Shown here one piece after another: positions 1 through 42,855 of a stretch of DNA of 42,855 nucleotides; the first letter of the stretch is position 1; every line of letters starts with the position of its first letter. The DNA is from an uncultured Bacteroidota bacterium (GTDB lineage Bacteria; Bacteroidota; Bacteroidia; Bacteroidales; FEN-979): positions 1 to 42,855 of the forward strand of contig CALCGJ010000239.1 in NCBI GenBank assembly GCA_937900965.1, given 5' to 3'. A model generated the notes under the pieces. It worked only from the letters and a program-made list of their open reading frames with translations, was not told the DNA's origin and made no database searches. Made by a program: the position numbers and the translations under genes.

Positions 1-2622
1 CTAATCTATAGAGGAGTTTATGGAGAAATGGAATTGACTTCCTGCGGCTCCCGGTACCCCCGGAACTTGATCCAGTCCGTATCCCCAGTCAAGCCCAAGT
101 AATCCGAACATCGGCAGGAATACACGGATTCCTAAACCAACAGAGCGGTACAGGTTAAACGGATTAACATCTTTCCAGCGGGACCAGTCATTTCCAGCTT
201 CCAGGAACCCCAGAGCATAGATTGTTGCACTGGGATTCAGTGAGATCGGATATCGCAATTCCAATGTGTTTTTTGTATAAACCGTGCCCCCTATTGTACT
301 GGGATAACCAGGTGTAAGTGTATTATTCCCATATCCTCTCATCCCTATCAACTCTCGTCCATCCATGTTGTTGTATCCGGTAAGGCCATCACCTCCCAGG
401 TAGAAACGCTCAAATGGCGTAACGCCAAGGTTCGAATTATAGGCTCCAAGGTAACCGACCTGTATTCTGGGCGACAGTACCAGCTTTCCAATGAGGTTGA
501 TATACCATGATCCCTTGAATTTGATCTTGTAATACTCTACCCATTTATACCGTTCATTGTATGGCATGGTATCGTAATCAACAGTTCCGCTGCGAAAGAG
601 GCTGTATGGTGGGGTGAGTTCCAGGGTCACAGCCATCTCGGATCCGGCCCGGGGAAAGATCGGGTTGTCTATCGAGTTTCTTGAAAGAGCAACAGTGTAT
701 GAAAGAGCGTTATATGCTCCGTTTCCTCCTCCAAATGTAAAGATAGCAGAATAGTTCCGGGTATTATACCTGAAATAGTTGAGACTGTTGTACAGGGAGA
801 AATAATCATCAGGCCACCTCAGCATGGTTCCCAGGCCGACCGTGATGCCGTCAATCTTGAAATAGCCGTACAGTGAGTCATTTTTGTTCAGTCCGTTGGT
901 ATACTTCGAATGGACATATGAGAGGCTGAGGGCCAGCGGTTTTTTCCCTCCAAGCCATGGTTCCGTAAAGGAGAAACTATAGCTGAAGTATCCTTTTCCA
1001 TAAGTTTGCAGTCTTAAACTCAACTTCTGCCCATCTCCTGAAGGAATCGGTCTCCAGGCCTTAAAGTTAAACATGTTGCGCAGGGAGAAATTGTTGAAAG
1101 AGAGTCCCAACGTTCCGATGATCCGTCCATATCCCCATCCACCGGAAAGTTCAATCTGGTCAGCTGAGGTCTCTTCCACTACATACTCGATATCCACGGT
1201 CCCGTCTTCCGGATGGGGATTTACCTGGGGAACCAGCTTCTCTGCGTCAAAATACCGAAGTTGGGCAAGTTGTCTCTGAGAACGGATCAACCGGTCGCGG
1301 CTGAAAAGCTGACCCGGTCGCGTCTGAATCTCCCTCAATGCAACGTGGTCGTTCGTTTTTGTATTTCCTTTAATCGTGACCTTGTTGACAGTAGCCTGTT
1401 GTCCTTCATTCATACGAATCTCCAGGTCGATAGAATCGTTTTGAACCATGACCTCAACGGGGATCACATCAAAAAAGAGATACCCGTCATCCATATAAAG
1501 CGAACGAAGGTCACCCCCATTGGGATCATAACTGAGCGCTGCTTCCAGCGCCTCCTTGTTATAAACATCCCCGGGCTTGACTTTGAGAAAACGGGCGAGA
1601 AAAGGAGTAGGATATTTGGAATTCCCTACCCAGGTGATCTTCCTGACATAATATTTCGGTCCCTCTTCTATCCAGATGTTTACATTGATTGTGTTATCAT
1701 CATTGTGTGTCACCGAGTCTGTAATGATCTGGGCGTCCCGGTATCCCAGAGAGTTGTATTTTGCGATTAGGTTAACCTTGTCCTCCTCATAATCTTCGGG
1801 GATGAATTTCGATGCTTTGAAGATACGTATCTTAACAGTGTTAAAGACATGTTGCTGAATGATACTGCCAATCTCAACAAAATCGATCTGCAACGCGGCT
1901 TTCGCCGCCTCCCAGAGCATCAAATCAAGTCCGTCCATAGGGTTGAACACAGCCATCTCCTTTGTATCCTTGAATGCAGCTGATACCTGCTCCTTGGTGA
2001 GGTGTTCGTTGCCGTGTACATCCATCCTGTGAATCTTCACCCGTCCGTTTTTGCTGATGTTGATCACCATTGCAACCTGGTTTGCCTTCGCAGAGTCTTT
2101 TTTGAGAACTATATCTACATCAGCATTCAGAAATCCTTTGCCTTCAAAGTAATCTTTAATAATGTTCCTGGTTTTGATAATCAGGTTATCAGTCACATAG
2201 TCCCCTTTAACCAGCCTGATTTTATCCCGGATATTATCAGCATCCGATTTCTTTACTCCTGAAAATGAGAACTGCAACAGCCGGGGCCGCTCGCGGAGGT
2301 ATAAATCAAGGAAGATTTTGTTCCCGATAACCTTGGTTACGGAGATACGGATATCTTCAAATAGCCCCTGATCCCACAGCTTTTTAATTGCGGTGGTAAT
2401 CTTGTCGCCCGGCACATCCACCATCTCTCCAACAGTCAATCCCGAAAGCATAATCAGGACGTTGGCATCAAGATACTTCACACCACTTACAGTGATCCCT
2501 CCAATCTCATACGCTCTTGGCTTGTTGTAGTCAATCTCTATATCTCCGAGAGTGACCTGGGCCACCGCCGGATGTAAAACCAAACTTGTCATAATGAGAA
2601 TGATGAATGATCTAAGCTTCAT
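1..2622 (-). CDS. bamA: BamA, outer-membrane protein assembly factor (Omp85 family)
   Basis: This 873-residue protein folds and inserts beta-barrel proteins into the outer membrane. It opens with a signal peptide ending near residue 21 (VAQ), continues with several POTRA-like repeats over roughly residues 35-480, and ends in a beta-barrel. The barrel carries the Omp85 loop-6 signature as MRGY around residue 760. The last residue is Asp rather than the usual aromatic. The stop codon is the first three bases of the window, so the gene is complete. Its ATG overlaps the uppS stop by four bases (ATGA), so the two are probably translationally coupled. The order CBS/nadK/DUF6089/uppS/bamA is typical of Bacteroidota. 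Identification is firm from length, domain order and context. Confidence 0.95.
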   Translation of the reverse strand: MKLRSFIILIMTSLVLHPAVAQVTLGDIEIDYNKPRAYEIGGITVSGVKYLDANVLIMLSGLTVGEMVDVPGDKITTAIKKLWDQGLFEDIRISVTKVIGNKIFLDLYLRERPRLLQFSFSGVKKSDADNIRDKIRLVKGDYVTDNLIIKTRNIIKDYFEGKGFLNADVDIVLKKDSAKANQVAMVINISKNGRVKIHRMDVHGNEHLTKEQVSAAFKDTKEMAVFNPMDGLDLMLWEAAKAALQIDFVEIGSIIQQHVFNTVKIRIFKASKFIPEDYEEDKVNLIAKYNSLGYRDAQIITDSVTHNDDNTINVNIWIEEGPKYYVRKITWVGNSKYPTPFLARFLKVKPGDVYNKEALEAALSYDPNGGDLRSLYMDDGYLFFDVIPVEVMVQNDSIDLEIRMNEGQQATVNKVTIKGNTKTNDHVALREIQTRPGQLFSRDRLIRSQRQLAQLRYFDAEKLVPQVNPHPEDGTVDIEYVVEETSADQIELSGGWGYGRIIGTLGLSFNNFSLRNMFNFKAWRPIPSGDGQKLSLRLQTYGKGYFSYSFSFTEPWLGGKKPLALSLSYVHSKYTNGLNKNDSLYGYFKIDGITVGLGTMLRWPDDYFSLYNSLNYFRYNTRNYSAIFTFGGGNGAYNALSYTVALSRNSIDNPIFPRAGSEMAVTLELTPPYSLFRSGTVDYDTMPYNERYKWVEYYKIKFKGSWYINLIGKLVLSPRIQVGYLGAYNSNLGVTPFERFYLGGDGLTGYNNMDGRELIGMRGYGNNTLTPGYPSTIGGTVYTKNTLELRYPISLNPSATIYALGFLEAGNDWSRWKDVNPFNLYRSVGLGIRVFLPMFGLLGLDWGYGLDQVPGVPGAAGSQFHFSINSSID

Positions 2623-3392
2623 TTAGTTGGTTTCTTCTTGGTGGCTTCTACTTGATTTATCTGTTCGCTGGTCAGTCCAAACCTGCGTTCCCGGTTCTGG
2701 TAATCCAGAATGGCCTTGTGAAATTCCTCTTTCGTGAAATCGGGCCAAAGTGTCGATGTGAAATAGAGTTCAGTATATGCAATCTGCCAGAGCAGGAAAT
2801 TACTGATCCGATATTCCCCGCTGGTTCTGATAAGCAGCTCAGGATCAGGCATATCAGTAGTAGTTAGCATGCTGGCAAACGAATGAACATCAATTTCTTC
2901 AGGTTTCATGTTTCCTTTCTGGACCTCCTCGACGACTTTTCTGCATGTTTCAACAATTTCCCATCGGGAACTATAGCTGAGTGCCAGAACGAGAGTTAGT
3001 CCGGTGTTATTTGAGGTAGTCCCTATTGCTTTCAACAACTCCCGTTGACTCTTTGGAGGGAGAGCCTGAAGATCTCCGATAACTGTTAACCGGATGTTAT
3101 TTTCCATCAGGGATTCCATTTCATTGTTTATTGCCTGCACCAGAAGCTTCATCAGGGCATCAATCTCGTATTTCGGTCGGTTCCAGTTCTCTGTAGAGAA
3201 AGCAAACAGTGTCAGATACCGGATGCCCAGTTCGGCAGCAGCTTCCACAGTAGCCTTTACAGCACCAACACCTTTTTCATGACCTTTAACTCTTACGAAG
3301 CCCTGTTTCCGCGCCCAACGGCCGTTGCCGTCCATGATTACTGCAACATGACCTGGCAACTTCTCCCTGTTTATCTGCTCCTTTATCTCCAT
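2619..3392 (-). CDS. uppS: Isoprenyl transferase / undecaprenyl diphosphate synthase
   Basis: This cis-prenyltransferase builds the C55 undecaprenyl diphosphate carrier used for peptidoglycan and surface glycan synthesis from farnesyl diphosphate and IPP. Near the N-terminus it has the hallmark HVAVIMDGNGRWA, whose Asp binds the diphosphate/Mg. Near the C-terminus it has DPELLIRTSGEYRISNFLLW and the following TELYFT..LWPDF. Length (257 residues) is normal for the family. I chose the ATG at 3392; a TTG one codon upstream is also possible. It overlaps bamA by four bases and lies 15 bp after the DUF6089 gene, so these envelope genes are probably one operon. Confidence 0.95.
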   Translation of the reverse strand: MEIKEQINREKLPGHVAVIMDGNGRWARKQGFVRVKGHEKGVGAVKATVEAAAELGIRYLTLFAFSTENWNRPKYEIDALMKLLVQAINNEMESLMENNIRLTVIGDLQALPPKSQRELLKAIGTTSNNTGLTLVLALSYSSRWEIVETCRKVVEEVQKGNMKPEEIDVHSFASMLTTTDMPDPELLIRTSGEYRISNFLLWQIAYTELYFTSTLWPDFTKEEFHKAILDYQNRERRFGLTSEQINQVEATKKKPTK

Positions 3393-3407
3393 CAAACCAA
3401 TGTCAAA

Positions 3408-4202
3408 TCAATCGGTGTAAATATCCTTGCACCGCTTGCTTCCGATGAGTGCAAATTTATAAGTAATTGTGATACCGTAAAAAGAATACCAATCATCGTT
3501 CCGTGAATTTCCTCTCTGCATGCCTGGTTGGTAACTCATGGTGGGATCGGAAAGATACTCTGGCGTGTTATTTGGATCAATCCGTTCACCATCGAGATAA
3601 TAAGTTGTACTGATGTCGTCGAGGTAGTCAGAAAATGTTTTGTGCATCTCCCAGAATAGTGCCACTCCCAACTTCTTTGTAATCCCAACCTTAACACCCA
3701 GCCCGAAAGGAATGTTGAACCCGGCGAGTGAATAGGGTTTACGTCCGTCGTAACCCAGTTGCTGTCCTTCAGTTCCAAGTGGCTGAAGTTTCACACCTTC
3801 AGAGGAGGGCTGAAAGAAGCATATTCCGATACCTGCATAAACATATGGTGTAATGAAATTCCTTCTGCTTCCTGTAAAATAGGGCCAAAAGTTGAATTCC
3901 GCCACAGCTGAAATATCAGTGACCGGGCTCTCAAACTGAAGATTCCGGTTTGGAAGAAACCAATTGCTGGCAGCGTTCCCGGCAATTTTACCACGGTATG
4001 CGCTCATTTTCACAGCCCACCGGCTGTTAATATTATACCGGCCAATAATACCATAGGCTATTTGCGTATTTTTAAAATGGCCTGATGGATTTACATCACC
4101 CAGGTAATAAGAACCACCACCAAAAATACCCATCTCCAAATCCTGTGCAGAACCGAAAGAGACAATGAAGAAGGACAAGAGTAAAATAACAGAAAACCTC
4201 AT
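3408..4202 (-). CDS. DUF6089 family outer-membrane beta-barrel protein
   Basis: This predicted outer-membrane barrel of 264 residues has a cleavable signal peptide (hydrophobic core FSVILLLSFFIVSF, cleavage near GSAQ). Alternating aromatic/hydrophobic strands follow, beginning EMGIFGGGSYYLGDVNP, a start characteristic of the DUF6089 family that in Bacteroidota sits next to uppS and nadK. The C-terminal part contains YSFYGITITYKF, a typical terminal barrel strand. I chose the ATG at 4202 because it puts the charged start directly before the hydrophobic core; a longer start at 4223 would add seven unlikely residues. Biochemical function is unknown. Operon position suggests a role in envelope biogenesis, but that is inference. 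Confidence 0.8.
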   Translation of the reverse strand: MRFSVILLLSFFIVSFGSAQDLEMGIFGGGSYYLGDVNPSGHFKNTQIAYGIIGRYNINSRWAVKMSAYRGKIAGNAASNWFLPNRNLQFESPVTDISAVAEFNFWPYFTGSRRNFITPYVYAGIGICFFQPSSEGVKLQPLGTEGQQLGYDGRKPYSLAGFNIPFGLGVKVGITKKLGVALFWEMHKTFSDYLDDISTTYYLDGERIDPNNTPEYLSDPTMSYQPGMQRGNSRNDDWYSFYGITITYKFALIGSKRCKDIYTD

Positions 4203-4303
4203 ACCAGTTGAAAGACAATACACATTAACGACAAATTCGGGAAATTATTGAAGAAAGTTTCTATCTTTCCATCATCAATGTTCAGTCTCAATAATTCATA
4301 GTT

Positions 4304-4332
4304 TGTAAATCGTAAATCGTAGGTTGTAAATT
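4304..4332. repeat. Heptad tandem repeat abutting nadK stop
   Basis: Four adjacent 7-bp units: GTAAATC, GTAAATC, GTAGGTT, GTAAATT. The array runs into the nadK stop codon (4331-4333), so it lies immediately 3' of that gene. It is one of several heptad arrays in the window with unrelated units but the same period. Confidence 0.7.
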
Positions 4333-5209
4333 AATTCCGTGCATCCAGACCCCAGTTAAGTTTTTCACGGATTGTCTTGAAAAAATGGTGACCCGGGAAC
4401 CGTACCAGTCTGACAGAGAAATCTGCCTTTGTAATGATAAGTTCCATACCGCTCTTTACCTTCTCTTTCCTTGAATCCATCGCAACAAAGAAATCCTCCC
4501 CATATCCTTCCACAAAGATCTTAATGGTGGTATCATCACGGATCACAATAGGCCTGACAGTGAGGTTGTGACTTGCAATTGGAGTGATGACAAAATTCTC
4601 TGAGCCTGGTGTCACTATAGGGCCGGTACAACTCAGGGAATAGGCTGTTGACCCGGTAGGTGTGGAAACAATCAATCCGTCAGCCCAGTATGAATTCAAA
4701 AACTCATCGTTGATATAGGTCCGGATGGTCAACATCGTCTGCAAATCACTTTTATGGATAGTAAGCTCATTCAGGGCATAAGGGAATCCTCCAAACAGGT
4801 TTTCCTGTCCATGCAGGTGCAGAAGGGTACGGTTTTCTAACGTATACTTTTTTGCATAGATATCCTCCATGGCAGGAATAATCTCATCTTTTGAGATACT
4901 GGACAGGAAACCGAGTCGTCCCATGTTTATACCGAAAATTGGGATCCTGCTGTTAACTGTCAGCGTAGCTGCATCAAGGATCGTTCCGTCGCCACCAATC
5001 GTGCAGATGAAGTCAGCTTTTCCGTGAAGATCGGCATCCTGAAGAAAAAAAGCGGGAGCTTTTGCAAAGTGAATCCGCCCATCCAGCATATCATAGAAAG
5101 GTTTATATATCAGGGTCGATTCCGATAATGCCTCCAGGTGTAAAATAAACTCCTGCAGGTATGGGAGCATCGAATCAGTTACCGTACGGCCAAAGAGCGC
5201 TAGATTCAT
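4331..5209 (-). CDS. nadK: NAD kinase
   Basis: ATP-dependent NAD kinase (292 residues) makes NADP from NAD in the cytoplasm. The sequence has the diagnostic GGDGT motif at residues 72-76 (IGGDGTILDAA), the second signature GRLGFLSSI, and the DGLIVSTPTGSTAYSLSC block that binds NAD, followed by GPIV. Length matches bacterial NadK. In Bacteroidota the gene usually lies between a CBS-domain gene and DUF6089/uppS/bamA. Here an Omp85-like gene is inserted between it and the CBS gene. The 58-bp gap upstream may hold a promoter, but I see no clear motif. Confidence 0.95.
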   Translation of the reverse strand: MNLALFGRTVTDSMLPYLQEFILHLEALSESTLIYKPFYDMLDGRIHFAKAPAFFLQDADLHGKADFICTIGGDGTILDAATLTVNSRIPIFGINMGRLGFLSSISKDEIIPAMEDIYAKKYTLENRTLLHLHGQENLFGGFPYALNELTIHKSDLQTMLTIRTYINDEFLNSYWADGLIVSTPTGSTAYSLSCTGPIVTPGSENFVITPIASHNLTVRPIVIRDDTTIKIFVEGYGEDFFVAMDSRKEKVKSGMELIITKADFSVRLVRFPGHHFFKTIREKLNWGLDARN

Positions 5210-5267
5210 TGATGGGTCTGAGTTTCAAGGCGCAAAGATACTTCATTTTTCGGGAAAATCCAATGGA

Positions 5268-6668
5268 CTAAATTGGTGCTGTGAAATGGATATAGATTCC
5301 CGGTTCGCCCATGCTGTTCAGCGCAAAATTGAGATCCAGAACGATGTCGTAATAGGTGACGAAATCGATACTCAGTCCATACCCAGCCAGGAATGTGTTA
5401 ACCAGGAAATTATCCTGTTTCACATACGAAACCGAATTATTGACATACCCTGCATCAACAAACAGGTTCAGATACAGGCCATAAGGAATAACTCCGAATT
5501 TTGGTGACCGTATGAACGAGAGTTTTGCGGTTCGCGGTTTGATAAGTGCAAACTTCAGGTTTGTTTTTACAAGCCCAAACCAGGAGCCAATGATTGAGTA
5601 ATATTCAAATCCCCTGATAATATCCCGGCCATACCCTATTCCATGCTGAAGAAAAAAAGGCTGCTCTTCGGGCCATGACCATCTGACCGTAGTACCTGCA
5701 GCCAGAAACCATCGTTCCGTGAACTTCCAGTATTTCCTGAAAGCCGACTGGATAAGGAAGAGGTTAACCGGCTCATCAGTGAAACCATGCTTGGTCAGTT
5801 CCAGGTCAAAATACCAGCCCCTGAGTGGGTAATACTGCACATCCCGATGGTCCAGTTTGTATTTGTAGTAAATGGTGAAAAAGGATTGATCATTGGTGCT
5901 GTCGGTCAGGTAACCTGGGATTTTAAGCAGTGTATCAGCAAAGCGATAATAATCATAACCAAGTGCCAGGGTATGGTAACTGTAAAGATTGGGCCTGAAG
6001 TACCCTTCAATAAATCCATGAGCCCTCTGGCGTAGATTTCCTCTTGCTGTATCCAGGTAGTTACTCTTATTCCCGGTAGTCCCGGTTATGAGTGATCTGT
6101 TTTGGCTGTATTTTCCTCCAAAACCGAAACCCAGGGTCTGCTTCTTGTTGATATAAGGTGTCCTGTATGTAAACCCATACTGCTGATTGAATCCGAAATG
6201 CAAAAGGAGGGTTAGCGTTTCATTCCGGCCGCGTGCATTGAAAAATTTGAGGTTCAACCCATATGTAAGATTCCGGAAGTCGAAGGTCTCAAGCCAGGCG
6301 TTGACATTCCTGTTTGGAAATTCGATATATGGAATGGGCCAGATGTACCATCGTTCAATCACCTTTACAATAACTTCCACGCGGGTGGGGAGTGAAGAAA
6401 GCCTGACAGTATCCAGCTCCACCACATTGAAAAGAGAGGTATTAAAAACATTGTCGCGACTTCCCTTGAGAGAGGCTGTCAACATCTGAGAAGTCAGCGT
6501 ATCTCCGATACTGAACCGGAGCTCACGGAGAATGATATTCGGACGGGTGATCCTGTTTCCTTCCAGGCTGATACAATCGATGATAACCAGGTCGGTACTG
6601 TCACTCTCACCACTGGCCTGAAGGATACCAATGAACAGGAGGAGCCCGGCCAGCAGCAGAGATCTCAT
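5268..6668 (-). CDS. Omp85-like outer-membrane protein (POTRA plus barrel)
   Basis: A 466-residue predicted outer-membrane protein with a signal peptide (LLLAGLLLFIGILQASG), one recognisable POTRA-like region (about residues 25-110, including GNRITRPNIILREL) and a C-terminal barrel. The motif DIIRGFEYY around residue 350 corresponds to the loop-6 RGF signature of the Omp85/TamA superfamily. It is about half the length of the BamA at 1-2622 and has fewer POTRA repeats, so it is not a second BamA. It may be a TamA-like or lipid-transport barrel. I chose the ATG at 6668; a TTG at 6674 would add two residues. It follows the CBS gene after 9 bp and is probably cotranscribed with it and rsgA. Confidence 0.75.
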   Translation of the reverse strand: MRSLLLAGLLLFIGILQASGESDSTDLVIIDCISLEGNRITRPNIILRELRFSIGDTLTSQMLTASLKGSRDNVFNTSLFNVVELDTVRLSSLPTRVEVIVKVIERWYIWPIPYIEFPNRNVNAWLETFDFRNLTYGLNLKFFNARGRNETLTLLLHFGFNQQYGFTYRTPYINKKQTLGFGFGGKYSQNRSLITGTTGNKSNYLDTARGNLRQRAHGFIEGYFRPNLYSYHTLALGYDYYRFADTLLKIPGYLTDSTNDQSFFTIYYKYKLDHRDVQYYPLRGWYFDLELTKHGFTDEPVNLFLIQSAFRKYWKFTERWFLAAGTTVRWSWPEEQPFFLQHGIGYGRDIIRGFEYYSIIGSWFGLVKTNLKFALIKPRTAKLSFIRSPKFGVIPYGLYLNLFVDAGYVNNSVSYVKQDNFLVNTFLAGYGLSIDFVTYYDIVLDLNFALNSMGEPGIYIHFTAPI

Positions 6669-6677
6669 ATGCAATTA

Positions 6678-7343
6678 TCAGATATTGAGGTAATTCATCA
6701 ATGAGTCAAAACGCTCCTGAATAATTTCAGAATAGGCGTCCTTATTGGAGTAACTGGAGATGACATTGTATCTGTACCGCTCGAAGGTTTGGAGGATAGA
6801 GCCAATATCAAGGCGATTAATTTTAAGAGTCACCTCCAGTTTCGTAGAGTCAGGAAAGGAGGTAATGTAAGAGCTGAGGACAGTAGCGTCGTTCGACTCC
6901 ACAATCTGGCAGATCTGGGACAGTGAGTAATCTTTATCGTTTATTTCCAGGACTATAATCCCACCCTGTGTATCTATGGAGGTGATCTTTGCCAGGTTAT
7001 GAACCAGGTTCGCGAGGGTAATGGTTCCCAGATACTGATTTTTTTCATCCACAACAGGCATCACGGTGAGTTTCATTTTTGCGAATGTCTGGATTACCTC
7101 ATATATTGGCTGAGACTCTCTCACATAAGCACCGTTCAACGTTAGGTTGTGGTTCCCAAGCGGATCGTCGAAGGCATTCATATTGAAGATATCGGAATCG
7201 CTGACCACTCCCAGAAAATCATTATTGTTGACAATAGGCATATGGGAGACCCGGTGTTCATCCATCATACCAAGAGCCAGGGCTCCGCTGTCGGAAGTCT
7301 TCAGGGGATTCAGGGAATCAGTGATCAGGTCGCGGGCGATCAT
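6678..7343 (-). CDS. CBS-domain pair protein with C-terminal ACT-like domain
   Basis: This 221-residue soluble protein has two CBS motifs in the first ~115 residues (around HRVSHMPIVNNNDFLGVVSD and LTVMPVVDEKNQYLGTITL). A C-terminal region (about 125-205) looks like an ACT or similar small-ligand fold. CBS pairs normally bind adenosine nucleotides and regulate a partner; the partner and ligand cannot be read from the sequence. The gene starts 5 bp after rsgA stops and is 9 bp ahead of the Omp85-like gene, so all three are likely cotranscribed. The conserved Bacteroidota neighbourhood with nadK and bamA supports the family call but not a precise role. Confidence 0.8.
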   Translation of the reverse strand: MIARDLITDSLNPLKTSDSGALALGMMDEHRVSHMPIVNNNDFLGVVSDSDIFNMNAFDDPLGNHNLTLNGAYVRESQPIYEVIQTFAKMKLTVMPVVDEKNQYLGTITLANLVHNLAKITSIDTQGGIIVLEINDKDYSLSQICQIVESNDATVLSSYITSFPDSTKLEVTLKINRLDIGSILQTFERYRYNVISSYSNKDAYSEIIQERFDSLMNYLNI

Positions 7344-7348
7344 CGGGA

Positions 7349-8287
7349 TTATCGTTGGCTATCGTCGTTCAGGATGCTAAGATAGCTATTATATCGTAGT
7401 TCGCTAACCTCACCCGACTCAACCCCCTTCTTCACTGCACACCCCGGTTCATGAACATGTGTACAGTTGCTGTACTGGCAATGAGGAAGCAAGCGATCCA
7501 TCTCGGGAAAACACCTGTGGATCTCCGTCGCGTTGAAGTGAACCAGGCCGAACTCTTTGATTCCCGGGGTATCTATGATGTATCCGCCTCCTTCCAATGG
7601 ATACATTTCGGCGAAAGTGGTGGTGTGCATCCCTTTTTGGTGAGCCTCAGAGATCTCCCCGATGCGGGGATTCAGGTTAGGATCTATCGCCTTGATCAAG
7701 GCTGATTTCCCTGAACCGGAATGACCCGCAAAAAGATTGACTTTCCCATTCACAAGTTCTCTGGTCTGCCCGATATTGTCGCCACGAAGAGCAGATACCG
7801 CGTAGCATGAATAACCTGCCTGCTTGTAGATCCGGAACAACTCCTCCATGTGCTGCAGCTCCAATTCATCATAGATATCAAGTTTATTGAAGATCAGGCT
7901 TGCAGGGATGAAGTATCCGGTTGCAGTGACCAGGAAACGGTCAATGAAACCGGTAGATGTTCGCGGGCTGGCAAGGGTAACGATCAGGTAAGCATGATCG
8001 AGGTTTGCAGCAATGATATGGGCCTCCTTTGATAGTTTGGTCGCTTTTCGGATGATATAATTCTCACGGGGAAGAATCCGGTGGATCACTCCCTCCCCTT
8101 CATCATCAGACAGTCTGAACTCAACCTTGTCACCGGCAGCTACCGGGTTGGTCGTCCGGATACCCTGTATACGGAACCGGCCTTTGACTTTACATCGGTA
8201 TTTCTTCCCTTCCGTGCTTCGCACATAGATCCAGCTCCCGGTGGATTTCTCCACAAGACCGCTCAGACTTCTCTTTTTATCAATCAA
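7349..8287 (-). CDS. rsgA: Ribosome small-subunit biogenesis GTPase RsgA
   Basis: RsgA is a circularly permuted GTPase that checks late maturation of the 30S subunit. The 312-residue protein shows an N-terminal OB-fold (about 8-75), then G motifs in permuted order: NKLD (134-137, G4), GHSGSGKS (188-195, G1) and DTPG (239-242, G3). A zinc-binding C-terminus uses C270, C275, H277 and C283. The start is TTG: no in-frame ATG exists between the upstream stop and about residue 147, and starting later would delete the OB fold. The CBS gene follows after 5 bp. Confidence 0.95.
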   Translation of the reverse strand: MIDKKRSLSGLVEKSTGSWIYVRSTEGKKYRCKVKGRFRIQGIRTTNPVAAGDKVEFRLSDDEGEGVIHRILPRENYIIRKATKLSKEAHIIAANLDHAYLIVTLASPRTSTGFIDRFLVTATGYFIPASLIFNKLDIYDELELQHMEELFRIYKQAGYSCYAVSALRGDNIGQTRELVNGKVNLFAGHSGSGKSALIKAIDPNLNPRIGEISEAHQKGMHTTTFAEMYPLEGGGYIIDTPGIKEFGLVHFNATEIHRCFPEMDRLLPHCQYSNCTHVHEPGCAVKKGVESGEVSELRYNSYLSILNDDSQR

Positions 8288-8344
8288 ATCAAGGATATTT
8301 CATTGTAAAATTAGAAAATATCTTCCACGTTACGAAATCATTGC

Positions 8345-8384
8345 AATGATGGCAATAATGGCAATGATGGCAATGGTGGCAATT
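8345..8384. repeat. 9-bp tandem repeat abutting dprA stop
   Basis: Four degenerate 9-bp units (ATGATGGCA, ATAATGGCA, ATGATGGCA, ATGGTGGCA) followed by ATTA, ending at the dprA stop codon (8383-8385). Read in the sense of dprA it contains ATTGCCACCATTG, a string also found at the 3' end of the glycosyltransferase gene at 10657-10692. Confidence 0.7.
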
Positions 8385-9471
8385 AGCTTAACAGATAGAT
8401 CTTCCCGGGAAGCACTTGCACTACTCCTTCAAACTCGAGGTTCAGTAATGCCACTGAAACTTTGCCTGCTGAGAGATGTGTATGGATCATAATATCGTCG
8501 ATACTTGAGCTCTTGACCTGCTCCACGTAGCGTACAATCAATTCTTCATCGGGGGTCATCTCCAGAAAGATCTTTCTCTGCTGTGCAGACCTCTTTTCCG
8601 GCTCCCGCCAGCCCATGATGTACTCCACATTTTCAAATGACTGAAGCAGGTGAGCCTGGTTGGTGCGGATGAGGTAGTTGGATCCCTCCGACCATGGATC
8701 TCCAATTCTTCCCGGGACGGAAAAGACATCGCGGTTATAGGAGTTGGCTATATCTGCAGTGATTAACGCACCGCCTTTCCGTGCCGCTTCCACCACAATC
8801 AGGGCATCACACAACCCGGCAATGATCCGGTTTCGCTTAGGAAAGTTCTCGCGGTCGGGATTGGTACCACTGAAGAACTCGGTAATCAGGCCTCCACAAG
8901 AGATCATTTTTTCGGCCATAGCACTGTTTGTATATGGATAGATACGGTCGAGGCCATGCCCCAGTACTGCCACAGTAGGCAATTCCGCTTCCAGGGCAGC
9001 CCGGTGGGCGCAGCTGTCGATCCCATATGCCAGCCCACTGACTATCAAAGGTCTATGAGTAGCCAGCCCGTTAACAAGATCCCGGCAGATCCGCTTCCCA
9101 TAACCGGTGGCGCTGCGAGTCCCCACAATCCCTACTACCCTGGGTTCATTCAGGTCAGTATTTCCTTTGTAGAAAAGCAGTAATGGGCTGTCAATACAGT
9201 GAGTCAACCGTGTTGGGTACAATGGGTCCTGAAAGAAGAGAGGAGAAATCCCAAAACGGTTTAGAAAAATCATCTCCTTTTCAGCCCGCCGAAAAATATC
9301 CTTGTTGCCTACAGCCCGGCTCAGCACCTCCCCTACTCCTTTTACTTTTTGAAGAATCCGCTTTGGTTCGCGAAAAACAGCTTCAGCACTGCCACACATA
9401 GTCACAAGCTTTTTCCCCAACACATCCCCGATCCCTGGAATCAGGCAAAGTGCAATCTGATACAATAGCAT
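8383..9471 (-). CDS. dprA: DNA-processing protein DprA
   Basis: DprA (362 residues) binds incoming single-stranded DNA and loads RecA during natural transformation; it also protects ssDNA. An N-terminal helix-hairpin-helix region (PGIGDVLGKKL, VKGVGEVLSRAV) is followed by the Rossmann-like DprA core with GIVGTRSATGYGKR, IVSGLAYGIDSCAHRAAL, FPKRNRIIAGL and ARKGGALITADIA. A C-terminal winged-helix-like tail (about 300-360) ends the protein. All diagnostic blocks are present, so the gene looks intact. It reads away from the divergent glycosyltransferase gene with a 102-bp gap. No other competence genes are in the window. Confidence 0.93.
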   Translation of the reverse strand: MLLYQIALCLIPGIGDVLGKKLVTMCGSAEAVFREPKRILQKVKGVGEVLSRAVGNKDIFRRAEKEMIFLNRFGISPLFFQDPLYPTRLTHCIDSPLLLFYKGNTDLNEPRVVGIVGTRSATGYGKRICRDLVNGLATHRPLIVSGLAYGIDSCAHRAALEAELPTVAVLGHGLDRIYPYTNSAMAEKMISCGGLITEFFSGTNPDRENFPKRNRIIAGLCDALIVVEAARKGGALITADIANSYNRDVFSVPGRIGDPWSEGSNYLIRTNQAHLLQSFENVEYIMGWREPEKRSAQQRKIFLEMTPDEELIVRYVEQVKSSSIDDIMIHTHLSAGKVSVALLNLEFEGVVQVLPGKIYLLS

Positions 9472-9534
9472 CTTTTATCATTTACCCTATTAATCGGGTT
9501 TGAAGCCAAAAAGTAATACCTAGTTTTACACAAT

Positions 9535-9568
9535 TTTGCATTTTTCGGCTGTTCATGGTTTAACTTTG
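9535..9568 (+). promoter_or_regulatory. Candidate Bacteroidota-type promoter for the glycosyltransferase
   Basis: TTTG at 9535-9538 and TAACTTTG at 9561-9568 are separated by 22 bp, fitting the -33 TTG / -7 TAnnTTTG pattern known for Bacteroidota. The -7 element ends only 5 bp before the ATG at 9574, so transcription from it would give a leaderless or nearly leaderless mRNA. Confidence 0.45.
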
Positions 9569-9573
9569 TTAAA

Positions 9574-10674
9574 ATGAATTATCCGGAGAATACAAAAAGC
9601 ATCCTCGTTTGCCCCCTCGACTGGGGTATTGGCCATGCCACGCGTTGTGTTCCTGTAATCAGGCTTTTTCTTGCCCGGGGATTCCGAATAGTGATCGCTT
9701 CAGACAGGCGCCCAATGGCGTTTCTCCGGCGTGAGTTCCCGGATCTCGAATTCGTCAGGTTTCCCGGAACACGTATCATTTATCCACAGCGCTCAATGAT
9801 GGTACTCAAGATGCTGATTCAGGGTCCGAAGTTGTTTGGCGGGATACACAAGGAACACAAACTTCTCCGGAAGATAATTGCCGACTATGAGATTGACCTG
9901 GTTTTCTCGGACAACCGATATGGGTTATGGAGTACTGATGTGCCTTCAATATTTATGACCCACCAGCTTCAGATCAAGGTGCCGCATTACCTGAATCTGT
10001 TCTCTCCAATGCTGCAACGGTTCGTATATTCCATCATTCACAAATACAGTGAATGCTGGGTGCCCGACTTTGAAAACCACAAAGGGCTGGCAGGCGAACT
10101 GTCTCATCCGGCCAGAGTACCTGATCATGTTCATTACATTGGAACTCTTTCCCGTTTCTCAGGAACCATGGACCAACCAGGGTCACTGAAAATTCCCCCG
10201 TTCGAGATTCTGGTTCTTCTTTCAGGACCGGAACCCCAGAGAACTATCATGGAGGAAATATTGCTGGGTCAGTTGCAGGAAACTGATATTAAGACTGTGA
10301 TCGTAAGGGGAATTACTGAAAAACAGGAGGAACGGAAGCTTTCAGAACATATCCGGATCTTCTCCCACCTCGAATCCGATACCTTGCAGGAATACATCAG
10401 GAAGGCGCTTGTAGTGATTTGTCGTTCGGGCTATTCCAGCATCATGGACATCGCAGCTATGGGAAAAAGAGCCATCTTTATCCCTACCCCGGGGCAAACA
10501 GAACAAGAGTACCTTGCCCGCTACCTGATGTCAAAAAAGATATACTTCTCAATATCCCAGAAAGAATTTAACCTGCTCTATGCCTTAGAGATGTCTAAAA
10601 ACTACCCGGGAATGGTGTTGGATAATGATTATGGGGAGCTAAAGAACAGGATTGCACATCATTGCCACCATTGA
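9574..10674 (+). CDS. Glycosyltransferase, GT28/MurG-like
   Basis: This 366-residue cytoplasmic protein resembles the two-Rossmann GT-B fold of MurG-type transferases. The N-terminal half starts with CPLDWGIGHATRCVPVIRLF, the family pattern with a GHATR loop. The C-terminal half contains the sugar-nucleotide-binding run CRSGYSSIMDIAAMGKRAIFIPTPGQTEQEYLA, comparable to GT28. It is too divergent from MurG to assign acceptor or donor, and no murein cluster is nearby. The gene stands alone and divergent from dprA. Its last residues, HHCHH, are encoded by the first copy of an 18-bp tandem repeat that ends exactly at the stop codon. Confidence 0.75.
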   Translation: MNYPENTKSILVCPLDWGIGHATRCVPVIRLFLARGFRIVIASDRRPMAFLRREFPDLEFVRFPGTRIIYPQRSMMVLKMLIQGPKLFGGIHKEHKLLRKIIADYEIDLVFSDNRYGLWSTDVPSIFMTHQLQIKVPHYLNLFSPMLQRFVYSIIHKYSECWVPDFENHKGLAGELSHPARVPDHVHYIGTLSRFSGTMDQPGSLKIPPFEILVLLSGPEPQRTIMEEILLGQLQETDIKTVIVRGITEKQEERKLSEHIRIFSHLESDTLQEYIRKALVVICRSGYSSIMDIAAMGKRAIFIPTPGQTEQEYLARYLMSKKIYFSISQKEFNLLYALEMSKNYPGMVLDNDYGELKNRIAHHCHH

Positions 10675-10692
10675 CATCATTGCCACCATTAC
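10657..10692. repeat. 18-bp tandem repeat across the glycosyltransferase stop codon
   Basis: Two 18-bp copies, CATCATTGCCACCATTGA and CATCATTGCCACCATTAC, differ only in the last two bases. The first copy encodes the final residues and TGA stop of the plus-strand glycosyltransferase; the second lies just downstream. Each copy contains a 9-bp sub-period related to the dprA 3' repeat. Confidence 0.75.
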
Positions 10693-10725
10693 GATGACTT
10701 CCCTCGGACGATGCATGCCTCGTCC

Positions 10726-11565
10726 CTACTTCGACCCTCGACCCTGATATCTCGACCCTGTTACCCCGGCCTGTTTACTTCTTATCACAAAATAGATTCC
10801 TGCCAGAACAAACGGAATGCTTAGCCACTGACCCATGTTCAGCGTCATGGTGGCTTCGAATCCAACCTGCGGTTCCTTGATAAATTCAATGAAAAACCGT
10901 ATCCCGAAAACAAGGATTAGAAACATGCCGAAGATATAACCAGGTTCGGGTGTTCCATTTTTCCGGTAGTAGTACCAGCGGAGATAGAAAAAGATCAACA
11001 GGTAGGAAAGAGCTTCGTAAATCTGCGTTGGATGTCGCGGATCTACCGCTTCTGTTGGATTTGATGCCCTGACGAAAATGAATCCCCATGGAATGGTGGT
11101 TGTATTACCGAAAATCTCAGAATTCATCAGGTTTCCCATGCGGATAAGAAACCCGGCCAGGGCCACAATGATTACAATACGGTCGATCACCCATAGGAAA
11201 GGGCGCTTTTTCACTATGGAGAAGATTATCAGGGTTACAATGATCCCGATTCCTGCACCGTGACTCGCAAGCCCTCCCTCCCATACAGCGAATATTTTCA
11301 ACGGGTGCGTCAGGTAGTAATCCGGTTCATAAAAGAGGCAATGACCCAAACGGGCACCTACCAGAGTGCCAATGATCATATATGTAGTCAATGAGTCGAG
11401 GACTTTCAGAGGGACACCCTCTTTCCGGAACATCCGCTGAAGGATAAGATATCCAAATACAAATCCCAGTGCAAACAAAACCCCATACCACCGCACCGCA
11501 ACACTCCCGATCCGAAAAATTTCCGGGTCAGGGTTCCAGGTAATATATAGAAGGTTTTCAAGCAT
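10726..11565 (-). CDS. lgt: Prolipoprotein diacylglyceryl transferase
   Basis: Lgt moves diacylglycerol from phosphatidylglycerol to the lipobox cysteine of prolipoproteins in the inner membrane. The 279-residue protein has about seven membrane segments and the family signatures: RWYGVLFALGFVFGY, GARLGHCLFYEPDYY, SHGAGIGI, the Lgt signature RMGNLMNSEIFGN, and DPRHPTQIYEALSY. It is complete. The last eight residues (RYQGRGSK region) come from a heptad tandem repeat, so the extreme C-terminus looks like recent extension into repeat DNA. It converges with the glycosyltransferase; the DUF4249 lipoprotein in this window would be one of its substrates. Confidence 0.95.
   Translation of the reverse strand: MLENLLYITWNPDPEIFRIGSVAVRWYGVLFALGFVFGYLILQRMFRKEGVPLKVLDSLTTYMIIGTLVGARLGHCLFYEPDYYLTHPLKIFAVWEGGLASHGAGIGIIVTLIIFSIVKKRPFLWVIDRIVIIVALAGFLIRMGNLMNSEIFGNTTTIPWGFIFVRASNPTEAVDPRHPTQIYEALSYLLIFFYLRWYYYRKNGTPEPGYIFGMFLILVFGIRFFIEFIKEPQVGFEATMTLNMGQWLSIPFVLAGIYFVIRSKQAGVTGSRYQGRGSK
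10731..10758. repeat. Heptad tandem repeat inside the lgt 3' end
   Basis: Four 7-bp units, TCGACCC, TCGACCC, TGATATC, TCGACCC, begin two bases beyond the lgt stop codon (10726-10728) and encode the C-terminal tail of Lgt on the minus strand. Confidence 0.65.
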
Positions 11566-11571
11566 TGGTTT

Positions 11572-11589
11572 CGGGATTCGGGATTCGGG
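11572..11589. repeat. Short heptad repeat upstream of lgt
   Basis: CGGGATT occurs twice followed by CGGG, 7-bp period, just upstream of the lgt start. The unit differs by one base (C/T) from the GGGATTT complement of the array after the MttB gene at 22232-22273. Confidence 0.55.
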
Positions 11590-11608
11590 TTTTTTTTACC
11601 ACATTAGT

Positions 11609-11654
11609 CACAATAGGACACATTAGTTCTATTGTGTTCTATGTGCCTATTGTG
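11609..11654. other. Inverted repeat between DUF2723 gene and lgt
   Basis: CACAATAGG (11609-11617) is perfectly complementary to CCTATTGTG (11646-11654), and CACA/TGTG extends the stem after one bulged base. A second copy of CTATTGTG at 11629-11636 could pair with the same left arm, giving an alternative hairpin. There is no T-run on either side typical of an intrinsic terminator. It may be a transcript-end structure for the DUF2723 gene or only repeat debris. Confidence 0.4.
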
Positions 11655-11690
11655 GTTCATTTCTTATTTTCCTAATTTCCTAATTCACTT

Positions 11691-14600
11691 CTAGTTAGCC
11701 TGGAACTGCATCCGCTGCGTAAACAGGGAGTCCAGCTTGCTCGCCAGCACAGGCTGCCCATTGTTTCGTGCAACACGACCAAGGTCTCTCAAAACGCTCA
11801 GTGCCGTCCGAATATCCTGGTCAAAATATACCTTACCTGGTCCCTCAACCGAGTTGTAGAAATCGAGCTCCTCCCCATAAACCTCTGCGAGCCGTTCCAG
11901 AATCATGCTCCCCTTTTCGGGTTCATCCAACTGGTAATACAGTTCTGCATAGGGAATCATGTATAGATCCCAGGGAAATTTGGATTCAGGGAAATATTCG
12001 AGATAATTGTCCATCAGCATTTTCGGCTCTTCTGTCCTCCCTAGTTCTATCAGACCCTTTGCGGTTCTCAGAATATTTGTCTTGGGCCGGAGGGCATTGT
12101 TCCGGCTCTCCGGATCGATGTATACATGTGGTTCGTTGAGGTTGCCCCATGCACAGTTATTCAGAAAAACATTAGCAGAGCCGATCGGGTCCACAACACC
12201 CAGTCCGGGAATATACTCATCCTGGTAAGCCCTAACCGGCATGAATTTATAAACAAATCCGGTCACATAGCACATCGAGTCCATGTTGAAGACATGCTTC
12301 ACGCTTGATGGAGCAGCAAAGTACAGCGGCCTGGTGAAATTTGTTGAAGAGATCAAGTCGAGAAGCATCACATCATTCTTATATAACTGATTAGAACCTA
12401 TGGTCCAGTAAATGGTATCCACCATACGATCAACCAATTCCGGAGGTACGATGCCATACTTCACACAATTCTCCTTGTTTACAGTAAGTTTGATCTTCTT
12501 TGCCGGGAAGAACTTAATCCGTTGCCCGTTCTGAAGGGTCAGATAGGTTTGCGGACTGGTGCTCTTGATCCATCCAATCAGGTCTTTAAGCTCAACATAG
12601 TCTTTGAATCCAACATTATAGTAGGGAAGAATATCGTTGGTTCCCTGCCGGTAATCTATTTTAGGAAGGGTAAAAGGGATCGGTTCAGAATCATACATCT
12701 TTTTGTAGAGTTGGTCAATGTACCAGGCCCCTGAAGCAAGCATCAGGTTAACCACGCGTACATCCGTACGGATTCCTTCCACCTCCTGGTCATACCATAG
12801 CGGGAAAGTGTCGTTGTCTCCGTTGGTAAAGAGGATCGCCTGAGGTTCGCAGGAATTGAGGTAATTGGCAGCAAAGTCGCGACAGGAGTATTTATCAGAG
12901 CGATCGTGGTCATCCCAGTTTTGCTGGGCCATCAACCCGGGTACAAGAATCAGGGTAACAGCAAAGACCACACCAATAGAGACCTTCTCATTTACTTTCC
13001 TCCTCATCCATTCGATCAACTGAATCACCCCTATTCCAATCCAGATGGCAAACGCATAGAACGAGGCAGCATAGGCATAGTCCCGTTCCCGTGGTTCATA
13101 AGGCTGCTGGTTGAGGTATACAACAATAGCCAGTCCGGTCAATATAAACAGTGAAGCTACAACGATAGTATCCTTGTAATCCTTTTTCAGGTGAAAGATC
13201 AACCCGATAATTCCAAGGATCAACGGGAAGAAAAACAGCGTATTGTGTGCGCGGTTCTGCATGGAATCAGGCAGGTTAGTCTGATCGTGCCCCAGTCGCA
13301 TCTTGTCGATGAATGGAATCCCGGAGATCCAGTTGCCATTGGCAGGACCTCCGAATCCCTGGATGTCATTCTGTCGGCCTGCAAAATTCCACATAAAGTA
13401 GCGGATATACATATGGCCAATCTGGTAGCTAAAAAAGTATTTCAGATTCTCGCCAAAAGTAGGCCGGCTCCTGGTCTCCTGCTTTCCATCGGGACCGGTA
13501 ATGGTGATCTGTCTCCCCTCTCCTGCCCAGTTTTTGTAGAACGATTCATGTCCTTTCCGTGCACGGCTCCACATTCGGGGAAAAAGTGTCGTAAAACGCT
13601 TGTCAAAAACAGGAATTGTTCCTTTCCGGTCATCAATAATGATATAATTTCCTGCTTCGTCATCCCGCCTGTATACGGGTGTGCCATCTTCATAATCAAC
13701 AATAGGGGCACTCCAGTATTGGCCATAAGCGATCGGCCAGTCTCCGTATTGTTCCCTGTTCAGGTAAGAAAGCATGCTGATTGCATCTTTAGGAGCATTT
13801 TCGTTGATAGGTGTATCGGCGTCTGCACGGATTATCAACATCACAAACGTTGAATAGCCTATCAGGATGAAGGTGATCCCCAGAATGATGGTGTTCCAGA
13901 TCACCTTTTGCTGCTTCCTGGTATACCAGAGCCCCCAAACGATCAAACCGATCAGTAACAGAAAATAGAAGATGGTGCCTGAGTTGAATGGAAGCCCGAA
14001 TCCGTTCACAAAAAGCAGTTCAAACTTGGCAGAACCCTTCACTACCCATGGGATAATGATAAACATGATAAAGGCCAGGATAAGAATTGAGATGATGGCA
14101 GTAAACACCATTCCCCAGCGGGTTGGCTTGAACTTTTTGAAGTAGTAGACAAAGGAGATCGCAGGAATTGCAAGCAGGTTTAACATATGAACTCCTACGG
14201 AAAGGCCGATGGTGAATGCCAGCAGGATGAGCCATCGGTAAGAATGTTTTTCGTCGGCCTGCTCTTCCCATTTCAGGATGATCCAGAAAGCCAGGGCGGT
14301 CATTAATGCCGACATGGCATATACCTCCCCTTCCACTGCAGAGAACCAGAATGTATCGCTAAACGCATAGGTCAGAGCGCCGATAAATGAAGCAGCAAAG
14401 ATCGTGTACATCTTCCCGTCAGTCATCTCGCCGTTAGGAGCGACCAGCTTTTTTGCCAGCAGGGATATCGACCAGAAAAGAAAAAGGATGGTAAGGCTGC
14501 TGCTGAGTGCCGACATGATGTTGACCATCAGGGCTATCTGAGATGTATCACCAAAAGCAAAGAGGGAGAAAAACCTGCCCAGGAGCTGAAAAGTAGGTGC

Positions 14601-14759
14601 TCCTGGAGGGTGCCCAACCTGCAACTTATAAGCGGTTGCAATATACTCGCCACAGTCCCACCAACTCGCTGTAGGTTCAACAGTCAGAAGGTATACAATG
14701 GATGCAATGACAAAAACGCTCCAGCCAAAGATCCTGTTCAATGTCTTGAAATTCTTCAT
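11691..14759 (-). CDS. DUF2723 multi-pass membrane protein (GT-C-like)
   Basis: This 1022-residue protein has about a dozen membrane segments in the first ~620 residues and a long soluble C-terminal half. The N-terminus carries the DUF2723 signature TVEPTASWWDCGEYIATAYKL followed by VGHPPGAPTFQLLGRF; the Asp/Glu pair resembles the first-loop catalytic acid of GT-C glycosyltransferases. DUF2723 includes eukaryotic TMEM260, an O-mannosyltransferase, so a glycosyl-lipid-dependent protein or glycan glycosyltransferase is a reasonable guess, not proven. I chose the ATG at 14759 (MKNFKTLNRIFGW); the longer start adds an unlikely 17 residues. It is single-gene, with lgt 125 bp downstream. Confidence 0.8.
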   Translation of the reverse strand: MKNFKTLNRIFGWSVFVIASIVYLLTVEPTASWWDCGEYIATAYKLQVGHPPGAPTFQLLGRFFSLFAFGDTSQIALMVNIMSALSSSLTILFLFWSISLLAKKLVAPNGEMTDGKMYTIFAASFIGALTYAFSDTFWFSAVEGEVYAMSALMTALAFWIILKWEEQADEKHSYRWLILLAFTIGLSVGVHMLNLLAIPAISFVYYFKKFKPTRWGMVFTAIISILILAFIMFIIIPWVVKGSAKFELLFVNGFGLPFNSGTIFYFLLLIGLIVWGLWYTRKQQKVIWNTIILGITFILIGYSTFVMLIIRADADTPINENAPKDAISMLSYLNREQYGDWPIAYGQYWSAPIVDYEDGTPVYRRDDEAGNYIIIDDRKGTIPVFDKRFTTLFPRMWSRARKGHESFYKNWAGEGRQITITGPDGKQETRSRPTFGENLKYFFSYQIGHMYIRYFMWNFAGRQNDIQGFGGPANGNWISGIPFIDKMRLGHDQTNLPDSMQNRAHNTLFFFPLILGIIGLIFHLKKDYKDTIVVASLFILTGLAIVVYLNQQPYEPRERDYAYAASFYAFAIWIGIGVIQLIEWMRRKVNEKVSIGVVFAVTLILVPGLMAQQNWDDHDRSDKYSCRDFAANYLNSCEPQAILFTNGDNDTFPLWYDQEVEGIRTDVRVVNLMLASGAWYIDQLYKKMYDSEPIPFTLPKIDYRQGTNDILPYYNVGFKDYVELKDLIGWIKSTSPQTYLTLQNGQRIKFFPAKKIKLTVNKENCVKYGIVPPELVDRMVDTIYWTIGSNQLYKNDVMLLDLISSTNFTRPLYFAAPSSVKHVFNMDSMCYVTGFVYKFMPVRAYQDEYIPGLGVVDPIGSANVFLNNCAWGNLNEPHVYIDPESRNNALRPKTNILRTAKGLIELGRTEEPKMLMDNYLEYFPESKFPWDLYMIPYAELYYQLDEPEKGSMILERLAEVYGEELDFYNSVEGPGKVYFDQDIRTALSVLRDLGRVARNNGQPVLASKLDSLFTQRMQFQAN

Positions 14760-14823
14760 AATAGAGAATGAAAACGTAGATTTGAGCCCACGAAAGTACA
14801 AAAAATACACGTTCTGTCAGAAG

Positions 14824-14854
14824 TTGTGTAATGTAAAAGGAATTATTAATTTTG
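14824..14854 (+). promoter_or_regulatory. Candidate promoter for tRNA-Gln
   Basis: TTG at 14824-14826 and TAATTTTG at 14847-14854, spaced 20 bp, match the Bacteroidota -33 TTG / -7 TAnnTTTG pattern. They point toward the tRNA, with a start expected about 14860. The primary transcript would carry the heptad repeat 14877-14938 as its leader. Confidence 0.5.
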
Positions 14855-14876
14855 CACCGCAAAGTCAGAAACCCTT

Positions 14877-14938
14877 ACTTCAAACTTCTACGTTCTTACT
14901 TCCAGTTCTAACTTCAAACTTCTGACTTCTAACTTGCC
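14877..14938. repeat. Degenerate heptad array in front of tRNA-Gln
   Basis: Nine units built on ACTTCNA: ACTTCAA, ACTTCTA, CGTTCTT, ACTTCCA, GTTCTA (one base short), ACTTCAA, ACTTCTG, ACTTCTA, ACTTGCC. The array ends 2 bp before the tRNA 5' end. Confidence 0.65.
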
Positions 14939-14940
14939 CC

Positions 14941-15011
14941 TGACCCATGGTGTAATGGCAGCACAAGAGATTTTGGTTCTCTCGGTTTAGGTTCGAATCC
15001 TAGTGGGTCAA
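14941..15011 (+). tRNA. tRNA-Gln (anticodon TTG)
   Basis: The acceptor arms TGACCCA and TGGGTCA pair perfectly over 7 bp with discriminator A at 15011. The anticodon stem AGAGA/TCTCT encloses loop TTTTGGT, giving anticodon TTG (Gln). The T-arm contains GGTTCGAATCC. No CCA is encoded. There is no sign of an integrated element using its 3' end: no integrase and no second copy of the tRNA tail in the window. Confidence 0.95.
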
Positions 15012-15023
15012 CACTTTTTGTAA

Positions 15024-15066
15024 CAAAAACCCTGTAGATAAAGCGTTTACAGGGTTTTTGTTTTTT
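15024..15066 (+). terminator. Intrinsic terminator after tRNA-Gln, possibly bidirectional
   Basis: CAAAAACCCTGTA (15024-15036) and TACAGGGTTTTTG (15048-15060) form a perfect 13-bp stem with an 11-nt loop, followed by TTTTTT. On the minus strand the same stem could end transcripts of the protease gene that stops at 15122. Confidence 0.85.
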
Positions 15067-15121
15067 ATGGGGACTGTATGGGGGACAATATCCCTCTCTC
15101 CAAAACCTTTTTACTCTACAG

Positions 15122-18100
15122 CTATCTGATGCTTAATTTGGTTTGAAAGGATTTGTCATCAGAGTTAATCCTGACCAGATAGAGACCAGTTGTCAACCCA
15201 GAAAGGTTAATCACTTCCTGTATGTTATCCCCGTTTGGTATGATGAATTGATGATAAAGGATCCGTCCATACAGATCCACAATATTCAGGGTATAAGAGT
15301 GTTCCCCGGCACCTTTCAACGATACCGTCACCTCTCCGGAAGCCGGGTTGGGATATACCCGGAAACGGTCTGCCAATCCTTCATGACTGGTTTCGATGGC
15401 TGTGATACTCGGTATAGCTATGTCATCGATGGCAAAATCTCCCGCCTGGTCGCAAGAGGTCACACCCCTGAATCTCAGGGCGACAATCTGGCCGCTCCAG
15501 GGTGTAAGGTCTATATCCAGTTCGATCCATTCGTCTCCACGATTGCCGTAGATAGGAGGTATGATGTCAGCAGTGATCACTGAGCCGTCAAAAAGGTCCA
15601 CGTGAAACATGCCGATATCGGTCCCGTAAGCATGATACCATAGTGTCATTTTGAAAGCGCCCCCATTCGTAAGATCAATACAGGGGGTGTTGATGACAGC
15701 CTCTTTATTCAAACAATTGGAAGAGGGTTCGATGTATAGGTATTGTCCGGTGCTGGTACCGGTTGTATGATCGGCGGAAGGACCTGTCAGGCTGGTTGGA
15801 GTGGGCCCCGAATATGTTCGCCAGTCGTGTTGGTCATACACATAATTTTCCATGTTAAACCATCCCTCTTCAAGGTCACATGTATAGAGTTCACAAATGG
15901 GTTCAGAGGCACATTTTGGCCAGGAATCAAAGTTCTGCTCATAGCCGACGGAGACAACCATTCCATCGATCACTTCGAATGGGATATCCAGCATGTCGTT
16001 AGTTGGATTTTGGTCGGGAGCATATTGTACCCAGGCTTTAAGGTTATAGAATCCAGCAGAGGAGATGTCGATCTCAGCTGTGAAGGTATAATTGATCGTA
16101 GAATCCGGTTTGATTGTCCCGGTGTAAACCTCTGCGACGCCTCCGCTGCTATTGAGCTGGTATCTCAGGGTGGGATCTGTAATCTCTTCAGAACCATTGT
16201 TCCGGACTTTAACGGTAACCACAACAGATGTGAGGTCCATATTGTTTTGAAACAGACCCCACCCAGCTGTTGGTATGGAAGCCATCTCTGCATCAGCCTG
16301 GTAGCAATTGAAGGGAGCATATGGGCCTTCGATAGAAGTAGCCCTTCGGCCAATGGCTCCATCCTCTCCCACGGCCCCGACACTGAACCACGATCCGGAG
16401 GTTGATATGGTATCATCCACGATATAGGAAGTGATAGTTGTTATCCCGACAGAATCCATATACTTCTCTCCCAGTTTGAAGACGACATATGAGGTAGCGC
16501 CAATAACCGGATTCCAGTTGAGGTGGACTGCATCACTACAGGCCCAGTCGATCTCCAGGTTGCATGGTACACCTATCATGGTAAATGGAGCATCCGATTG
16601 TGAGAACGATGCTCCTTTGGTGATCTTCACAAGGGCTTCACCTGTAATTGCATCGGGGACAGTCCAGTTGTAGGTCCGATTGGTTCCCGTGAGATCTGCT
16701 ATGATCATTTCCCATGTTTGGCCATTGTCTGACGAAAATTCCAGTGTAAAGGTTTCACTGTCTCCAAATGCATCCCAACGGATTGTTTCCGTTTCGCCAG
16801 GCACAAATGATTCGCCACCAATCGGGTAAGTCAGAACAACCTCCTCCGGGATAAACTCCCATATCACGTAATAGGTTTGAGGTCCCTGTGGCACGGTTAC
16901 ACCTTCTACATTGAGAGAATAAGTTCCGGCTGCAGGATCATTTAGTGTGACCTGTTCCATGTTGTTATGGTCATCTATCCTTCTTGTGGCCACCATGGAC
17001 AAACTGTCGGGGTGAGGGAAATGGCTTAACACCCATGGATTCCAGGTAGTAAAGGATGGATCGGTGAGGGTCATATTCAGGTCGTTCACCAGCGCCCAGG
17101 TTGTATTTACCGTGGCTTCGTAATCGGTCCAGTAAACCATGACCCTGAGCTGAGCAACATTGGCAGGCACATCGATGAGGTGCGTTATATCATCTCCCTG
17201 ATCAAGTGAACCAGAATCAAATCGTGCTTCTTCAATCACTTTTACTGCCCGTAGTGCGTTGACCCTGCCCCATCCGAACTTGAAATCAGGACCTGGGTTT
17301 CCGAGGTCTTCCGCTGTGTTCAAAAGCGTAGCTTTTATCATTCCCGCCATTGGATCATCCCCGTTATATGTTTCGCGATAAGCCTGGAAAAGTTGTGCCA
17401 GTGTGCCGGCTACACCTGGACAGGCCATGGAGGTTCCCGACTTATATGCATAAGTATTGGGGTTAATGGTGGAGAGAACATTGGATCCCTTGGCTGCGAG
17501 ATCGGGTTTAATCCTTCCGTCGTGTGCTGGTCCCCGGCTGCTGTAACTGTCCAAAACATCAAGGTAATTGACACTTGCAACGGAAATGACATTTTTTCCG
17601 ACTTTATGACCGCCGGTAATGTTACCCCAACCCGGACCCGCTCCGTATCCACAGCTGCTGGATCCTGAATTTCCGGTTGAGAAGACATGCATTATGGAGG
17701 GGAAGGTCCGTACCTGTTGATCGAGCATCCGGGCAAGGGAGTTATATCCGGCATTGCATCCGTTCCCGTAAGAGGTAGAGGTGATTCTGATCCCAAGGTT
17801 ACCATAATCCTGTGGAATGGAGTTGAACCCCGGATAATTTGTTGCTGAATATACATAAAGACTTGCACCAAAGGCATTGCCTTTAGCCCGTGGATCTAAA
17901 TTTCCAGCAGCCATGATGATACCGGCACAATGATCTCCGTGATTTCCGTTATTGTTTGACAGGAACTGGTCAAGAATTCTCCCTTCATAGTCGATGTGTG
18001 GGCCGATGATCCCATCGTCCTGCAACTCAACATGGACCCCGGTACCGTCGAAATGACGTCCGGCCCCATAATCGGTTGCAACGGTGTTATTATGATGAAG

Positions 18101-18754
18101 TGTGCGCCCGGTGTAATTTTCTGGATCTGGCTCAGGATCAACCGGTTCCATGTAACTGATAAAAGGCAGTTCAGCGATGACTCTTATATCGGTAGCATGA
18201 ACAGCTACATTGATAATCTTCCCAAAGGTGTTGTGGGTAATGACAGAAAGACCTGTTGACTGCAAAGCGCTGACAACCTGATCGGGCTCGAGATTGGGAT
18301 AATAATTAATCAGGACGCTGATATCTCCATTCTCCATGATGGCATGGTCGGGATAATTTCCTTCATAAAGAATCTGTGAAAGTTTGTAATCCACATCCAC
18401 ATCAGAAATACTCCTGATACTCTTTCCGGCTAATGAGCCAGGGTCAAAATTATGTTGAAAAGCGACAAAATAAGCATTCTTCGGAAGGTAATCAAGTAGG
18501 TTAACTCCGGCATTTTTTAGTGCTATTCTGGCTGATTGATCAGGGATTTTGTAAAATTGTATGATTTTGAAAAACTGGTCCTGAAACAAAGACTCATTAA
18601 GGAGGTTAAAGGAGGCAAGGTATTCTTCGGCATTGGCTTCAGGAATGATCTCACCGGTTCTGAAATAAATCCTGTAATCGCTTACCGATTCCTGGGCAGA
18701 TGCCTGAAGCACACAGAAAAGGTTCACCAATAAAATAAGAGATATCGTACGCAT
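15122..18754 (-). CDS. Secreted subtilisin-like S8 protease with T9SS sorting domain
   Basis: A 1210-residue exported multidomain protease. A signal peptide (cleavage near ASAQ, residue 21) and a pro-region are followed by an S8 domain. Its catalytic residues are Asp246 (LQDDGI), His272 (NHGDHCAGI) and Ser442 (SGTSMACPG), with the oxyanion Asn362 in STGNSG. C-terminal modules look like an Ig/Knh1-like domain (about 640-725), an FN3-like domain (about 735-815), a CARDB-like domain (about 845-925) and a MAM-like domain (about 940-1115). A type A T9SS C-terminal domain starts near FRVYPNPASGEV. The protein is therefore expected at the cell surface or outside. It is monocistronic, divergent from the DUF4249 gene, and ends facing the tRNA terminator. 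Substrate is unknown. Confidence 0.9.
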   Translation of the reverse strand: MRTISLILLVNLFCVLQASAQESVSDYRIYFRTGEIIPEANAEEYLASFNLLNESLFQDQFFKIIQFYKIPDQSARIALKNAGVNLLDYLPKNAYFVAFQHNFDPGSLAGKSIRSISDVDVDYKLSQILYEGNYPDHAIMENGDISVLINYYPNLEPDQVVSALQSTGLSVITHNTFGKIINVAVHATDIRVIAELPFISYMEPVDPEPDPENYTGRTLHHNNTVATDYGAGRHFDGTGVHVELQDDGIIGPHIDYEGRILDQFLSNNNGNHGDHCAGIIMAAGNLDPRAKGNAFGASLYVYSATNYPGFNSIPQDYGNLGIRITSTSYGNGCNAGYNSLARMLDQQVRTFPSIMHVFSTGNSGSSSCGYGAGPGWGNITGGHKVGKNVISVASVNYLDVLDSYSSRGPAHDGRIKPDLAAKGSNVLSTINPNTYAYKSGTSMACPGVAGTLAQLFQAYRETYNGDDPMAGMIKATLLNTAEDLGNPGPDFKFGWGRVNALRAVKVIEEARFDSGSLDQGDDITHLIDVPANVAQLRVMVYWTDYEATVNTTWALVNDLNMTLTDPSFTTWNPWVLSHFPHPDSLSMVATRRIDDHNNMEQVTLNDPAAGTYSLNVEGVTVPQGPQTYYVIWEFIPEEVVLTYPIGGESFVPGETETIRWDAFGDSETFTLEFSSDNGQTWEMIIADLTGTNRTYNWTVPDAITGEALVKITKGASFSQSDAPFTMIGVPCNLEIDWACSDAVHLNWNPVIGATSYVVFKLGEKYMDSVGITTITSYIVDDTISTSGSWFSVGAVGEDGAIGRRATSIEGPYAPFNCYQADAEMASIPTAGWGLFQNNMDLTSVVVTVKVRNNGSEEITDPTLRYQLNSSGGVAEVYTGTIKPDSTINYTFTAEIDISSAGFYNLKAWVQYAPDQNPTNDMLDIPFEVIDGMVVSVGYEQNFDSWPKCASEPICELYTCDLEEGWFNMENYVYDQHDWRTYSGPTPTSLTGPSADHTTGTSTGQYLYIEPSSNCLNKEAVINTPCIDLTNGGAFKMTLWYHAYGTDIGMFHVDLFDGSVITADIIPPIYGNRGDEWIELDIDLTPWSGQIVALRFRGVTSCDQAGDFAIDDIAIPSITAIETSHEGLADRFRVYPNPASGEVTVSLKGAGEHSYTLNIVDLYGRILYHQFIIPNGDNIQEVINLSGLTTGLYLVRINSDDKSFQTKLSIR

Positions 18755-18908
18755 AGATAAAGATATTTAATTGTGAAAGTCATGATTGTGGTCAGCTAAG
18801 ATAGAACTAATTGGTAAACTCGTAAATTCCTAAAATTATTGATAAATTCGTATTTTCAACATCGGCTTGAACAGAAAGCGGGCTGACGGTTGTTTAAACG
18901 TGTCAATT

Positions 18909-20066
18909 ATGCATCGGATAAGAAATATATCACTCATATTAAGCATGTTGCTGTTATTCGGTTGTATCAAGTCTTATGATCCGCTAATTGACAGCAATGT
19001 GGAGAAAAAGTATGTAGTGTCAGGACGGATAACCGATAAAGAAGGTTGGCAGGAGGTGGAAGTTTCTCTCTCTTCCCCCATTGATTCTCCGGAGTACATT
19101 CCGGTATTGGATTGCCAGGTAAAGATCCTGGATAACAGGGGCAATGTTTTTTCGCTTGCAGAATACAACCCGGGACAATACCAGGTATGGATAAGCCAGG
19201 AATATCTTACAACAGGCACCTCTTACCAGGTCAGGGTTACTGTACCCAACGGAGAAGAGCTGGTATCAGGATTCGATACGATGTCAGCCTGTCCTCCCTT
19301 GGATTCTGTTTTTTATTCCCTGGAAGAGGTTCTGATATCCAACCCTGGAAATTACCTGAAGGGAATGCAGTTCTATGTAGACCTGAATGCGGAGGGCGAT
19401 TACAGTCAATTTTACAAATGGGACGTAATAGAGACCTGGGAATACCATGCCCCCCTTCCTCTGGAATATTACTTTGATGGCACCCACCATGAGGTCAAAC
19501 CCCCTGATTTTTCCAACCAGGTTTGCTGGAAGACCGATCTCGTGAAGAATGTCTTTACCGTTTCCACGAAGAACCTTACTCAAAATATTTACAATCAATA
19601 CCCATTGCAATTTGTTGACGGACGCCGCAGTTCACGTCTCGGAATCCAATACAGTATTTTGGTCAGACAGCTTTCTTTGAGTGAGGGAGCCTACAATTAC
19701 TGGGAGCAGCTGCGCATCAACAGCAATGAACAAGGTGGACTTTATGAAAAACAACCCCTTGCCATCAGAGGCAACCTAATGAATATAAGCAACCCCGGAA
19801 AAGATGTGCTGGGCTATTTTTATGCTGCATCGGAATCCTCCGGAAGATATTTTTACAAGGATATTGAAGGAATTATCCCGGATTTCGAAAATTTTTGCCA
19901 GGAAAGTGACCTTGGGAGATTGGGTTGGAAAGAGTACTACTGGTGGGAATACCCTGTTTACTATTATTTTAATGAGTTCGGAAGGTTAAGAATATTGAAT
20001 CACATATGTGTTGATTGTCCACTAATGGGCGGCACTACTGTAAAACCCGATTTTTGGCCAAATTAG
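18909..20066 (+). CDS. DUF4249 family lipoprotein
   Basis: A 385-residue predicted lipoprotein with lipobox LFGC (Cys19), then CIKSYDPLID, typical of the DUF4249 family of Bacteroidota surface/periplasmic lipoproteins. An N-terminal Ig-like beta domain (VSGRITDKEGWQEVEVSLS, about 30-110) leads into the DUF4249 body, which ends in several cysteines (HICVDCPLMGG). I chose the ATG at 18909 because it places a short charged segment before the hydrophobic core; a TTG at 18867 would add 14 residues. DUF4249 genes usually accompany a TonB-dependent receptor, but none is here. The gene instead ends 8 bp before the methyltransferase cassette, so readthrough into it is likely. Function unknown. Confidence 0.75.
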   Translation: MHRIRNISLILSMLLLFGCIKSYDPLIDSNVEKKYVVSGRITDKEGWQEVEVSLSSPIDSPEYIPVLDCQVKILDNRGNVFSLAEYNPGQYQVWISQEYLTTGTSYQVRVTVPNGEELVSGFDTMSACPPLDSVFYSLEEVLISNPGNYLKGMQFYVDLNAEGDYSQFYKWDVIETWEYHAPLPLEYYFDGTHHEVKPPDFSNQVCWKTDLVKNVFTVSTKNLTQNIYNQYPLQFVDGRRSSRLGIQYSILVRQLSLSEGAYNYWEQLRINSNEQGGLYEKQPLAIRGNLMNISNPGKDVLGYFYAASESSGRYFYKDIEGIIPDFENFCQESDLGRLGWKEYYWWEYPVYYYFNEFGRLRILNHICVDCPLMGGTTVKPDFWPN

Positions 20067-20074
20067 CATAAAAT

Positions 20075-20758
20075 TTGAAAAAGATAACGTTACATTTTTC
20101 AATCAAAGAAATCACCCCAGACAGGGAAGTTGTTTTTGAATCCCAGGGAATTAACGAGGGAAGAAACGTTCCTGAAAAGATCTCTGATCTTTATGATTAT
20201 TCTCTTTCAGTATTCCAGAAAGATATTGAACCCAAAGCAATTAGACAAGAAATTACTATTCCGGAGTTTTCGGAAATCTTTCAGGGAAATGGCGACAATG
20301 ATGAAAATACTCCGGTGCAACACATTTTTTCTCTGGCAGATTCCCTCGAACTTTTTGCTTTTACCCTGGGACAGAATATCAGTGATACCATTTCAGGCCT
20401 GTTCTCAAGTAAAGATTTTGCATTGGCTTACATGCTCGATTCTATTGCTTCAGCAAGTACAGATAAAGCAGCCTCCATTGCTGAACAATATAGTAAGGAA
20501 TCAGCAAAAACCCTGCTGTATAGCCCTGGATATTGTGGCTGGCATATAAACGGACAAAAACAGCTTTTCAAAAAACTTAAACCTGAACGAATTGGGATCT
20601 CTTTGTCTGACCAATTCCTTATGATACCGTTAAAGTCAATTTCCGGCGTTTTAATTACCGGGAAAAAGGAAATTCATACATTTGATAATGATTTTACCTT
20701 TTGCGCTCAGTGCAAAACGTTCAGTTGTATTGCCAGACAAGAACATCTGTTGTACTAA
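20075..20758 (+). CDS. MetH-type activation-domain protein (corrinoid reactivation)
   Basis: This 227-residue protein has a C-terminal region (about 145-207) matching the B12-dependent methionine synthase activation domain: YSPGYCGWHINGQKQLF, then IGISLSDQFLMIPLKSISG. In MetH that domain binds AdoMet and helps reductively remethylate inactive cob(II)alamin. After it comes a cysteine cluster C210-x2-C213-x4-C218, which could hold a metal or FeS centre. The start is TTG at 20075: a stop lies two codons upstream and the only alternatives would cut deep into the protein. It is the first gene of a set with MttB, a corrinoid protein and a homocysteine methyltransferase, so reactivation of that corrinoid protein is the likely role (inference). 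Confidence 0.75.
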   Translation: MKKITLHFSIKEITPDREVVFESQGINEGRNVPEKISDLYDYSLSVFQKDIEPKAIRQEITIPEFSEIFQGNGDNDENTPVQHIFSLADSLELFAFTLGQNISDTISGLFSSKDFALAYMLDSIASASTDKAASIAEQYSKESAKTLLYSPGYCGWHINGQKQLFKKLKPERIGISLSDQFLMIPLKSISGVLITGKKEIHTFDNDFTFCAQCKTFSCIARQEHLLY

Positions 20759-20772
20759 AAATCGGAAATACT

Positions 20773-22230
20773 ATGGGAATCAGGCCGGCCTTACATTTTT
20801 TAGAGAATAATTTAATTGAGAAGATCATATCGGAAGCACGTGATCTCCTCTGTAACCTGGGAATAACCCTGCATAACAAGGAAGTTCTGGATGTACTATC
20901 CGGATATGGTGCGACAGTTGATCAGGATAAATTTCATGTACTATTCACGAATGATGTCATTGACAAAGCCCTTGGATCTGCCCCCTCCTCATTTAAGCTG
21001 TTTGATGTATTGGGGAATGAAACGCATGATTTCTCTGGTTTTAACAGCTATTTCACACCCGGCACTGCAGCAATCCATATCCTGGATCACAAGACAAATG
21101 AAATCCGGAAGCCAACTACTGCTGATTTCATAGATTACTCCAAACTGATGAGCGGGTTGAACTATATTGCTTCGACAAGTACTGCTTTCATCCCAGCTGA
21201 TGTAACAGAAAAAATTTCAGACAGTTACCGGCTCTACCTGAGTTTGCTATATTGTGAGAAACCTGTGGTTACAGGAGCCTTTACTATTGAGGGTTTTGAA
21301 ATAATGAAAGATCTGCAGCTCGCTGTCAGGGGAACAAAGGAAGCGCTGGAGGCTAAACCCCTGACGATATTTTCCTGCTGCCCTACTTCACCTTTGAAAT
21401 TCAGTGATGTTACATCTCAAAATGTTGTTGATTGTGCCCGGTTTGGGATCCCCGTTGAATTCATTTCCATGCCTCTTTCCGGATTCATGGCTCCTGTGAC
21501 CCTTGTCGGCAGTTTAATACAACACACAGCCGAAACAATCAGTGGAATTGTTATCAGTCAGCTGACCAATCCCGGCACACCTGTACTTTACGGCGGATCG
21601 CCTGCAATATTTGACATGCGGTATGAGACAACACCTATGGGAGCAATAGAAACCATGATGTTAGATTGTGCCTATAACGAAATAGGTAAATTCCTTGGAT
21701 TTCCAACTCAAGCCTATATTTCACTCAGTGATGCAAAAAGCCTCGATGCACAGGCAGGAATGGAATCATCGATGGGTGCTACACTTGCTGTCCTTTCAGG
21801 GATCAACAATATCTCCGGGCCTGGCATGCTCGATTTCGAAAGCTGCCAGAGCCTGCAAAAACTAATTCTGGATAATGAAGTCTGTGGGATGACGCAGAGG
21901 ATGGCCAGGGGAATTGAACCAAAAGAAGATTTTCCCTCCATGCCTTTGTTCCAGGAATTAGTAAAGGAAAAACACCTGCTCATCTCAAAACATACACGAA
22001 AATATATCAGGGAAGAACATCATTTTTCGGGGAAGATCATCAACAGGGCAAACCTGTCAAGGTGGAAGGAAGAGGGGAGCCTTAGCCTGACCGACAGGGC
22101 TAACCTGGAGATAGAAAGGCTGCTAAATGACTACCACCCATCCAGGCTTCCTGAAGATATAAAGAAAGAGTTAACCCTGCGCATGGAAGCCGAAGCACGT
22201 CGTAACGGGATGGATAAACTACCGGAATAG
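20773..22230 (+). CDS. MttB-superfamily (trimethylamine methyltransferase family) protein, non-pyrrolysine
   Basis: A 485-residue member of the MttB superfamily (COG5598), which demethylates trimethylamine or quaternary amines and passes the methyl group to a corrinoid protein. Family blocks include YFTPGTAAIHILDH, PVLYGGSPAIFDMRYETTPMGA and SDAKSLDAQAGMESSMGA. No amber codon interrupts the reading frame, so it lacks pyrrolysine. It therefore belongs with MtgB-like enzymes acting on substrates such as glycine betaine, proline betaine or carnitine, not classical TMA. I chose the ATG at 20773, 14 bp after the previous stop; the longer frame overlaps the activation-domain gene. Its partners are the corrinoid gene 60 bp downstream and the homocysteine methyltransferase. 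The substrate cannot be read from sequence. Confidence 0.9.
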   Translation: MGIRPALHFLENNLIEKIISEARDLLCNLGITLHNKEVLDVLSGYGATVDQDKFHVLFTNDVIDKALGSAPSSFKLFDVLGNETHDFSGFNSYFTPGTAAIHILDHKTNEIRKPTTADFIDYSKLMSGLNYIASTSTAFIPADVTEKISDSYRLYLSLLYCEKPVVTGAFTIEGFEIMKDLQLAVRGTKEALEAKPLTIFSCCPTSPLKFSDVTSQNVVDCARFGIPVEFISMPLSGFMAPVTLVGSLIQHTAETISGIVISQLTNPGTPVLYGGSPAIFDMRYETTPMGAIETMMLDCAYNEIGKFLGFPTQAYISLSDAKSLDAQAGMESSMGATLAVLSGINNISGPGMLDFESCQSLQKLILDNEVCGMTQRMARGIEPKEDFPSMPLFQELVKEKHLLISKHTRKYIREEHHFSGKIINRANLSRWKEEGSLSLTDRANLEIERLLNDYHPSRLPEDIKKELTLRMEAEARRNGMDKLPE

Positions 22231-22231
22231 C

Positions 22232-22273
22232 AAATCCCAAATCCCAAATCCCAAATCCCAAATCCCAAATCCC
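22232..22273. repeat. Perfect 6 x 7-bp tandem repeat AAATCCC
   Basis: Six exact copies of AAATCCC fill the gap between the MttB-family stop codon (22228-22230) and the corrinoid-protein ATG at 22291. It is the most regular repeat in the window and prone to slippage; copy-number change would alter the spacing, not a reading frame. Confidence 0.95.
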
Positions 22274-22290
22274 AAAACAATATAGATACG

Positions 22291-22920
22291 ATGGATATAC
22301 TGCAGCAGATTTCAGAGCAAATAGATCTTGGTGATGATGAAAAGGTGTATGAATTAACCGCCACAGCTATTGAACAAAAGATCCCTGTGAAACGAATTCT
22401 TGAGGAGGGTTTGTTAGACGGAATGAATATCGTTGGAAAAAAATTCAAAGAGCATGATATATTTCTTCCGGAAGTGTTAATGGCAGCAAAAGCCATGAAT
22501 GCAGGGATGGAGCTTATCAAACCCTTGCTTCTGTCTGGTAATATTCCCATGAAAGCTAAGGTAGTTCTTGGTACTGTAAGAGGAGACTTGCATGATATCG
22601 GGAAAAATCTGGTTGGGGTCATGTTGAAAGGTGCAGGGTTTGAAGTGATTGACCTTGGGAATGATGTGTCTCCGGAAAAATTCATTGAAACTGCGAAACG
22701 TGAAGGGGCACAGTTCATTGGAATGTCAACTCTTTTAACAACCACGATGCCTGTAATGAAAGAAGTTATAGAGCTGCTGAGGATAGAAAATCTCGAGGGT
22801 AAGATTAAAACCCTTGTTGGTGGAGCTGCGGTTTCGAAAAGTTATGCTGAAGAAATCGGTGCAACTGCTTATTGCTATGACGGCTCCAATGCCGTAGAAT
22901 ATTTAAATTCTGTCATCTGA
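22291..22920 (+). CDS. Corrinoid methyl-carrier protein (MtbC/MttC-like)
   Basis: This 209-residue protein carries the cobamide that accepts the methyl group from the MttB-family enzyme. It has the MetH-like two-domain form. A helical cap (about 1-85, with GKKFKEHDIFLPEVLMAAKAM) precedes a Rossmann cobalamin domain containing GDLHDIGKN, in which D99-x-H101-x-x-G104 is the DxHxxG motif and His101 is the lower Co ligand. The later loops STLLTTTMP and LVGGAAVS also match. Length is normal for MtbC1/MttC. The homocysteine methyltransferase starts only 2 bp after its stop, so the carrier is encoded directly between methyl donor and acceptor enzymes. Confidence 0.92.
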   Translation: MDILQQISEQIDLGDDEKVYELTATAIEQKIPVKRILEEGLLDGMNIVGKKFKEHDIFLPEVLMAAKAMNAGMELIKPLLLSGNIPMKAKVVLGTVRGDLHDIGKNLVGVMLKGAGFEVIDLGNDVSPEKFIETAKREGAQFIGMSTLLTTTMPVMKEVIELLRIENLEGKIKTLVGGAAVSKSYAEEIGATAYCYDGSNAVEYLNSVI

Positions 22921-22922
22921 AT

Positions 22923-23834
22923 ATGAAAGCTGTACTGGATCGGATAAAACAGGGAGAAATTCTTGTTTGTGATGGTGCCATGGGCTCTTTACTGATGGAC
23001 CGGGCTAAGGAACATCTGAAGGGCACCTGTCCTGAATCCATCAATCTCAGCCATCCGGAGATTATCAGGGAAATAGCAGCATTATATATCCAGGCAGGAG
23101 CTGACATCATAGAGACAAATACGTTTGGGGGGTCTCCCCTGAAACTGGCAAGCTACTCGCTTGATGATAAAACTGAAGAGATAAACAGGGCAGCCATCCT
23201 GGCAGTAAAAAATGCTTCAAGCAAGAACATATATATTTGTGCGTCAATTGGCCCAAGCGGTAAACTTCTCAAACCCTTTGGGGATACGGAACCAAAAGAA
23301 ATTTACGAGAGTTTTTACCGGCAGATCAAAGTACTTGTTGATGCCGGTGCTGATATAATTAGTATTGAAACGATGACCGACCTGAATGAAGCATCTCTTG
23401 CCGTTGAGGCAACACGGAATATATCTTCGTCAATTCCTGTGATTGTTTCGATGACGTATGAATCAACTTCCAGGGGATTTTTCACCATGATGGGAACACG
23501 TATAGAAGTGGCATCAAAAAGACTGGAAGATTCAGGTGTTGATGTGATTGGGTCAAATTGTGGAAATGGTATTGAGAACCTGGTTCTGATAGCACAAGAG
23601 CATAGGAAGCATACACAACTTCCTTTAATGATCCAGGCAAATGCAGGAATTCCGGAGCTTCGGGAAGGAGTAACGGTTTATCCTGAGTCTCCGGAATTCA
23701 TGGCAGAGAAATGCAACGGATTGATATCCATTGGCGTATCCATAATTGGTGGATGTTGTGGCACTACCCCCGCGCATATAAGGGCTATTCGGAATGTCGT
23801 TGATCAAAGGGGTAAAAAGTTGCTGAAAACTTAA
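22923..23834 (+). CDS. Homocysteine S-methyltransferase domain protein (MetH N-terminal-like)
   Basis: A 303-residue TIM-barrel protein of the homocysteine methyltransferase family (PF02574). The N-terminus LVCDGAMGSLLMDR and the block ADIIETNTFGG are typical. The three zinc ligands that activate homocysteine thiolate are Cys213 (GSNCGNG) and Cys278/Cys279 (GGCCGTTP). It corresponds to the first domain of MetH without the folate, cobalamin and activation domains; the latter two are separate genes just upstream. That context suggests methyl transfer from the corrinoid protein to homocysteine, forming methionine. An alternative is direct betaine- or S-methylmethionine-dependent activity, as in BHMT or MmuM, which does not need cobalamin. 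Confidence 0.9.
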   Translation: MKAVLDRIKQGEILVCDGAMGSLLMDRAKEHLKGTCPESINLSHPEIIREIAALYIQAGADIIETNTFGGSPLKLASYSLDDKTEEINRAAILAVKNASSKNIYICASIGPSGKLLKPFGDTEPKEIYESFYRQIKVLVDAGADIISIETMTDLNEASLAVEATRNISSSIPVIVSMTYESTSRGFFTMMGTRIEVASKRLEDSGVDVIGSNCGNGIENLVLIAQEHRKHTQLPLMIQANAGIPELREGVTVYPESPEFMAEKCNGLISIGVSIIGGCCGTTPAHIRAIRNVVDQRGKKLLKT

Positions 23835-23853
23835 TAATTAAAGATTTTATGAT

Positions 23854-25185
23854 ATGAATCAGAGTGGCGGAGTTGAAGGAAAAGGAAAAATCGGGTTCTG
23901 GATGAGCACCTCCCTGGCAGCAGGGAATATGATAGGATCAGGCGTTTTTTTGTTGCCTGCAGCCCTGGCGTTTTTTGGAGGGATCAGCATATTCGGCTGG
24001 ATTTTTACTGTCGTTGGCACACTGTTTCTTGCCCTGGTTTTTGCAAGACTCAGCAAACTGATCACCAAAGCGGGCGGACCGTATACATATTCACGGGAGG
24101 GTTTTGGGGAATTTACAGGCTTTCTTGTAGCCTGGGGTTATTGGATATCAATCTGGTGTGCCAATGCAGCTATTGCAGTAGCAGGAGTTGGATACCTCTC
24201 CTTTTTCATCCCTGCGCTGAAAGATAATTATTTGCTTTCTGCCAGTGTTGCTATTGCTGCAATCTGGTTTTTCACATACATCAATACGAAAAATATTCAA
24301 CAGGTTGGATTGGTACAGCTCATCACCACCATTCTTAAAATTATACCATTGTTGCTGCTGGGAACCTTTGGATTTTTCTATTTCAACAGTGCCCACTTTA
24401 CACCGTTAAACCTAACTCTTGATTCCAACTTTGATGCTATCACGGCAACAGCTGCATTAACGTTGTGGGCGTTTCTCGGGTTGGAGTCGGCTACCGTTCC
24501 ATCGGATAAGGTAAAGAATCCTACGAAAACAATACCAAGGGCTACCATTGCGGCGATCGTGATTACTGCCCTGCTCTATATTTCAAGTACGGTAGGAGTC
24601 ATGGGAATCATGGCCCCGGCTGAACTGCAGCATTCTGCTGCACCATTTGCAGATGCAGCCCAGATGGTTTGGGGAAACTGGGCCTCACACCTGATTGCAA
24701 TCGGAGCTGTGATTTCATGCTTTGGAGCCCTCAACGGATGGATCCTGCTCCAGGGGCAAATCCCCCTGGCCGCTGCCAGAGACAAGCTCTTCCCCGCCAG
24801 TTTTAACAAGGTGTCAGTCAAAGGAATACCTGTCATTGGGCTTATCATCGGCAGTGTGCTTGCATCATTCCTGGTAACCTTAAACTATACCAGGGGACTG
24901 GTGCAGATGTTTGCATTTATCATTATGCTCTCCACCCTCAGTTGCCTGTTGCCATATCTCTTCTCTTCACTTTCAGAGGTTATGCTCTATCTGAGGAAGA
25001 AGAAAAGCTTTAATAAAACCAGGTTTATTGCCGCAGTATGTATTTCGATACCCGCTTTCCTCTATTCATTATGGGCCATAACCGGACTGGAATATGAAAT
25101 TCTCCTCTGGGGAATTATCCTCTTGTCAGCAGGGTTGCCGATATATGCCTTCGTGAAATTAAAAGCGAGAAAAAAGAGGCTCTAG
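23854..25185 (+). CDS. APC-family amino-acid/amine permease
   Basis: A 443-residue inner-membrane transporter with about 12 membrane segments. It starts with the APC signature GFWMSTSLAAGNMIGSGVF, where the unwound GSG in TM1 contacts the substrate amine/carboxylate. It continues with AGGPYTYSREGFGEFTGFLVAWGYW and the TM6 block WAFLGLESAT, which resemble AdiC/CadB-type transporters. It follows the homocysteine methyltransferase by 19 bp on the same strand, so it is a candidate importer of the methylated amino acid used by the MttB-family enzyme, or of methionine. That substrate assignment is inference from position. Its stop codon shares CTAG with the stop of the convergent T9SS gene. Confidence 0.88.
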   Translation: MNQSGGVEGKGKIGFWMSTSLAAGNMIGSGVFLLPAALAFFGGISIFGWIFTVVGTLFLALVFARLSKLITKAGGPYTYSREGFGEFTGFLVAWGYWISIWCANAAIAVAGVGYLSFFIPALKDNYLLSASVAIAAIWFFTYINTKNIQQVGLVQLITTILKIIPLLLLGTFGFFYFNSAHFTPLNLTLDSNFDAITATAALTLWAFLGLESATVPSDKVKNPTKTIPRATIAAIVITALLYISSTVGVMGIMAPAELQHSAAPFADAAQMVWGNWASHLIAIGAVISCFGALNGWILLQGQIPLAAARDKLFPASFNKVSVKGIPVIGLIIGSVLASFLVTLNYTRGLVQMFAFIIMLSTLSCLLPYLFSSLSEVMLYLRKKKSFNKTRFIAAVCISIPAFLYSLWAITGLEYEILLWGIILLSAGLPIYAFVKLKARKKRL

Positions 25186-26693
25186 TTTGTCTTGACGATC
25201 TTAGCTGTTTCCGACTTATCCCCTGCAATCACATGGATTACATAAACCCCGACAGGGTATCCTGAGAGGGAGATCTTATGGGTTTGGATTCCCTGGAGCT
25301 CCTTTCCCATGATCTTGTCGCCACGCATACCATAAATTTCAAATCGAATGTCGGTGAAAGCATTCATGTTTGTGACTTCGAGTGTAACATCATCACGGGT
25401 GGGATTGGGATATAGTTTGACGAAACGATCTCCAGCATCACCGAAGAGGATATAAGAATCTTCAACCCCAACATTATTGTCAACCAGACTTGGTGCAAGT
25501 GTAATAGGTGTGCAATAGGTGCTGGAGATGTATGCATGCAGGTAACCTCCTGATTGAACGGTTGTTCCCGGAAGGAGACTGATCTTGCTTCCGGCTATCA
25601 GGGTAACATTCCCGCCGCTCTGCACCACAAATGTGCTTACCCCACCGGCAACCGTAAGCGTATTTACTGCAGAGTAGCAGGTTGTTGTACCGATCGGGAT
25701 GGTGATATCGGCAAGTGTCCTGTCCATAGGAGGGTTTACTTTTCCATCCACACCGCTGAAACTGCTGAAGGTAGTCAGTCCGTTTGCTGTGAGCTTATGC
25801 GTGGAGGCATTTGTCATAGAATAGGTTACCCATGGAGCGGAGCTGACTTTTGCAGTAACAATGTCGTCCTGTGTTCCGGGGGCTGTAATAACGACATCAT
25901 CCTCAGTATAGGTAAAGGTGGCATCACAATTGAAACCGGAAACATTAGAGCTGGAGAGCTCCCAGTAACGGGTCAGGTAGTTATCCGTGATATTGACATC
26001 CGGGTATTTAGCATCCACCACTCTTGCCGCTACGTAGTTATCAGCAACGAAGGTAGCACTGTTGAAATTGACCTCCAGCGGGCTGTATTCAACGGTAGAT
26101 GTGTTATCGCCAATTGGGAACACGAAGCTACCCAGAAAGGTTGGTATGAACTCTTTTCTTAATTCCCCGGTTCCGTTGGTGATGACATAACTTAATCCGG
26201 TTCCCGGACCTGCACCGGAAATTGTTGCCAGGTGTCCAAGGTGAAAGTTGTTATTACCCAGAATAAGATGACCGCTGGTCAGGTCCAACCCGCCCTCTGC
26301 CCCGGTTTGACCCGACAGTGTCACACCTGCGCCATTATTTATGCTTACTGTAGGAAACACGTTCTGTCCACTGATATCCTGAACTGAGGCGCCGGTAAAA
26401 GAGACCATTCCGGTAGTTGGATCACCAATTGCATCACTCCCCGGATGCTGATTTGTCAGATCACCTTTCAAATCAAGGGTTCCATCTATATTGACATCAG
26501 CCCCGTTCTCGATGATAAAGTCACCCTGGGAAACCAAAGTGGATCCGTTTTCTATCACCAGGGTCGTGCCATTGGTTATTTTCGTTTGAGAAAGTACATC
26601 CTGATGAAGAAACAGGGATAATCCTATCGCCCCAATCAAGCTAATTGCTATGGATAACCGAAATCCGTGTAATATATAAAGCTTCTTTTTCAT
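25182..26693 (-). CDS. T9SS type A sorting-domain secreted protein
   Basis: A 503-residue exported protein. After an N-terminal signal (hydrophobic stretch ISLIGAIGLSLFLHQ, cleavage near LSQ) it has regular beta-helical-looking repeats (ITNGTTLVIENGSTLVSQG, FIIENGADVNIDGTL) and further Gly/Ser/Thr-rich beta segments. It ends in a type A T9SS C-terminal domain beginning FVKLYPNPTRDDVTLEV and closing with a Lys-rich tail. No enzymatic motif is visible; it is probably a surface or adhesin-like structural protein. The gene is divergent from the barrel gene at 26854, and its stop overlaps that of the convergent permease. Confidence 0.85.
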   Translation of the reverse strand: MKKKLYILHGFRLSIAISLIGAIGLSLFLHQDVLSQTKITNGTTLVIENGSTLVSQGDFIIENGADVNIDGTLDLKGDLTNQHPGSDAIGDPTTGMVSFTGASVQDISGQNVFPTVSINNGAGVTLSGQTGAEGGLDLTSGHLILGNNNFHLGHLATISGAGPGTGLSYVITNGTGELRKEFIPTFLGSFVFPIGDNTSTVEYSPLEVNFNSATFVADNYVAARVVDAKYPDVNITDNYLTRYWELSSSNVSGFNCDATFTYTEDDVVITAPGTQDDIVTAKVSSAPWVTYSMTNASTHKLTANGLTTFSSFSGVDGKVNPPMDRTLADITIPIGTTTCYSAVNTLTVAGGVSTFVVQSGGNVTLIAGSKISLLPGTTVQSGGYLHAYISSTYCTPITLAPSLVDNNVGVEDSYILFGDAGDRFVKLYPNPTRDDVTLEVTNMNAFTDIRFEIYGMRGDKIMGKELQGIQTHKISLSGYPVGVYVIHVIAGDKSETAKIVKTN

Positions 26694-26715
26694 AAGAGAT
26701 GTCTTTTGAGCATAT

Positions 26716-26723
26716 CAAATATA
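26716..26723 (-). promoter_or_regulatory. Candidate -7 element for the T9SS protein gene
   Basis: On the minus strand TATATTTG matches the Bacteroidota -7 consensus TAnnTTTG, about 22 bp before the ATG at 26693. No clear TTG is found at the expected upstream distance, so support is weak. Confidence 0.3.
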
Positions 26724-26853
26724 TTAAAATTATATGTTGAATCACTTTTTTTGATGTTTTTTTTTTCAAAATAATTTACTTCAACATAACAATGTTTTTC
26801 ATACTTTTAATGCGAAATTTCTAGTCTGTAACCAACTTGATCCCCAGGGAACC

Positions 26854-27732
26854 ATGAAAAGAATATTTTTCATTATACCATTAGTGATTCTGTTTTCATT
26901 GACAGGATTGACTCAGAGATTCTACATTCAGGGAAGCGGAGGATATGCATTTGGATTTCTCAAAGAGAATATGTCAACGGCTTTACTTACAGCAAAAGTC
27001 AGAAGTGACACCCTTTACGATCAAGTATCACAGAATGAAAGCCACCTGTTTTCATTCGGTACGGGAGGACGGCTTGCTCTGGGGGTTGGGATGAAACTGA
27101 ACGATTATTTGTCACTGGAACTGGCAGGGTTTTATAATCCCTGCAAAACACTCAAAACTGAGGCCAGTGAATATTACACCTACACTGAGGGTGGCTTTTT
27201 CTTCGATTTCAACGAACACCATACTTACAAAGGGAGAGAATTCGGGTTTCTGCCGGCTGTAAAATTCAGTCTCCCGGCCGGATCTCTCAGGCCTTATGCC
27301 AGGATAGGGATCATCTTTTCATTTATCAGCCTGACTTACAACTACGAAGGAACCTACCTCACCACGCATCCCATGTATTATCCAACCGGAAGTGAACGAT
27401 CTACTCTGGAAGCAAAGAGAAGCCTGAATCTGGGAGCCGCTGCCGACTTTGGATTTGAGATTACCCTTGCCGACAGGCTCTTCTTTTTCCTTGAAGCAAA
27501 CGGATCATTTATCTCGTACAGACCTAAAAAAGCAACATACACCGAATATGTAGTAAATGGCGACGATATCCTTGGAGATCTTACAACATATGAGAAGGAG
27601 GTTGTTTATGTTAAAAATTATACTTGGACAGATAGTGTTGATGATGACTCACCCCGGGAACGTGTATATATAACCTTTCCGTTCAGTTCACTAGGACTCT
27701 CTGCCGGGTTAAGGTTCAACTTTTTTCAGTAG
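26854..27732 (+). CDS. Outer-membrane beta-barrel protein, function unknown
   Basis: A 292-residue protein with a signal peptide (hydrophobic core FFIIPLVILFSLTGL, cleavage near TQR). It has repeated amphipathic beta strands such as RFYIQGSGGYAFGFL, LGAAADFGFEITLADRLFFFLEANGSF and the terminal strand SLGLSAGLRFNFFQ ending in an aromatic-rich pair, as expected for an OmpA/OprF-like barrel. No peptidoglycan-binding domain is present. A purine-rich CAGGGA lies a few bases upstream of the ATG. It is probably monocistronic. I cannot assign a specific role; it may be a structural porin-like barrel. Confidence 0.75.
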   Translation: MKRIFFIIPLVILFSLTGLTQRFYIQGSGGYAFGFLKENMSTALLTAKVRSDTLYDQVSQNESHLFSFGTGGRLALGVGMKLNDYLSLELAGFYNPCKTLKTEASEYYTYTEGGFFFDFNEHHTYKGREFGFLPAVKFSLPAGSLRPYARIGIIFSFISLTYNYEGTYLTTHPMYYPTGSERSTLEAKRSLNLGAAADFGFEITLADRLFFFLEANGSFISYRPKKATYTEYVVNGDDILGDLTTYEKEVVYVKNYTWTDSVDDDSPRERVYITFPFSSLGLSAGLRFNFFQ

Positions 27733-27742
27733 GAATGATTTC

Positions 27743-27934
27743 ATGTCGCGACGCAACTGCGGCCGTATATATCTTGACTTGCCCAATGTTTCATATGTAA
27801 TCCTGAAGATCTATTCCTTTACTGGTGAACTTTTAAGGAGTGATACCTATAACGGGAATGACCTCTATCTCATCGACCTGAGCCAGTTTTCAAACGAATT
27901 CCATACCAATGTTCATAAAGTGGTGATCAGATGA
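27743..27934 (+). pseudogene. Orphan fragment of a T9SS sorting domain
   Basis: The 63-codon frame contains LPNVSYVILKIYSFTGELL and DLYLIDLSQFSN, which look like the second half of a type A T9SS C-terminal domain (normally a turn, 'G(K/E)L', then 'Y.IDLS.F..G.Y...I'). The expected glycine and final strands are replaced by EFHTNVHKVVIR. It has no signal peptide, no PNP motif and no upstream cargo: the preceding barrel gene stops 10 bp earlier in another frame. The best reading is the remnant of a deleted secreted protein. It could also be a very short hypothetical gene. Confidence 0.5.
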
Positions 27935-27940
27935 CAGAGG

Positions 27941-27960
27941 GCAGTGAGCAGTGGGCATTG
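27941..27960. repeat. Short heptad repeat after the orphan fragment
   Basis: GCAGTGA, GCAGTGG, GCATTG: about three 7-bp units starting 6 bp after the stop codon of the 63-codon frame, between convergent genes. Confidence 0.45.
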
Positions 27961-27982
27961 TGTCCAAATCAGAAAAATCGAC

Positions 27983-28687
27983 TTATACAGGTAGTAAAAG
28001 CCATACGATCCCAATCAGGATGGCAATAACTCCTCCTGCAAATGAGATCCATTTCAACAATTTATACCGTTGTGCCGTTTCAAGTTTGTGCGCGATTATT
28101 CCAAGTAACCAGGTGAAGGCAATCATGGTTAGAATGGTTCCCGATCCGAAGGCGGATAAATAAATAACCGGCTTCAGTGTTCCTGGAAGAACCAGTGTGG
28201 GAAGGATAGCAACAAGGTGACTGAATCCGGCCAGCCCGTGAAGCACTCCGATACCAAGGGTTGTCCATACCGTTTGCCTGACTTTGACAGCATGCTCATG
28301 ATCATGCGCTTGCAGATCAGAATGGTCATGCTTATGTACATGAACGACTACATCAGGATCAGTATGTACATGCGGATGGGCGTGTTTTTTAAGCGGAGAT
28401 TTAATATAAATTCTGGCAATGGCCCAACCGCCGATTAAAATTAGCATGAACCCGACAATCCGCTCACTGTTGGCGGAAATGATCTCTACCGGAAAAAATT
28501 CTTTAAAAAGAATGAAGAGTACCCCCAGCAGAAGCGCTCCAATGGTATGTCCAAGACCCCATGAACAACCTATGATCCAAGCCCTTTTCCGGAAATTAAT
28601 GGAGAAAGGAGTGACAGCAGCAAGGTGGTCAGGACCAGTAAGGACATGTGTGGCCCCAGCAAAAAAACCGGTGAGAAAAATCAGCAT
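27983..28687 (-). CDS. Nickel permease, UreH/NicO-like, His-rich loop
   Basis: A 234-residue inner-membrane protein with about six membrane segments. It begins LTGFFAGATHVLTGPDHLAA, the UreH-like pattern whose His and PDH residues are the metal-selective motif of TM1. Between TM3 and TM4 is a very histidine-rich cytosolic loop (about residues 115-147, with HAHPHVH and HVHKHDH). A second motif, GIGVLHGLAGFSHL, follows. Ni/Co permeases of this type are often found beside Ni enzymes. Here it overlaps the hydrogenase protease gene by 7 bp and is the last gene of the hydrogenase operon, so Ni supply to MvhA is the likely task. Cobalt (for the corrinoid system) is possible. Confidence 0.8.
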   Translation of the reverse strand: MLIFLTGFFAGATHVLTGPDHLAAVTPFSINFRKRAWIIGCSWGLGHTIGALLLGVLFILFKEFFPVEIISANSERIVGFMLILIGGWAIARIYIKSPLKKHAHPHVHTDPDVVVHVHKHDHSDLQAHDHEHAVKVRQTVWTTLGIGVLHGLAGFSHLVAILPTLVLPGTLKPVIYLSAFGSGTILTMIAFTWLLGIIAHKLETAQRYKLLKWISFAGGVIAILIGIVWLLLPV

Positions 28688-29184
28688 ATCGTTCGGACCG
28701 GCATTAATTTCTCAAGCATGTGCTGAACCGTGGAGAGTATCTCTGGATAACATTTCTGTATAACCGGAGAGAAGGAGTTACTGAATACTCTGTCCTCCTC
28801 TATTTCTATGGCAATAATTGTGATAGAGGAGGGGATCTTCATGCCTGTTCTTCTCCCTAGTTCAAGGGCCGTAAGGAAATTGATGTCATGAAGGTTCGAC
28901 AAATGAAGGGTTTCCTTAAAATCATCCGGGGTATAACAATAGACTGTACCGGGGTCGTTTTTCAAGGTTCTTATGGCATCGATGATGAAAACAGTATCAA
29001 AATCCTTAATTATTTCCAGCAGTTCAAGACCTCCAAGCGATGCGTTCTGGTAAACGATATGATCAGGGAATTGATTTTTATCCAGATCGTGAATCAATTT
29101 TGGTCCAATACCATCGTCTGTGAGAATTTCATTGCCTATTCCAAGCATTAAAATTGATCCTGAATGAACTGATGTTTCTACCAC
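28681..29184 (-). CDS. Hydrogenase maturation protease (HycI/FrhD family)
   Basis: This endopeptidase removes the C-terminal tail of the [NiFe] large subunit after Ni insertion. About 167 residues: LMLGIGNEILTDDGIGP gives the N-terminal motif with the Ni-contacting Glu (residue 19), then Asp69 (VFIIDAI) and His99 (SNLHDINFL), the classic Glu/Asp/His metal triad. Start choice is uncertain. The open frame extends back into mvhA, the first ATG would cut the opening beta strand, and I favour GTG at 29184 (GTG at 29190 is equally possible). It follows mvhA by 65 bp, matching the 26-residue tail present on MvhA. Confidence 0.85.
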   Translation of the reverse strand: MVETSVHSGSILMLGIGNEILTDDGIGPKLIHDLDKNQFPDHIVYQNASLGGLELLEIIKDFDTVFIIDAIRTLKNDPGTVYCYTPDDFKETLHLSNLHDINFLTALELGRRTGMKIPSSITIIAIEIEEDRVFSNSFSPVIQKCYPEILSTVQHMLEKLMPVRTIC

Positions 29185-29249
29185 AATCACGGGTATTTTT
29201 CCAATGCTTATTTGACAGAAATGAAAAGCCAGGAAAACCTGACTGTTGA

Positions 29250-30713
29250 TTAACCTCTCTTTGTCGACTGCAGAATATTCCCTTCCTGATCCCTGACATT
29301 CAATATCATTCTCATTTGGCCGGGAAGAGAATGTGTGGCACAAGAAAAGCAGGGATCGTATGCACGGAAGGCCATTTCGATCATATTTAAGGTCCCTTCA
29401 TTGACCTCCTCCCCTTTCTTGATCAGCCCCTGTGCTGCTTTTTTTATTGACATGCAGATCGCAGCATTATTATTTGTGGTGCCAACGATCAGGTTAACTT
29501 TCCTGACCATCCCTTTGTCATCTGTCCAGTAATGATGAGTCAGTGTTCCCCTTTGAGCTTCTACCACACCAACACCCTCCCCGACAATTTTTTCAATTGG
29601 TGTGCGCAAATCTGTTCCAATAATGTCAGGGTCCAGAGCAAGTTCAAGGCAATGCTCTGCAGAATAGATTAACTCAATTAACCGGGCCCAATGCATGGCA
29701 AGGGTTGCATGAACCGGCTTCCCTCCCAGTGTTTCATACATAAATTTATATTCCTGCTGGGCAATGGGAGTGGCCATACCATCAGCAGCATTAAGCCTGG
29801 ATAACGGCGTTGCCTGGTAAACGCTTGAATCCTGTCCGTCAATAAAGCCCTTCCAACCAATCTTTTTCAGATACGGAAATTTTAAATAGCTCCATGGCTC
29901 AACCCGTTCCTCAATATAATCAATATATTCATCTCCGCTGTATTTGTACAATTCGTTCCCTGTCGTATCCACAACACGTACTTTCCCATCATAAAAATTC
30001 ACTAAATTGTTTTTATCTACGAGTCCCATTGAATGAAGGACAAGCGAATAGGGGCCGTTGAGAATCAGATCCACATAGTCCTTATTTCCAAGGACAACAT
30101 CCTTGAACAATTGAATGGAAAATTTAGAGAATTCAACAAAACCTTCTGCTTTCTTTACGATATCATCCCGTTGTTCAGGTGTAATTCCTTTTTTAACGCC
30201 ACCGGGAATGTTCATGACTACATGGGTCTGATGACCTCCGATAAGTGCCTGAATTTCCTGGGCAATCCGACGTTGCTTGATCACTTCGGTGCCGATCTCC
30301 AATCCAACTTTGGCGATCACCCCAAGGATATTCCGTTCTGCCGGATCTGCCGTTGGCCCTACTACAAAATCAGGGGCTGCCAGGGCATAAAAATGTGCGA
30401 TATGGCTGTGAACGAAATGCGCCATATAAAAAAGTTCCCTGATTTTTTTTGCGGTTGCTGTAGGTTCGACTCCGAACACAGCATCAACAGCTTTGCCAGA
30501 TGCCATATGGTGACAACCCGGACAAACACCGCAAATCTTTGTCACAATAGAGGGAAGCTCCTCCACGGGTCGGCCTTCGCAAAATTTTTCAAATCCGCGT
30601 AATTCCGGTACCTGAAAGTATGCATTCTCTACCTCTCCGTCCTGATTCACGAAAATATCAATTTTTCCGTGTCCTTCAAGACGGGTAATCGGATCAATGG
30701 TGATAGTTCTCAT
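29250..30713 (-). CDS. mvhA: [NiFe]-hydrogenase large subunit, MvhA-like (group 3)
   Basis: The catalytic large subunit (487 residues) splits or makes H2 at a NiFe(CN)2CO site. The N-terminal opening ITRLEGHGKI is typical of group 3. Metal ligands are Cys61 and Cys64 (KICGVCPGCHHM) and Cys455 and Cys458 (DPCFSCATH). After His461 a 26-residue tail remains, the substrate of the maturation protease encoded next. The gene overlaps mvhG by four bases (ATGA). Together with MvhG, MvhD and HdrA homologs it fits the F420-nonreducing, Hdr-linked group 3c. No membrane anchor is present in this subunit; it should be cytoplasmic and tethered through the Hdr/QmoC-like proteins. Confidence 0.93.
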   Translation of the reverse strand: MRTITIDPITRLEGHGKIDIFVNQDGEVENAYFQVPELRGFEKFCEGRPVEELPSIVTKICGVCPGCHHMASGKAVDAVFGVEPTATAKKIRELFYMAHFVHSHIAHFYALAAPDFVVGPTADPAERNILGVIAKVGLEIGTEVIKQRRIAQEIQALIGGHQTHVVMNIPGGVKKGITPEQRDDIVKKAEGFVEFSKFSIQLFKDVVLGNKDYVDLILNGPYSLVLHSMGLVDKNNLVNFYDGKVRVVDTTGNELYKYSGDEYIDYIEERVEPWSYLKFPYLKKIGWKGFIDGQDSSVYQATPLSRLNAADGMATPIAQQEYKFMYETLGGKPVHATLAMHWARLIELIYSAEHCLELALDPDIIGTDLRTPIEKIVGEGVGVVEAQRGTLTHHYWTDDKGMVRKVNLIVGTTNNNAAICMSIKKAAQGLIKKGEEVNEGTLNMIEMAFRAYDPCFSCATHSLPGQMRMILNVRDQEGNILQSTKRG

Positions 30714-31696
30714 TGTACTTTCCTCCCTAAAATTGAACCGGGCAAGCTAAACCTGTAGAAAAGCCCTGCAGGGTCAACAATAGATTCAATTATTTTATCA
30801 ATTTCTTCAGGGTTGTCGGCATTGATCATCGTGCCGATCGCCGACATCATTTTTGCACCCGGATCCGTTGCTCCGGGAGGAGGACCATAACAGCCCCTGC
30901 ACGGAGAATTGCCCTCCACGCACCTGACACCACATCCCCCCCGGGTAGCAGGCCCCATACAAATGACCCCCTGCTCAAGAAAGCATGTTTCCTTATCGTC
31001 CTGGATCTCCCAGGGCCTGTAAAATCTGTCGATCGTTTTATTTTCCGATTTTGTTCGTTTGCATTCGTCACAATTGGTTTTGTCATTAGCACCCACTACA
31101 GATCCTTTTGGGGGTAGTTGGGCGCCTGACACGATAGCAGTAAAGACTTCGATCAATCGTTCACTTTGAGGAGGACATCCGGGAATGTAGTAATCCACAT
31201 CCACCACCTTGTTAAGGGGGAGAACATCATTAAAAAATTTCGGTAGTTTTAACGTGCCTTCTTCCACGGGGTATTCCGTAACCGGAAATATTCGTTCGGG
31301 ATTTTTTGTGGATTCGGTTTCCACGTAAGCACGTTCGAATACCTCTGATTTCCCGGAAAAATTTGCCAATCCGGGAATTCCACCCATATAAGCACAAGAA
31401 CCATAGGCTACAAGAATCTTGGTTTTCTTACGCAGAAGCTGGGCGATGTGTTGATTTTCACTGTTTCTTACAGCGCCATTGAAAAGCGTTAGATCGATCG
31501 ATTGATCTGGCATTGCTTCCACATCTTTGTATTTAATATCCAGGGCTATCGGCCAGAATACCGGATCTGCCGCTGCAACGATATCAAGCAGCTTCTCATG
31601 TGTGTCAAGTACTGATACACAACACCCGCCACATGCGGATCCCCAGTAAACAGCCAGTTTTAGTTTGGGTTTGAGATTAGTTTGTTCTGATGACAC
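30710..31696 (-). CDS. mvhG: [NiFe]-hydrogenase small subunit, MvhG-like
   Basis: The electron-transferring small subunit (328 residues). Proximal-cluster cysteines are visible at Cys22 and Cys25 (GSACGGC), Cys101 (YGSCAYMGG) and Cys174 (IPGCPP). A cysteine-rich C-terminal half (C209, C212, C238, C246, C255, C259, C266, C269) supplies medial and distal clusters, as in MvhG/FrhG types. There is no Tat signal, so the enzyme is cytoplasmic. The start is GTG at 31696, 3 bp after the mvhD stop; no in-frame ATG exists before the first cluster motif. It overlaps mvhA by four bases, indicating coupled translation of the two subunits. Confidence 0.93.
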   Translation of the reverse strand: MSSEQTNLKPKLKLAVYWGSACGGCCVSVLDTHEKLLDIVAAADPVFWPIALDIKYKDVEAMPDQSIDLTLFNGAVRNSENQHIAQLLRKKTKILVAYGSCAYMGGIPGLANFSGKSEVFERAYVETESTKNPERIFPVTEYPVEEGTLKLPKFFNDVLPLNKVVDVDYYIPGCPPQSERLIEVFTAIVSGAQLPPKGSVVGANDKTNCDECKRTKSENKTIDRFYRPWEIQDDKETCFLEQGVICMGPATRGGCGVRCVEGNSPCRGCYGPPPGATDPGAKMMSAIGTMINADNPEEIDKIIESIVDPAGLFYRFSLPGSILGRKVQ

Positions 31697-31699
31697 TAT

Positions 31700-32134
31700 T
31701 TATACGTTTAAATGTTCTACTTCCAATGAACTTTTTACTTTACTCGGACCCATCGATAACAGGGTTTTTGTCATATCATTCACCAGTTCGGCGAACTGCT
31801 TGCCTTCGCTTGCGCTGATCCACTCCAGCCGTAGGCGGTCTTTTTCAATACCCATTTGCCGGGTGAATTTCTGAAGCAGTTTAAAACGCCTAAGGCATTT
31901 GTAATTTCCTTCCTGATAATGACAGTCACCGGGATGGCAACCACATACCAGGACTCCATCCGCCCCCTGCTGAAAAGCTTTCAGGATGAAGGTCGGTTCT
32001 ATTCTTCCTGAACACATGATGCGGATGATCCGGATGTTCGGAGCATAGTGAATTCTTGAAGTTCCTGCAAGGTCGGCGCCTGTATAGGCACACCAGTTGC
32101 AAAGAAATGCTACGATTTTTGGTCTGAAGTCCAT
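31700..32134 (-). CDS. mvhD: MvhD-like [2Fe-2S] electron-transfer subunit
   Basis: MvhD links the hydrogenase to the HdrA flavoprotein. The 144-residue protein opens KIVAFLCNWCAYTGAD and has Cys12, Cys15, Cys41 (MCSGRI), Cys64/Cys66/Cys71 (LVCGCHPGDCHY) and Cys80, the pattern of the MvhD/FrhD-like [2Fe-2S] family. I chose the ATG at 32134; the longer frame reads back into hdrA. It sits 14 bp after the C-terminal ferredoxin-bearing HdrA, the order found where MvhD bridges that HdrA to MvhAG. In QmoB and some HdrA proteins this domain is fused; here it is separate. Confidence 0.93.
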   Translation of the reverse strand: MDFRPKIVAFLCNWCAYTGADLAGTSRIHYAPNIRIIRIMCSGRIEPTFILKAFQQGADGVLVCGCHPGDCHYQEGNYKCLRRFKLLQKFTRQMGIEKDRLRLEWISASEGKQFAELVNDMTKTLLSMGPSKVKSSLEVEHLNV

Positions 32135-32148
32135 TGATAACTTACTTT

Positions 32149-33870
32149 TTATGACATTGACATGACACCTTCTATTTCTGAAAGAATCTGTAAATCGGTA
32201 AAGTGCTTGCTGATGATAGCACCTGCCGGACAAGCGGAACCGCAGGTTCCACAACCTTTACACAGGATCTCATTGACAATAGAGACTTTGTTGTTTTCAT
32301 CATAGGAGATCGCTTTGTAAGGACAAACACCGATACAGGTCTGACATCCGCAACACAATAATTCATTTACGCTTGCAGTAGTCACTTCAATAGGAACAGA
32401 TCCCTGAGCAATTGCACCAAGGATCCGGGCTGCTGCTGCTCTTGCCTGCGCAACCGAATCAGGAATATCCTTTGGTCCCTGGCAGGTCCCGATAATATAT
32501 ACACCTCCGGTGGTTGTTGCTACAGGGTCAAGCTTTGGATGTTTTTCAATAAAGAACTGGTTCCCGCAAAGACTGACTCCAATGGCCCGAACTACCTGTT
32601 TTACATTCTCCTGTGCCTCCATATTCACCATCAGGATCACCATATCGACAGGAACTTCAATGGACTGACCCGAAAGCAACTCATCCATTTCGATGATCAT
32701 GTTGCAGTTATCTGACCTGTCGGCCTGATTGATGACCGGCAGCTTTTTCTGCTGATCATACATCAGGAACATGATCTGCCTGTGTGTTGTAAGGGCGTAA
32801 AACTCTTCATGGCCTTTCCCATATGCTCTCATATCAGCATATATCTCAAAAATATTTGCCGAAGGTAGCGCGGCACGTACCTGATGGACATATTTCAGGG
32901 CTGCCATGCAACAGACCCGGGAACAATACTCATGGTATTTTTTATTCCTGCTTCCAACACAATGAATGATGGCCACATTCCGGGGTTCTTTTCCGTAAAC
33001 TGTGAGAATTCTTCCGGCAAGGAGTTTCTCCTCGAATTCAAAAGATGTAATCACATCCGGAAATTCCTTGTAATTGTACTCCGAAATGACCTCCGGGTTA
33101 AATGGTTTTAACCCTACGGCAGCAATGATATTCCCGAATTCAAGTTCAACAGGATCACCTCCGTTGACGCTGATAGCCGTTTTGAAATTTCCAATATAGC
33201 CGGTCACTTCACGTATCTCTGTCTCCAGAAATACGCTGATATTGGGATGGTTGTCGACCCGCTGTACAATCGGCCTGATCATCTGCTGTGCGCTGGATAG
33301 ATGAGGGAACGTAAGATCAAACTTTTTTACCTGTCCTCCAAGCTGGTCACTCTTTTCCACCAGGTACACCTGCTTTCCGGCATTTGCGATCTCCAGTGCG
33401 GCTGTCAGTCCTGAAATACCTCCCCCTATGATAAGGGTCGCCGGATTGACATTGACAAACCGTTTTTGAAGCGGTTCATGATACCGCACGCGACGGATTG
33501 CTGCAACGACCAGATCGATGGCTTTGTTGGTGGCTTCTGTCCTGTCGGTGTGAACCCACGAATCCTGCTCCCTGACATTTGCCATCTCAAAAAGGTATGG
33601 GTTTATTCCAGCCTTTTCGCAAGCGGTCCGGAAAGTCAGTTCGTGAATTCGCGGAGAACAGGCTGCCACCACAACCCGGTTAAGGTTATGCAATTTGATG
33701 TCTTTAATGATCAGATCCTGACCCGGATCCGAACACATATATTTATAATTTTTGGCAATTGTAACATTAGGCAAAGCCTTAACTTCATTTGTAACAGCTT
33801 CAACATCAACCATTTTTGAAATGTTGGTGCCGCACCAGCAAACATAGACGCCTATTCTTGGCTCTTCCAT
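32149..33870 (-). CDS. hdrA: HdrA-like flavoprotein with C-terminal ferredoxin domain
   Basis: A 573-residue HdrA homolog, the FAD/FeS core of heterodisulfide-reductase-type complexes. The N-terminus has CWCG (11-14) with Cys46 and Cys71, the N-terminal FeS region of HdrA. The FAD-binding GGGISG lies at 149-154, and HCVGSRNKKYHEYCSRVCC at about 303-321 is a family block. Two [4Fe-4S] motifs close the protein: C506-x2-C509-x2-C512-x3-C516 and C537-x2-C540-x2-C543-x3-C547. Unlike most HdrA it has no inserted ferredoxin, and the usual FPTLDC..C block reads FPHLSSAQQ, so those cysteines are lost. It lies next to MvhD, so it probably receives hydrogenase electrons. Confidence 0.9.
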   Translation of the reverse strand: MEEPRIGVYVCWCGTNISKMVDVEAVTNEVKALPNVTIAKNYKYMCSDPGQDLIIKDIKLHNLNRVVVAACSPRIHELTFRTACEKAGINPYLFEMANVREQDSWVHTDRTEATNKAIDLVVAAIRRVRYHEPLQKRFVNVNPATLIIGGGISGLTAALEIANAGKQVYLVEKSDQLGGQVKKFDLTFPHLSSAQQMIRPIVQRVDNHPNISVFLETEIREVTGYIGNFKTAISVNGGDPVELEFGNIIAAVGLKPFNPEVISEYNYKEFPDVITSFEFEEKLLAGRILTVYGKEPRNVAIIHCVGSRNKKYHEYCSRVCCMAALKYVHQVRAALPSANIFEIYADMRAYGKGHEEFYALTTHRQIMFLMYDQQKKLPVINQADRSDNCNMIIEMDELLSGQSIEVPVDMVILMVNMEAQENVKQVVRAIGVSLCGNQFFIEKHPKLDPVATTTGGVYIIGTCQGPKDIPDSVAQARAAAARILGAIAQGSVPIEVTTASVNELLCCGCQTCIGVCPYKAISYDENNKVSIVNEILCKGCGTCGSACPAGAIISKHFTDLQILSEIEGVMSMS

Positions 33871-33874
33871 AGGG

Positions 33875-35029
33875 TTAGTTTATCGAGTTAATTTTTGTTT
33901 TTCTGGGGACTGCATGTGTTTTAAGATGCTGAAAATAAACGGCAAAAGGCCGGTAAGCGAGGTGAGACCATTTCGAAAAAGGAACTTCGATCAGGATCAT
34001 TGGAACCAAAACAGCCATATGAATAATATAAAAAATATAGGTAGCATAGGGCATTCCGTAGATCCTGAAAATATGAATCAGAATTCCTGTTATTACGGTA
34101 AGTGTCAGCATTACCAGAAAAAGCCAGTCACTTACGTGAGAGAAATAAAACTTCACATCCTTCCTTCTCATTCTTCCTGTAATGGCAACCAGCAATCCGA
34201 AAAGCAACCCAAAGGTGGCATAATACCCGAGTGCACGCTGCAGATGCCAGGGCGGGAGGATCTTTTCGGTCTGAAACCAGGGAAGGAAGACAACCACAAC
34301 AATAAACATGATGGTATACCCCGACATGAGAAACCAATGTGAAAACCAGTATCGTTTGTCATCACATTTCCCAAACTTGGGTTGAACTGAAAAATTGAAA
34401 ACCAGCCGCCAGAACTCCCTTACATGAACCCAAAAAGTAACCTTAGTATGGCCATGTTTCCAGATAATCTTATAATACATTCTCAGAATATTGGAAATGA
34501 GCAAACCGCCAACCACTATAGCCATAGCCCAGTCGAATGCCTCAATGATATGAATGGGGGCAAATGAATTGATCTTAACTCCTCCCTGGGATGTCAGTTC
34601 CGTGGTAAACGAATAGCCCATCGCAGGAAGCCCGATCAGGAACGCGATCACTACGAGGACAGCGATAAGGAGAATGGATCCGATCTCCCAGACTTCTGAT
34701 GTATAGAATTTTTTTGAAAGACCTGTCCAGTCATATATGGAAGTAAGGTATCGTCGCAACGACATCATCAGTTCGCCGGGGTTGGCATCTCTTGGACAAG
34801 TACTGGTGCAATCGCCGCAATAGTAACACAACCATGGTTCAACGCTGGATTCGATTTCATTTTTCAAACCCATCTGCATCAACCTGATTTTTTTTCTTGG
34901 GAAAAGAAATCCCTCTTCCGAAAGGGGACACATGGCAGTGCATGTGCCGCAATGATAACAGGCATTCCAGTCCCCAATGCCAAATTGCATCAGTTGATTA
35001 CGAAGTTCGGGATGAACACGGACACTCAT
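33875..35029 (-). CDS. HdrC-cytochrome b fusion, QmoC-like membrane subunit
   Basis: A 384-residue protein joining an HdrC-type diferredoxin to a membrane cytochrome b-like domain. The clusters are C24-x2-C27-x2-C30-x3-C34 and C68-x2-C71-x2-C74-x3-C78. The rest has about six membrane segments (near 115-135, 165-183, 233-250, 265-283, 300-320, 331-350). Histidines placed for haem b or quinone binding are H160, H231, H298 and H337. Length and order match QmoC of sulfate reducers, which passes electrons between quinone and Hdr-like flavoproteins. It overlaps the 606-residue HdrA by four bases and precedes the second HdrA by 4 bp. A menaquinone-reactive role is inference from the family. Confidence 0.88.
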   Translation of the reverse strand: MSVRVHPELRNQLMQFGIGDWNACYHCGTCTAMCPLSEEGFLFPRKKIRLMQMGLKNEIESSVEPWLCYYCGDCTSTCPRDANPGELMMSLRRYLTSIYDWTGLSKKFYTSEVWEIGSILLIAVLVVIAFLIGLPAMGYSFTTELTSQGGVKINSFAPIHIIEAFDWAMAIVVGGLLISNILRMYYKIIWKHGHTKVTFWVHVREFWRLVFNFSVQPKFGKCDDKRYWFSHWFLMSGYTIMFIVVVVFLPWFQTEKILPPWHLQRALGYYATFGLLFGLLVAITGRMRRKDVKFYFSHVSDWLFLVMLTLTVITGILIHIFRIYGMPYATYIFYIIHMAVLVPMILIEVPFSKWSHLAYRPFAVYFQHLKTHAVPRKTKINSIN

Positions 35030-36846
35030 AAATGTTTCTCCTCTAGTTGGACAAGTGTTAACTTATTAATTCGTTTCTCAATGGTTTCCAGTGGAATTGA
35101 AATAAGATCCTTGTAGATCTTTCCTTTCAGGATGCTTTGAATAGCCCTTGCAGCTGCAGCAGACCCCTGTGCAACAGAGTCGGGGATGTCTTTGGGCCCC
35201 TGGCAGGTTCCGGCGAGATAGATGCCACCACGGCTTGTAGCTGTAGGATCGAGGTTGTAATGCACCTCCTCGAAGAACCCATCTTCCGACCTGGGAATAC
35301 CAAGCATCCTGCTCAGATCCCGGGTCTCTTCCGCTGCTTCCAGGCCGATAGATAGAATGACCATATCTACGGTATTTTCCAGGATCTCCCCTTTCAGGAT
35401 ATCTTCTCCACGCAGGAAAAGCTTCCCATTTCTCTCCTCCACTTTTGCGGTTTTTCCCCTGACAATAGAAACATCTTCTTCAAGAATCCGTTCGTAGAAT
35501 TCTTCATATCCTTTTCCAAAGGAGCGCATGTCGATAAAATATTCATGGATCTCCGCTCCCGGCAGTTTTTCGAGAATTAGATGAGAGAATTTTAAAGAAT
35601 ACATGCAGCAAACCCTCGAACAATATTTGTTGTGATTCTTATCCCTGCTTCCAACGCAATGGATGATCGCAACTTTCTCAGGTTTCTCTGCCTCCTCGGT
35701 AAATATCCAGTTCCCTTTTTTATCCTGTGATCGCAAATGGATGTTTCCTCCGGTTGGTCCGGATGCATTTAACAACCTTTCAAATTCAAGAGAAGTAAGG
35801 ACATTTGGAAGTCTTCCATACCCAAACTGATCCATCTTTTTTGCATCAAACGGCTTGAACCCAGTTGCTACAATAATGTTCCCTACATTGATGGTCACTT
35901 CATGGTCCTGTTCATCAAGGTTGATACAATCAGGAACCGGGCAGACTTTGACACACGCCCGGCATTTTCCGGTTTTCAGGTAGATGCAACTCTCTGCATC
36001 GATCATATATTTATTTGGAACAGCTTGGGGGAAAGGCATATAAATGGCTTTTCTCATGGAGGTGCCATAATCAAACTCACTCGGAGCCTGGGCCGGACAT
36101 TTTTCGGTACATGTTCCACAGCCAATACAGGTTTTAACATTCACCTTCCGGGCTCTCATCAGAATCCTGACAGAGTAATTTCCAGCTTCTCCAGACACCT
36201 CCTGAACCTCACAGTAGGTCATCAGGTTGATGAAAGGATTCTGGTTCACTTCAACCATTTTGGGAGTAAGAATGCAGGCAGCACAATCAAGCGTTGGAAA
36301 AGTCTTGTCGAAGGTGGCCATTTTTCCACCAATCGTACCGGTTTTCTCAACCAGATATACATGGTTATTGCTGTAGGCAATTTCCAATGATGCCTGAATC
36401 CCGGCAATTCCTCCCCCAATAACCAACGTTGCAGGATTAACAGGATTTTCATCAGGAATTGCAACGGTTTCATAGGAGAGGCCGGCAATCAGACAGGCAA
36501 GAACCGATTTCAGGCGATCCATGTCAAATGTGGTTCCGGTATAATAATCATTAAAACTTGCAAGGATAACATTTGCCGGGTCTTTCCCGGCTATAGCCAT
36601 GGCTTTTGAGAAAAGGGTTTTGACCGTTCCGGGCAGAAGTCCGGCCACAATAAGATGATCAATTCCATTGGCTTCGATCTTATCTGTAAGGTTCTGTTCG
36701 TTCCAGATAAAATCGTGATACTTCCATATTCTGGAAACATTTGGAAATGTCATTGCATATCGAATCAGTTCTGCATAATCTATTGGATCAAAATCAGAAA
36801 ATTGTGGATTATAAAAAAAGATGCAGGTTTTAGAAGGGCTTCTCAT
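35026..36846 (-). CDS. hdrA: HdrA-like flavoprotein with inserted ferredoxin domain
   Basis: A second, different HdrA homolog of 606 residues. The N-terminal ~130 residues are divergent and lack the CxCG motif. FAD binding is at GGGIAGI (144-150). The conserved FPTLDCAACILTPKM (Cys188, Cys191) is kept. An inserted ferredoxin region has C240-x2-C243-x2-C246-x3-C250 and a second cysteine set C287, C295, C298, C302, C307. The block HCVGSRDKNHNKYCSRVCC follows at about 396-414. There is no C-terminal ferredoxin. It therefore complements the 573-residue HdrA, which has the opposite arrangement. It is the first gene of the hydrogenase operon, 99 bp after the Crp/Fnr gene on the same strand. Confidence 0.9.
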   Translation of the reverse strand: MRSPSKTCIFFYNPQFSDFDPIDYAELIRYAMTFPNVSRIWKYHDFIWNEQNLTDKIEANGIDHLIVAGLLPGTVKTLFSKAMAIAGKDPANVILASFNDYYTGTTFDMDRLKSVLACLIAGLSYETVAIPDENPVNPATLVIGGGIAGIQASLEIAYSNNHVYLVEKTGTIGGKMATFDKTFPTLDCAACILTPKMVEVNQNPFINLMTYCEVQEVSGEAGNYSVRILMRARKVNVKTCIGCGTCTEKCPAQAPSEFDYGTSMRKAIYMPFPQAVPNKYMIDAESCIYLKTGKCRACVKVCPVPDCINLDEQDHEVTINVGNIIVATGFKPFDAKKMDQFGYGRLPNVLTSLEFERLLNASGPTGGNIHLRSQDKKGNWIFTEEAEKPEKVAIIHCVGSRDKNHNKYCSRVCCMYSLKFSHLILEKLPGAEIHEYFIDMRSFGKGYEEFYERILEEDVSIVRGKTAKVEERNGKLFLRGEDILKGEILENTVDMVILSIGLEAAEETRDLSRMLGIPRSEDGFFEEVHYNLDPTATSRGGIYLAGTCQGPKDIPDSVAQGSAAAARAIQSILKGKIYKDLISIPLETIEKRINKLTLVQLEEKHL

Positions 36847-36945
36847 AAGTTGTTGTTAATAATTTAACAAAATACGTCAAGTCAAAATCACTAAAAAATG
36901 ACTTTAATCAGTTTTTGAAAAAAAATGAAAAATTGAGGTAGTTGA

Positions 36946-37656
36946 TTAATCGTTAAGGCGTGCCGTTAATTGCAGACGATGAATATCGGTCAGGAAAATT
37001 TTTCTTCCCTTGGTTTGGATTATATTGGTTTCCTTAAACTCAGACAGCAAGCGAATCACTGTTTCTGGTGCGGTTCCAATGATATTTGCAAGATCGGAAC
37101 GGGTAAGATTAATATAGGGCAACGAACAAGCAGGAGCTGTTGAATCGAAGGACCTGTTCAGGAACAACAGCGTTTCTGCCAGCCTTTGCCTGACTGGTTT
37201 ATGGGAGAGAGATACCATCCGGCTTTCGGCCTCCTCAAGCAATTTACTAAGAATGACGATAAGTGATTTAGTGCAGTCAGGGTATTTTAGCATCAATTGA
37301 AAAAAATCAGTTTGTTTGATGAAGCAAACCACCGAATCTTCCAGAGCCGATGCTGATACCGAATAAAGATTCCCGCTTAGAATAGCTTTTAACCCTACAA
37401 ATTCAGAGGGAAAAACAATGCGTGTAATTTGTTCACGACCATCATTTAAATGCTTGAATGTCTTGACTCTCCCTTCCCTCAGACAATATACACCCTGCGG
37501 TTTCTTCCCTTCAGAAAAAATCGTTTGCCCTTTTTTATAGGATTGAACAGACTTACTATGGTTGATGAAAACAAGGTCGGTATTATCCAGTTTATTGAAG
37601 AAGTTTTGGGAACCTGAACGACATTGTTCACAATCCATCTCTTCCGGGATTTTCAT
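36946..37656 (-). CDS. Crp/Fnr family transcriptional regulator
   Basis: A 236-residue cAMP-receptor-like regulator. A cyclic-nucleotide-binding-type beta barrel (about 25-140, with KKGQTIFSEGKKPQGVYCLREGRV split across strands) leads through a dimer helix to a helix-turn-helix near residues 180-215. There TAPETVIRLLSEF has the Glu and Arg that read GA/TC half-sites in CRP and FNR. Cysteines at 9 and 12 (MDCEQC), 59 and 111 could hold an FeS cluster, but the spacing is not that of E. coli FNR. It sits between the hydrogenase operon and the hyp operon, with an FNR-like box upstream, so it probably controls both (inference). Confidence 0.88.
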   Translation of the reverse strand: MKIPEEMDCEQCRSGSQNFFNKLDNTDLVFINHSKSVQSYKKGQTIFSEGKKPQGVYCLREGRVKTFKHLNDGREQITRIVFPSEFVGLKAILSGNLYSVSASALEDSVVCFIKQTDFFQLMLKYPDCTKSLIVILSKLLEEAESRMVSLSHKPVRQRLAETLLFLNRSFDSTAPACSLPYINLTRSDLANIIGTAPETVIRLLSEFKETNIIQTKGRKIFLTDIHRLQLTARLND

Positions 37657-37686
37657 CTTGATTTTGTAGTATTGTTAATTAGATAA

Positions 37687-37694
37687 CAAATCTA
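37687..37694 (-). promoter_or_regulatory. Candidate -7 element of the Crp/Fnr gene
   Basis: On the minus strand TAGATTTG matches TAnnTTTG, 30 bp before the regulator ATG. No TTG lies at the normal -33 distance, which would fit a promoter needing an activator. The FNR-like box is centred roughly 60 bp upstream of the expected start. Confidence 0.35.
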
Positions 37695-37717
37695 CGCCTT
37701 TTTATGACAACATATTA

Positions 37718-37725
37718 TATCTTTG
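37718..37725 (+). promoter_or_regulatory. Candidate -7 element for hypF
   Basis: TATCTTTG matches TAnnTTTG, about 65 bp ahead of the hypF ATG. A -33 TTG is not evident. If used, the FNR-like box would lie just downstream of the start site. Confidence 0.3.
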
Positions 37726-37734
37726 TCAATAAAT

Positions 37735-37748
37735 GTGATTTTTATCAA
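37735..37748. promoter_or_regulatory. FNR-like operator between regulator and hypF
   Basis: GTGATttttATCAA matches the FNR consensus TTGATnnnnATCAA at nine of ten specified positions; read on the minus strand the left arm TTGAT is perfect. It also resembles a CRP site (TGTGA-N6-TCA). It lies in the 134-bp divergent gap between the Crp/Fnr gene and hypF. Confidence 0.6.
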
Positions 37749-37790
37749 CAAAGGGTATTTTCGGATGTATGGGTAGAGAGAGTTTGATCT

Positions 37791-40070
37791 ATGGAAATAG
37801 CGTGTAAAATATTTATAAAAGGACTTGTCCAGGGTGTCGGATTCCGTCCGTTCATATTCCGACTGGCTACTGAAACCGGGATTAAAGGGTGGGTAAAGAA
37901 CACCAACGAAGGGGTTGAGATCTTTGCGCAGGCCGAAAACGATGGATTGAATACCTTTATTCATCAGATTAAGCTTGATCATCCTGTTGCAGCGGTAATC
38001 AACGATATCCAATCTGTGCCTTCGACTCCAGCTGAACTAACTGATTTTTCGATTCATGGCAGTGAAAACAGGTCGTTGGAAGTTACCGGAATCGCTCCTG
38101 ATATAGCCGTGTGTGAGGATTGTCTTGCTGATATGGAGGAGCAACCTTCCCGTAAAAGCTATCCCTTCATCAACTGCACCAACTGCGGTCCGCGCTTTTC
38201 AATTATACGGGATCTGCCCTACGACCGGAAGAAAACATCCATGTCGGTTTTCCCGATGTGCGCATCATGCACTAAAGAATATGATGATATCCGGGATCGC
38301 CGTTTCCATGCCCAACCCGTAGCCTGTCTTCATTGCGGCCCCACATATAAACTCCACACAGAGGAAAAAATATACGACGGATCAACCGGTCAGATTCTCC
38401 TTATGGTATCGGATCTCCTGAAAAAAGGGAAAATCATTGCCATGAAAGGTATGGGAGGATATCATATGGCCTGCGACGCCTTCAACGAAAAAGCAGTAAA
38501 AACTCTTCGGGAGAGAAAAAAACGGGACGGGAAGCCATTCGCTGTTATGTTCCGTGATGTTGAGTCCCTGAAGTATTATGCGCATGTCAGTATTTCTGAA
38601 CAACATGCACTACATTCGTGGCGACGCCCGATTGTGATCGTCAAAAAAAGAAGCAGAACAAATCATCCTGAACTTTCTTCGTCAGTCAGCTCCGGATTGA
38701 ATACCATCGGGGCATTTCTTCCGTATATGCCTGTTCACTACCTGCTGTTCCAGGTTTTATCGTTACCGGCAATCGTGCTTACCAGTGGAAATTTAAGCGC
38801 TGATCCAATTGTGAAAGATGATGATGTTGCTATGGAACAGCTGGTTACAATAGCTGATGCAGTCATGTCATACAACCGTGAAATTATTCACAGAACCGAC
38901 GATTCAGTCGTTCGGATAATGAATTCAAAAGAACATCTGATCAGACGTTCGCGCGGGTATGTTCCCACACCCATTCCTGTTTCTCTTAACACCAATGGGA
39001 TCATTGCCTTTGGCGCCGAATTATCATCCTGCTTCGGCATCGGTAAAGGAGAAAATGTGATTCTGAGTCAGTATATCGGAGACCTGAAGACCCTGGATAC
39101 TTATACGTACTATGAAAAAGAGATGACTGATTTTTTACATCTTTTCAGGATGAAGCCCGAATTATTGGTGTGCGATATGCATCCGGGATATTTTTCCACA
39201 AAAAAGGCCACTTCGTTTGACCCTCTTCCCCTGATGCGGGTTCAGCATCACCATGCCCACATTGCATCCTGCATGGCCGAACACGGACTTGATGAACGGG
39301 TTATCGGGGTTGCCTTCGACGGTACCGGACTGGGTTCGGATGGAAAGATCTGGGGAGGAGAATTCCTGGTCTGTGATCTGGCAACATTTCGTCGGGTGCT
39401 CCATTTCGAGTATATCGCGTTACCGGGAGGGGACCGGGCTGTTGAAGAACCATGGCGAACGGCAATAGCATATCTGTACCGTGTTTATGGAAAAGACTTT
39501 CAATCCCTTCCGCTACCCTTTTTAAAGACGCTTGACAACGGCAAGATTTTACCCATTGTGAACATGATAGACGTGGGAATTAATTGCCCGATGGTTTCAA
39601 GTGTGGGAAGGTTATTCGATGCTGTTGCCGCAATCCTCAACCTTTGTCTTGAATCGACCTTCCAGGCTGAGGCCCCGATGCGACTGGAATCCATTGTCGG
39701 GAAGAATTGCAAGGAAAGCTATCCATTCACCATTGGGAAGACGATCAGGGTAGATGAGATGATCAAAGAAATTGTTCAGGATGTGATGCTGGGAACAGGC
39801 ATCTCCTTTATCTCGGCAAAATTTCACAACACAATCCTTTCTGTTATTTTTGAATCGGTAATGCTGACAGCAAAGAAAGAGCAGATAAAGAAAGTGGTTC
39901 TTTCGGGAGGGGTTTTCCAGAATAAATATCTAACTGAAAATATCCAACTGCAATTAAAACAATCGGGGATGAATGCATATTTTCAGGAACAAGTTCCTGC
40001 AAATGATGGAGGAATAGCCCTTGGACAACTAATTGTAGCTGCAAAAAGGAGGACATTAGTATGTGTTTAG
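37791..40070 (+). CDS. hypF: Hydrogenase maturation carbamoyltransferase HypF
   Basis: HypF makes thiocarboxamide from carbamoyl phosphate and passes it to HypE for the CN ligands of the NiFe site. The 759-residue protein has all four domains: acylphosphatase (1-90, with GLVQGVGFRPF), two zinc fingers (about 108-183, with CEDC, CTNCG, CASC, CLHCG), a YrdC-like domain (about 200-375, with AMKGMGGYHMACDA) and a Kae1-like domain (about 400-755, with HHHAHIASCMAEHG, AFDGTGLGSDG and LSGGVFQNKYL). It heads the hyp operon, overlaps hypC by 10 bp and is divergent from the Crp/Fnr gene with an FNR-like box between them. Confidence 0.97.
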   Translation: MEIACKIFIKGLVQGVGFRPFIFRLATETGIKGWVKNTNEGVEIFAQAENDGLNTFIHQIKLDHPVAAVINDIQSVPSTPAELTDFSIHGSENRSLEVTGIAPDIAVCEDCLADMEEQPSRKSYPFINCTNCGPRFSIIRDLPYDRKKTSMSVFPMCASCTKEYDDIRDRRFHAQPVACLHCGPTYKLHTEEKIYDGSTGQILLMVSDLLKKGKIIAMKGMGGYHMACDAFNEKAVKTLRERKKRDGKPFAVMFRDVESLKYYAHVSISEQHALHSWRRPIVIVKKRSRTNHPELSSSVSSGLNTIGAFLPYMPVHYLLFQVLSLPAIVLTSGNLSADPIVKDDDVAMEQLVTIADAVMSYNREIIHRTDDSVVRIMNSKEHLIRRSRGYVPTPIPVSLNTNGIIAFGAELSSCFGIGKGENVILSQYIGDLKTLDTYTYYEKEMTDFLHLFRMKPELLVCDMHPGYFSTKKATSFDPLPLMRVQHHHAHIASCMAEHGLDERVIGVAFDGTGLGSDGKIWGGEFLVCDLATFRRVLHFEYIALPGGDRAVEEPWRTAIAYLYRVYGKDFQSLPLPFLKTLDNGKILPIVNMIDVGINCPMVSSVGRLFDAVAAILNLCLESTFQAEAPMRLESIVGKNCKESYPFTIGKTIRVDEMIKEIVQDVMLGTGISFISAKFHNTILSVIFESVMLTAKKEQIKKVVLSGGVFQNKYLTENIQLQLKQSGMNAYFQEQVPANDGGIALGQLIVAAKRRTLVCV

Positions 40071-40285
40071 GCGTACCGGCACGGGTAATCCATATTGACG
40101 GTTCCGTAGCCACCGTTGCATTGGGGAGTGTTGAATACAAAGCCAGCCTCTTGCTGTTGAACAATGTGAATCCGGGGGATTATGTCCTGCTGCATGCCGG
40201 TTTTGCCATTGAAAAAATCGACCCGGCAGAGGCAGCGGAAACAATCCGTCTCTTCAATGAAATTTCAAACATGTATGAAGAATGA
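40061..40285 (+). CDS. hypC: Hydrogenase assembly chaperone HypC
   Basis: HypC (74 residues) carries the Fe(CN)2CO group with HypD and chaperones the large subunit. It begins with the diagnostic MCLGVPARV, whose Cys2 binds the iron. The fold continues with VNPGDYVLLHAGFAIEKID, as expected. The gene lies inside the hypF end by 10 bp and is preceded by a strong Shine-Dalgarno sequence AAGGAGG (40046-40052), unusual for this genome and useful to fix the start. It overlaps hypD by four bases. Confidence 0.97.
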   Translation: MCLGVPARVIHIDGSVATVALGSVEYKASLLLLNNVNPGDYVLLHAGFAIEKIDPAEAAETIRLFNEISNMYEE

Positions 40286-41376
40286 AGCCAGAAGGTCTCC
40301 GCTATATTGATGAGTACAGGGATTCTGCCCTGGTTCTTCATCTTTCAAACCAAATCAGGAAGGTATCCAAAAAACCCGTAAACCTTATGGAGGTTTGCGG
40401 AGGGCATACAATGGCGATCCATAAAAACGGACTGACAGGTTTTCTGCCCGAAACAATCAACCTCCTTTCCGGGCCCGGATGTCCCGTTTGCGTATCAAGC
40501 CAAACGTTTATTGACCATGCCATTGCGCTGGGAAACCTTCCGGATATGATCCTGACAACATACGGTGATCTTCTCAGGGTCCCGGGTTCCCTATCCTCAC
40601 TGGAAAAAGAGAAGGCCGCAGGATCCGATATCAGGATCGTTTATTCTGTGCTCGATGCACTTGAGATCGCAAAACAAAATCGGAAGAAACAGGTTGTTTT
40701 CATCGGGATAGGCTTTGAAACTACCGCTCCTGCCAGCGCCGCAGCAATAAAGAAGGCTGAAATGGATGGCATCAGGAATTTCTATCTCCTGAGTTCCCAC
40801 AAAGTGATGCCCCCTGCCCTTGAAGCGCTTGCAGCAGGGGATACAAAAATTGACGGGTTCATTGCTCCCGGACATGTCAGTGCAATTACCGGATATGGCA
40901 TTTACCAGAAATTTGCTAAGGTTTACAAACGTGGTGTGGTCATTTCGGGATTTGAGCCGGCCGATATCCTGCAATCGATTTTAATGCTCGTCAAACAGAT
41001 TGAATTGAGCAATTATCATGTTGAAAATGAATATAAACGCATTGTAAAACCAGGTGGTAATCCGAAAGCTCTTGCAATTATGGAAGAGGTGTTCATCCCG
41101 GTTGATGCCGAATGGCGCGGGTTGGGAATAGTACCTGAAAGCGGGCTTGCCATCACCGAAAAGTTTGCGGCGTATGATGCAACACGGAAATTCGATGTGA
41201 AGATTCCGGAGAGCAAACCACCCAGGGGGTGCATCTGCGGGGAGATACTCACCGGAAAAAGCAAACCCTCCGACTGCAGATTATTCGCTTCGGTGTGTAA
41301 TCCGTTAAATCCGGTTGGAGCATGCATGGTCTCTTCCGAGGGAGCCTGTTCGGTTTTTTATAAATACAGGGCATGA
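40282..41376 (+). CDS. hypD: Hydrogenase formation protein HypD
   Basis: HypD is the [4Fe-4S] scaffold on which HypC-bound iron receives CN and CO. The 364-residue protein has the active-site MEVCGGHTMAI (Cys39) and the GPGCPVC block (Cys67, Cys70). The C-terminal cluster ligands fall in RGCICGEIL, SDCRLFA and later GACMVSSEGAC. Length is normal. It overlaps both hypC and hypE by four bases (ATGA), giving translational coupling. It is a cytoplasmic partner of HypC and HypE. Confidence 0.97.
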   Translation: MKPEGLRYIDEYRDSALVLHLSNQIRKVSKKPVNLMEVCGGHTMAIHKNGLTGFLPETINLLSGPGCPVCVSSQTFIDHAIALGNLPDMILTTYGDLLRVPGSLSSLEKEKAAGSDIRIVYSVLDALEIAKQNRKKQVVFIGIGFETTAPASAAAIKKAEMDGIRNFYLLSSHKVMPPALEALAAGDTKIDGFIAPGHVSAITGYGIYQKFAKVYKRGVVISGFEPADILQSILMLVKQIELSNYHVENEYKRIVKPGGNPKALAIMEEVFIPVDAEWRGLGIVPESGLAITEKFAAYDATRKFDVKIPESKPPRGCICGEILTGKSKPSDCRLFASVCNPLNPVGACMVSSEGACSVFYKYRA

Positions 41377-42395
41377 GAGATACAAAGGAACGGATTTCAA
41401 TGAACCACGGAAACGGCGGAATCTATATGAACAAGCTGATTACCAGCCTGTTTCTGCACTTTTTTGAGAATGAACAGATCAGGGAGCAGGCCGATTCTGC
41501 CATACTCCGGGTTAATGAGGGTCACCTGGCATATACTACTGACTCATTTGTGATTGATCCGCTCTTTTTCCCCGGCGGAAATATTGGTTCGCTGGCTGTT
41601 TGCGGTACTCTTAACGATCTGGCAGTATCCGGTGCAAAACCGCAATACCTCAGCGCCGGTTTTATCATTGAGGAAGGGTTTAAACTAGCCCATCTTACCC
41701 GAATTGTGAAATCTATGGCGATTGAAGCAGAAAAAGCAGGGGTGAGGATTGTTACCGGGGATACGAAGGTTGTCAATGCAGGCAAGTGTGACAAGCTTTT
41801 CATCAATACATCCGGGATTGGTCTCCTTGAAGAGAGACATCTCGGGATCGGAAGTGGTCAGAAAATCAAACCGGGTGATAAAATTATCATCAATGGCCCA
41901 CCGGGTGAACACGGGATGGCGGTCATGCAGGCAAGAAAGTTATTTGCTTTTAAAACCAACCTTAAATCAGACTGCGCGAACCTTTACCCGTTGATCAGGA
42001 AGATCCTGAGTGCTTCCGACCATGTACATTTCATGCGTGACGCTACACGGGGAGGTATAGCGACTGTTTTAAATGAGGTTGCCAGGAAATGTAACACCGG
42101 GATTGAAATTGATGAAATGCAGATACCGGTGAATGAGGAAGTTAAGATAATGTGTGAAATCCTCGGTTTTGATCCGTTATATATAGCAAATGAAGGGAAA
42201 GTGATTGTGATAGTTGATCCGGATGATGCCATCGAAGTTGTTGCAGCGATGAAACGGACTGAAACCGGCAGGGATGCAGCCATCATCGGCGAAATAACTA
42301 GCGATCATCCCGGACGTGTTGTCCTGATAACCAGATCGGGAGGAAAAAGGATAATTGATGAACTTATAGGTGACCAGCTACCCAGGATCTGTTAA
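41373..42395 (+). CDS. hypE: Hydrogenase maturation protein HypE
   Basis: HypE dehydrates the carbamoyl group on its C-terminal cysteine to thiocyanate and donates cyanide to iron. The 340-residue PurM-like protein has MNHGNGGIYMNKLI near the N-terminus, the ATP-binding block VTGDTKVVNAGKCDKLFINT, and FMRDATRGGIATVLNE. It ends with the required PRIC, whose terminal cysteine is intact. Start at 41373 overlaps the hypD stop; an internal ATG at residue 10 (MNHGNG) is an alternative. HypA follows after 28 bp. Confidence 0.97.
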   Translation: MRDTKERISMNHGNGGIYMNKLITSLFLHFFENEQIREQADSAILRVNEGHLAYTTDSFVIDPLFFPGGNIGSLAVCGTLNDLAVSGAKPQYLSAGFIIEEGFKLAHLTRIVKSMAIEAEKAGVRIVTGDTKVVNAGKCDKLFINTSGIGLLEERHLGIGSGQKIKPGDKIIINGPPGEHGMAVMQARKLFAFKTNLKSDCANLYPLIRKILSASDHVHFMRDATRGGIATVLNEVARKCNTGIEIDEMQIPVNEEVKIMCEILGFDPLYIANEGKVIVIVDPDDAIEVVAAMKRTETGRDAAIIGEITSDHPGRVVLITRSGGKRIIDELIGDQLPRIC

Positions 42396-42423
42396 AATAC
42401 AGGATCTTTTAAATAATTATGGT

Positions 42424-42771
42424 ATGCATGAATTAAACCTTGCCATGGCCATTGTGGAGATGGCTGAAGAGGAGGCAAAAAAAAACAATGCCGGATCCGT
42501 ACAGCAAATCGAACTTGAAGTTGGTGTTTTATCAGGTGTCGATCCCGATGCACTGGAATTAGCCTTGTCGCTGGCCATGAAGAATACGGCCATTGAACAG
42601 GCATCGGTAACGATGTTGCATACTGAAGGCCAGGGGAGATGCAATGCGTGTGACCATACGTTTACAATGACCGAAGTGTGGACACCCTGCCCTCTTTGTA
42701 ACACGCCTGCCGGAAAGATCCTTCAGGGAACGGAATTAAGACTCTTATCGCTTACTGTGGATGACCTGTGA
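42424..42771 (+). CDS. hypA: Hydrogenase nickel metallochaperone HypA
   Basis: HypA (115 residues) delivers nickel to the large subunit with HypB. The ATG at 42424 gives the invariant start MHE, whose N-terminal amine and His2 bind Ni; an upstream in-frame ATG at 42370 overlaps hypE and would bury this motif. The zinc site is CNACDHTF...CPLCNT (two CxxC pairs near residues 73-93). It lies in the hyp operon between hypE and hypB. Confidence 0.95.
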   Translation: MHELNLAMAIVEMAEEEAKKNNAGSVQQIELEVGVLSGVDPDALELALSLAMKNTAIEQASVTMLHTEGQGRCNACDHTFTMTEVWTPCPLCNTPAGKILQGTELRLLSLTVDDL

Positions 42772-42802
42772 TTTTTTATAAACAAAAGTAAACCTGTGTT
42801 AT

Positions 42803-42855
42803 ATGTGTGAAACATGTGGATGTGGTGAGACCGGATCTTACCAAATTAATAAAGC
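42803..42855 (+). CDS. hypB: HypB, nickel-binding GTPase (5' end only)
   Basis: The last 53 bases encode MCETCGCGETGSYQINK, the N-terminal CxxCGC nickel-binding motif of HypB. The G domain lies beyond the window edge. The ATG is 31 bp after hypA, as the last visible gene of the hyp operon. Confidence 0.88.
   Translation, partial: MCETCGCGETGSYQINK

Follow-up and report, generated by a model that had tools for sequence, protein, structure and literature searches.

The window analysed here is a stretch of 42,855 nucleotides (contig CALCGJ010000239.1 of assembly GCA_937900965.1) from an uncultured Bacteroidota bacterium of the order Bacteroidales. It harbors a hydrogenase operon on the minus strand with the gene order HdrA1-QmoC-HdrA2-MvhD-MvhG-MvhA-protease, in which all genes are intact according to the reading frames and the Pfam and NCBIfam matches. 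The features of the operon and its surroundings are as follows.

27983..28687, minus strand, membrane protein with a histidine-rich loop (Pfam DsbD_2 at 24.1 bits, below the threshold of 24.9)
28681..29148, minus strand, HycI/HyaD-type hydrogenase maturation protease (TIGR00072, 92.8 bits, cutoff 47.45)
29250..30713, minus strand, MvhA, [NiFe]-hydrogenase large subunit of 487 aa
30710..31696, minus strand, MvhG, [NiFe]-hydrogenase small subunit of 328 aa with a GTG start
31700..32134, minus strand, MvhD, about 144 aa, Pfam FlpD, adaptor between hydrogenase and HdrA2
32149..33870, minus strand, HdrA2, flavoprotein of 573 aa with N-terminal cluster ligands and a C-terminal two-cluster ferredoxin domain
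33875..35029, minus strand, QmoC-like subunit of 384 aa, HdrC domain fused to a cytochrome b-kind membrane domain
35026..36846, minus strand, HdrA1, flavoprotein of 606 aa with an inserted two-cluster ferredoxin domain and Cys191
36946..37656, minus strand, Crp/Fnr-family regulator (Pfam cNMP_binding and HTH_Crp_2), first gene upstream of the operon
37791..42771, plus strand, divergent hypF, hypD, hypE and hypA for [NiFe] cofactor assembly (Pfam HypF, HypD, AIRS, HypA)

Within the operon, neighboring genes touch or share four bases, as seen for the end of HdrA1 at 35026 and the start of QmoC at 35029, and the start of MvhA at 30713 overlaps the end of MvhG at 30710. A first-pass annotation of this DNA had described one minus-strand operon of nearly touching or overlapping genes, which encodes MvhADG, two HdrA proteins and a QmoC-like protein without HdrB in a Bacteroidota genome; the frames bear out the former and the domain matches support the latter. 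For MvhD, the ATG at 32134 is most likely the start rather than the listed TTG at 32254, and for the protease the ATG at 29148 was chosen within a longer listed frame reaching to 29343. The product of 27983..28687 may be a NicO/UreH-type nickel transporter, judging by a general resemblance and the histidine-rich loop. The Crp/Fnr-family regulator, which scores 99.7 bits with the Fnr model (cutoff 228), likely exerts anaerobic control over the operon.

For the hydrogenase, the motifs ICGVCPGCH and AYDPCFSCATH of MvhA satisfy both the L1 (ICGxCxxxH) and the L2 (AYDPCxxCATH) motif described for group 3c (Mvh) enzymes (Poudel et al. 2018). Beyond the second motif 26 residues remain, which are expected to be cleaved off during maturation. 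Chains of the solved Mvh-Hdr and Hdr structures are the top PDB matches of MvhA (5odc_F, 407 bits), MvhG, MvhD (5odc_D, E 4e-53) and both HdrA proteins, and MvhD matches Pfam FlpD at 187.9 bits (cutoff 22.3). Matches to MvhA at about 35–42% identity from other families within the order were set aside, as they resemble Hox-type group 3d hydrogenases in size and neighbors. On the MvhA tree, which holds 83 of 93 rows after 10 from cut contigs were left out, three rows labeled Hox-type on the same grounds lie across a branch with a support of 100.

The recurrence of the operon was followed in 81 MvhA copies from 80 related public loci, of which 60 could be fully classed. Here, 55 copies show the QmoC arrangement and five carry HdrB and HdrC instead. 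The QmoC arrangement occurs in two gene orders, the six-gene order in 38 copies (one, L149, assigned by hand across a spurious frame) and another order in 17. All six genes are visible in 51 copies, and MvhD and MvhG are unseen in four of the 17 because these contigs begin inside MvhA. Among the 38, the maturation protease lies at most two genes downstream in 33 and the Crp/Fnr-family regulator is found at the same place in 19. The recurrence of the six-gene order is more than chance. On the MvhA tree the HdrBC arrangements are nested within the QmoC arrangements, which indicates that one hydrogenase has exchanged its outputs. Among 392 genomes drawn evenly from the phylum, the close MvhA clade was present only in the window's own genome, so the arrangement is uncommon across the phylum. 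The hosts include a strain in culture, Draconibacterium aestuarii Z1-6, whose copy lies on an 807-kb contig.

The HdrC-cytochrome b protein is matched by the qmoC model NF038018 over its whole length (model positions 6–359 of 360, E 3.8e-55). Its score of 187.8 bits is below the cutoff of 300, as are those of four other Mvh-linked copies (192.2, 195.5, 162.6 and 160.9 bits), whereas a QmoC encoded on contig C12 of the same genome reaches 379.6 bits. The HdrC domain contains Cys24/27/30/34/68/71/74/78 and is expected to bind two [4Fe-4S] clusters. In the membrane part, His231, His337 and His356 are kept in all 45 QmoC-like subunits as well as in 5/5 true QmoC. The ligands of a second heme are uncertain, since the additionally conserved His298 and His319 are missing from true QmoC. 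The best structural matches by VIA-align were EtfD (Z 10.9), NarI (10.0) and HdrC (9.7–9.8), with the next unrelated protein at 6.4; a Z under about 13 can reflect a common arrangement of helical proteins, which makes the fold match a weak argument taken alone. A Foldseek search with the membrane subunit gave no match at E <= 0.001.

Both HdrA proteins are matched by the NCBIfam model for HdrA2-type heterodisulfide reductase, which is the best match of HdrA1 (545.5 bits) and gives 557.9 bits for HdrA2. These scores fall below the model's cutoff of 1100, a value set for a longer protein including MvhD. Cys191 of HdrA1 corresponds to Cys197 of HdrA in PDB 5odc; HdrA1 does not have the full set of cluster ligands in its N-terminal domain, and its C-terminal ferredoxin domain is absent. 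HdrA2 contains neither Cys197 nor the inserted ferredoxin domain. A census of complete sequences (six of 58 HdrA1 and five of 61 HdrA2 being incomplete and left out) revealed that this division is strict. In HdrA1, Cys197 and all eight cysteines of the inserted ferredoxin domain are present in 52/52, and the N-terminal C11, C44 and C69 in 0/52. In HdrA2, the N-terminal cysteines and those of the C-terminal ferredoxin domain are present in 56/56, and Cys197 in none. The equivalent of Lys409, which lies near N5 of the bifurcating FAD (PMC10734219), is kept in all 52 HdrA1 and in 55 of the 56 HdrA2, and the FAD glycines Gly144, 146 and 149 are invariant in 42 HdrA1. Jointly, the pair holds Lys409, the ligands of the shared cluster and both ferredoxin domains, so that by its ligands it covers each element of the bifurcation path of Mvh-Hdr.

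The same complementarity has been interpreted as heterodimerisation of HdrA in ANME archaea (PMC9012536). It is also seen in Qmo, where true QmoA (3/3) and true QmoB (4/4) follow the pattern of HdrA1 and HdrA2, respectively, and for which confurcation has been put forward as a proposal only (PMC10553843). The ligand pattern therefore fits either direction and leaves ferredoxin reduction unproven. The inserted ferredoxin domain had been considered as a mark against Qmo and was dropped, as 3/3 QmoA retain all eight cysteines. On a quick, midpoint-rooted HdrA tree with few Qmo rows and a warning for long branches, the clades of HdrA1 and of HdrA2 are separate from QmoA and QmoB, which are united at a support of 99. 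Its rows were a manual selection from 22 of the 80 loci, plus Qmo, own-genome and distant rows; 97 genomes of the phylum of locus L157 gave no QmoC above the cutoff, and the Qmo references were drawn from relatives of the window instead. The tree suggests that HdrA1 and HdrA2 are not orthologous to QmoA and QmoB, and the resemblance of the operon to Qmo is probably due to convergence.

A CCG (HdrB) domain was found neither in any operon protein by Pfam nor on the contig in a genome-wide CCG search, and HdrB is nearby in 0/55 copies of the QmoC arrangement. The absence noted in the first pass thus holds for the operon and not for the genome, as HdrB is encoded on contig C82 by an operon of its own with the order HdrC-HdrB-HdrA-MvhD. 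Further loci of the HdrA family lie on C275, C12 and C22, and a QmoC-like gene is present at two of these; on C12, the true QmoC is accompanied by a QmoB-like gene to which MvhD is fused. Another CCG protein, on C286, we take to be LutA-like, and CCG proteins called Etf-linked are kin of one adjoining Etf genes on C90, a label that rests on these neighbors. HdrB occurs in 17/23 genomes with this MvhA clade (own genome included), in two of them (G054 and G117) inside the Mvh operon. G123 has an HdrB away from the operon. A constant companionship of HdrB with the operon, which would have spoken against the first-pass reading, was not seen: all CCG matches of six genomes that carry the operon, one of them D. 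aestuarii, fall into other CCG families. For the CCG search G001, G011, G031, G056, G064 and G094 were chosen because HdrB had not been found in them, and seven genomes were picked by hand. Within the window's family, HdrB is present in 40/43 genomes, among them 26/26 of the members without Mvh. As it is near-universal with or without Mvh, HdrB goes with the family rather than with the operon.

Among known systems, MvhADG-HdrABC (PDB 5odc) shares the HdrC domain, the MvhD adaptor and the ligands of the electron path. In contrast to this complex of hydrogenotrophic methanogens, the operon contains no HdrB, a membrane domain is attached to its HdrC, and two complementary paralogs stand in place of a single HdrA that carries all domains and forms a homodimer. 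QmoABC, linked to menaquinol and APS reductase, likewise combines two complementary HdrA paralogs with an HdrC-cytochrome b subunit. The operon differs by the added hydrogenase, the separate MvhD gene (fused to QmoB on C12), the QmoC score, the non-orthologous HdrA paralogs and the extra His298 and His319. The homology of the QmoC-like subunit to QmoC covers the whole length, but by score and tree it and both HdrA proteins lie outside true QmoABC.

More distant likenesses exist. In Desulfobacterium autotrophicum, mvhA2DG is clustered with hdrA1 and a possible bifurcation of H2 electrons was proposed, with a disulfide as acceptor; clustering with the periplasmic hydrogenase HysAB sets this system apart, and neither QmoC nor a second HdrA is reported in the accessible part of the source (PMC2702500). 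Tandem HdrA proteins of ANME comprise one with the N-terminal domain but no Cys197 and another with Cys197, in clusters with FdhAB-like and HdrBC or HdrD parts, for which the available sections report no hydrogenase-QmoC unit (Chadwick et al. 2022, PMC9012536). EtfABCX from Thermotoga maritima is membrane-associated and a bifurcating flavoenzyme with a menaquinone branch besides ferredoxin, yet it uses an Etf-type flavoprotein, NADH as donor and unrelated subunits (PMC10734219). The group 3c hydrogenase of 'Ca. Symbiobacter mobilis' combines MvhADG and HdrA without HdrB or HdrC, but an NADH-binding HdrA was proposed and QmoC is not mentioned in the portion of the article at hand (PMC4053972).

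Gene content, conservation, ligand complementarity and the homology of the membrane subunit to QmoC, all read from sequence, suggest that the operon probably encodes an H2:menaquinone/ferredoxin bifurcating hydrogenase complex; complex assembly, bifurcation, hemes, menaquinone as acceptor and direction are all proposed on this basis. Here, the products would form one membrane-anchored complex, in which MvhAG splits H2 and the electrons reach the C-terminal ferredoxin domain of HdrA2 via MvhD. The two HdrA proteins would be an obligate heterodimer, Cys191 of HdrA1 completing the N-terminal [4Fe-4S] cluster of HdrA2, and the electrons would be split at the flavin. One branch would run via the cluster of the thioredoxin-reductase domain and the HdrC portion of the QmoC-like subunit to the b hemes and menaquinone. 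The other would lead via the shared cluster to the inserted ferredoxin domain of HdrA1 and on to free ferredoxin. Overall, this would amount to 2 H2 + Fd(ox) + MQ -> Fd(red, two electrons) + MQH2, which with the potentials of PMC10734219 yields about -59 kJ/mol at standard H2 and is balanced near 0.7 Pa H2. The quinone link of the first-pass annotation stays the most economical reading of gene content and QmoC homology. Its wording of a possibly bifurcating complex has been strengthened, at the level of sequence, by the strict HdrA1/HdrA2 complementarity, with activity, direction and the identity of the quinone still inferred. As a point against menaquinone, a search with the MenA model (TIGR00751) gave no match in the 95.9%-complete MAG. 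The genome contains a NuoN-like fragment, at the edge of one of the other stretches analysed, and the true QmoC.

The same complex could also run in reverse: electrons from reduced ferredoxin and menaquinol would be confurcated to form H2, which would serve syntrophic or fermentative cells as an electron outlet. H2 consumers are able to keep H2 as low as about 0.7 Pa, where the reaction is balanced. No RnfB was found above the cutoff in the genome, so that another ferredoxin outlet could be needed, and confurcation is what has been proposed for QmoABC (PMC10553843). Gene content does not fix the direction, and since the energetics at standard H2 favor oxidation, we regard this reversal as unlikely. 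A plain H2:quinone oxidoreductase, delivering electrons to the membrane only with the ferredoxin arm as a relic, would agree with the QmoC-like quinone subunit, and membrane uptake hydrogenases do work without bifurcation. A relic should have decayed, but all eight cysteines of the inserted domain, and with them the ligands of the shared cluster, were kept in every HdrA1 and HdrA2 of the census while other ligands were lost, which renders this explanation improbable.

A disulfide as acceptor, reduced by the C82 HdrB joining the complex as in the split Mvh/Hdr genes of some methanogens, with QmoC as an anchor, is in line with HdrB in the own genome and in most genomes of the MvhA clade, including the two in-operon cases. 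Against this, C82 has its own HdrC, HdrA and MvhD, HdrB is equally found in the Mvh-less family members, and six operon-bearing genomes have only other CCG families, which makes such an acceptor very doubtful. An accessory QmoABC that takes electrons from the hydrogenase and passes them to APS reductase or another Qmo partner shares the subunit logic of QmoA/QmoB/QmoC and would agree with the C12 genes, but is hardly credible given the low QmoC score, the separate HdrA clades and the absence of AprAB among 28 window proteins scanned (in the relative G049, AprA adjoins QmoABC).

In the literature matches listed, which cover open literature, the combination of MvhADG with QmoC and a pair of HdrA proteins was not encountered. 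We are not aware of a quinone branch in any bifurcating hydrogenase, and a literature search aimed at such an enzyme gave none. There is about an even chance that the operon represents, in full, a membrane-bound bifurcating [NiFe]-hydrogenase with menaquinone instead of a disulfide or NAD as the high-potential acceptor and an obligate HdrA1/HdrA2 heterodimer of an origin separate from QmoA/QmoB, by which Bacteroidota and a few other lineages would reduce ferredoxin at H2 pressures as low as about 0.7 Pa.

If the bifurcating complex is real, it would be another, apparently independent instance of an HdrA heterodimer paired with a QmoC-like subunit, the second after Qmo, and would open the question of Qmo bifurcation to tests in a system whose donor, H2, is easily provided. 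It would also account for group 3c hydrogenases in HdrB-less genomes, for which a metagenome survey took HdrABC as the partner (Poudel et al. 2018). For mostly uncultured anaerobic Bacteroidota, the oxidation of H2 would feed the quinone pool and ferredoxin in one step, and the cluster probably lets these anaerobes charge both quinone and the strong reductant ferredoxin from H2.

The operon on the minus strand of contig C239 belongs to a MAG of 3.79 Mb that is 95.9% complete, and its gene neighborhood is arranged as follows:

minus strand, downstream of a Crp/Fnr-type regulator: HdrA1, QmoC-like subunit, HdrA2, MvhD, MvhG, MvhA and maturation protease
divergent from the operon: hypF, hypD, hypE and hypA
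20075-25185, plus strand: MetH activation-domain protein, MttB-family methyltransferase, corrinoid protein, homocysteine S-methyltransferase and amino-acid permease, a corrinoid methyl-transfer cluster

MvhA displays both group 3c large-subunit motifs, taken from the available part of Poudel et al., and its best PDB relative is the MvhA of the methanogen Mvh-Hdr complex. In the genome collection searched, the nearest named relative, a Bacteroidales MAG, carries an MvhA of 94% identity.

Searching this collection with 16 aligned MvhA sequences revealed 324 confirmed relatives, and the best 80 loci, holding 81 MvhA copies, were kept. Among these, 38 of the 81 copies show the gene order of the window (arrangement A), 17 the order MvhD-MvhG-MvhA-HdrA1-QmoC-HdrA2 (arrangement B, with the contig starting inside MvhA in 4 of the 17) and 9 a partial A or B; HdrC-HdrB-HdrA replaces the QmoC set in 5 copies plus 1 partial (arrangement C), and 11 are cut by contig ends. 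The proposed combination of MvhADG, two HdrA and QmoC without HdrB was thus recovered in 55 A or B copies of these best 80 loci, with no gap between operon genes wider than 223 bases. The absence of HdrB from the operon, claimed by the first-pass annotation, also holds: none of the operon proteins matched the CCG domain of HdrB, and HdrB is nearby in 0/55 of these copies. A Crp-like gene lies directly upstream in 19 of the 38 A copies. Arrangement B may be controlled by a two-component system, since such genes follow it in several loci (domains judged by eye):

L059:14096-15948, also L064 and L066, and by size L108, L145 and L153: response-regulator-like and membrane histidine-kinase-like proteins after arrangement B

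According to the record labels, 72 of these 80 loci are from Bacteroidota. Arrangement A is also found in one MAG each of Aminicenantes, Bdellovibrionales and a 'proteobacterium' and in two 'Chlorobiota' MAGs; where contigs are short, the MAG may be contaminated. Within the phylum, the Mvh-QmoC system is not common. In an even draw across it, 11 of 392 genomes contained MvhA at E <= 1e-180, and in the ten other than the window's own, MvhA is just 54-64% identical and the QmoC arrangement occurs in none. The partners in these ten are HdrBC (five), a NuoF-like module (three), possibly linking Mvh to NADH, and a membrane DsrK/TmcB-like protein (two), another membrane-linked Mvh variant:

L261, L262 and L264: MvhDGA-HdrA adjoining a 610-aa protein and small proteins; NuoF-like in L262 (477 bits), the one locus on which the model was run
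L266:8322-16569 and L268:1264-9637: MvhDGA-HdrA, HdrC/HdrB-like 400-aa protein and 661-676-aa membrane DsrK/TmcB-like protein; of the two loci, L266 alone was run against the models

Targeted searches of the open-access literature did not turn up a description of MvhADG with two HdrA and QmoC. The nearest systems in open-access print appear to be MvhADG-HdrA of Desulfobacterium autotrophicum (PMC2702500) and of 'Ca. Symbiobacter mobilis' (PMC4053972), the latter without HdrBC; in the sections available of both papers, QmoC is not described in that cluster.

The two HdrA proteins are complementary. In a census of 52 complete HdrA1 and 56 complete HdrA2, numbered by alignment to PDB 5odc chain A, all HdrA2 (56/56) contain the ligands of the N-terminal cluster and the full set of eight cysteines in the C-terminal ferredoxin domain, while Cys197 (0/56) and the inserted ferredoxin domain are absent. 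HdrA1 retains Cys197 and all eight inserted-ferredoxin cysteines in 52/52, and its C-terminal ferredoxin domain is missing; among the four N-terminal cysteines, C11, C44 and C69 are each present in 0/52 and C9 in 22/52. Three HdrA1 lack the N-terminal domain entirely, with no remnant upstream, and in a fourth it is encoded in a separate frame. The thioredoxin-reductase-domain cluster is retained in 108/108 and the Lys409 equivalent in 107/108 proteins. Between them, the two proteins therefore contain a single N-terminal cluster site, a single copy of each ferredoxin domain and two thioredoxin-reductase domains, both with their cluster. The same ligand complementarity is reported for tandem HdrA of ANME, for which heterodimers were inferred, in the portion available of Chadwick et al. 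(PMC9012536). The window's own genome also encodes a protein resembling the fused HdrA described in ANME:

L017:950-4009 (contig C22): 1019-aa protein that fuses two HdrA, then an MvhD-like gene

Of all parts of the operon, the QmoC-like subunit varies most, with identities to that of the window down to 36%; the eight HdrC-domain cysteines and three histidines are invariant in 45 homologs. His298 (43/45) and His319 (40/45) distinguish it from true QmoC, and it scores 187.8 against the QmoC model (E 3.8e-55; cutoff 300). In its predicted structure (mean pLDDT 81.9), the best matches are EtfD (Z 10.9, 4.2 A over 223) and NarI (Z 10.0, 5.1 A over 178), and residues 2-99 match HdrC (Z 9.7, 2.8 A over 95), scores that helical proteins can reach by common arrangement; the next unrelated row has Z 6.4. 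Since Foldseek also gave no match at E 0.001, the quinone link rests mainly on QmoC homology.

A quick MvhA tree of 83 rows places HdrBC arrangements within QmoC arrangements at two positions, and one starred branch of 13 rows combines 7 A and 6 C. On one and the same hydrogenase, HdrBC has therefore been swapped for HdrA1 and QmoC or vice versa, and this speaks for QmoC as the putative high-potential outlet.

An HdrB encoded elsewhere and always co-conserved would have spoken against a system working without it. The first part was found:

contig C82 of the same genome: HdrC, HdrB, HdrA and MvhD, plus sulfhydrogenase beta/gamma-like genes that score below their cutoffs

HdrB occurs in 40 of 43 genomes of the window's family, in 14/17 with this MvhA clade versus 26/26 without, and, being frequent with and without it, is a family trait and not an operon partner. 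Constant co-conservation did not hold up when the CCG family was searched in 13 more genomes, 6 chosen for no HdrB in the preceding search and 7 hand-picked from named loci (one, G121, has the HdrBC arrangement). In six of the 13 (G056, G094, G120, G122, G124, G126), including the cultured Draconibacterium aestuarii Z1-6 (G120), all CCG matches are LutA-like or Etf-linked proteins. An HdrB with 39% identity to the C82 protein is present in G123 (Aminicenantes). G064 and G125 encode a distant HdrB-like protein of ~350 aa, G011 and G031 CCG proteins of about that length, and G001 (69% complete) one CCG protein without family placement. In G064, the distant protein lies in a cluster which we take to be sHdr-like:

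L258:1928-6859 (G064, Bacteroidales-order relative): HdrC, distant HdrB (350 aa) and short HdrA (344 aa)

Regarding Qmo, the ligand split of HdrA1/HdrA2 is also present in true QmoA (3) and QmoB (4) from relatives, one set beside AprAB. The inserted ferredoxin domain was discarded as a mark lacking in QmoA, since QmoA has it. In a quick, midpoint-rooted HdrA tree of 69 rows, HdrA1 and HdrA2 form one clade each (100, starred), and QmoA and QmoB group together elsewhere (99, starred). A separate origin is only likely, not proven, because this quick, midpoint-rooted tree includes few Qmo rows and drew a long-branch warning. Judged from its sequence, the complex would work like Qmo plus a hydrogenase, and is not classed as Qmo. 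Qmo loci proper, and a second Qmo-like operon of the same genome, possibly NAD(P)H-linked, are:

L019 (own contig C12): QmoABC in this order; QmoC 379.6 bits, above the cutoff
L251:5841-12634 (relative G049): full QmoABC set in the same order, immediately next to AprA (872 bits) and a gene resembling AprB
L018:4811-11165 (own contig C275): small MvhD-like protein, 929-aa QmoA-like protein with GltD/NfnB-type insertion, QmoB-like and QmoC-like proteins (the latter 190.7 bits, below the QmoC cutoff); a gene resembling HdrD lies farther along

In G049, the Apr genes next to QmoABC suggest APS reductase metabolism.

The operon had been read as an H2:menaquinone complex, possibly bifurcating to ferredoxin. 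RnfB gave no match above its cutoff in the genome, and MenA was not found in the 95.9%-complete MAG; a NuoN-like fragment and the true QmoC argue that the host has a quinone, with menaquinone synthesis being putative. With H2, ferredoxin and menaquinone potentials from the available text of PMC10734219, bifurcation to ferredoxin and menaquinone was computed at about -59 kJ/mol, with a balance point near 0.7 Pa H2, below which the reverse reaction is possible.
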